Part shown: in pieces, positions 1 through 64,000 of the stretch
Position numbering within the stretch: position 1 is the first letter of the stretch
Layout of the letters: every line of letters starts with the position of its first letter
DNA from: Watersipora subatra
Lineage: Eukaryota; Bryozoa; Gymnolaemata; Cheilostomatida; Watersiporidae
DNA: 64,000 nucleotides
Direction of reading: 5' to 3'
Assembly: GCF_963576615.1 (NCBI RefSeq)
Contig: NC_088714.1
Span: forward strand, 1,364,001-1,428,000
Made by a program: the position numbers and the translations under genes
Notes under the pieces: generated by a model
The model's input: only the letters and a program-made list of their open reading frames with translations
Database searches by the model: none
Told to the model about the DNA's origin: nothing

Positions 1-172
1 CATTATTCATATTATTATTAATTATTAGTATCATTCAAATAATATGAATATGAAAACAGCGATATGCATTACTGGGCAGCGAGTCGATGATTCTGTGATG
101 TGTCCTTTTCGGTGTAAAGCCACTTACTAAGTTGGTGTTTTTTATGGTGAGATTGTTGTTCCTGTTGTTCAG

Positions 173-249
173 GTGGTTATCCACAGTCTGCTTGGAGCTG
201 GTGGAAAAGAGATGGCCTGGTTACTGGAGGAGCTTATGGCACTAACAAG
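173..249 (+). CDS. CTSB: Cathepsin B-like exon (first in window)
   Basis: 77 bases between acceptor ttgttgttcag and donor gtttga. The first codon is completed by a G from an upstream exon outside the window. It encodes [20 protein letters not shown] and on to the conserved AYGTNK. Confidence 0.88.
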
Positions 250-3200
250 GTTTGATGACATGAAATATTGCTTAATGAGTCGAATGAACTGTCACATTAC
301 AAGTAAAAGTTGTAAACAAACAAAAATGCTTGGCCTGGTCAGACTTTGTTTTGGCCAATGACTACAACAGACCATAGAGCTATCTGCTCATGGAGTTGCA
401 TTATGTTTGCTATATCAAAATTATGCTAAGCATTGTAAAAATTCTAAAACATATAAACAATTATCAATACTGTCGCAATTTTTTTTATTCAATTGTCTAC
501 CAACATTCAAGTAATTATGAAACCAGTTTAAAGGCAGAACATCATCAGTAAAAGAGTGAATTTTCCAGATAAATATTCATGCAATTTGTATATTTCTATA
601 CAAATATAGGCTATCCGAAAGTCTCGGTCATCAAGTTTTATTGATGTTATTAGTTATATTAGTTAATACTATACATGCATGTGTCTATTCTGCCTTTAAA
701 ATCATCCATCTATAGAACGTAAATGTAAGTACTGGTTGCGGACAACGATTACCAATTTGAAAAGCAATCAGTTTAATGACCTACACAAATGTTGTGGTAA
801 TGTTATTATACATGGTGTCCAGATGAGCTGCAAGATGAGACAACCAAAAGAAACCCTGTACATTTGTTGAATGTGAACATAACTTCTCAAACAGCTCATA
901 ATTTGTGCTTGGAGTTTGAGTGGGGTCCAACCAGACTGTTCATTCTTTATTGTTAATGGGCTCGGACCACACTAAATGTTGCATACCTCCTGTTTCACAT
1001 TGTTTTATTTATTCTGGCTGCTGACTGGACTCTGCAAGAAGTTGAACATTCCTTGGTTTTTTTGGTATTTTAATGGAGCACCATGAATAGAATCGTCGTA
1101 TTGGCCTATAGTTCTACACTTTCACATGAGAGATAAAACATTGAAAGTTGGTTATAAACAAGGTGATTGTCACCTCTTATCCGGCGTATTCTCTTATCAT
1201 GTGGTGTAGGCGCGTCGAGGCCAGGTGATGCTTATCTTCCCTTTCTGTCTAGGCAAGCCATGGTCAAAATTTTACATAGCGTCGCATGACCACAGCTTCG
1301 GCTCAAAGGTCCTTTGATAACAGACAAGCCATTATTTGGGCCTCTGCTGCCTACAAAGGTGATCCGGTTATTTTGTAGTTTGTTACCGGCTGTACTCACC
1401 TTTGTCCTTTGATAGTGAAGGTGTACCTAGTTTTCATGATGAATATCATACACTTTTGCACATACCAGCAACAGTATCACATGACTTTCTCGGATAGCGA
1501 TGTCTCACTCAATTGTTTTCAACTCTACTCGTCATATCGTTAATTTTAATTTTTGTTGACCTTCTGATCTATAATTCATACTAGCAGGCGCTGTGGCCAC
1601 TGATTCATGTTTGTTCTTGATTCACTTGAAGGGCTGCCAGCCATATGCCATCAAACCTTGTGAGCATCATGTGAACGGAACAAGGCAGCCATGCAGCGGG
1701 GATGAGCATACTCCTAAATGCACAAAAGAGTGTGAATCATCTTATTCCAAGTCCTATAAGGTTAGTGTTCATTCGAGTTTCGCTATTGAGGATAAGGAGG
1801 TGTGCGTATTACCCCTGATCAAAATGCTTACCGCTGCAAGGTTTCTTGACCTTGACCTTCATACAGTGGACAAGACCTAAGACGAGCTAAGATTATTAAC
1901 ATCAGCTATCATTTCTAGTCATGCCGCTGTATTCCGCTTTCAGATGTGTGCTCGATGAATCACTGTTGTTGTTAGTTTTGAACAATACATGTTGTTCAGA
2001 TCATATTGAATGCCCATTTAAACAAGTCATAAAGGCTGTTTTGCACATCATGGCAATTTTATTACGCAACTACATTGTATTTGTTTATTACTAACCAGAG
2101 TTTAAAAATCAAAGTGGTTCAGGGCTGATGTAGATTTTGTGGAGGGCGGTATTTCTATATAGCTCCCCCTATTCTCACAGGATGATATGTGGTACGGTTC
2201 CTCGGCCTACTCGGTTGGACCCGAGGTCTCACAGATCCAGAAGGAGATAATGACCAATGGGCCAGTAGAGGGATCGTTCACTGTTTATGCCGATTTTCCT
2301 AGCTACAAATCTGGTGAGTATTATTTGCTTAAGAGTTGTCCCTCTGTCAGCTTTGAGCCATTAGTGTGTTCAAGAGAAAACAATGTGTGCTTCTGGAATG
2401 CCGCCGTCAGTAGGTATAGGAGGTTAAAGAATAGTTATAATTCTACAAAAATTACAAAATTCTTCTGCTCGATGCAGTCGCTAGTAAAATAAGCAGTGAT
2501 AGCAGAGCTAGCGACTTGGGATAACTGAGAGATAAAGGGGTGGTTATAAGGCCATTTGTTTTAGTGTCTTCACCTTTGACGGAAAACATCATGCTGATGT
2601 GTTGATTGTTACCGTGACAACCATTCTGATGATTGCTTCATGATGCTTTACATACATAAAGTTAATTCACTTTGACATCGTCCTCGTATGTTAAAACTGC
2701 CTCATGTTGGAGTAGATATTCTCATAAAAATTAACTGTCATCAGTTCGTTCAATATGTACAATAAATTTTGTATAAATATTGTGCGCAAATTGCGTGTAA
2801 ACGAATGCATTATACAAAACCGTGTCAAAGTGTCAAGTTAAAGTGTCAAGTTAAAATGTCTAAAAGTGTTAAAATGTCTAAAAGTGTTAAAATGAGAGTC
2901 GATAAAAATAGATTGTGATCATTACATCTTAGAAACGGACAGGAGGAAGGGTGTGTGGAGGAAGGGCTCAGCAGTGTGCAAGTTTGGAGGTAGAACTTGT
3001 GACAGAAATAAGTATTTTAACTTGCTCTGATGTAGACCAGTTGAAGTTTAAACCAACCTAACTTTTCTTTTATGGGCTTTTTTATTTGCATTTTTACCAG
3101 CTTTTTTCTCTTGCAAAACAATTTTTCAAAACTTGAAAAATTGTTTCGGAAATGACCTCGGGTGTGGAGTCAGAAATTTGTCGTAATTTCATATATTATG

Positions 3201-3912
3201 TCGGGAAGACTCTAAGTATGTTAAAGGTTTGATTGTATGTAAAGTATTCAGTGTATAGCTTACATAGCTTACCTGGTTGTTTTTGCTTATTTTCAATGCT
3301 TGTCTTGCAACTTTATTGAATGTCAAAACAGTAGTCGCAATGAAGAACATATTCCTCTAGTATCTTTTTAAAAGGTGAAAAGTCACTAACAGAATTAGCC
3401 AATGAGACGCAAGCAATGTAAAAAGCGATTTATACAACGCCTTCATACCAGTGACATCAGCATGAGTCGCGATTCCTTTTGCCATGCGAATAGATAAATA
3501 CACATGGGATGCATATGTACACATTCATTGTCTTAACACTCCCTAGTCACTAGTTGCTATAGCTAACATGTCTCAGTAACCTGACTAAACCTGTACAAGT
3601 ATCTAGTGTTGTGACATCATTTTCTTTGACAACCTATGCGTGTACTTGCAAGGCTTTGGCTCCAGAAATCATTTATACATAGACATTGATTGTCAATGTG
3701 TGTTCATAGGCGTTTATCAGCACGAGTCTGGTGCTGCTCTCGGTGGGCATGCCATCAGAGTCTTGGGATGGGGCACAGAGGAGGGCACCCCATATTGGCT
3801 TGTGGCCAACTCATGGAACTATGACTGGGGAAACAAAGGCTACTTCAAGATCCTAAGAGGAAAAGATGAGTGTGGAATAGAGAGTGGTATCGCGGCTGGC
3901 ATGCCAAAGTAG
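173..3912 (+). CDS. CTSB: Cathepsin B-like cysteine protease, C-terminal part (4 exons)
   Basis: Lysosomal or secreted papain-family (C1A) protease; only the last four coding exons are in the window, joined 173-249, 1632-1760, 2181-2313, 3710-3912. All junctions are AG/GT and the phases agree (one base carried into exon 1, then 0, 0, 1). Visible landmarks: [20 protein letters not shown] in exon 1; the occluding-loop segment [12 protein letters not shown] in exon 2, whose adjacent histidines give cathepsin B its dipeptidyl-carboxypeptidase activity; [14 protein letters not shown] in exon 3; the catalytic His in [11 protein letters not shown] and the Asn in NSWNYDWG in exon 4. The catalytic Cys lies in an exon left of the window, so the gene is partial here only because of the window edge. 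The protein ends GIAAGMPK. Identification is by family motifs; the B-type loop makes cathepsin L or K unlikely. Confidence 0.93.
250..1631 (+). other. Intron of the cathepsin B-like gene
   Basis: AT-rich, no supported exon or RNA gene. The two following introns (1761-2180 and 2314-3709) are equally plain apart from a short run of 'gtgtcaagttaaa' and 'atgtctaaaagtgttaaa' repeats near 2825-2893. Confidence 0.7.
1632..1760 (+). CDS. CTSB: Cathepsin B-like exon with occluding loop
   Basis: 129 bases, phase 0 at both ends, donor gttagt. Starts [10 protein letters not shown] and carries the His-His pair of the cathepsin B occluding loop followed by a cysteine-rich stretch. Confidence 0.92.
2181..2313 (+). 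CDS. CTSB: Cathepsin B-like exon
   Basis: 133 bases between acceptor ctcacag and donor gtgagt, ending in phase 1. Contains [18 protein letters not shown], the conserved segment before the catalytic His exon. Confidence 0.92.
3710..3912 (+). CDS. CTSB: Cathepsin B-like terminal exon with catalytic His and Asn
   Basis: Acceptor ttcatag at 3709; the first codon (Gly) is completed by the last base of the preceding exon. Contains [11 protein letters not shown] and [10 protein letters not shown] and ends at a TAG stop. Confidence 0.94.
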
Positions 3913-4046
3913 GGAGACTTCGGCGCTCGACAGTCATGATTCCTTTTGATTTCGCCTTCATAGACATTCTTAACTAACCTCTTACAAATGTTACTTATAT
4001 ATCATTCTATAATGTTATTACTAAATATGTTTGATATATTTTAGTA

Positions 4047-4052
4047 AATAAA
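4047..4052 (+). terminator. Polyadenylation signal of the cathepsin B-like gene
   Basis: AATAAA 135 bases after the stop codon. The tandem satellite starts about 20 bases further on, so the transcript end abuts the array. Confidence 0.7.
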
Positions 4053-4069
4053 CTGATCATAATCGCAAT

Positions 4070-7000
4070 GTTAAGTTGATGATGTACTACCAAGGCTTAA
4101 GTTGATGTTAAGTTGAAGATGTACTACCAAGGCTTAAGTTAATGTTAAGTTGAAGATGTACTACCAAGGCTTAAGTTGATGTTAAGTTGAAGATGTACTA
4201 CCAAGGCTTAAGTTGATGTTAAGTTGAAGATGTACTACCAAGGCTTAAGTTGATGTTAAGTTGAAGATGTACTACCAAGGCTTTAAGTTGATGTTAAGTT
4301 GAAGATGTACTACCAAGGTTTAAGTTGATGTTAAGTTGAAGATGTACTACCAAGGCTTAAGTTGATGTTAAGTTGAAGATGTACTACCAAGGCTTAAGTT
4401 GATGTTAAGTTGAAGATGTACTACCAAGGCTTAAGTTGATGTTAAGTTGAAGATGTACTACCAAGGCTTAAGTTGATGTTAAGTTGAAGATGTACTACCA
4501 AGGCTTTAAGTTGATGTTAAGTTGAAGATGTACTACCAAGGCTTTAAGTTGATGTTAAGTTGAAGATGTACTACTAAGGCTTTAAGTTGATGTTAAGTTG
4601 AAGATGTACTACCAAGGCTTAAGTTGATGTTAAGTTGAAGATGTACTACCAAGGCTTAAGTTGATGTTAAGTTGAAGATGTACTACCAAGGCTTTAAGTT
4701 GATGTTAAGTTGAAGATGTACTACCAAGGCTTTAAGTTGATGTTAAGTTGAAGATGTACTACCAAGGTTTAAGTTGATGTTAAGTTGAAGATGTACTACC
4801 AAGGCTTAAGTTGATGCTAAGTTGAAGATGTACTACCAAGGCTTAAGTTGATGTTAAGTTGAAGATGTACTACCAAGGCTTTAAGTTGATGTTAAGTTGA
4901 AGATGTACTACCAAGGCTTTAAGTTGATGTTAAGTTGAAGATGTACTACCAAGGCTTTAAGTTGATGTTAAGTTGAAGATGTACTACCAAGGCTTAAGTT
5001 GATGTTAAGTTGAAGATGTACTACCAAGGCTTAAGTTGATGTTAAGTTGAAGATGTACTACCAAGGCTTAAGTTGATGTTAAGTTGAAGATGTACTACCA
5101 AGGTTTAAGTTGATGTTAAGTTGAAGATGTACTACCAAGGCTTAAGTTGATGTTAAGTTGAAGATGTACTACCAAGGTTTAAGTTGATGTTAAGTTGAAG
5201 ATGTACTACCAAGGCTTAAGTTGATGTTAAGTTGAAGATGTACTACCAAGGCTTAAGTTGATGTTAAGTTGAAGATGTACTACCAAGGCTTAAGTTGATG
5301 TTAAGTTGAAGATGTACTACCAAGGTTTAAGTTGATGTTAAGTTGAAGATGTACTACCAAGGCTTAAGTTGATGTTAAGTTGAAGATGTACTACCAAGGT
5401 TTAAGTTGATGTTAAGTTGAAGATGTACTACCAAGGCTTTAAGTTGATGTTAAGTTGAAGATGTACTACCAAGGCTTAAGTTGATGTTAAGTTGAAGATG
5501 TACTACCAAGGCTTAAGTTGATGTTAAGTTGAAGATGTACTACCAAGGCTTTAAGTTGATGTTAAGTTGAAGATGTACTACCAAGGCTTTAAGTTGATGT
5601 TAAGTTGAAGATGTACTACCAAGGTTTAAGTTGATGTTAAGTTGAAGATGTACTACCAAGGCTTAAGTTGATGCTAAGTTGAAGATGTACTACCAAGGCT
5701 TAAGTTGATGTTAAGTTGAAGATGTACTACCAAGGCTTTAAGTTGATGTTAAGTTGAAGATGTACTACCAAGGCTTTAAGTTGATGTTAAGTTGAAGATG
5801 TACTACCAAGGCTTTAAGTTGATGTTAAGTTGAAGATGTACTACCAAGGCTTAAGTTGATGTTAAGTTGAAGATGTACTACCAAGGCTTAAGTTGATGTT
5901 AAGTTGAAGATGTACTACCAAGGCTTAAGTTGATGTTAAGTTGAAGATGTACTACCAAGGCTTAAGTTGATGTTAAGTTGAAGATGTACTACCAAGGTTT
6001 AAGTTGATGTTAAGTTGAAGATGTACTACCAAGGCTTAAGTTGATGTTAAGTTGAAGATGTACTACCAAGGTTTAAGTTGATGTTAAGTTGAAGATGTAC
6101 TACCAAGGCTTAAGTTGATGTTAAGTTGAAGATGTACTACCAAGGCTTAAGTTGATGTTAAGTTGAAGATGTACTACCAAGGCTTAAGTTGATGTTAAGT
6201 TGAAGATGTACTACCAAGGTTTAAGTTGATGTTAAGTTGAAGATGTACTACCAAGGCTTAAGTTGATGTTAAGTTGAAGATGTACTACCAAGGTTTAAGT
6301 TGATGTTAAGTTGAAGATGTACTACCAAGGCTTTAAGTTGATGTTAAGTTGAAGATGTACTACCAAGGCTTAAGTTGATGTTAAGTTGAAGATGTACTAC
6401 CAAGGTTTAAGTTGATGTTAAGTTGAAGATGTACTACCAAGGCTTAAGTTGATGTTAAGTTGAAGATGTACTACCAAGGTTTAAGTTGATGTTAAGTTGA
6501 AGATGTACTACCAAGGCTTAAGTTGATGTTAAGTTGAAGATGTACTACCAAGGCTTAAGTTGATGTTAAGTTGAAGATGTACTACCAAGGCTTAAGTTGA
6601 TGTTAAGTTGAAGATGTACTACCAAGGCTTAAGTTGATGTTAAGTTGAAGATGTACTACCAAGGCTTAAGTTGATGTTAAGTTGAAGATGTACTACCAAG
6701 GCTTAAGTTGATGTTAAGTTGAAGATGTACTACCAAGGCTTAAGTTGATGCTAAGTTGAAGATGTACTACCAAGGCTTAAGTTGATGTTAAGTTGAAGAT
6801 GTACTACCAAGGTTTAAGTTGATGTTAAGTTGAAGATGTACTACCAAGGCTTAAGTTGATGTTAAGTTGAAGATGTACTACCAAGGTTTAAGTTGATGTT
6901 AAGTTGAAGATGTACTACCAAGGCTTAAGTTGATGTTAAGTTGAAGATGTACTACCAAGGCTTAAGTTGATGTTAAGTTGAAGATGTACTACCAAGGCTT

Positions 7001-7855
7001 AAGTTGATGTTAAGTTGAAGATGTACTACCAAGGCTTTAAGTTGATGTTAAGTTGAAGATGTACTACCAAGGCTTAAGTTGATGTTAAGTTGAAGATGTA
7101 CTACCAAGGTTTAAGTTGATGTTAAGTTGAAGATGTACTACCAAGGCTTAAGTTGATGTTAAGTTGAAGATGTACTACCAAGGCTTAAGTTGATGCTAAG
7201 TTGAAGATGTACTACTAAGGCTTAAGTTGATGTTAAGTTGAAGATGTACTACCAAGGCTTTAAGTTGATGTTAAGTTGAAGATGTACTACCAAGGCTTAA
7301 GTTGATGTTAAGTTGAAGATGTACTACCAAGGCTTAAGTTGATGTTAAGTTGAAGATGTACTACCAAGGCTTAAGTTGATGCTAAGTTGAAGATGTACTA
7401 CCAAGGCTTAAGTTGATGTTAAGTTGAAGATGTACTACCAAGGTTTAAGTTGATGTTAAGTTGAAGATGTACTACCAAGGCTTAAGTTGATGTTAAGTTG
7501 AAGATGTACTACCAAGGTTTAAGTTGATGTTAAGTTGAAGATGTACTACCAAGGCTTAAGTTGATGTTAAGTTGAAGATGTACTACCAAGGCTTAAGTTG
7601 ATGTTAAGTTGAAGATGTACTACCAAGGCTTAAGTTGATGTTAAGTTGAAGATGTACTACCAAGGCTTAAGTTGATGTTAAGTTGAAGATGTACTACCAA
7701 GGCTTAAGTTGATGTTAAGTTGAATATGTACTACCAAGGCTTAAGTTGATGTTAAGTTGAAGATGTACTACCAAGGTTTAAGTTAATGCTAAGTTGAAGA
7801 TGTACTACCAAGGCTTAAGTTGATGTTAAGTTGAAGATGTACTACCAAGGCTTAA
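4070..7855. repeat. 37-38 bp satellite array, about 100 copies
   Basis: Head-to-tail units built on aagttgatgttaagttgaag followed by atgtactaccaaggctt. Units differ mainly at one point (ggctt, ggcttt or ggttt) and occasionally by a T-to-C change giving gatgctaag. The same order of variants recurs after about 857 bp (gatgctaag at about 4811 and again at about 5668, with matching runs around both), so blocks of about 23 units have been duplicated. No long ORF crosses it because every unit carries stops. Confidence 0.98.
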
Positions 7856-8215
7856 AAAATGAAGACAAGCTTAATGATGATTTTTCTAAAATATACAAGT
7901 ATATGTAACCTGTTTCAGTTAAATTATATACCACTTAGAATTACATAGATCTGCATATTAATATTGGTGGTACTTGTCTACATGATCTTGGAGTAATCTT
8001 CTCTCCAAATGGATGTCAAACAATCTGTCTTCTAATTGGTGTTAAATTCAATAGTCAGTTCTTTCCTAGCTGCTTACTGGGAGTGAATAAAAAACAATAC
8101 TCTAGATGTCATATGTTATAGAGATTTGAGGGAATACTAGTAACAGCATAGCAGTGCTTTGGTACCGATAGCCTGACCATTGATACAGAGGAAAATATAT
8201 TGCTGAGAAATCCGC
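7856..8215. other. Unique spacer between two tandem arrays
   Basis: No ORF, RNA gene or repeat that I can support. Confidence 0.5.
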
Positions 8216-8735
8216 TCAGAGGTTCAGCATGTATCTTATGTAGTCGGAGTGGTCACTAAAGCTGGAGGGTGTGTTGGCAGCAGCTGTCAGCATGTATCTC
8301 ATGTAGTCAGAGTAGTCACTAAAGCTGGAGGGTGTGTTGGCAGCAGCGGTCAGCAAGTATATCATGTAGTCGGAGTGGTCACTAAAGCTGGAGGGTGTGT
8401 TGGCAGCAGCTGTCAGCATGTATCTTATGTAGTCGGACTGGTCACTAAAGCAGGAGGGTGTGCTGGCAGCAGCTGTCAGCATGTATATCATGTAGTCGGA
8501 GTGGTCACTAAAGCTGGAGGGTGTGCTGGCAGCAGCCGTCAGCATGTATCTTATGTAGTCGGAGTGGTCACTAAAGCTGGAGGGTGTGTTGGCAGCAGCT
8601 GTCAGCATGTATATCATGTAGTCGGAGTGGTCACTAAAGCTGGAGGGTGTGTTGGCAGCAGCTGTCAGCATGTATATCATGTAATCGGAGTGGTCACTAA
8701 AGCTGGAGGGTGGGCTGGCAGCAGCTGTTTACATA
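8216..8735. repeat. 63 bp minisatellite, about 8 copies
   Basis: Unit contains gtagtcggagtggtcactaa, agctggagggtgtgttggca and gcagctgtcagcatgtat. Because 63 is a multiple of three and the unit lacks stops in some frames, open frames run through it on both strands (178 codons on +, 154 on -). I see no splice sites, signal peptide or known domain linked to either frame, so I treat it as non-coding repeat. Confidence 0.9.
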
Positions 8736-9663
8736 ATATAGAAGCCGATAGACTAGCTTCTCACTCCATCCATGTTTTAACTTAAAACATGGAATGAAGG
8801 AGGAATTTCAGAGTAAAACAAACACTTCATACATACAATTGCTTGTGTCCATATATACGTGTAGGTACATGTGTAGGTATTGTAGGTAGTTCTCTATGAC
8901 TTGAATAAATCGGTATTTGTAAAACAGGTTGAACTAGACTCAACTTGAGATTCACTATGTTTGCATGACACGCATGATGCGCAAATTTGAGCCAATTCGC
9001 AAATTAACCGCATCATGGAAACGGCGTCAATCAGCAAGCCAAGCAGTTTTGCGATGCACAAATCTTTATCGAATCCATCATGCTTGCGAATGATGCGCAT
9101 TAAAATATTGCTAGCTGTTCCATTATAAACATTTTCACGTTTGAGTCGTTTTTATTTTTATTTGAGCAGTCTCGATGCCCAATGTTCCAATGAGTCATAA
9201 ATTAGGTTAGTACTTGACCTATGGGGTCAAGCACAACACTGTTGCAACACTGTTCAATCCATTGAAACATTGGATTGCAAAGCCACTCAACTTGCCACAG
9301 CCCCAAATATATATCATGTGAGTTATGGAAACAGTGATTTTACTTTGTAACAAGCCCTTGCTAGTTGCGGTTTCTTGCTAGTGGTTCTACACACTGTGGC
9401 AGGCGTTACAAGGTAAATCTCTGTCTTATTCTTTGGCTGAGTATACACATATGCATATGCAGTACAATGATAGTATTTATTATATAAACAGTCAAATAAT
9501 TCAGATACAACTAGATTATCCCAATGATAACCCCTTCACAGTCCGAGTATACAATACAAAGAATTAGTCTCTTTAGGCAGACATTGCGATAGATTTATCA
9601 AGGCTATATTAATACATAAAGTTTAAATATTACACTCAAGGTGCTCCACTCTCAGTTCATCAA
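8736..9663. other. Intergenic, no supported gene
   Basis: AT-rich single-copy DNA. It holds only the likely polyadenylation signal of the next gene. Confidence 0.5.
9476..9481 (-). terminator. Candidate polyadenylation signal of the Cys-rich protein gene
   Basis: TTTATT on the + strand is AATAAA on the coding strand, about 180 bases after the stop codon. Confidence 0.4.
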
Positions 9664-9834
9664 CTATTTAAATCTTTTATTAGCTGGGAAGACATCTACC
9701 ATCACATCTAACAAGTCTTTACTCTTAAAAAACTTGCACTCTTCTATCTGTTTTGTCGTGCGCGACGAGACCTTGTCTATGCCCATGCAGTAGTTGTTGG
9801 TGCACTCTAGCATTTCGCTGTCCTTCCAGTCATC
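9664..9834 (-). CDS. Terminal exon of the secreted Cys-rich protein
   Basis: Starts after acceptor tttgcag with DDWKDSEMLECTNNYC and ends at the stop. 56 residues in frame with exon 1. Confidence 0.62.
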   Translation of the reverse strand, partial: DDWKDSEMLECTNNYCMGIDKVSSRTTKQIEECKFFKSKDLLDVMVDVFPANKRFK

Positions 9835-12533
9835 CTGCAAAGGTCGACTAGAGGTTAACGCAAGCCGACTGTTAGTCTGTTCATAGGCTGGCCTGTGGAC
9901 TAATCTATTCAAGTGATTATTCTACTGAATTCTTAAATATCAATATAATCGTTTTCTAGAAAACCCGCTAGCGTTTATGATAGCAGCGAACATTCCAAAT
10001 TAGTGAGAATTTGGAGGTAAAAAAATAGTGTTTGTCATCAAAGGCACTTTTGGTATGAACATCTTAGTCCTTCACATAGACATCTAAACACTACACATAG
10101 ACATCTAAATACTACACATAGACATCTAAACACTACACATAGTCATCTAAACACTTCACATAGACATCTAGACACTTCACATAGACATCTAAACACTACA
10201 CATAGTCATTTAAACACTACACATAGTCATCTAAACACTACAAATAGACATCTAAACACTACACATAGTCATCTAAACACTACACATAGTCATCTAAACA
10301 CTACACATAGACATCTAAACACTACACATAGTCATCTAAACACTACACATAGACATCTAAACACTACACATAGACATCTAAACACTACACATAGTCATCT
10401 AAACACTTCACATAGACATCTAGACACTTAACATAGACATCTAAACACTTCACATAGACATCTAAACACTAACACAAAGTCATCTAAACACTACACATAG
10501 ACATCTAAACACTACACATAGACATCTAAACACTACACATAGTCATCTAAACACTACACATAGACATCTAAACACTACACATAGTCATCTAAATACTACA
10601 CATAGTCATCTAAACACTACACATAGACATCTAAACACTAACGCGTAAACATCTAAACACTACACATAAATATACTAACACTACACATAAACGTATTAAC
10701 ACTACACATATACATATTAACAATACACATAAACATGTTAACATTACACATAAAAATATTTACATCATATGTAGACATTTTAATACTGTGTGTAGACATA
10801 TTACCAGGGTGCATAAGCATCTTAACATTACACATATGACTCTTAACTTTAAGTATGAACATTTCAACTGCCGCTAAATAGCGGAGACTCTTTTATCAAC
10901 AGTTTTGTAAGACGGGTGTCTTTGCTCCTCACCCATTGCAAAATATTTATTAAATACTAGAGTACAAAAACTAGCATAACTAATAACAGATATTTTGCTT
11001 ACAGACACTGCATGTATTTTACAAAGTCAAACTATTATAGGAATTTTTCCATTGATTTTACTTTCATTAATGATTAATTCTTCCCAACAGATCACTGGTA
11101 CAGCAAGTATGGCAGCATTGCTATTGCCATTGCTATTCCCCTGACTGTTGTCTCTCCCCTGCGAGCTCATAGTTGTTTACCAGCCAACAAATAGTGATTG
11201 TGACACAGTAAAGAAATAGTTTAAATATACGCAGTCAACTGGGGCGTGTTTAGCGCACCCGAGTTGGCACAATGTAGTCATGCATATGTTGGCAATTCTA
11301 TTAGCTGTTATATTATCCGCTAAATTTACTCTCTGGAGAGTCAATGCATAAAAGATGAATCTGGCTCAACTGCAGCGGAACCTCTAAAGTAATACCATTA
11401 TGACACCTTTCTCCAGCTTGATATCACCATTTGCATACAGGAAGTATTTTCGTTACAGCATTTGACATGAGCGGACGAGGGCCTCACAAAAAGTATTACA
11501 AACACACTTCAGCAATTTTAGAATTTCTGTTTATGTAGAAGTTTTTACTACGGCATTTACAGCCACAAATCTGTTGTTACCAGAGCTAGTACTAGCCACA
11601 AATTGGTTGTTACCAGAGCTAGTACTAGCCACAGATCTGTTGTTATCAGAGCAAGTACTAGCCACAAATCTGTTGTTATCAGAGCTAGTACTAGCCACAC
11701 ATCTGTTGTTATCAGAGCTAGTACTAGCCACAGATCTGTTGTTACCAGAGCTAGTACTAGCCACAGATCTGTTGTTATCAGAGCAAGTACTAGCCACAGA
11801 TCTGTTGTTATCAGAGCTAGTACTAGCCACAGATCTGTTGTTACCAGAGCTAGTACTAGCCACAAATCGGTTGTTACCAGAGCTAGTACTAGCCACAGAT
11901 CTGTTGTTATCAGAGCAAGTACTAGCCACAGATCTGTTGTTATCAGAGCTATTACTAGCCACAGATCTGTTGTTACCAGAGCAAGTACTAGCCACAGATC
12001 TGTTGTTATCAGAGCTAGTACTATCCACAGATCGGTTGTTACCAGAGCTAGTACTAGCCACAGATCGGTTGTTACCAGAGCCAGTATTAGCCACAGATCG
12101 GTTGTTACCAGGGCTAGTACAAATCACAAATGTGCAAAAACGTCTTAGCATTGTCCTCAGCCTCACTCATATTATCCTTGATATTTAGTTAATGATTAAA
12201 AGCTTTACTATTGGCTGCTTATGATACAGAAGCAGCAACACCGCACTATTCCATATAAAATCAGCATTCAACTGTCAATGCACAAATTGATTAATTAAAT
12301 TTCTCATGCAAACTTAATAACCCCATTAGCATCTAGCTGTTTTCTTTTTTTATTATAAAAACCAAAATAGTATCTTCAACCAATTGTTGATGACATTCAT
12401 GACAGCAACCTCTACTCACGCTGAAACAGAAGTAGCAAGCGAAGAGGCACTCCTCAAGTTCGTTCTCTGGCATGCATGATGAGATAGCCAACAGGGAGAG
12501 AAGAGCAAGAAACATTCCCACCACTTTGGCCAT
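9664..12533 (-). CDS. Small secreted cysteine-rich protein (2 exons)
   Basis: Not recognised as a named family. Exon 1 (12420-12533) starts MAKVVGMFLALLSLLAISS, a clear signal peptide, and stops at donor gtgagt. Exon 2 (9664-9834) follows acceptor ctttgcag and runs to a TAA stop. Both junctions are phase 0, giving 94 residues. Six cysteines follow the signal peptide region in the order C-x3-C-x2-C-x12-C-x4-C-x16-C, with acidic residues before several of them; a further Cys sits at the end of the signal peptide. The C-terminus (FPANKRFK) is basic. The size and pattern suit a secreted disulfide-stabilised peptide or small binding protein; the actual role is unknown. The 2,585-base intron is unusual in holding two minisatellites. 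An additional exon inside the intron cannot be excluded. Confidence 0.62.
10075..10850. repeat. 21 bp minisatellite, about 30 clear copies with a decayed edge
   Basis: Unit acatagacatctaaacacta, alternating 'agacatct' and 'agtcatct' versions. From about 10640 the units drift (cataaacatatt, cataaacgtatt). It lies in the intron of the Cys-rich protein gene. Confidence 0.95.
11560..12135. repeat. 33 bp minisatellite, about 17 copies
   Basis: Unit built on ctgttgttaccagagctagt followed by actagccacagat. As 33 is a multiple of three, several frames on both strands stay open (for example SVASTSSGNNR repeats on -). Variants 'accagagc', 'atcagagc' and 'gagcaagt' recur in patterned order. It lies inside the intron of the Cys-rich protein gene. 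Confidence 0.95.
12420..12533 (-). CDS. Exon 1 of the secreted Cys-rich protein (signal peptide)
   Basis: 38 codons from ATG at 12533 down to the donor gtgagt; hydrophobic core LALLSLLAIS, then ENELEECLFACYFCFS. Confidence 0.65.
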
Positions 12534-12670
12534 CTACATCGTAAATGTCAATTTTACAAAATTCATAGCTACTGAGTCAGCGCAACAGCTCTCATTATAG
12601 ATTTTAGCTACTGAGTCACCATTACTACATAATATAAAAATATGAACAAAAGGTTTGAGAGTGCTTATAA

Positions 12671-12723
12671 GGAAGTTTTATCTCTTTAGTGATTTGAAGA
12701 ATTACTAAAGAGATAAAACTTCC
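12671..12723. repeat. Perfect 20-bp-arm inverted repeat
   Basis: Arms 12671-12690 (ggaagttttatctctttagt) and 12704-12723 with a 13-base spacer. A transcript from either strand could form a hairpin. I see no flanking target duplication. Confidence 0.9.
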
Positions 12724-12838
12724 GTAGGATTACTTTGAGTAGGATTAACAGCCCTGATTAGGTTTCTATATAATAGTTTACAAACAACCTGAATTAGCAC
12801 TATTTTAGCTTAACTGCTGTTAGCTATTGAGAATGACA

Positions 12839-13115
12839 ATAATAATAATAATAATGGCTCAACTGAGAGTTGATATGACGAAATACGCTTTGCTACAACA
12901 GACAGTCCCGCTAGGATCAGCTACCATCCTTAAGAAGGTCCTGTCCACCCCACCTTTATGGAACTAGGTCGATGACAGGAAGCAACACCAGCTTAAGCTG
13001 CCATAAAACTGATGATAATAATAACTGATAATGATAATAATAACTGATAATGATAATAACTGATAATGATAATAATAACTGATAATGATAATAATAACTG
13101 ATAATGATAATAATA
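12839..13115. repeat. (TAA)n and 'taactgataatgataa' microsatellites
   Basis: AATAAT run at 12839-12854 and five or more imperfect copies of ataactgataatgataata at 13015-13115, next to a non-LTR retrotransposon remnant. Confidence 0.85.
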
Positions 13116-13149
13116 ATGAAGGTCATGCTATTCTGAGATTTCAATACGT

Positions 13150-13560
13150 AAACTGATGAAGTGATCAAAACACGGATGGTCAAGGCCATACGAAGGCCAG
13201 ACTTGGTTTTGGAGAAATAAATAGAAAAGGAGTGCCAGATTGTTGGCATAGCTATACCAGACAATACACGAATGTGGATACAAGAAGAAGAAAGATGGAA
13301 AAGTACAGATAACTGGGATTCAAATTTGGACAATTTTGGGATCAAGGCCAAAGGTGATACCCATTGTCATTGGAGCTCTCGGAACGATAAGCAGCAAAAT
13401 GATCTCATACCTGGCAGAAGTAGGAGCAGACAAGTCATTCAAAACAGACAACAGCAATTCTAGGAACAGTGCATTTTCGATAAATGCTCTGTCGTAGAAG
13501 ATGACAGTGACAACTCTCTGGCCCTTAGGTTTGGGCCAACGCTGACTTACAACTAACGTT
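13150..13560 (+). pseudogene. Decayed 3' end of a non-LTR retrotransposon ORF
   Basis: Pieces in different frames resemble the C-terminal region after reverse transcriptase in invertebrate LINE-type elements: RRPDLVLEK, an internal stop, then ECQIVGIAIPDNTR (family pattern of an 'IDIAVPGD'-like motif), then after a frame change PKVIPIVIGALGTISSKMI, then after another change QTTAILGT. The order matches such elements. At least two frame changes and several stops show that it is dead. A (TAA)-type tail at about 13582 fits the 3' end of such an element. Confidence 0.6.
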
Positions 13561-15359
13561 GAACATTGTGATAAAAACCTACAATAATAATAAGAAACAT
13601 AGAAACAGTAAGAGAAGAGACATTAAAGCTTACATTGAAGAAGGTCACTGTTAAGATGGCTGATACGGAGTCAACTGTCGGGCGCTCCTGGTTTGTCTAA
13701 GGCTTATATAGCTATGATGTGGTCATCAATAATTATATTATCAATGAGGACTTTCATTGCTCGTGCCAATTATTTCTTTGACACCGTAATGCAGCTTACA
13801 TTAATTTCTATTCCCACTTTGTTCATTGGTTTAACTGACAGCAAGGTGCAGGTTCTTGAAGTTCTACTTATTCTATAGTTGGACTAAAGCCAGATAACAC
13901 AGAGCTGCTTGGTTAAAATAATAAGATGAATTCGAGGAAGGGTTTGGTTGATTAGCCAGGTGTCATGTCGAAAGCTTGTCAGCATGCTGACTATATTTGT
14001 TTGGGAAACTGCTTGTGAGCCATTTGACTGTCAGATCATTCAAACCAGCGATTCTGAGTGTAACAGTTTACTGCACCTGACAAATCATAAGAATAGGAGA
14101 AAGGCAACTTTATGTTAACACGAACCTTAACTATGAGGCCTAAATGATCCGCTGGTGGTTATCGGCAACAATTTTTCAACTCTGTTCAACCTTATTATTA
14201 AAGGAAAATCCAAATATAACAAACTCACTTCTTCAGCAACTAATTTAGTTATCGGCAGCTAATTTTTGTGAAGAGAAATAAACGCAGTTATGACGTTATG
14301 CAGTTTTGTATGATGTGAAAACAAGTACTTCAATTACTAAAAACTCCTTAATAACTTGAACTTGCGAAGGTATACATTATATGATAGTTCAAAACACTTG
14401 ATCACAAGAACTGCAATGAATGTACAATACAACCGCACAACCGATGTACAGATAGAAGTACTATACAACTATTTAATGAATACGCAGACACGCCATATGA
14501 CTGCAAAAGCGATGTACAGACATACCCTATGACTGCACTCTAATCAGATTGTTGGCATGCTTTGCTGGTTTAATAATAGTTAATTTAAACTGAAGGTTTA
14601 GACACTTTAATGTCTCAACAATTCTATTATAAGTACCTCGGGCGGAAGGTCTAATCTGCCTGATATGTTTGATGAAATTACAATAAGTGAATTACTTCAA
14701 AGTGTTTAACGCAAATGATAGACCTAAGCAGGTTCTGTAATTTAACTAATATTTGGGTGAAATTAGTTTTTGCTGATTATTGACAACCACCTTAATCCTA
14801 CTAGTTTGTGTTAACCTATGAACCCAGGCTATGAAGCCAGCCGTGATAGCTATACATTTGGAACATGTATGAGTTTGACGTAAGTTTATCTACTATTCGT
14901 AGCTTAGCCAAAGTGCATTATTTACTAACACAATTTATGGAAAACACACATCAGTACTGTAATACCTGCCTTATAATAAACCTGATGGTGATGATACTTT
15001 TGGGAGTTGCTCTCTCCCTTTTACTACAACATTTGTCTGCTTGCAGTCACTATAATAGCTGACGACAAAACTTACAGCAACATTTTTGTTTATATGAAAA
15101 CTTGTTAATTGAAGCAAATTATTTTAATTTGAGTTCATTGTAACCAATTTTCAGTTTTTAAATCGACGAACCAATCAGTGGTTAGAAAAAAAGTGGTTTT
15201 TCTATTCAAAAGGTTATTAGAAGCTTCAGGTAACGAATAATAAAAGCAAACTTATGCAGGAGTGTCAATTATTTCCAATGAAAAGCTGGTAGACATCATC
15301 ATGATGTTGTCATCATCAGATGTTTGTCTTATTGCTGCAATTATGTTTTATTATCGTTA

Positions 15360-15405
15360 TCACCTTTATTAATGATCACTATTATCACTATTATCACTAT
15401 TATCA
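15360..15405. repeat. (ATTATCACT)n microsatellite
   Basis: Four short copies of a 9-base unit, tattatcac. Confidence 0.8.
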
Positions 15406-15884
15406 TGTTTTGTTGCCCTTTCACTTATTTATGAATATCATACTCTATGAATAATCTAAATTCACAGAATAATATTTTTTATTTTATTTTTAACTTCTAG
15501 TACTTTCCAAAAATCTAACACAAACAATTGCTTATTCCTACTATAAAAACTGAGTCTTCTTGGTAAAATAAAAATGATGTCACTAGCAGTTAACGGGCTA
15601 ACAGTTAACATTTAACAGTTAATGAACTGTTAGTTAGCTGAAGAAAGTTTTATTGTTTCAAATTAATTTCTTATAAAAGCTTATTCTGGTTGTTGAGAAT
15701 TGTCGTTTGAACGATATATAATATATATTATATGACCAGGACAGATTTTAATGATAGATGAGGACATCATTCGGCGCATTATTATGCACTCAGTGTCAAT
15801 AAATATGAAAGCATGTCATGACTGGATTTAATTTTTGTAGAAATTTATTTTCTTCCATGTATTCATCAAAAAAGGCCACTCAAA

Positions 15885-15976
15885 TAACAATGATGATAGT
15901 ACTAACCTATATAGTAAATAGATTGAGAAATAACAATGATGATAGTACTAACCTATATAGTAAATAGATTGAGAAA
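15885..15976. repeat. Perfect tandem duplication of 46 bp
   Basis: Two identical neighbouring copies beginning taacaatgatgatagtacta and ending gattgagaaa. Confidence 0.92.
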
Positions 15977-16299
15977 GGGAAAAGAGAAATACATTTTTAC
16001 ATCAGAAAGCGCAGATGCTGCTAGAGAACCTGAGACTTCCTTGGCAAAGACTTTCAAGCAAGTCAATACAAAAAAAAACTACGTATGGTTAATGAGCATG
16101 AATTTAGCAGTCTATCATATATTGTATATTTTATGAAGTTGTCTTCTCAGTTCTAGCTCCTGAGTTGTTTGCCTCAATATAAAATGATACTCTGCAGCTA
16201 TGGTCAAGATATTACCAACTTTGAAACGAAGTTGAATCAGGTCTTCTTATTAGTCACACAGATTCCAAAGAATGAAAAGACACTCTCGTTAAGCACTTC

Positions 16300-16400
16300 A
16301 ACAAATATCATCAATGAAATCGTCAACAAATGAAATCATCAATGAAATCGTCAACAAATGAAATCATCAATGAAATCGTCAACAACTGAAATCATCAATT
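16300..16400. repeat. Short tandem repeat, about 27 bp unit
   Basis: Three to four copies of catcaatgaaatcgtcaaca followed by aatgaaat. Confidence 0.85.
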
Positions 16401-17472
16401 GAGCTTTGTGTAAAAATAACAAGAATATTGCTGACCATTTACTATAACTGACCTGATTTTATTAGCTACAAACTTGGAATACAAATAAAAGTCGAGAAGA
16501 TAGATTTAAGTAACTATCCATCTTGTTAATTACCAAATTATCATTGTGCAGCCCTATAAAATACCTTCGTTTTATTCAGTACAAACGCTATTTTTAGAGT
16601 GTCTTCATATCTTCTATATATAAATATGTGCTTCCAGTTTTTTCTCTCTTCTCTCATGAATTCGTCTATCACTGGTAAAGTAGAGCTTGTAACTTGACTT
16701 TGGAGTTCACGTCCAACCAATATTGGAGAAATATCAGGTACAGAGAAATCTGAGATTTCTGTCATTCATGCTATGTATTTAGATCAAATACACACACAGC
16801 CTTAGCTGAGGTTTTTCTTTTCCCCACCCCCTCTATCTCTTGTACTGCGATGTTTCATCAGATTGAGCTGATTTTTATTCTAAGTCTACTCTGTTTATAT
16901 GGTCATTTATGTAACCATTTTCGATGATTTTTAGGCAATGTCAATGAAGGGCTAATTTCTAAATTAAATCCTCATACACCATACTAGACAGGTAAACCTT
17001 TGCAATGGATAAAAAACAAAATAAATAAATTTAGAACTCCTTAAAACAAAAAATCATGCATAGTCTTTCTTTGCAGTTTTTTTAGTTGAAATCAAAACAT
17101 TTGAGAGGCTATCAATGATCAACTCAAGTATATTCAATGAGACCCAACTCACACTGCAGCAAATTAAGTTCCATAATGGCCTTTCTGAGACTTTGTCACC
17201 AGCCTTTACATGACAGGCACTCTAAACAATGTCAGTTTCGTTTATTACAATCATCCAAAAGTAGGTGTCGTACTACCAATGCTAAAGCCATGCAAGCTTC
17301 TGCACACAAACTAGTAATTAGTTTGAATAACCGAAGAAAAGAACTGTGAATCCAAGTTTCGTCAAGTGTTAAGATTTATATAAAACTTATGTTAGACCTC
17401 ACAAAGATTGATTGCTCCAATAAACCGAAGCAATAGGTGCTGATTTATTATACAGTATGTGGTGACTTGGTG

Positions 17473-17476
17473 GTAC
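17473..17476. repeat. Target-site duplication GTAC (left)
   Basis: The same four bases sit at 24424-24427, directly outside the other LTR. The target is palindromic. Confidence 0.8.
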
Positions 17477-17849
17477 TGTAAAGGTTTTGTGCCACCCTTA
17501 CTTACTCCACCAGTGTAAGACTCGATGCATAAGTTTGTACATGTATTTCTTCGTTGTTCATAAGAGTACAAGAATGGTCAAGCACATGCAATGAACAGGC
17601 CCAGAACAGCTCTGCTCTCTAGCACAAATGTTCAGGGTTATATAGTGGGTAGGCCCTGCCTCTCGTTTCACTTGGGTGGGCTTGACCCGGCTCATCTTTG
17701 GCTTGGCTCTACTCAGCTCGGCTCTAGGCAGCTCGGCTCTGACTGGCTTAACTCTCACCTCGTTATTCTGCCTGACTGAGCACAGACTGGCTCAGTCAGG
17801 GCTTAGCTCAGCCCTAGGTTTAGCTCTCAATGGATCACATTCCACAACA
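17477..17849 (-). repeat. 3' LTR (373 bp)
   Basis: Matches the 5' LTR along its length. It is longer by about 29 bases through extra copies of a gctcggctct-like motif. The C-terminal reading frame after integrase runs into it. Confidence 0.93.
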
Positions 17850-18420
17850 CTCTCCCCTCCATTGGTGACCACTGTCTCCAATCTAAGCCTTGGGAGAGAG
17901 CTTATGGTAGCCACCTGACAGAACTCCTCCTTTCCTGTCAGGGTTCTGTCTAGGTCTTCTGCATCCAGGCCTGAGGCAGCTGCTCCTGGGCAGCTCGTGC
18001 CGGCATCAGTCGTTTCCTTCTCCCATTCCTGATCACCCTTGGGTGCTGCCACACCTACTGGCTTCGGTGCACCCAGTGCTTCCTCAGCTTCTTTTAAGCT
18101 CCTTGTGATCGAAACCAATAGTTCTGGTAAAAACGCATCACATGCGTTATCCAGGGTCTCCAGCAAACTGAGGGCATCCAGAGTGAGCAAGTGCTCCAAC
18201 AGGAAAGCCCTGGTAGCAGCAGGGAGGGCTGTTTGGCTGTCTTCTTTTTCCGCCTCTGGAATGTTTGCCGGCGACTCCATCGAGTAACACACTCCGTTTC
18301 CGTACCAGTCCGGCCTTCTAGTAGTCTGGGCCGGCCTTGGGTTGTGTCGGACAGGTTCCGATGAGGTCTCTGGTGTCGGAGTCGTTTCGTTTTTCTCCGG
18401 GTTTGATTCAAGTTCTCTCG
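17792..18420 (-). pseudogene. Post-integrase C-terminal frame running into the 3' LTR
   Basis: An open frame (18292 to 17792, with upstream continuation in other frames) follows the integrase end. It is acidic and leucine-rich (LLEHLLTLDALSLLETL) and ends inside the LTR. No transmembrane segment or envelope feature is seen. It is probably an extended Pol tail; a separate small ORF is possible. Confidence 0.5.
17850..17863 (-). promoter_or_regulatory. Polypurine tract
   Basis: Element strand atggaggggagag directly before the 3' LTR, the expected site of plus-strand priming. Confidence 0.75.
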
Positions 18421-18608
18421 GAACTTCTCTGGGTGTGACCGGCTCAGTTATTACTGAGCTCAGTCGTTGATTATTCTCTCATATTTCTACAAGAATTGTC
18501 TCTTGTCCTTGGTTTTTTGTGGCCTCCATCAGTAGTTTTTCCCAACTGGGGAGCGGCATTACCGGTGAAAGGTCGTTCCTGCCTTCCTCCGGCTTTCTCT
18601 CGAGCCTG

Positions 18609-19700
18609 CTATGTCAAGCTCCCTTCATGTTGGGGCCCCTTCTTGACTCTAGAGTGGCCGGGGCTTGTTCCAGCCTTTCTAAACAAGCAAGGTAGGGCTT
18701 CAACCCGGATGGAAGACTGACCCTGTCGATCTACCAGATAGGTGTGGTTGCCCCAGGCCTTCAGGACTTGGTATGGTCCCATGAACTTTGCCTGTAGCTT
18801 AGGGTTTTCTCCCCACTTCCGGTGTTTATGAGCCACACAGAGTCGCCTGGGGCATACCGCGGTGGCTCCTTTCGGTCCTCCTGCCTCACCTCTATCTGGT
18901 TTCACCACAGCGTTTCGTGCACGATTTGCAACCTTCCATGCACTCCGAGTGCATGCTCATGGGTAGGGAAATACTCGGTGGGTAGGGGGTGACTCTCCAG
19001 CTGGTCCGGCAACCTCAGCTCTCGTCCCAACATCAGCATATTGGCTGTTTCTCCGGTTGCAGAGTGGGGGGTGCCTCGGTATGCCCTCATCAGCTGAGCA
19101 GTAACAGGTCCCACTCGCTTTGTCCTCGGGCTAACAGTAACACCTTTAAAAAATCCCCAAGTCCACGGTTGTTCCGCTCCACGATTCCGTTGGCCTGTGG
19201 ATGGTATGGAGTAGTATGCGTCTTCCCGCATTCTAGAGTTGGCACAGTTCGGTCATTAGTTGGCACTCGAGCTGCGCCCCCTGGTCTGTATGGATTTGCT
19301 CCGGTAATCCCAGGTAACAGAACATTCGTTCGACCAGAGTGTTCGTAACCACTGGTGCTGTGGCGTCAGTCAGTGCGTCCTGCCATCGGGTGAAGTGGTC
19401 TGTAAGGACCAGCACCCACTTGTTCCTCCTTGGAGTGGTTGCCATTGGCCTGACCAGTTCCACGACCACCTTCTGCCAGGGTCTCCCGGCGTAGAGCCTC
19501 CTCTTTCCTCCAGCCGCCTTCGTCCCTCCATCCTTTGCAGCCTGGCACACCTCGCAACTCTTTACGAGCCATCTGACCATGGATGTTAGTTTGGGCCAGT
19601 ACCAGGTCAACTGGAGGTGGCTTGTCGTCTTTCCCACCCCAAAGTGGGCCAGGGTGTGCGTTTTCCACACCGTGGTTTCCCAAATAGCCGACGGGCAGAT
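18609..19700 (-). pseudogene. pol: Integrase remnant with GPY/F module
   Basis: 19233-19670 has the HHCC zinc-finger end (SCEVCQAAK) and part of the DDE core (VLVLTDHFTRW, IHTDQGAQLE). The position where gypsy integrases usually carry the first catalytic Asp reads VVVELVRPM, so that Asp appears changed to Glu (inference from alignment by eye). After frame changes, 18902-19231 and 18609-18908 give the rest of the core and the C-terminal GPY module (AKFMGPYQVLKAW). Confidence 0.85.
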
Positions 19701-20098
19701 GGCGCACCATCTAGCCTGGCCCTGCAGTGCTACGCGTGCCTCCAGCTCGCCGTCCTGTCAGATGCGCAGGGAGCCCGCTTGTGGCTCAGTATGCTCAGTT
19801 CTTTGCTTCCTACTTCCAGGTGTTCTGCTGACACCTCTTCTCCCGTGGCAATTGCATGGTACATGACGGCCACTGGTCTCTGTCCTGTGGCCTGTAGTCT
19901 GGCCAGCTCGCCTTTCTGTCCTGACTTTTCTGGCGGAGCTGGTTGCCCCTCAGGGGTACCACTGGCACTCAGCTTCAATCCCGCCACTATTGGGACGGAA
20001 GTTCTATGCGAGTTGCCGGCCTGCCTGCCTCCCCAGAGTATGCGACGTTATCCAGTGTCGATCCTGCTCTGTCGAGGGCAGGAGTCCCATTCAGGCAA

Positions 20099-20533
20099 CT
20101 AGTCAGTACTCACACGGCTAACGGCCGAGGGGCCTTCATCTCTCTGTTCAATGCTTACGCATTGTCGGCAGTCCTTGCAGGTTTGCCTACTCAACCCATC
20201 TGCGTTCCCGTGGTGAGTTCCTGACCGGTGTTCCAGGATGTATCGGAACTCCGCCAAGATCTCGAGCCACCTGGCCACCTGGTTTGAAGGTTCCCTCCTA
20301 CACAACCACTGAAGTGAGGCGTGATCTGTCCGTAGAAGGAACTCTTGTCCATACATATAGGGCCGAAATTGCTTTACCGCCTTAACCACCACGAGCAATT
20401 CTCTTCGAGTGACACAGTAATTGCGCTCAGAAGAGGTGAGAGTTTTGCTGTAATAAGCAATGACCCTCTCGCAGCCCTCTTGTACTTGGGACAGCACGGC
20501 CCCTACTCCACACCCACTGGCATCCGTGTCCAA
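20099..20533 (-). pseudogene. pol: RNase H remnant
   Basis: Follows RT. Reads MDTDASGCGVGAVLSQ, FLLRTDHASLQWL and the end HHGNADGLSR, i.e. the two conserved Asp-containing strands and the final GNADGLSR box of gypsy RNase H. Confidence 0.85.
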
Positions 20534-20557
20534 GATGTACTGCCTCCCATGGTCTTG

Positions 20558-21908
20558 CTATCCCAAGATTGGGGCGGTGCTGATACTGTCCTTCAGTTTG
20601 TTGAAGGCGATCTGCTCCTCCTCTTCCGTCCATCTCCAGGACTCTCCCTTTGCAGTCAGCTGGTTCAAGGGATGTGCTATGGTAGCGAACTCGAGAATAT
20701 ATTGTCGGTAGTAGCCGACTGTCCTGAGGAACCCTTGGAGTTCCTTAACTCCGTGCGGGTTCGGCCACTCCATCACTGCCTTGACCTTGTCGGGATCTGT
20801 AGAAATTCCGTCCTGGCTTACTATGTGACCCAGATAGCGAATCTGGGGTTGCAATAGTTCGCATTTGAACGGCTTCAACTTCAATTCGGCCTTGTGGAGT
20901 CTCTGGAAAACCTCCTCCAGCTGGTGCGTGTTGAAATCTGGTGCGATGACTATGATGTCATCGAGGTATAACAACAGCGTTCTCCAGTGGAGGCCATGTA
21001 AGATGCGTTCCATGAGCCTTTGGAAGGTGGTTAGGGCGGAAATCAGTCTGAAGGGTAGTACCTTCCGCTTCCACAACCCGGATCGTGTCGAGAAGGTCGA
21101 ATTCTCCTGTGCTTCCGGTTCCAGGGGCACTTGCCAATACCCGCTCACCAGGTCTAATGTGCTAAAGTAGCGACTGCCAGACAGCGCGTCCAGGCTGTTG
21201 TTGATCTGGGTAGGGGGTAGGCGTCCTGCTCGGTGACGGCGTTCAGCCGCCGGTAATCTATGCAGAAACGCCATCTCCAGACTTTTTTTCGGACCAGCAC
21301 CACGTGAAGCTCCAAGCTCCTCCAGCTGGTTCGATGAGTCCCCTCTTGAGTAGGTCCTCGACCTGCCTTTCGGCCTCCGCCTCCTTTTTCAGCCTGAGAC
21401 TATAAGGAGGCTGCCGAATCGGCTGAGTGCCCTTCTTGAGTGAAATAAAATGTTCTACCTCGGAAGTCCTCCCTACGTCGTCGTCGCCTGTGCTGAACAC
21501 GGTGGCATACTGACTCAGCAAGGAGGCCAACCTCGCCGTCTGACTCGCCCCCTCACAGTTCAGTCGGGCCAACTGAAACAACACCTTAAGGTGAGCCAGC
21601 ACTTTATTGGTTGAAGTCGGACTGGCTTCATACGGTAAGGGGTCGTCATCCTCGACCTGTGGGGTATCCACCCCCGTGTAAGTGCCAATAGTGGCTCCAG
21701 ATCGGAAGGTCAATGACCCTTCCGTCGTGTTCATACAGCGGGTGATGACCTGTCCTTTGGGTCCTGGCTGATTTAAGCTACTCGCCACTGGGGGTCCGTT
21801 GGGGAACCCTTCAATCAGCCCCATGGGGCAGTAATTCCGTGTAGTGATGTGACAATGTATCGCCATCCCTGTTCGGGCTGGTACCACCACCTCCTTGATC
21901 ACTTGCAC
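20558..21908 (-). pseudogene. pol: Reverse transcriptase remnant
   Basis: Two open pieces: 21258-21908 (linker and start of RT, ending near DLLKRGLIEPAGGAWSF) and 20558-21274 (palm, with FSTLDLVSGYWQVPL, the catalytic LLLYLDDIIV box and LGHIVSQDGISTDP). A frame change of the usual decay type lies between them. The polymerase motifs and their order are those of Ty3/gypsy. Confidence 0.88.
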
Positions 21909-22260
21909 TTTACTTTGTAACAGTCGTCCATGCAGACTAGCTGCCTGCCATCCACTCGGACCACTGGTTGTTCAAACTCAAGAAAACACTGATGGGCCAC
22001 GAAGAATGGCATTCCCAGTATGGCATCTTCGCTTAGACGGCTGACTACAAAAACTTCCTCCGTTTTTACATCCCTCAGATGAATTGGCAATCGGATTATC
22101 CCGTAGAAGGGGAGCCGCGTCCTGTCAGCCAACAAGCTGTGGCTGCCGCTCTCCTTGGGCCGGTCTCGCACGGCTCTGGTAATCAGTCAAAGACCTATTT
22201 ATTTATCAGGTTCGTGGTGCACCCCGTGTCTAAGAGAAACTGGATGACCAGCCCCTACAC
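21899..22260 (-). pseudogene. Retropepsin-like protease remnant
   Basis: The active-site segment FLLDTGCTTNLI is readable at about 22200-22245, shortly after a stop. Two further stops and a frame change separate it from the open downstream part (VFVVSRLSEDAILGMPFFVA). The Asp-Thr-Gly triad itself is intact. Confidence 0.75.
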
Positions 22261-22289
22261 TCTTCCTGGAAGGAAATAGCTGGTGGAGT

Positions 22290-23650
22290 AAGTTCGGCTG
22301 AGGGCTTGCGCCATAGCGGTTTTTTCCAAGGCATTTTCCGTAGGGCCTGGGAGGACTTTCTTTTTATGATGAGGAGAAGTCTGTCCTTTGGGCCGTCCCA
22401 TGTTCGTGGTAGACCCGTGGTTCTTGAAGTTGCCACTCCCAAGGCAGGAAAGGTGCCCGTCCTACCGCTCTTAAGGCAGGCTTTCGACTGTCTCGTCCTG
22501 TGGGGGTGGTCCTCGGTGTTTTGGGTGGAGAAGATTTGATAGTCACCCTCCTTCGTTTCGGGTTATGTCCTTGCCACTTATACAGAGGGGCGTAGGCGGT
22601 ATCCGGGATCAGAGAAGCGACGAGGCTGGCCTCACTCAAGGACTGATAGTAATTTTGTGTCTCCACAGACCCTTCCTGTGCATGAATTCTCTCGGTTCAG
22701 TTCTTTCTGATTGAGGCCATCCGTCAGTGCTCACTGAATCCCATGTGGCTTTGGTACGTCTCCGGGGTTGTTTGGCCTTGACACAGTCAGTAGCCGGAGC
22801 TACTGCTGTGGCCTTTTCTCGTTTCCCGAAGCCCGTTTTGACTAGCGAGGGCAGTTCTTTCGTACGAGCCCTTGGTCGGCCACAACCCCAGCAAAGGGTA
22901 GCTGGCTGACTTCTTCTTTCGGTTGAAGTGTGGATTCATTCCTGGAGCCGTTCTACTTTCTCCATGAGAGATTGGACTAGCCGGCTAGTTGTCCAATGAC
23001 GTCGGTTTCGATCGAGTTTACCTGGTCAGAGGATCCTCCTTCCAGGGCTCGCACCGAAGATTTGGCAGGTTAGAATCTGGAGGTAGTCATTTCCGGCCCG
23101 TACAGCGTCAGCTAGTACAGGCCGAAAATGGGCGTGGGCGTGTGTACGGCCAACATATGTCGGTGCAAGGTAGGATCCCTCAGCGAGCTGCAGGACATCT
23201 CCATGGCCATGTTATTTTGGAGACGGTTCGGCAGGTCTCCGTACGCAATGCGTACCAGCCTTTCGACCTCTATGGCGTGTTCCTGGAGTGACGTTTCCTC
23301 CTCTCACCTAAGGGCGTTAAGCCGGTTTAGCGCCTGTCTAGCGGACAGCCCGAATCTTGCCCGGAGGGCATTGAAGATGGCCTCCGGGTCCTTCGCTCGT
23401 CCACAGTCTTCGGTCTGTTCGCCCGGGCCTCTCAGAAGTGCAACAGTGTTGCTCCTTCTGTCTACTGGTTGGCGTCGGCCACCTCCAGGAAGGGGGCAAT
23501 AAAATATTCCAAGTCTTCCTTTCCTATGTACTGGGAAATCCTGAAGTGTGGTGCCGGTTCCTGGGCCCTTGGCATCAGTAACACCCGTTCTAGTGCTTCG
23601 ACTAGTCGGTCAGGTCCCGGATCGGAGCTTTGTGCCCTTCTATTGGCCAT
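22290..23650 (-). pseudogene. gag: gag remnant of the Ty3/gypsy element
   Basis: Starts at 23650 with MANRRAQSSDPGPDRLVEAL and stays open for 62 codons (ISQYIGKEDLEYFIAPFLEV), then breaks. Further pieces follow in other frames down to about 22300, ending in a basic region (SPHHKKKV). An expected CCHC zinc knuckle is only partly visible. Gag would form the particle shell; this copy cannot make a full product. Confidence 0.7.
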
Positions 23651-23664
23651 GTTTGGGGTTTTCA

Positions 23665-24000
23665 GTAGGTTTCTGCTCCTTTCCTAGGGCAGTACATCTA
23701 CTGAGTCCGCTGCCGTCGGTTCTTTTTGGGTTTTTTCCAGTTGCCAAAAAGTTCTTCCAGTAGGAGAAATGCTGCCTTTTTAGGCAAGTCCTGTCTGAGC
23801 CTTCAGTAGGTTTCTGTAGGAAGCAGTAATAGAGCAGTGTATCTACTGGGTCTGTTGCCGCAGGGTTTTACACAGCTCTCTCTGGGTTTCTTCCTGTTGC
23901 GAGGAAGGTCTTCCAGTAGGAGCAACGCTGCCGTTTTTTAGGCAGGCCTTTGTTGCCTGGGTTTCCTCCTGCTGCCGGTTTTAAGGCAGTAAAAAGTTCA
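23665..24000 (-). repeat. Direct repeats in the retrotransposon leader
   Basis: Two diverged copies of a segment of about 150 bases (containing ctgctgccg-like and tcttccagtagga motifs) lie between the primer site and the gag start. Confidence 0.65.
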
Positions 24001-24060
24001 TCCAGATATCCAGCGACCCAGTCTGAGTCTTACGGTTGAGTGTTTCTTGGGATCCTAGTT

Positions 24061-24078
24061 ATCCCACCGCTACCACCA
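24061..24078 (-). promoter_or_regulatory. Primer binding site, tRNA-Leu-like
   Basis: One base inside the 5' LTR. The element strand reads tggtggtagcggtgggat, complementary to a tRNA 3' end ATCCCACCGCTACC plus CCA. This fits the acceptor end of animal tRNA-Leu species (5' GGTAGCG); the tRNA identity is from general knowledge. Confidence 0.75.
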
Positions 24079-24079
24079 G

Positions 24080-24423
24080 TGTAAAGATTTTGTGCCACCC
24101 TTACTCACTCCACTAGTATAAGACTCGATGCGTAAGTTTATACATGTATTTCTGCTTTGTTCATAAGAGTACAAGAATAGTCAAGCACATGCAATGAACA
24201 GGCCCAGAACAGCTCTGCTCTCTAGCACAAATGTTCAGGGTTATATAGTGGGTGGGCCTTGCCTCTCGTTTCACTTGGCTGGGCTTGACTCGGATAGGCA
24301 GCTCAGCTCTACTCAGCTCGGCTCTGACTGGCTCAACTCTCACCTCGTTATTCTGCCTGACTGAGCACAGCCCGGCTTAGCTCAGCCCTAGGCTCAGCTC
24401 TCAGTGGATCACATTCCACGACA
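24080..24423 (-). repeat. 5' LTR (344 bp)
   Basis: On the element strand it starts tgtcgtggaatgtgatccac and ends ctttaca. A TATA-like tatataa on the element strand (+ strand 24240-24246) could be the core promoter. Confidence 0.93.
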
Positions 24424-24427
24424 GTAC
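24424..24427. repeat. Target-site duplication GTAC (right)
   Basis: Pairs with 17473-17476. Confidence 0.8.
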
Positions 24428-24585
24428 CACAATCATTCTGATCACTTTTCTCCGCAGATCTCTTATCAGCAATTTGAGAGACTTTATATCATGGTTACTT
24501 AATAACTGGTAACGCTAACTTCAATAAACGTACATTGAGACACATCAATAAACTGATATAGACTCATGTTACTAAATGTGCAAAT

Positions 24586-24735
24586 ATAGACACATGCCGA
24601 TATAGGTCTATGAATTTGTATCAATAAATGTATATAGATACATACCAATAAATGTACATTATAGACACATGCCGATATAGGTCTATGAAGTTGTATCAAT
24701 AAATGTATATAGATACATAACAATAAATGTACATA
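24586..24735. repeat. Tandem duplication of about 75 bp
   Basis: Two copies of a segment beginning atagacacatgccgatatag, with weaker flanking relatives of 'caataaatgtatatagatac' on both sides (24500-24900). Confidence 0.85.
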
Positions 24736-25054
24736 ATAACATGCCAACATAAGTGTATGAAGTTGTATCTATTATAAATGTATATAAACGCATACCACAA
24801 ACTGTATCTAGGTTTTTGTCAATGAATATATGCATATAGAAATGCATCAATAAATTTTCTTAGACAAGTGTTAATGAATGTACATGCATATACAATTATA
24901 CATGCCAACAAATATCCATAGATATATCTCAATAATGTATCTGACAAGAATTAATTGAGCAGTATGATTGTTATATTTGATAACTTGACTTTGGTTTGCT
25001 GATAATAACAAAAAATAAGGTGAAAACAGTTGAGCTAAAGACATAACTTTTGAA

Positions 25055-25095
25055 CTATATATAGTTATATATATAACTATATATATATATAACTG
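25055..25095. repeat. (TA)n microsatellite
   Basis: Self-complementary ata/tat run. Confidence 0.85.
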
Positions 25096-25099
25096 GTGA

Positions 25100-26020
25100 G
25101 AAAGAAGCTGCATGAAATATAGGTATCTATTGTATATCTATTCACGTGGCAACAAGTGGTTACACAGTGGCTGACTGATGCTACTCGCAGACATCAAATG
25201 GTTTCTTCCTGGAAAGGCTGAGTAAACCATCATCATAAAGCAAGCAATCGGAGAGCCATTGCGAGAACCCGCATCGCGGTTGCAGACATTTACAAACAAT
25301 TCAAACACTAAAACTATAAAAATTATGCAAAAAACATGAAAGAACCAAACAGGCTAGCTTAAATATATAAAAACCATATTTTTGGATAAAGTCAAAAAGA
25401 TGCAAAAATGTAGGAAAAATTGCCATTGAAATGCATATGAGATTATGGATTAAGAAAAGTTCAGTAAAAAAGGGACAAGCAAATATAAATACACGTATAG
25501 CGAGAATGATCGGTCAGAGGATGAGGCTAGGCAAGAGAGAGGCTCTCCTGAAGAAACTGAATATATCGCAGATTGTGATCAACTAATTCGACTGACCTAT
25601 AACAGAAGACGTAGAATATGAATAAATAACACTGACTCTTCTTTGTTACGGAAATACTGTAGATGTTGACTACGGGCAAGGAAAAGAAAACATAACATTA
25701 GTTAACATTTTGTTAACATTCCTAAGATTAGTTACTAACATATCACAAACAAGTGAAACTTTAACTCTAGTTGTATGCGGGCCAAAGGATGGGTATACAC
25801 CATTGATGAGTAATCCTACATCCTTGATACAATGATGTAAGATTACCTAACAAATAAATACACGATAAAAATATTTACAACAACTGAGATTCAAATACAG
25901 GAGGAAATCGGTTTCATTGTTTTACAATTAGAAACAAAATTACCGGTAAGCATAAGACCAATGATATAGAGCTCTCCATGTGTGGGCTGTATATCATTGA
26001 TAAAACAAACTTGCAAAATA
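25100..26020. other. Intergenic, nothing recognised
   Basis: AT-rich DNA without a supported ORF. Confidence 0.5.
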
Positions 26021-26028
26021 ATTTTTAA

Positions 26029-26952
26029 AGCACATAAATTACATAATTTTTTTATTATATATTTCAATACATCAGAGTCTTGGCTTTCGAATGAGCCTAT
26101 ATTCTTTACACAAAGAATAATAGAACTGTGAAAAACGGGGTGTCAAAAGTACGTCCTGCAAAAAAAACACACTTGGTTCAGGTACTCAAAATGTGGCATC
26201 ATAATTCTCATTTAGCCTTAGGTCGTCGATCCCTTTCGCTGCCATTGAGGCTGCGTTTTTCTGGGACATTCGGTGCTGTTAAACCCGGAGAGCGCTAATA
26301 ATAAACTAGGATTCTAGATAATCAACAATGCCTGCGATCGTGCTAACGCCCGACCAATACAAACACTTGTTCTGGGTTAATTATGCTTCAATAAGTGTAC
26401 TGTCGTTGGTAAAGGTAATGAAATCGCATCGATTAAATTATGACCTGCGGTTGCGTGGCACTAGGACTAAATGTCAATCGCACTTTCGCGAGATCACGCA
26501 ATGCTTGAAATTAATTAGTCTCAGTCGTCACCCTTAACATCGCATTAAAAATAAAGAGCTAGTGCATAATATCATCGGGAAAATATAGTATGGTTCTTGG
26601 AGTCTGAGGTACTTATCATAGAAATAATATGTACATGGAGAACTAATGACACTGACTCCTTTGTCATCTTCATTCGTTCTCTGGAGTTGTCCTACCTTCG
26701 CCTGCCACTAGCGTCATTATCAACACTTTCGTAGTTGATAAATAAGCGGTAAGAGCACACAACAACGAATATGAGAATTGTGACGTCACAATTTTCGAAA
26801 CATTGCCAGTAAACTTTTTCGCGGTAGAGCTCTGGGGAAATCCTATAAACACCAACCAATGTCTGTCTCACCATGGCAAACAATAGCTCATTCGAAAGCC
26901 AAGACTCTGATGTATTGAAATATACAACAAAAAATTATGTAATTTATGTGCT
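26029..26952. mobile_element. TTAA-flanked inverted-repeat element (family B)
   Basis: Nearly identical inverted arms of about 70 bases at 26025-26096 and 26886-26956, opening agcacataaattacataatt. TTAA lies at both ends (26025-26028, 26953-26956), as after piggyBac-type insertion. The interior holds a 69-codon frame at 26328-26537 that is not recognised as transposase, so it is probably a non-autonomous copy. Confidence 0.75.
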
Positions 26953-27090
26953 TTAAGCAAATGACAGAAAGATAGGTTTTCCGGAAGGAAGAGAACTATC
27001 CAGTATGATAATAATATGTTCCGAGATCTTCTTTGTTTTTATCATATAACTTCCTTTCAGATGATGAAATCATCGTAACATTTGTAAACC

Positions 27091-27096
27091 TTTATT
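27091..27096 (-). terminator. Candidate SELENON polyadenylation signal (distal)
   Basis: AATAAA on the coding strand, about 545 bases after the proposed stop; a 3' UTR of this length could hold a SECIS. Confidence 0.35.
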
Positions 27097-27124
27097 TTAG
27101 CGTCTGTTTGCGGCCCTGGGTTTA

Positions 27125-27205
27125 GCTAAGTTTTTCAACTGTAACTACATAGAGAAGCTATGTAGCTACATAGAGAAGCTATGTAGCTACACACGAGAAG
27201 CTAAA
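27125..27205. repeat. Self-complementary short tandem repeat
   Basis: Copies of agctacatagagaagctatg-like units; each contains the inverted pair gtagctac/catag. Confidence 0.75.
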
Positions 27206-27210
27206 CACGC

Positions 27211-27297
27211 AGCCAGCAAATAAAAACTGTTTAAACATAAGATTATCAAAGACCAGACTAAAGTTATGGTTACCTGGTGTAATACATTACTTACATA
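27211..27297 (+). repeat. Dispersed repeat, copy 1
   Basis: About 85 bases (core taaaaactgtttaaac and ttatcaaagaccagactaaa) repeated in the same orientation at 45923-46010, 18.7 kb away. No terminal structure is visible. Confidence 0.85.
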
Positions 27298-27537
27298 AAA
27301 TCACACTGGTGTGTGGGTCCTAAGGGATAAACTGGGGTTAAGAGAGACACTGATGATTTTTCGTATGTTGGGAGATTGCCAAGGGTGTGGATTAAGAAAT
27401 AAGATGAACGCTAAACCAATAAATTGGGTTTGCACTACTAAATAGATTTAATTATATGAATTAGCAGAGCGTTCGAGGTGAAGGAACCTGTTAGATAAGC
27501 ATCTGGTACAAGAACAGCAGCTGCTTAGAGCTCTAAA

Positions 27538-27543
27538 TTTATT
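27538..27543 (-). terminator. Candidate SELENON polyadenylation signal (proximal)
   Basis: AATAAA on the coding strand about 95 bases after the stop. A second one lies at 27091-27096. The stretch between them is where a SECIS should be. Confidence 0.4.
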
Positions 27544-27637
27544 TGCCTAGGTATTACATATTGACAATGATGCTTTATAAGGACATAAACCTTTTAAAGG
27601 CTTCTCCATGTTTCATAATACCATGACATGTCTCAAG

Positions 27638-27713
27638 TTAGCGTGACATCTTACCTGCATGCCACTTATTAATGAATGCGTAGGCATCATAAGACATCAT
27701 CAATTGGTTTTGA
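27638..27713 (-). CDS. SELENON: SELENON exon 10 (probable terminal exon)
   Basis: 76 bases after acceptor atatatag; in the phase left by exon 9 it reads [24 protein letters not shown], stop. The spacing Tyr-x2-Phe fits the conserved SELENON tail, and it brings the length to 555. A donor-like gcag/gtaaga lies four codons before the stop, so a further exon is possible. Confidence 0.55.
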
Positions 27714-30700
27714 CTATATATGTGCAACTGACTATCTGATATACAGGCTTTGAAATATACTACTGAATACCCGGCGTTGCTCGGGTATATAACATTGTTA
27801 CATGGATAGATTGAGGCCAGTCCAATTGGCAGGCGCCGCTTGGTGTAAGAATCTTTAATGGAATGCTTGTGGAGTGCCAAGATCGTCTGAGCCAGCAATT
27901 GCCGCTAGAAAAGGACGGTGTTGCATACCATTGCTTTTTAGTTTATCATTCAGTTTTGTAAATGGCTGTATTCTAGTTTCCAATCAGAGTCACAATCAAA
28001 TGACCAGATTTCTATTAACCAAAAAGCCGTAATCCCACGACCAAACGAGCGGATGCGAAGTTTGAGAGTTTTTATGATAAATGCATGTGCACACAACTTA
28101 CGAAAATTATTCATCAACAATAAGACGAACCCTTGTTTTGAAATCTCATCAGCAAATTTAACCATCATTTTGTAGAGTCGTTAAAGTATAATAACGATAC
28201 AAAACACATTTAAGCCTATTTAAATATGTTACCAAGTCTTTGTATACCGTCGGCATTATCTTAAAACCTACTCATCTGATCGGATTATACACAAATAGAC
28301 AGATTACTTTGAACGAAAATCGCCACAAAACTCTTGAAAAGCTTGGTTTAATAAAAGTTAAGACCGGCCTGCGATACACCAATAAAGCCGTGCGACAGAT
28401 AGTAGAACTATTTAGCAGTGCGCATTTCATGAGAAAACCGTGCTCATTTCATCAGTCTGTGACATTTTTTACTTGTAATCGAATTTATTCGAAGGTTTCT
28501 GTAATAAACGTAGACCGTTTGAGACGTAGACCGAATTACAGATACGAAATTGTGGTACACAGTTTATCAGCCTGTGTTTTTTTGTTCAATCACCGAAGGT
28601 TTCATTATTCAAAACGTTAGTCTAAATTCTTTACAACTTATGTACAAGCTAGGGCCGAACTACAACGCCCCTTTATGACGAGAACATTTTTTATTTTGCT
28701 GCAGTTTGCATGAAACTTTCAGACGTGTGAATGCTCGTACTCGCTTTTTGTTAAAGATCGCTTATCAAAACCATTCTACATTCAACGCAACCAACTTTCA
28801 AACTCTGTATAGTACACAGTAGCTTGCCATTTTACTTCTAATTTTGCATTTCAGAGTTATAATAAACATATTTCTTTATTGTTGTTGAATTACATACATT
28901 ACAGTAGATTAGGCCTACAGCTTTATAACACTTTTATAACAGCTTTTATTTTGCTGCGGTTTGCAGAAATCTTCCAGACGCGTGAACGCTCATAGGTTTT
29001 CTATTATTGCTGTATTACTATATTAACAATATTGGTTATTCTAATAATATCAGTGCATTTTACTTCTAATATTGGCCAACATTGCATTTTTCCTATTGCA
29101 GGGGAAAGATATAAACATATAATATTTTCCTTTCATTATTGCTGTTTGTTATGACCAAACACTTTTTAAATAAATTTTCTAAAAATCTATAGAAATATCA
29201 CAACTTCTCGATATTGTTAGCTATGACGTTTTCAAATGTAAACAAAATTGTGCATTGGTTTTCTATTATTACTATATTAATAATATTGATTATTCTAATA
29301 ATATCAGTGCATTTTACTTCTAATATTGGCCAATATTGCATTTCTCCTATTGCAGGGGGAAAATATAAACATCTTTTCCTTTCATTATTGCTGTTTGTTG
29401 TATATAATAACACCCACACCCAGTACATTACAGCTACCATTGCAGTTATCCTGTTGCGCTGCAGTGCCATTTGACAGCTAATATTGCATTTCTCAACCAT
29501 CAGTACCCTTTCTTTTTTCCAATATCACTTTGGTCGTGGGCTGTATGACAGTGGAATTTCTAGTTATAGCAATGCTATGTTATTACGAAAAAGACCAAGT
29601 GAGGTGTATCGACCCGCAATATCTAACCTTTTGTAATAAGAATACCTTGTTTCGTTCACACAGCTTGGTTAAAAATTAATAGCAGCTAGAACCATGAAAG
29701 ATTCTCATAAGTGGTACTGCAAGGGATCTGAATGCGTAGATTGAAAATTGGTCTTCATGTACACTTTCTCAGAAAATCCATACCTGTATATGATGACATT
29801 CATAATTATATGGAATACACCGAAATAATGTGAGTATGCTTTCTTACAAACCACTATAAAAATGTATATTTTAACAAACTTTTCATTACATGTATTTTTG
29901 ATACTGAAAAATCTGTATTGGTTTCTGTAGTAAAACATATCCCTGCTGATTGGCTGCTGCAGTATCAGGGATCACTGTTGATTAGTCAATCTAGTACTAT
30001 ATATAACTGCTAGTTTGTTGGTATTGAAATCTGATTAGGAGAAAATCCTACCAGAAGTAATTAAAGTAGCAGCATTGACTCTGATAGTGATGAAAGTAAT
30101 AGTTTTGTAAAAGTAAGGAACATTGTAGGTGATCGTTCTAGCTTCATAGCGATCGCAGTTTCACATAGCTTTAGCAATGCACAAAGTATATAGACATTGA
30201 ATTTTTGGCATAGCACTATTTGTTAATATGTAAGCAAAATAAAATATATAACAAAAGTGTTCTAGATAAAGTTTGAAATTGAAGAAATTGTATAAATATC
30301 ATGAAGCAATATCGGCAATTTTCGGTAAAATGGCTGGCGGTGGGCCGATAGCTAAATTTGTACATGGACGGTTGTGAAAAGGTTAAACACCCACTTCTAT
30401 GCAAGAATTGTTATCATTAATTCAACTTATTCAGGATTTTTATTTTGTTTTCTCAGTTTGTAATAATTGTATCATTACCGAATCATTCTTTATTGTAATC
30501 GTAGCAAAACCGACTTAATTTAGTTATTACTTGCTAATTATTTCACACTTATATTTGAACCCTTTTATAGTTGTTTTATTTTTGTAATTTATTTGACCTG
30601 CACAAAACACTTTCCTCATGATATGAAGTTTGAAAGTTACAGTTGTTTCACAAGGTTTGAAAACCTTTCAGTTGTTTTTATTTTTTCTGTTAATTTATTT

Positions 30701-33700
30701 CAATTACACAAAACACTTTTCTCATGATATGTAGTTTGAAAGTTAGAATGGCAAATATTGTTATATGTTAAATACAAATAAATTTTTTGTCCAAAAACTT
30801 TTTATTACCCGGGCAATGCCGAGTGGTGCAGCTAGTCTGAGATAAAGCATGGTAACACATTAGCTACCACTAGGGCTTCTCTTATTGGTGATGTGAGCAA
30901 TCCTAACTTTAGACTAAAACACAGGGTTTTTAAAATTTTCGATAGGTTAAAGAGTTGTGCCAATTACTGAACTGAAGCTCTGCAAAACTGTGACAAAGAC
31001 ACTTCCTAAACATATTACCCCATTATGCTAGAGTGTTGTGGTTACCAAACACGGCACCCGATACAAATAACACAACAAAATTACAATGCAAAGCCAAAGC
31101 AAATTTCACAAACATTGAAAATATCTGTGCCATATTTATACGCCCCGCAGTAACTTTTGAGAAGTGTTTATATAACTATGTACACTGATCAGCTTGCGTG
31201 TACACCTTGGAGCACACAAGATAATTCTTCCTTCACACAGATAAGAAATTTAGAGAAGTCCGTGAAAATTAGCTGTTCTCTGAAGTCAATCGTTTAAAAT
31301 CTTTTAACGCTTGCTCTGCTCACATGAATAAGGATTTTAACGCTTGCTCTGCTTACATGAATAAGGATGTTAACGCTTGCTCTGCTTACATGAATAAGGA
31401 TTTTGAACGAATAATTTTTAAACAAGTTCAAAAAACCGAGCGATGTTAATATAAATTTTTCCAAATGCAGCTGTTTCTTGTCGATATGTTGCAAAGGCTG
31501 CGAATATTTATGTCCAGTTTCATTACTTAAAACATTGAAAAAAACCTTGTAATCAGTCGAAATTACATGAAAATATTATTATTGTTATATTAAACATTAT
31601 TGAAATCTCAATCTTTAATCTTTAATGTTGTGTGCTGCTGTTATTGCAATAACATTTGTGCTGTTAGTTAACCTTCAAGTGAAATATATTACTCATATTA
31701 CCTTGTTCCAAAATAAGTAACTAATATGTTATTTTTACAATCAGTTGTAACACTATATAATACAGTATATAATACATATATTAGGTGAAGGTTGACCTGA
31801 AGATACATGAGAGTCGTGGCTAGTTGGCAGTGAATAAAGCCGGACTGTCCGCCTCCCACGAGCAAAGAGCCAGTTTATTTAACTCGCATCTCCAATACAA
31901 CCAGACTTCTACTTACCCTGGCTCCTCATCCTCAGGGTCTTCACCCAAATCCATGAAGTCATTAAGATTTATGCTGTTGAGAACAGTTCCATTAGGATGA
32001 GCGATGATGATTTGGACAGGAAATGAGTAAACCTCCATTGATTGTCTGGCAAGACTGGCAAGGACTGGGTGACTATGCTCAAGCGTGAGGTAATGCTGTA
32101 ACACAAATGAGGGCGACAATGAAAGGCTATGTACAAGTACAACAATATAATGTAGTGCCATACTACAAAGTATTGCTATATACAAGTACAACAATATAAT
32201 GTAGTGCCACACTACAAGGTATTGCTATATACAAGTACAACAATATAATGTAGTGCCACACTACAAGGTATTGCTATATACAAGTACAACAATATAATGT
32301 AGTGCCATACTACAAAGTATTGCTATATACAAGTACAACAATATAATGTAGTGCCACACTACAAGGTATTGCTATATACAAGTACAACAATATAATGTAG
32401 TGCCACACTACAAGGTATTGCTATATACAAGTACAACAATATAATGTAGTGCCATACTACAAAGTATTGCTATATACAAGTACAACAATATAATGTAGTG
32501 CCATACTACAAGGTATTGCTATATACAAGTACAACAATATAATGTAGTGCCACACTACAAGGTATTGCTATATACAAGTACAACAATATAATGTAGTGCA
32601 ACACTACAAGGTAATGCTATATACAAGTACAACAATATAATGTAGTGCCATACTACAAGGTATTGCTATATACAAGTACAACAATATAATGTAGTGCCAT
32701 ACTACAAGGTATTGCTATATACAAGTACAACAATATAATGTAGTGCCACACTACAAAATATTGCTATATACAAGTACAACAATATAATGTAGTGTCACAC
32801 TACAAGGTATTGCTGTATACAAGTACAACAATATAATGTAGTGCCATACTACAAGGTATTGCTATATACAAGTACGCCAATATAATGTAGTGTCGCACTA
32901 CAAGGTATTGCTATATACAAGTACAACAATATAATGCAGTGCCAAACTACAAGGTATTGCTATATACAAGTACAACAATATAATGTAGTGCAACAATGCA
33001 TGGCAGCCTGTACTATAATGTAGTGCAGCAATGCATGGCAGCCTGGACTATAATGTAGTGCAGCAATATATGGCAGCCTGTACTATAATGTAGTGCAGCA
33101 ATATAAAGGCTAGCTCAGCTGAACAATGATCTACATTCACACTGCACAACTAGCGACGATTGACAACTAGCGACGATCAACAATCAGCGATTATTGACAT
33201 TTAGCGACCGTTAATAACTAGTGACAATTGACAACTAGCGACGATCAACGACAAGCGACAATCAACAACTAGTGACGACTTACAATGAATCGATGCTCAT
33301 AACTCCTCTTCTATTGCACATAAAAAGCAGTTTGCAGCCAGTTTTGGCTGGTTTGAAATCTTTGATAAAAACATGCAACAGGTTTAGCATAGGAAGCAGG
33401 TTGCAGAGCACATATTTTGTATGCAAAAGATTAACTGTATTTTTAATTGTTAGAATTGGCACAAACAGAGCTTCTCCACATTAATAATTTCATGTTGTTT
33501 CATATAAATTTTTTTGATTATGTTGATAGACATTTAATATGCATACTCTATTAATATGCATACTCTATTGAAAGATAGAAATAACTCTATTGAAAGATAG
33601 AAATAACAAAGTTTCTGTGACCTTTTTGAAACTGACACAGAAGTTTAATATATGCAAATTATAAAAATCTGCCTACAAAAATTGAGCAAAATTACATTTT

Positions 33701-36700
33701 CAAAATGAAAGTTTAGCGCCATATAAAATATTGAATAATAGATCGCTGAGCCATGCAATATTCCTAGCTAAAACTGGTGCACCCCAAAAATCATAAGAAG
33801 TTGTCTACCAACAAAATTGCTTCAACGAACGAGAGAACAAATCTCACCGAAAACGTGAGCGAACATAACCCACTACAGAGAAAAATCTTACAAAAGCTCG
33901 CTTTCGGAAAGGATGTAGTGAACTCTTTTCGAAAACAGCTAGCTTATGGAAAAGAGTTACCTGCTTCAAACATAACATATACCTTGAGGTCTACGACCAG
34001 CGCCCAAGTAGAGACGAATCTCTCTTTTAGCAGAGAGATGACGCCCGCACTTTCCAGGATGGTTTCCCGGAGAGTGCGGGCTGAACCTCAGCATGACTGG
34101 TCATCGAGAGCACCCCATAGTACTATAGAGTGAACGAGCTTGTCCTCTTTAGCTGCCACATCATAAGTCTCCGTGTAGTTATGGTACTGCACCTAAACAA
34201 CAAATAGGACGTGACTCTTTATACTTTATAACCTCAGGACATATCATCTATAAACTTAGTAGGAAAGGGTGCACCACTTTCCCCTACATATCATCCACTC
34301 TTTTATAGACAAAAGCTTGTAGATATTGCGAAAAATATAAAGAAACACATCACTTGTTTACCTCAACCAAGTACCGTACTTTTCGGGCTAGTACAGTAGG
34401 ATTAGCTGCTACTTTTTTCTGATGATTTGAGCCAAGCGACTTATATAAAGGTACGGCTATTCTGTGGCTTTTTCTTTCACCGCTAGGGCGCAATAGCCAA
34501 AATATCCGGTTAGTGCGCCTCTAGCGGTGAAAGAAAAAACGAAACAATGCCTAACGGTACTGTTCCGTTAGATATTAGGTTAAAAAGCGTCGGTTAATAC
34601 GAAACAGTGCCGTTAGGCACTGTTCCGTTTTGAACAGGAAAGTTGCTACTGTATTAAAAAGCACCGTCCTGAGTTCTGCGGCCTATACAAAGGTGTAGCC
34701 TATGTATTGTTTTATTATCATTTTTTTGGAAACTGAAGCAGATTCGGCTTATATAAGGGTGCGGTTTATAGTCTGAAAAGTACGGTAATTAACATTTAGC
34801 ATAAAAGATTTTATGTGAATAGTTGTCATGCTAAACGTTATAATCATACATAGAGTGCGTTTCCACGCTTCGAATAGTTTCGGAGTCGCTTCCACTCCAA
34901 ATCATAGAAACGGTAAAATCCGAATGCACTCGATGCCATTTCACTTCACTAAATTTGTACTAAAACATTCGCTGTGAGATCATAGAAACGCTCAATGCAG
35001 ATGGGTCTGAATTAGCAATACTTGACTAAGCTCTCCTCACTGGAAATAAAAATTTTTTAGCGCACAACCACATGGGTCTCTGCTGCGAGAACATTCCACC
35101 GCTATTCACTACTATTTCTGCTTGACTTTTTGCATTAACATTTACATGGCAAGGATGTGTTGCTCAAATGAAGATGACCAAATAAGTATTATTCAGTGCA
35201 ACTAGTTGATTAGGCATAAATTAAAAAGTGATCATGACATGAAAACGAGTTTACTTTAGCGAGTTTTGTTTACGTTACAACAAGGTCAATAAAAGGTCAA
35301 TAAAAGGTCAATAAAACGTACTGTGGTAAATGGATAAAAGACCAATTCCATTGCCTTCTCACAGACATCCACTTGAACCTCATCCGCCCACGTCAAGGCC
35401 TCCAAAGCTTCTTCAGGCGAAGTTGTCTCAGGTTTTAGCGAGGTTCTCAAATCATAGCCATCCCACAGAGCGGGACGAGATTCTGATGTGGCCACCAAGC
35501 CCATCTCTGGCAAATAACCAATGTCCACTTCCATCGAATGCTCGGCATCATTCTTCAACCATTCCATATCTGCGTGTAGTCACAGAATACTGCCCGGTGA
35601 CCATAGTTAAATAACAAAGACATTGGTATTCAGCATACATGTATGTAGTAGTTGATAGCCATGGACTATTACACATAATACCACTACAATGATATTACAG
35701 CTCTAGTGGCAGATATAACATCCTTAAGGTTGACTTGCAACAAAATTCACATTACAGTTATTTGGTATTAAAAGATTCACCATGTCTTACTCTGAGGTGT
35801 TGTAGGTGCAAAATATGTAGAAATGCGATTACAAGCTCTTAAAAGCTCAAAAACGAACAGTTGATCGCAGCCATCACGAACCCGCCGTAGATCGGAATCA
35901 GTTTACTTTTCTGACGCAGTCATTACATTTGGTTATTGTTTTGTCACGTGATGTTCTCACGTAAATTGAAAGGCCAACAAAAGGCTCAATATAAAACTTC
36001 TCGTAGCACTAGTTTATGACAAACACTTCGGGTTTTACCGAAGACCCCGTATCAAATATACAGTAGATGCTCGCTACTTTACAGTTTTGTTTCGGCTTGG
36101 TCTAATCGTCTAGTCGTAATCTGATCATGTGACCCATACTTTACAAATAATTTCTGCAGAATTTTTCGATTATCACAGGTGACCAACAGGCTCGTCATGT
36201 TTATCAGACAATGATATTTACTTCTTTGAGCTAAGGTTGAAAAATTAAACGGATTTTTACGGTAGGTTATAAAATATCAGTGCTGAAAGTGACGGCATTA
36301 CAATGACGATAAAATAGATGCGTAAGAACAATAGACATGGTTTTATTGAATGCGTGAAGTATATTTGTGAAAATATTTCGACGAATGAGGTTGCGCAAAA
36401 GTGTAAACAGGAGCCATCTTGTACAACTACGGCCCATTTGAGCCGTTTTGGAATGAGATTCCAATCTATGGCGGTTTTGTGATGGCTGCGATTAACTGTT
36501 CATTTTTGAGCTTTTAAGAGCTTGTAATCATATTTCCACATATTTTGCACCTACCACACAACAGAGTAAGACATGGCGAATCTTTTGATATCAAATAACT
36601 GTAATGTGAATTTTGTTGCAAGTCAACCTTTAACATAGACCAGTTTGCCGACGATTCAGCTATTGACAGATACACTCAAATAAACTAGGTGTCTAAATGT

Positions 36701-39700
36701 AAACTAATGATAATAATATAATACACAAATGCACACTAATGATATACTCAAATATTTCTCAAGATACATGAAAACTCCCTATAGACTACGGTATACACTG
36801 AAGCACCCTTACACTCATGTGACGTAACCTGCATAAGGTTTCACATTCATGGCATGCTCATATATGTATGATGACTTGCTCATTCACACGGTGCCACACT
36901 CTTATATAATAAGATCACATAATGACATACTCACATGATGAAATGTTAATATGACGAAAGTACATGATGAGAGGGTCACACATGAGACACATTCATAACA
37001 TGTACGCAACGACACCCTCAACCATGACGCACTCATACTCTCTCTCCTTCTCGTGCAGTTAGTCATCTCGACAATGACTGCCTTAGGGTTTAAGCTACAT
37101 CCCTGACTTCCATGTAGTTGTTTCCACCTTCTCTTACCACCTGTTTGTGTCTAGTTACCTCAACTTCATGTTACCCCTAGCTACATCTTTGTATCTCAGT
37201 CTGGGTCGGCCCAGATTCCTCTTATCTTTATAGAGTTGTGAATATAATAGTTGTCTTGGCAACCGCTCATAATCCATTCTGTGCACATGGTTCGCTCATT
37301 GACGCACTCATACAATGACTCATACACAGGAACACAGTTCCACCCAATGGCACGCCCATATGTTAGCATGTCTAGCAAAGTGTACACAACACCATGCCAG
37401 TTTAATACCGACCGACATTGAGTCTCTTGTTGGTTGGCACAAACATCCTGAAATACTTGAGTTTGGACAGATCTCTAGAGATTATGAGGCGGCCTTTGAA
37501 CTGCGCAGGAGTAAACCAAAATGGCTGCCGTGGCGGCTCCTGCAGCTGGAATTCGGCGTGTACCCTACAGAACATGATGACAGAGAGTAGCTCTGATGTA
37601 GCGGAGAGTGCAGCTGTCGAGAGCCAAGAAAATGCTACAGATGAGTCTTTCACTTATCACTGGTACAAATTCCGAGGTAAAAAGTAAATAAAAGTACATG
37701 ACAGGCTATGAGACGCAGCGCACCATGTTCTACCTGATAGAAATGTCGAGCCAGTCATCATTGCGAGCTCTCACGCAAGCCAGAGATCCTTGAGGAGGAA
37801 AACGAGTGTTTATGAAGGGGCGTGGGTGCAACATAGCCAACAAATTATGCAAGCTTGTGAGATCTCCAGTCACTCTAGGTGGGTACAACCTGGAGCAGAT
37901 GGCCAAGACAAGTGATACCTTGAAAAGTTTGTGATCGAAGACTTCTTAGCAAAAGTGGCTCCAAGACAGTTAAACAGACTATAGACCATAAGCTAGTCAC
38001 CATAAGAAATGGTAACCACTACTTGTACAGTTGAAAATGCTGGTCATTGCGAACTATCCTCCCCAGTTATTTGAATGTGGCAATGGGCCAAGAGGAAATT
38101 GAAAGCGATATACAGTATGTATATGTAGCTGTCATATTTGAACTTTGACCTGTTTTAGTTGATGTAAGGAAAAGCTGATGTATTGCAGCACGCTGGCCTA
38201 AGCTGAATCAGTATAAACAATGGCTGAATACCTGTTACTAGATGCAGTAGAGTAGCCTCCTTGACCGTAGTCTTCAGCCCTGACACCAAAAGGGGTGATG
38301 CGGTAGGCAGACCCTAGCACAGGGTTAAACTCCTTAGGCATGAACAATGCAAAGTAGCGAATAGCAAAGTTTTGCAATTCGATGGCTGGTTTTTGCCAGG
38401 CCCGGAGAGCTGCTAAAGGTTTAAGCTAAAATATGAACAAACAAAATAGAATGTATGATGATAGAGTGACAGGCAATCAACACTAGAGTAGTACCACTGT
38501 AATATAATAGAATTACATCCCTACCTGGTTTGTTAAGCCTGAGTTAGTGTCTAGCCACACCTCATAGACTAAACAAATTTATGGAGAGCGTAACCAATGC
38601 AGACCTTCCAACCTACTCATAGCGACTACACATAACATCAACTCATCATTAACTTTTCATCAGGAAACAGGCCAAAAGGATGAAAAGATTCAACCAGCAA
38701 TGGTTGGTGCTGTTTAAAAAGTAAACTTTACATAATGGTAATTGGGTAACAATTTACAGAGCCATTGAGCTGAATTTCCAGGAAATCAGTTTACCCTCAA
38801 CTTCAAATACCGCACCATACGGAATCGTTTGTCAGCAGCTGCGAACGCATTACTAGCTTTAGTGTTCTTATAAAATATTTAATTTCAGTTTTAGTCTTAG
38901 ACGTGTGGCTATGTTTAGTAGATGACAGTGAATGGCAGCGTGTACACATAACATACATTTATTAAGAAAAGAACGAAGACATTTCAATAACAACTTCCCC
39001 ACGCAAGCCGAGTAAATCTTCACATCTTGTTGTTTGACACCTTTAATAAACAGTTGACTAAAGCTCAGCAAAACAACTCAAAAGGCAACTGAAGAAATGG
39101 GAAGATGCCCAGTGGCATAAAATAAGATTACCTCTAAGGAATTTGGTGGTAGGTTGTGTGACATAATTTGTAAAGACTCAATCTCCAGTGGCTGCAAATA
39201 AGACTTCACTGTAACTAAATTATCTTCTAGGTGAATTGGGAGTTCATATTCCAAAGTAACCTGTAATTCGAAGAATAAGACAGAGAACTCCCACAAACTG
39301 ATACTATGTATATACCAAACGCATAGCTACATCGTAAAAAAGACTTCACTTCCTTCCTAATAAAAACATCATCTGCTTGAGTATCTATGAATGTGCAACT
39401 GCAAGTGAGTCAGGCAGATCATAAATCGAAAGCAAATGCTGAGTACAGTTCATGGCTGTCTATAAAATGGACATGTAAAAGTTATGAGATCCTTACATTG
39501 ACATCTACGAGAATATGGGCGAGTGGTTCGAATTCTCTAACATCAAGTACTCCATCATCATCAACATCATGCTGCCGAAACAATGCCAGTGCTTCGGCGC
39601 CCATTCGTTGAAACAGCTAAAATAAAATATCATCTCTAAATATTTTTGAAAACAATTAAAGCTGCTAATATAACTGAGTCTGCTGCTTGCAAACATTAAA

Positions 39701-39921
39701 AAGAACATGATGCTAACCTGGGGGTCACTGCTCCAGTGTTGTGTAGTGTCATCTTGCATCCAAATACCAAAACCCACTGCTGATACAGCGACAAAGAGTG
39801 TGAAGGCAATCACAAGTATTTTAGCTTGAAGGTAACTAACTTCGATGACAAACTTGTTTGTGATGTTTGCCTCTGCATTATCCTGGGAACCATCGTCCCC
39901 ACTATGTGATGGAGACGACAT
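27638..39921 (-). CDS. SELENON: Selenoprotein N (10 coding exons, in-frame TGA = Sec)
   Basis: ER-membrane selenoprotein that in vertebrates supports SERCA and ryanodine-receptor calcium handling. Exons in order: 39718-39921, 39497-39616, 39132-39260, 38232-38425, 37734-37889, 37413-37564, 35322-35569, 33983-34192, 31917-32095, 27638-27713. All junctions have AG/GT and matching phases, giving 555 residues, close to the 556 of a human isoform. Landmarks: one N-terminal membrane segment ([20 protein letters not shown]); an EF-hand loop [28 protein letters not shown] and [42 protein letters not shown] with the TGA at 34088-34090; VYSFPV and [17 protein letters not shown]. The ATG at 39921 is chosen because the upstream bases look like a splice acceptor. 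No convincing SECIS was found. The last exon is the least certain. Confidence 0.93.
27761..30836. mobile_element. Hairpin-ended element in the last SELENON intron
   Basis: Left end carries the hairpin atacccg-gcgttgct-cgggtat (27767-27788). The right end carries a related, inverted-orientation acccgggcaatgccgagtgg followed by cagctagt (30806-30836). A hairpin followed by CTAGT resembles a Helitron 3' end, but the inverted relation of both ends suggests a terminal-inverted-repeat element instead. Internal direct duplications support a mobile-element origin. No transposase or RepHel is readable. Confidence 0.45.
28690..29400. repeat. Internal direct duplications of the hairpin-ended element
   Basis: A ttttattttgctgc(a/g)gtttgc block occurs at about 28690 and 28947. 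A ~150-base block beginning ggttttctattatt occurs at about 28996 and 29257. Near 30601 and 30708 a third pair (cacaaaacactttcctcatg type) is seen. Confidence 0.8.
31302..31402. repeat. 33 bp tandem repeat, 3 copies
   Basis: Unit taacgcttgctctgcttaca followed by tgaataaggattt, in SELENON intron 9. Confidence 0.9.
31917..32095 (-). CDS. SELENON: SELENON exon 9
   Basis: 179 bases: [20 protein letters not shown], then [20 protein letters not shown] and the acidic [11 protein letters not shown]; acceptor tgttacag, donor gtaagt. Its acceptor abuts a 49 bp minisatellite. Confidence 0.92.
32128..32995. repeat. 49 bp minisatellite, about 17 copies
   Basis: Unit gctatatacaagtacaacaa followed by tataatgtagtgccacac and tacaaggtatt. 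It alternates 'ccacac...aagg' and 'ccatac...aaag' versions in repeating order, suggesting multi-unit duplications. It lies in SELENON intron 8, right before exon 9. Confidence 0.97.
33000..33280. repeat. Degenerate short repeats (gcagcctgtactataatgta; actagcgacgatcaac)
   Basis: First three copies of a 'tagtgcagcaat..tggcagcctg' unit, then an irregular 15-17 base 'caactagcgacgattga' repeat. Continues the minisatellite region. Confidence 0.75.
33983..34192 (-). CDS. SELENON: SELENON exon 8: selenocysteine exon
   Basis: 70 codons, phase 0 at both ends, acceptor ttgtttag, donor gtatat. Contains [20 protein letters not shown], the redox motif, with the Sec TGA at 34088-34090. A naive ORF finder would split the exon here, and the only long open frame it shows is antisense. 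Confidence 0.95.
34043..34081 (-). promoter_or_regulatory. Sec redefinition element-like hairpin after the TGA
   Basis: On the coding strand gcccgcact (34081-34073) pairs perfectly with agtgcgggc (34051-34043); an inner tcc/gga pair extends the stem. It starts 6 bases after the Sec TGA. Vertebrate SELENON mRNA has a stem-loop at this location that stimulates UGA readthrough. Confidence 0.82.
34374..34785. mobile_element. Mariner-like MITE with TA target duplication
   Basis: Terminal inverted repeats ccgtacttttcgggcta (left) and tagtctgaaaagtacgg (right), TA on both sides. Non-coding, 412 bp, in SELENON intron 7. An inner inverted repeat of about 24-base arms (tttttctttcaccgctag and its complement, about 34469-34538) can form a strong hairpin. 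Confidence 0.75.
35322..35569 (-). CDS. SELENON: SELENON exon 7
   Basis: 248 bases: [20 protein letters not shown], then a variable acidic region and [12 protein letters not shown]; acceptor acgcag, donor gtacgt. Confidence 0.9.
35728..36629. mobile_element. TTAA-flanked MITE, family A copy 1
   Basis: Long inverted arms, starting ggttgacttgcaacaaaatt at the left and returning as ttttgttgcaagtcaacct at the right, with TTAA at 35724-35727 and 36630-36633. Full-length relative of copy 3 (44810-45702), with alignable interior. Inserted in SELENON intron 6. No transposase frame. Confidence 0.85.
37413..37564 (-). CDS. SELENON: SELENON exon 6
   Basis: 152 bases: [20 protein letters not shown], then [10 protein letters not shown] and [10 protein letters not shown]; acceptor tctgtag, donor gtcggt. 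Confidence 0.92.
37734..37889 (-). CDS. SELENON: SELENON exon 5
   Basis: 156 bases. Reads [32 protein letters not shown] and on to [10 protein letters not shown]; acceptor ctccag, donor gtagaa. Confidence 0.9.
38232..38425 (-). CDS. SELENON: SELENON exon 4
   Basis: 194 bases, [12 protein letters not shown] to [12 protein letters not shown], ends in phase 2 at donor gtattc. Confidence 0.87.
39132..39260 (-). CDS. SELENON: SELENON exon 3
   Basis: 43 codons, [15 protein letters not shown] to NLPPNSLE; acceptor ttacag, donor gtaatc. Confidence 0.88.
39497..39616 (-). CDS. SELENON: SELENON exon 2: EF-hand
   Basis: 40 codons with the calcium-binding loop [12 protein letters not shown] followed by [12 protein letters not shown]; acceptor ttttag, donor gtaagg. 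Confidence 0.9.
39718..39921 (-). CDS. SELENON: SELENON exon 1: membrane anchor
   Basis: 68 codons, starts [13 protein letters not shown], carries the single membrane helix and ends SSDPQ at donor gttagc. An in-frame ATG 13 codons upstream is less likely because it lies before an acceptor-like ttttag. Confidence 0.78.
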
Positions 39922-39999
39922 ACGAGTTTTATTTATGCCTAAAAACATGATGTATAACATGTAAACCTAGATATCGAAAAAATTTCAACACAAACTCAG

Positions 40000-42100
40000 T
40001 TTGCTTACAATTGCAATTTGCTTATAATTGGTGCAGGCACAATCAAGCTTTCAGTTTTGATGGAAACTTAAACGGAATTTATTCATTAGCTATTGAAGCA
40101 TAAGAGTGCGAAACAATTATATCAAATAATTCTTATTATTTCAAACAACTAAATTGAAGTGTGGGCGCTGTGCAATAAGCAGAGCCAAATAACTCGTATC
40201 ATTTCACTGACTGAGACTCTCCCAGAAAACAAAGTGTGCAAACTCAAACTGAAAGCAAAGAAAGTAAATTCTGCGTTGATGGTGGGTTGATAGTAGGCTT
40301 TATGCTAGATGATATGATTACAGCAGAGCAAATGTAAAGCGAAAAATGTTTTCACATCCCATATATCCAAAGCATATTATTTTTACACAAGGTTCGATTT
40401 ACAAGATTAGCGTGACTAACAGGGTTTACTACAGTTGTTATTTACCTAAAACAGAAGTGATGGCTTGAAAGTAGCAGTAATTAAAAAACCGAAGCACTTG
40501 GAGTGATGATAAAAGCAACTGTGTTTGAGTTTGCTCACCATTCCTTTGTGAAATTAACATAGATAATCCTAAAATATTTTTTGCAATTGCAACAAGCAGT
40601 TACTGAGTTAATACCTTCAAAAAGCTCTGATTTTCGGCATCATTACGCCTCACATATGCATTTCGTGTTTAAATGAGTAAGCTCTGCAAATTCACTGAGG
40701 TAAAGCAGTCACAATGGGTCGGATCGGTGTAACAGTACTGAAAGTCCTTGACGACGGATCGGGTAAAATTACAAGCGCCGTTGAAGTTTGTAAATCGCGG
40801 GCTACTATAATGACTTCTGGAGTAAAGTTCACAAAGGGTCGACGCTATGACGAATAACAATGTCTTGCACTGAAACTATTTTTAGATGCTGCAACGCAAG
40901 CGTGCTAACATGTTTCCGCCCACCATGTTTTAAATGAATTGTGGGTAGTTAGCTAGTTTTACTGTTACAGGAAAAGGATTCTAAATAAACTGTATTTTGG
41001 CGGGATTGCAGTTACGCGACGACTTTGTTTTAAATGTTGTACCATTATGCAATATAGAACATGTGTAGCTTATCTTCGAATACATTTATTGTATTTTGGT
41101 AAAAGTAAATGGCAATATTTGCAAGCTTCTGCCATCTGCCATTTTGATTGGTTGCCACTAAATTTCAGTGTTTGTTTTAACACCGCTCTGAATTTTTTTG
41201 TCTATGCTGGAATTATTACATAATTTTGGCGGTTAGTTTTTTATTATTGTGAGTAAAGTTTAAAACATGACCTCACAAAACTATTGTGAGCTAAATGTAT
41301 TTTAAATAAAAAAATAAACGTATGTCAGTTTTCGTTGATGAAACGTGGGTTGTGCACTTACAACTACTGTTAATGCTATTTAGAATAATAGGAACGTAGA
41401 ATACTAGTTAAATGCAGCAGTGCAAACACTTTGTTTTACTAGTTCTACTTCATGTATGCATTAACACTTACTACTTTTTGTCTGAGAATTTGTCTCTGCA
41501 GAATAATTAAAGAGATCGTAGAAGTATCTTTCAAATGGAGTATGCAAGTTGGCTCAAGCAACTGTTTTATTCAGTCTTTTTTGAATCACTATTGCGTATA
41601 CAAACGCTTATATGTACAAGGGCTTTATGTGAATTTTTTTTAACTAGAACCGTGCTATAGCCAAACTTAGAATAGCAACTTACGATGTGTTCGGAACATT
41701 GCATCGACTGAGTTGTCCGCTGGTTTGATCAGTATTCAAAAGAAATTTAATACTATTTCATTAAAACTTTTTTGTATTGTCATTTGCTTAGATTGCTTGC
41801 CTAAACTTCGATTTGCAAATCTGTTTCATGCTCAATCTTGTTTCTAATTTTCAAAAAATGAAGCTAATTTCCTCCTGTAGTTGACACTTTGCTTTTGTAA
41901 ATTTTTTATTGGGTGGCTTATTGCAAAGTAATCCTACATCATTGTATTATTAACAACTCATATTCATAATTTTATATGCATCGTATAGTCAACATACATC
42001 AGTTATATTTTTTGTATTGGTGATGCAAGTCTTAGAGCCAACTACCTAATGGAATTATAGAGATGCCTTGGAATTGCTCTTGTGTAATATTATAAACTTG
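40000..42100. other. Upstream region of SELENON, no supported gene
   Basis: The SELENON promoter should lie here. I see no firm core promoter motif. 40700-40870 is slightly GC-richer than its surroundings. Confidence 0.45.
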
Positions 42101-42105
42101 CTTAA

Positions 42106-43259
42106 AGGTTGACTTGCAACAAAATTCACATTGCAGTTATGGGAGTCCTACCACACAAAGTTGTCGTCAGAATAGTCACTTTTAAAATCACTGTCGTCAC
42201 TTTTAAAATCACTGTTGTCACCTTTTTCAAATTGGTAACCGAAACAACCTCTTTCTTCACATTCATTATTTTAATACAAATATCCATTCTGGTGACACTG
42301 GGTTGCGTTGAAAATCTGAAACTTGCTCAGTTTGAACTTTTGCTAATCAAAAGCATCGCTCAACCAGCGACCTTCACAAACTTATTAGTGGTGTTTGGGA
42401 GCATTGCTAATTACTCCGCGAAGAGCGACAGGCGTCTTAGGTTTTTAGGACTACACTTCTTGTACTGAAAATAGACCGATATTGTCTTTAATAATCGCTG
42501 TCAGTCACAGACTTGGAAACGGATTTGCTGTCAGTGTGTCGTTGGATTTCATTGCTGTTTACTTAAATTACCTGGCAGTCTATAAATGCTGGGTCAGACA
42601 CTTCAAACCGAAACTAATGAAGTTTCGTTTGATCGTGATGGTTTATGGACAAATAATAAGTTAGTAAAGGTACGAACACAGGTAACAAATTTTTTTTTGG
42701 TTCTGACCGAAATCACGAAACATACAGAATTATTCTGTGCTGCTAGAATAGTGCTAGTGAGCTCGATTCTAGCAGCTTTTGCAATTAGTATAGTCCAAGA
42801 CACGTATAATGACACACAATGAAAGTATGAGTGCAATTCAACATAGTATATGTGCGATTCATAGATTGCGCTATTGTTGGTATTTATCCTTTAGACACTA
42901 TCGCTACAAATCGTTTCTTTTTTAATAATAACAACTTCCTTTTTAGCAGCAAAAGTTTTGTGATAAAAAGTGTTGCTATCTTTATATAACTACGAGAAGT
43001 TTTATATTGAGCCTTTTAATTCACGTGATAACATTACGTGTCAAAACGATAACCAAATTGCTTGAGTACGTCAGAGAATTAAATTGATTCCAACCTACGG
43101 CATTTTCATGATGGTGGTTATTAACTGTTTGTTTTTTGAGCTTTTAAGAGCTTGTAATCACATTTCCACATATTTTGCACCTACAACACAGCAGATTAAG
43201 ACATGGTGAATCTTTTGATACCAAATAACTGTAATGTGAATTTTGTTGCAAGTCAACCT
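42106..43259. mobile_element. TTAA-type MITE, family A copy 2 (rearranged)
   Basis: The left terminus (about 45 bases) and the right ~275 bases match the family, but the left inner part is replaced by unrelated sequence (from about 42140 to 42980). TTAA at the left, TTCA at the right. Recombinant or internally replaced copy. Confidence 0.75.
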
Positions 43260-43263
43260 TTCA

Positions 43264-44805
43264 CAATGGCTACTAAAAGTTTGAGTATACTTGTTGCTTC
43301 ACTCTTTAGCGTATTCGATGTTATAATTATGAACTAGGTTTCCTATAATTTAAATACCTTGAAAAGTTTAGAATCAATGTTACGCCTCTCTGACATTTTA
43401 AAGCTATTCATTGTTCAGTTTTTGAAAAGCTAATAGTACAGTAGTCGTAAGGTTAACAAAGATATTTTTTCCTCCAATTATATTTGCAATTGTTACAACA
43501 CAAAAGGCTTCATATCTGTAATAACTACAAAGCCTAAAAAGGAGGTTGCAGAATGCTTGAAATTTTTCATGTCATTGCTGTATCATCGCAGTTTCGTCAA
43601 GTGTTTCATGATATTATTATCGGCTGTTGTCTGTATGTCTTTGCTCTTTTACAAAGCAATCTTTATTCTCTGATTGACAGCATTATTTGGAGACTTTCAG
43701 GGTGGCTAATAAGCTTAGCTAGAACGTCACTCTAATAAGCCGGATTTCTTGGGTTTGAGCCCCATATTGGTCAACATTTTAGTTGTCACATTAATTGCTT
43801 GTACAGAATTTTGTGATTGCGTCAGTTTGCACATTTAAAACTGCTATTCTTACAAAAATAAAAGGCTGTGCCTTTAGGCTGCACTTTTACCATTTCTGGC
43901 AATTAATTTATGATTCACAAGGCACCCTGTATCAACGGCTAATCTGTGAGTCACCTTGAATGAATCTCAAATGAAGCTGACGTCAGATAGAAGGAATTAC
44001 AAACGGAAATTGGAATCTGTCTAATGAGGACTACTCATTGCAGTTAATCAAATATACATAAATTTTTTCTCATACATAAATTACGAAGACTGATGTGCGA
44101 AGAAAATAGTAGCTATCATTTAACATGACTAATGGTAATGAAGAAATTACTTCAGATAATCATGTGTTTTAATTTTAATTATAAGCAAGCTGTATGAAAA
44201 CGGTATCTGTGATTCAGTCTGTTTCATAATGGTTAGTTGTAATTTCATAGTTTTGTTTCATAATGAATAATCGATCTATTATTTGCTGTTTATGTGCTCC
44301 TCTGTTAAATAAAAACAATATAATTTACACATCAAATATTAATGAAAGTGGCTGATTTAAAATTTTTTTTTTAATTTAAACATCTGCCTATGTACACCTA
44401 TATGAACGAAGCCTAAAATGACAGGCCAAAAATTGATACCAAAAATTGAAAAGCCAATTCAAAATGACCCTTTATCAAGCTAGACATTTTTTAAAGGTTG
44501 TTGTGTGTATCCTGTGAGAGTAAGATTTGCTGATTTACTGTTCATATATGTATTAAATGATGTAACATGCTGTTTGCTTGAATGTAGGATGTTTGAATAG
44601 CTGTAGCACCATTGGATGTGAAATACCTTTTTGGCCCTTTTCACAAAAACCCTGGATGGGTTTTCACATATCAGAAGGCATTAGAATTTAATTATACCTA
44701 TTGTCACTTCAATTGCTAGTTTAACTTATTCTAATAATTGTTTAAACCAAAACTCAACTGCTATACTGAATGTTCAGCTAAACTGCCTTGTTTGCTTTAG
44801 ATTTG
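43264..44805. other. Intergenic, AT-rich
   Basis: Apart from the tRNA-like relic, nothing supported. Confidence 0.5.
43702..43773 (+). pseudogene. tRNA-Ile(AAU)-like relic
   Basis: Reads like a decayed tRNA: A-box-like aagcttagctagaacg, anticodon-loop-like ctaataa and B-box-like gggtttgagcccc, then a 3' end tattggtca. The acceptor stem does not pair well. Could be a tRNA pseudogene or the head of a tRNA-derived SINE; no SINE tail is clear. Confidence 0.45.
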
Positions 44806-44809
44806 TTAA

Positions 44810-45702
44810 AGGTTGACTTGCAACAAAATTCACATTACAGTTATTTGGTATCAAAAGATTCACCTTGTCTTACTTTGCTGTGTTGTAGGTGCAAAATATG
44901 TGGAAATGTGATTACAAGCTCTTAAAAGCTAAAAACGAACAGTTCACCGCAGCCATCACGAAAACGCCGTAGATTGGAATATCTATTTCGATGACATTCT
45001 CAAACATTGTGATTATTGTTTTGACATGTGATGTTATCACGTGAAATGCAAGGCTTAATATAAAACGTTTTGTAGCACTAATTTATGACAAACGCTTCTG
45101 GTTTTACCGGAAAGCCCATTTCAAATATAGATGCTCGCTACTTTACAGTTTTGCTTCAGTTCGATCTAATCATCTAGTCGTAATCTGATCATGTGACCCG
45201 TACTTCCTTCCAATCCTTCCTTACAATTTCTGCAGCATTTTTCGACTATTACGGGTGACCAACAGGCTCGTCATGTTTATCAGAGGATATTATGCACTCC
45301 TTCGACCTAAGGTTAAAAAATTAATTGATTTTTTACGGTAGGTTTTGTGATATCAGTGCTCAAAGTGACAGCATTACAATGATGATGAAATAGACGCGCA
45401 AGAACGAAAGACAGGGTTTTATTGAATTCATGAAGTATATTTGTGTAAACAGAAGTATAAACAGTGAAAACAGAAAGTGTAAACAGAAGCCATCATGTTC
45501 AACTATGTTCTATTTGAGCCGTTTTGAAAAGGGATTCCAATCTGCGGCGTTTTCGTGATGGCTGCAATTAACTGTTCGTTTAGCTTTTAAGAGCTTGTAA
45601 TCACATTTTCACATATTTTGTACCTACAACACAGCAGAGTAAGACATGGTGAATCTTCTGATATGAAATAACTGTAATGTGAATTTTGTTGCAGGTCAAT
45701 CT
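44810..45702. mobile_element. TTAA-flanked MITE, family A copy 3
   Basis: Same long inverted arms as copy 1, TTAA at 44806-44809 and 45703-45706, interior alignable to copy 1 over its length. Confidence 0.85.
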
Positions 45703-45922
45703 TTAAAAAATGTTGTCAATATCATAAAATGGTATTTGGTGGTGTTGCTAGATACTTTCATATTTTGCATGTCAAATTCTTGCAGCAAGCACAATTGTGG
45801 TTTTCCTCGTAATCTACATTTTACAGGCTCACTTAGACTACTAATTTGAGTAGGTATTCTTGTAAGGTTTCTCTTTTGAAATCTTCATGTGAAGCCAAGC
45901 ATTTTTTAAATGACTGCATTGG

Positions 45923-46010
45923 CCAGCGAATAAAAACTGTTTAAACTTTAGATTATCAAAGACCAGACTAAAGTTATGAGTTACCTGGTGTAATACATTA
46001 TTTGCTTAAA
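45923..46010 (+). repeat. Dispersed repeat, copy 2
   Basis: Partner of 27211-27297, same orientation, a few substitutions. Confidence 0.85.
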
Positions 46011-46733
46011 AAGGAGATCAAATGCTTTTGCATTGGTTGCTGTGTTATAGTGTTGCTATCATAAATATTCAAACTCATTTGGCTGTAACCTGATTTCATA
46101 GCGTCCGTGTTATGTGGGTTTTTGGATAGTGTAAAGGGAAAATGCTGGTAGTCCAGACAATTACTCATGCGCTTCCTAAAATTTATTCCTATAGTGTTGA
46201 TAGATAAACTGACGGTGTGCTTTTACATAAGACCATTATAGGATGTTTACGTCTTTTTGGTTTATTTTAATTGGTGTACATATATTTAAAACTGTGGTAT
46301 GTGCTTCTGTATGAGGTTTATGTTCATATTATAAAGTTGTTAGTGTTGTAAGATTGTCATAGTTTGATACTTGGATTAATTTCATTCACTTAAGCCCAGT
46401 ATTTATTGTCCATTAGTTTTGGTTTAGAGCAATAATATTTTGGTTTCATTCGGTGTTTCAAAAAGTGACCATCTTTAAAAAATATATTTTGCACAATGCC
46501 GCTTGTAATAGATCATTTATTATGACTTGTCTCTTATGTCTGAGCTGTTATCACCCCAACCTACCAATGACTTTATGGCGTATCAATAATGTGGGAAAGT
46601 CCCCAAATGCTTTTGAATAAGACCAGTTTTGACATACAGTCGACATTCGTTGAAACAAAATAATAGAGATGGTGAGTGGTGCCATTTAGCTAATTGTCCC
46701 GTTTAACTGATATGCCTATAGATGGGTCTATAT

Positions 46734-47192
46734 TAGTGCTGGGCACGAGTACTTGGCCAAGAGTTTAAACTTCCCCTTTCCATTTGAGTAGCGGGTAGCT
46801 AGTAGTGCTTGGCACGAGTACTTTCTCAACGGGGTTTTGGGTCTCAGGTTTGTTAATATGTATTTCATGTCTAAAATTTTCAAACATAGAACATATCTTA
46901 AAATTTACAATGCATTTATAGTTCAATTCAATTTATCTATTTCTACTATTTTCTATCGACCGATATTCGTGCTCGCGACGTTAACAGGCTGGTTGTTCAA
47001 AAGTGCTCATAGCGCAGGGCACAATAGACCGAGTTTTTGACCACTGCCCGACAGACTCGTGTACCAAAACTAGAACTCGCAAGTCAAAACCCGAACCCGC
47101 AAGATCGGAATACTCAAAATTTCTATTACCTGAGACTCAAGAGAAGATAAACCCACTAGTTCAACAAGTTTTATTACCCGTGCCCAGCAGTA
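46734..47192. mobile_element. hAT-like MITE, copy 1
   Basis: Ends tagtgctgggcacg and cgtgcccagcagta are inverted repeats. Flanked by gtctatat (46726-46733) and gcctatat (47193-47200), an 8-bp target duplication with one change. A 459-bp non-coding element, related to 59980-60439. Confidence 0.75.
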
Positions 47193-47679
47193 GCCTATAT
47201 ACATATACATACATTCTAAACCATATATACTTGACACTCCATAGTGCACTGTACTGTATGTTGAAATATTTACCCTGTGAGAAAATTACAATTTGAATAC
47301 AAAAGAGTAAAGTAAATATTCATGTTATGTGAATGGCCGATTAGCCTGAGATTATGGACATGAGTCTGTGGTAAATGTGGAAACGTAGAACACTAGCATC
47401 TGAATTTGGTGTGGTAAACAATCTGAATTTTTTGAGATCTGCAGCAGCTTAGTCGGCCGTGGAGCTTGTCTTCTATTGGTGACTTTCGTCTCTAACATCT
47501 GTAAACAAGGGCTGACTGTATATCATTTTGACATCGTATTTATATTTTCTTATTATGGTCATGTTTTATGACTTGTAGAAAACTGATATCAGTGAGGAAA
47601 ATTAAAAAGGAACAAGGGCATGGACTCTGCTTAGAATTTTAGTAACCTTATAAGAACACTCGTAGCATTTCTGTTTGTC

Positions 47680-48235
47680 ATGGGGGCATTTCTTGAACGA
47701 CCCAAAACAGAAAAGTACAATGAAAGTGGGGAAGGAAATTCACTTCGCTTTGGCCTGACATCTATGCAGGGTTGGAGGGTGGAGCAAGAAGATGCCCACT
47801 CAGCAGTTGTTGGTCTACCTCACGGTATGAAGGATTGGAGTTTTTTTGCCGTCTTTGATGGACATGCTGGTGCATTTGTATCAGCCCACAGCTCACAGAG
47901 ACTTTTAGATTTCATCGTGACTAATGCAGACTTTCGAGGGGGGCTAGATGCTCCACCCGAAGAGTGGAGACCAACTATGGATGATGTGTTAAAAGGTGTG
48001 CGCACAGGTTTTCTTGAACTCGATAAGGATATCAGAAACCTGCCAGAGGTTGCCACGGGTGAAGACAGAAGCGGTTCAACAGCTATTGTAGTATTTGTTA
48101 CACCAGATAGTTTTATATTTGGAAATTGCGGTGATTCAAGGGGCCTAGTTGCCAGACCGACATGTGTATCTTTTCATACTGAAGATCACAAGCCAACCAA
48201 TCCAGAAGAGCGAGACCGCATCACTAAAGCTGGAG
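47680..48235 (+). CDS. PPM1A: PPM1A/B exon 1
   Basis: 185 codons plus one base, from ATG to AKAGG; donor gtaatt. Holds the first half of the catalytic domain including DGHAG. Confidence 0.94.
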
Positions 48236-51200
48236 GTAATTGTTATGGTTGCTGTATCACATTTGCTCCTTAATGCGCTTGGATGGAGTGAGCTGAAAGT
48301 TTACTCTGGTGGGGTGACTCATACTTGCGCAATCCTTGGCCTGCAAGGAACTTGGGTTGTGATAAAACTGATAAGTTGCATGCCAAGTGTATTAATAGGA
48401 AATCTTGAGCAAACTAAGCTGATTATCTTTTTTTGATAAAACGCAAGCATTGGTCTCATTCAACTTTAAAATTAACCACTAACCAATGTGTCGCTTGTTA
48501 GGTTCGCAAGAGATTTTTATTTAAAAAGAGGTTACATATGCAATTTTTTAACTCGTAGTGACCATGTACATTGGCAAAGCTAGTTCTAATCAATCCAAGT
48601 ACATACATAATCACCTTGGTTGAATCTAATACGTCTATTTTCCCTGTTGCAGCATAAACAATTCTCATCATTGTGCTGGCGTAGCATGTTTTTTCAACGT
48701 TTCACAGGCTGATGTAATTCTTCATTTTATAGGCTATTTTTGAAAATGCATGAGGAGATCTTATGACGGGTCTGTTGAGCGCCTGCGCATATATTCAGCC
48801 AACTCTAATGCAGGGGTGAATGATCTCTAAAACTCAATAATGCATGGTATTTAATTAAACTTGCTGGTTAGTTTGCATTAACCTCAATTAATTGCCTCTC
48901 AAGTAGCATTGTATCCTAAGCGGTAGAGTGGCGACTCCATCTCACTTGAAGTACTCATGCAGCTCATGTCTTATCAGCTTCCATCAAATTTTCTGATATG
49001 TCAACTTTGGTTACGATAAAAAATATTGTGCAATAAAGCTTTGCCTCATTCGCTGTAGGAGCTATTAAATGCATCGGCATTTTGAAATGCCAAAAATTCT
49101 TATTGGTGGTGAAAAGACGAGATGGTATTGCTCCCTCCTGTTTTATAACATTAGCACTGTACATCTGCAGGTCAGGTTATGATACAGCGTGTAAATGGCT
49201 CGCTCGCTGTCTCCAGAGCTCTTGGCGATTTTGACTATAAGATGAATCAGACCATTGGACCATGCGAACAACTTGTTTCTCCTGAACCTGAGGTGAATGC
49301 AGTGTCATCAAACATGGCAACTATATCTATACATTTGTTGACTCTTAAAATGTCCTTGTAGATTTTTGCAACTCAATTTTTTATCTGTTACGATTTAGAT
49401 TTGGGTATGCCTTTTGTGGAATGGGTCATCTAAACCCAGCCAACTATTTATATTTGGCAGCTGCACATGAAAAAGCAATTCATATTAGCACATGAATCTT
49501 TGACATGTTGCAGTGAATGTATAACATGGTTAGTACTTGAAACCTGGAAAAGTATCATGAAAAAGTGTGAGATTTTGTAAATATACGAAAGGTTGGTTTG
49601 GTGCAGAAAACAATGTAGCTGTGCTTACTATCACATTACTACAACTTGAGAAACATTACTTACCCCTTAAAGTATACATACATTGTAGTTCTTATCAAAC
49701 CTCGCTTACTATCTCATCAAGATTGCCATTTTTAATTCTCATTTAGGATTTTGCATTTGTTTCTGTTTACAATATAATATCACAGCCACATACCTGCAGG
49801 TGGCAGACATGTGCGCCTAGCAAGCATCCTCTAGCCTATTGATTTAGCCTGAAATGTTTGTCTTGCGAGCAGGTGACAGTGGTAGCACGAACAGAGGAGG
49901 ACCAGTTCATAGTACTGGCGTGCGATGGTATATATGATGTGATGACTAATGAAGATGTTGCTGACTTTGTGAGATATCACATGCAGATTACTAATAACAT
50001 AACAGAGATCTGCAATAAAATAGTTGATACTTGTTTACACAAGGTAAAGTTTATTTCCTTCCTATTTCAGGGCATTTTTTAGCATTGTCACAACTCCATT
50101 TGGTTAAAATATTGGCCTATCACATTACAATCAACCCTCCGCATACAAAGTTATTCATTCCGATGCGTGTTGTGTATGTCGAAACCGTCAAACAAATATT
50201 CTTATTAGGATATATTGTATTTCCTTTAATTTGGTCCAGAGGCAAAAGTACAACAAACATGCTTTAAATATTTTCATATAGCATGTAAGCAAACGAGTTA
50301 TAAAAAAGTGTATAGAACTAAATCTACAGAATAACCGAATTAATCAGAACTAAATTAATAGTGATCAAAAGTAAAAATTGGTTTTTGTTGGTTTACCTTA
50401 CAGAAAAGTGAACGCAATTGCGAGTTGTCAATTCAGTGTGAGTGAGAGAAATGCTCCGTGCCACTCACTTTACCTAATACTTGGACTTACCTAACGCTTG
50501 GACTTAGCCAACAATTGAACTTACCTGACTTTTTTTATTTAGAAAAAATTGGTCAACATGTTAAATATTATTTCATGTTTACTGTTAAATTTTATTTTAA
50601 CTACTTTGTCGGAAAATTTCCATGTCGAGACTTGATTGTAACTTTATTTGCGTATTCAGTTTTCAATACTTTCCTACAGTTTTCTTCATTTAGTAAAATT
50701 GCTATAAATTATTCTATAATTATGTATTACATTTTTTATTAAAAGTAGTTGAGACAACTTATTGCAGGAATAACCGGCGTATCCAGATGCTCTGGTTGTT
50801 TAAATGAGAAATTATCTTCTTACAAATTTCTAGCTTTTCGTCACAAAGTTTTACGATTCATAATTTAAACAAACATTTTACAAATTTTCACCTTTTTTAT
50901 TAATTTGTAACTCTGGCTGATTGGTTATTAACAAAGTAACTTTGTTACACCTTGGTAATATCATGAGGGAATAATGAAACGGAGACTGCAGCCGGTAATC
51001 AACGAACACCTGGTCACCCATTTATTTGTGTCAGTCTTACCCTTGCTTGTAGAATAGAATGTCTTCGTAGAAGCTGTTTTTGTGTCACATCCCAAGTTCA
51101 GTCAAATTTTTTCGTGCCAAGTTAGTTTATTTCGATTCTGCTTCACATGTTAAAACTGTTGAGTGCTCGAGCAAATAATCTTATTAGAATAAATTAGTTG

Positions 51201-52886
51201 GTTCCTCAATCCAATAACTTGTGATAACTTCTTACATGCTGCAAATAATTATGCATGACATTATCTGAAAACTAAATTACATGTAGCCAAACTGTAGTAT
51301 TTAAGTAAAAAGTGTTTAAAAACTGCAGTATTATTAAAGTAATTTTTAATAATAAAAATATTTTTATTATTACTTTACCTTGAAACACCGTGGATAAAGG
51401 TGCAGACTCGGTAATGCATACATTCGAAAATAGTTGTTGATATAGAAACATGGCGCATCGCCTCCCTAACTCAAGACTAGGTAAAATTTAAACTAGCTTA
51501 ACTTCTATCGCTTTTATTTTTTCACATATTCTAACTTTTTATTAGCTCTTTTTACTTTCACTTAATGGACTGCAATGGCAGTTTTTCAAGAAACTGACTG
51601 TCGCGTATTGGAAAGTCTGCTCTAGGGTCCGATACTTGCTTGAATCTTACATTGCAAGGTGCAAAATTTGTATGTTTAGGTGATTGTATATAGAAGTTTG
51701 ACTGGACAAAAATAATACGCCCCTTATTTGAAATTTGTTTTTGAATATATTTTCACCATCACTTGGTTACCACGGCGGTTGATTTTCAGTTTTTCCAGTA
51801 ACCGTGATCATTGGTGGATAGCCAAAATGTTTTGAGATGGTAACAAACATAACATGGGTGAAGATGGTTGAAGTGACAATTGCTATCAATTGTGTATTGT
51901 GGACATGTGAGCATGCCACAGACAACAAGATCTGGTCTCAAACTGACACGATTGTTACAGGGAAGCCGAGACAACATGTCGATAGTAATAGTTGCCCTTC
52001 CGGGAGCCCCTACCCTGAATGAGGATGTGGTCAAAGCTGATCAGGAGTGCAACGCCCAGCTCGCAGCACATGTTAAGAAGGAGTTTGATGAGCAACCAGA
52101 TATTGAGACTGTGTCCATAGTACACGCCATCGCGGCAAAGGAGGTGGAAATAGAAGGCCTCCCTCCGGGCGGTGGTATTCACACTAAGTGAGTCATCTCA
52201 TTTCTCTTGCTTTTATTGCTTGTCACGTGGCTCTGCTCCTTAAATTCTTAGAACTTCTCTAAACGATTGTTTTGTTATTGATTAGTTAACTAATTATTCA
52301 AAATTAAAGATATTTTTTGCACTACTGACATGGCCTTTAACCTTCGTCTCAGTAAAATATTTGTACTTGCACAGATTGATTTTTTAAGTTCTGGAGCTCA
52401 GCAAAAGTGTAGTTGTGATTGTGGCTTTAATTAACACGAACAATCGTAGTTTGGTGTGTCAAATGGATGCGTCTGGTAGTCGAGTATGGTCGAGCCTCTA
52501 GGTCATCCTGGTCAATCCTTTGGTCATCATGGCATAATCCGTTTCTATATTTGTTGTACATTCAAATCTTCTTACACTTCTCAAATCAATCAAAAATCCT
52601 TAATGTCCTGCATAACTACACGTAAACAACCATTCTTTCTTTCGGCATATGGTATTATTGAATGTTGTTTCAGCAGTTTACTTACTTTCACAACTTTTTA
52701 TAATCAATGCTCAATTCTTATCCTTAACAGAGAATATTACCAATCGCCCAGGAGAAATTGTTGTTGACCCACACCAGGCTCACCATGTAACATTAATTAT
52801 TATTAATGCATGTTCTGTTTTGTAGGTATTCATTTATAGATGATCTACTAAATTCATTAAAGAATCCGCCTTCAGATGAATCATAA
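47680..52886 (+). CDS. PPM1A: PP2C-family Ser/Thr phosphatase, PPM1A/PPM1B type (5 exons)
   Basis: Metal-dependent protein phosphatase of the PPM family; vertebrate relatives dephosphorylate MAPK-pathway kinases, SMADs and IKK. Exons: 47680-48235, 49171-49292, 49873-50043, 51961-52187, 52826-52886. All junctions are GT/AG in matching phase; 378 residues, near the 382 of human PPM1A. The start MGAFLERPK matches the family and supplies the N-terminal Gly for myristoylation. Motifs: [70 protein letters not shown] and [11 protein letters not shown], so the metal-binding acidic residues are all present. The C-terminal extension has the short helical tail ([18 protein letters not shown]). It is equally close to PPM1A and PPM1B; the symbol marks the subfamily. 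Confidence 0.94.
49171..49292 (+). CDS. PPM1A: PPM1A/B exon 2
   Basis: 122 bases: [20 protein letters not shown] to EQLVSPEPE; acceptor atctgcag, donor gtgaat. Confidence 0.93.
49873..50043 (+). CDS. PPM1A: PPM1A/B exon 3
   Basis: 57 codons: [19 protein letters not shown] to DTCLHK; acceptor gcgagcag, donor gtaaag. Confidence 0.93.
51961..52187 (+). CDS. PPM1A: PPM1A/B exon 4
   Basis: 227 bases: [17 protein letters not shown] to LPPGGGIHT; acceptor ttgttacag, donor gtgagt. Confidence 0.92.
52826..52886 (+). CDS. PPM1A: PPM1A/B terminal exon
   Basis: 61 bases after acceptor ttttgtag: [19 protein letters not shown] then TAA. Confidence 0.88.
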
Positions 52887-53514
52887 GCTCTGCCATAAAT
52901 CCAGTGCTTCTATTTCACACCGATCCTCCGTACCTGCCTTATTAGTCGAATAGAAATATGACAGTTTATTGGATTTCTGCATTGATATCTTTTTGCAGTT
53001 ATAGTTATGTTACAGCCTTGTGTTTGGGTGTTCTATGTAGTTCGCACTGTTTTCAACTGCTCCTGTACAAAGAAGAATAATGTAGTGCTCTGCTAGACAC
53101 GCGAATGTAACGATTGTGTACAGGACAAGTTTTAGTACCAGTGAGAGTTGTCTTACTCGTGATAGTTATGATTTATGGTATCTACTCTTCTAATCCACAG
53201 ATTTTGTGACCGGCTAAACTTTCTACCATTTTATCAAGCATTATTTCGGCCCCTTTTCTGCAGCACTGGTTTTACTAAAAAATAGTCCGAGTCCAGTTGA
53301 ATTGTGGCCAATATGTAGTCATGTCAGTTGTGCTGCCTCTCGTGTCACCTCAAGCCGCATGAAGGAGTGTATGTAGGCAGTTTTTATTGCTTGCTCACAT
53401 TGGACAGCCGTGTTATCAGAGCATATAGGAATTGCTTATTGTTGATACATGGATAGTGTGACATCTAGGATGTGATTGTTTTGGCATCTGTTGATTCAAC
53501 ATTAGACAATTCTA

Positions 53515-53520
53515 AATAAA
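53515..53520 (+). terminator. Polyadenylation signal of the PPM1 gene
   Basis: AATAAA about 630 bases after the stop. It faces the pecanex signal at 53575-53580. Confidence 0.6.
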
Positions 53521-53574
53521 ATGGTGTATGTTTAAAAGTTAACGTCAAATCCAACAAGATTAATTATAAAATAA

Positions 53575-53580
53575 TTTATT
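53575..53580 (-). terminator. Polyadenylation signal of the pecanex gene
   Basis: AATAAA on the coding strand, 39 bases after the pecanex stop codon. Confidence 0.6.
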
Positions 53581-53618
53581 AACTGTTAACAATCCATACT
53601 ATAACAACATCAAGATGG

Positions 53619-63723
<10,105 letters not shown>

Positions 63724-64000
63724 CTAAAATAACAATTGTGTATTGCAATTCATTATTAACAGGGTGGTGTTTGAATAAATTCAGCAAACAACACAAAACA
63801 ACTTAATCTTTTTAGCGTGCAGCTATTGCTCTAAAACGAACCAAATAATATAAAAAAGATAAAAAATAACAGCGTAATGGTATGATGCGCTTCATTAAAC
63901 ATGCAAAGAGGGCCATCTCTGTGAAGCAGAAGAGTTGCCTGTGAGTTTTTAATTTGAATGCTAACTCTTTTGAACTACTTTTTAAAGCTCTCACACACAT

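Follow-up and report, generated by a model that had tools for sequence, protein, structure and literature searches.

An in-frame TGA at the selenocysteine position of a SELENON gene in the bryozoan Watersipora subatra

In a 64,000-nucleotide stretch of Watersipora subatra genomic DNA (the window), an exon on the minus strand that resembles part of selenoprotein N (SELENON) contains an in-frame TGA. This raises the question of whether the codon ends the protein or is decoded as selenocysteine (Sec), and of which RNA signals could direct such decoding.

Gene model and family membership

A gene model was built from homologues and splice sites. The resulting SELENON model comprises ten exons on the minus strand between 39921 and 25527. 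All nine introns are of the GT-AG type, the phases link exon to exon with no break, and the reading frame amounts to 553 codons including Sec, with no frameshift and with the TGA at codon 436 as the sole internal stop. Judged by its sequence, the gene looks intact.

Exon 1 (39718..39921) was placed by its frame and by homologue alignment. It begins at the presumed start codon (ATG at 39921), ends at the donor CAG/gttagc and encodes an N-terminal hydrophobic segment of 21 residues, judged by eye to be signal-anchor-like. Exon 2 (39497..39616) carries an EF-hand loop, identified from the homologue alignment, a Pfam EF-hand match below cut-off and a match of the alignment profile to EF-hand proteins. 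The joined model and the homologue alignment placed exon 3 (39132..39260), exon 4 (38232..38425), exon 5 (37734..37889, the YPPRVTGDL...ISIR exon of the homologues), exon 6 (37413..37564, with a donor, gtcggt, that looks weak), exon 7 (35322..35569) and exon 9 (31917..32095), all on the minus strand. The intron between exons 8 and 9 holds a 49-bp tandem repeat (32126-32995, 17.8 copies, 95% matches).

Exon 10 (25527..25596, minus strand) is only 70 nt long, lies 6.3 kb downstream of exon 9 and encodes the C-terminal tail, ending with TAG at 25529-25527. Its acceptor, cttctgttatag, and its phase both fit. A profile made from the tails of 59 homologues and run over the six frames of the window scored this exon at 11.5 bits (E 0.033 for the six frames). 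This was the second-best match in the window, but the best one downstream on the right strand; the top score, 13.0 bits, fell at 60009-59884, on the same strand and upstream of the SELENON gene. Set against the family pattern (D)P....Y..FL..GL, the tail reads VDHNLRYIQFLQESLSLA, with weak support at 11.5 bits. The model is least secure at exon 1 with its start, at the exon 6 donor and at the short exon 10.

Two other constructions were discarded. An earlier model of 478 codons, without exons 5 and 10, was replaced once the homologues revealed the missing YPPRVTGDL...ISIR exon. An alternative last exon of 77 codons from 31525, which includes a tandem repeat, was dropped because the tail profile points to 25596-25527. 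This last exon joined to the model without exon 5 would total 555 residues, the length given in the first-pass annotation; that figure is close to the 553 of the ten-exon model, but the exact count did not hold.

The 478-aa query matched 200 database proteins at E <= 1e-3, the best at 9.9e-135, and the resemblance to SELENON is therefore not a matter of chance. Local identity to the 120 listed homologues out of these 200 is 28-49%. Many of the 120 are named Selenoprotein N or SELN, with fish, mammals, birds and molluscs among the sources, and two echinoderm matches carry the name EF-hand domain-containing protein. In a 13-row alignment the EF-hand, the HAEFQL...PFWFTPAQF...LNVDMEW core and the Sec site are all in register, and the EF-hand near the N-terminus aligns with that of the homologues. 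The family proposed in the first-pass annotation is thus confirmed by the database matches and by this alignment. Pfam searches with the whole protein returned EF-hands at 12-16.7 bits, all below the cut-offs, and a Pfam search with exon 8 alone returned no family. The alignment profile matches EF-hand structures (best 2.3e-6), and all 15 matches to solved structures cover the EF-hand region only.

The predicted protein resembles SELENON/SEPN1 in its EF-hand, its conserved core, its Sec site and the position of the TGA within an exon, and probably also in its membrane-anchor-like N-terminus (by eye) and its C-terminal tail. It differs from the homologues around the hairpin described below, where it reads GSAR..ESAG instead of GSGR..ES(x)P. 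The comparison with the homologues brought up no residue speaking against SELENON membership. The table in PMC3473315 lists SelN in five of its six invertebrate genomes (those of a sponge, an anemone, a limpet, an annelid and amphioxus; not Trichoplax), so an invertebrate SELENON is not new. From the alignment, the gene is a further SELENON of an established animal family. Its exons, frame and family are direct observations of the analysis.

Elsewhere in the window, a 37-bp tandem repeat occupies 4068-7855 (101.9 copies, 97% matches), and the plus strand at 47635-52188 carries exons of a gene resembling protein phosphatase 1B (PPM/PP2C). The product of this gene is 50-61% identical to 119 of its 120 listed homologues and 83% identical to a 278-aa metagenome protein. 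In a tree of 22 rows chosen from these 120 homologues, rooted for drawing only, it groups with the metagenome protein on a long branch within the animals, and no named animal falls close by. ARAGORN found no tRNA in the window.

The selenocysteine exon and the sequence beyond its TGA

Exon 8 (33983-34192, minus strand) comprises 70 codons with one stop, the TGA at 34090-34088, which occupies the same position as the Sec of SELENON in the homologue alignment. The two remaining frames contain three and four stops. The acceptor (...gttgtttag/GTG) and the donor (CTCAAG/gtatat) are both in phase 0, in agreement with exon 7, which ends in phase 0, and with exon 9, which begins in phase 0. In the sense direction the ORF runs for 34 codons before it meets the TGA, and the longest ORF over the exon is antisense, at 33777-34133 on the plus strand (118 codons from GTG). 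Read on the plus strand, the first frame of the exon 8 stretch contains two stops and two further TGAs and by eye resembles no family, and this candidate was rejected. All of this agrees with the first-pass annotation, which had described 33983-34192 as a SELENON exon with a TGA at the Sec position, with fitting splice sites and phases on both sides and with an antisense frame as the only long ORF visible; translation and homologue alignment place the exon, whose strand it had left unstated, on the minus strand, and the joined model gives GT-AG introns on either side. Based on its position in the frame and the family context, the TGA at codon 436 is most likely read as selenocysteine.

A search with the 117 residues that follow the TGA returned one protein, P0242, among 13 candidates. 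P0242 has 77 aa, comes from a short contig and spans exon 8 end to end, with identity at 31 of 35 residues after the TGA and at 26 of 34 before it. It shares the frame and the end point of exon 8 and then runs on as VSEIRAV, as would a gene caller that passed through the donor GT. At the Sec position P0242 prints Trp, which is probably a TGA translated with a code that reads TGA as Trp, although it could be TGG. By this comparison, the sequence after the TGA is conserved and appears to be coding. The first-pass annotation had named a Cys homologue of the same lineage in a different frame as one case that would speak against the exon; none was present among the matches, and the close relative P0242 shares both frame and limits.

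Of the 120 listed homologues, 53 stop precisely at DDQSC. Another 29 carry DDQSCSGR, presumably because a gene predictor spliced away the residues around Sec. In 28 more the motif is absent in the form searched for, and the other ten continue differently after DDQSC. The full motif occurs in four of 121 proteins (the 120 and P0242), two with Cys and two with Trp. Both proteins with Cys are from echinoderms, and their Cys may be a Sec written as Cys by a tool. The first-pass warning that standard annotation loses this exon therefore stands, given the 53 of 120 homologues that end at DDQSC.

The same 53 relatives could be taken to mean that the TGA is a real stop and the locus a pseudogene or a truncated SELENON. 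However, ends at DDQSC are what gene callers that stop at TGA would be expected to yield, the TGA lies at the Sec position of the family, and the 553 codons hold no other stop and no frameshift. The sequence past the TGA is, moreover, conserved in P0242, and the hairpin that follows the TGA is more stable than synonymous recodings of the same stretch. We consider a true stop hardly credible.

The hairpin behind the TGA

A hairpin resembling the Sec redefinition element (SRE) of human SELENON begins 6 nt after the TGA (34043..34081, minus strand). Folding gives a stem of 9 bp, a mismatch and 7 bp, in total 16 bp, closed by a 5-nt loop. The spacing of the human SRE from its UGA is likewise about 6 nt. 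A 71-nt piece that starts at the TGA and includes a further, small hairpin has a folding energy of -38.5 kcal/mol and a z of -6.19, and none of 200 shuffles was as good. The 54-nt piece with the hairpin folds at -31.2. When the 51 nt were recoded synonymously, none of 5000 recodings was as stable with the codon usage of the gene, and one of 5000 with uniform usage; the stability is thus not forced by the protein.

A scan of both strands of the whole window in 3-base steps reached the energy of the 54-nt hairpin piece at only two places besides the Sec hairpin itself. One is a palindrome near 12670; the other is an inverted repeat at 34477-34531, which folds more stably than the Sec hairpin. 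This inverted repeat is part of a group of overlapping inverted repeats at 34459-34631, within the intron that separates exon 7 from exon 8, and no piece listed in the scan is more stable than its 54-nt piece at 34477. The palindrome (12664-12728) is near-perfect and gives weak Rfam mir-4662 matches on both strands, at 33.8 and 31.1 bits against 97.

Within the stem, a GCC codon (Ala) is paired with a GGC codon (Gly). At these paired codons all 53 scorable proteins among the 120 listed homologues (not the same 53 as those stopping at DDQSC) have Gly...Pro, and Ala...Gly is found here and in P0242. At the second base, the GGN and CCN codons of the homologues would form a G-C pair in place of the C-G pair of this gene. 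Pattern scans of viral (12 stretches) and prokaryote (30 stretches) collections confirmed no nucleotide relative, and the covariation is therefore read from protein sequences and the genetic code only. The linked Ala/Gly change supports pairing of the stem without proving it, as it is a single event, read via the genetic code, in a set of proteins that seem to come mostly from vertebrates.

Between them, PMC3541580, PMC8704476, PMC4561486 and PMC12839072 describe the SECIS of human SELENON and its SRE, a hairpin downstream of the UGA that stimulates recoding, and give the SRE changes G463V, R466Q and R469W/Q as causes of myopathy. The W. subatra hairpin is like the human SRE in lying directly downstream of the Sec UGA, within the coding sequence. 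It is unlike it in the outer stem, where, as far as the genetic code allows the pairs to be deduced, the base pairs differ and both arms carry amino-acid changes. If the human Sec is residue 462, the counterparts of human G463, R466 and R469 in this protein are G437, R440 and R443. A hairpin at an in-frame UGA of a gene from a Sec family is also known from the SPS1-UGA genes of Hymenoptera; those genes, however, are without SECIS and the published readthrough structure overlaps the UGA, whereas the present hairpin starts after it. An SRE in an invertebrate SELENON was not found in the open-licence literature searched, and we do not claim that it is absent from print.

The SECIS-like element and the decoding of codon 436

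At the gathering scores, Rfam identified no family in the window. With a looser threshold, RF00031 (SECIS_1) matched at 25244-25184, in the 3' UTR of the model, with 26.6 bits against a gathering score of 35 (E 0.62 for all families and both strands of the 64 kb). No other SECIS_1 match with an E of 10 or less occurs in the window; this one lies on the right strand (minus), 282 nt past the TAG. The element folds with an ATGA...TGAT core (ATGA 25236-25233, TGAT 25196-25193) between two helices and with a mini-helix on top. In the core, the helices, the mini-helix and the 3' UTR position it is like eukaryotic SECIS elements (RF00031); it is unlike them in its score below 35 and in its 5' apical loop, where C-A-G replaces the usual A-A. 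The canonical SECIS apical loop has an unpaired A-A. Almost all non-sponge SECIS elements of the invertebrates surveyed are of the AUGA_AA type, according to PMC3473315. The fold itself is unexceptional (z -1.25, with 27 of 200 shuffles as good).

A strict SECIS pattern, which required A-A or C-C at a set position and passed candidates through fold filters, found nothing in 25530-19000. A descriptor scan that dropped the A-A demand found, on both strands of the 64 kb, this element and no other, and 40 shuffled windows gave 0.075 on average; the relaxed descriptor was written after the Rfam match, and the uniqueness is therefore no independent proof. The element at 25244-25184 is likely the SECIS of the gene, a candidate as yet unproven. 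The first-pass annotation had recognized the Sec TGA but missed both likely signals of the recoding site, the hairpin after the TGA and this sub-threshold element. Reverse-transcriptase retroelement ORFs, by eye of the LTR/gypsy type, lie on the minus strand at ~20100-23900, from ~1.3 kb behind the element.

The non-canonical SECIS could mean that exon 8 is SELENON but the 3' end of the model is wrong, the true last exon and a canonical SECIS being located at some other place, inside the window or outside it. Exon 10, which is short, was outscored by the upstream match at 60009-59884, and the sole AATAAA or ATTAAA in 25526-22000 is at 22203. The phase, acceptor and position of exon 10 nevertheless all fit, and the SECIS match follows 282 nt behind it, with no second match anywhere in the window at E values up to 10. 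On this evidence we consider a misplaced 3' end improbable.

The features of the locus also bear on a reading in which the gene is a SELENON orthologue but its UGA is read by an ordinary tRNA (e.g., for Trp or Arg), hairpin-assisted and with no selenium involved, as has been proposed for insect SPS1-UGA. The sub-threshold SECIS match without the usual A-A, the unusually strong hairpin and the Trp printed in P0242 would be consistent with this. On the other hand, the DDQSC-U-GS context is kept, which a residue other than Sec would not need, and a SECIS-like core is found at the expected place, once in 64 kb where shuffled windows average 0.075, albeit with the descriptor written post hoc. Such Sec-free readthrough is in our view very improbable.

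We therefore favor, with a probability of roughly 0.93, a functional invertebrate SELENON gene in which the UGA at codon 436 is decoded as Sec via a SECIS in the 3' UTR, with the hairpin assisting. The conserved context of the codon and the two RNA folds are observed in the DNA; the steps that would make use of them are proposed as follows. The gene would be transcribed and the mRNA spliced from ten exons. At the UGA the ribosome would insert Sec, directed by the 3' UTR SECIS, which would act through SBP2, EFSec and Sec-tRNA. The 3' UTR element would be the essential signal and the hairpin behind the UGA a local helper that tilts the ribosome toward recoding, as reported for the human SELENON SRE. 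The product would be an EF-hand protein anchored in a membrane and bearing a redox site, SCUG; by analogy with vertebrates it is presumably a calcium and redox sensor of the endoplasmic reticulum.

For annotation, the gene is a clean example of how the practice of stopping at TGA truncates or mis-splices a selenoprotein. For the family, the stability of the hairpin suggests that a coding-region recoding hairpin of the human type may have been kept in a distant invertebrate as an RNA structure beyond the needs of the protein. A bolder and rather doubtful reading is that the hairpin was rebuilt in this long-branched lineage, its outer stem exchanging Gly/Pro for Ala/Gly codons on opposite arms and forcing changes beside Sec, and that the SECIS lost its A-A. 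Recoding would then depend more on the hairpin, and less on the SECIS, than it does in vertebrates. Should the linked codon changes be borne out in further species, RNA structure would be seen to constrain amino acids at a redox site, and such changes would help in judging human disease variants of the SRE.
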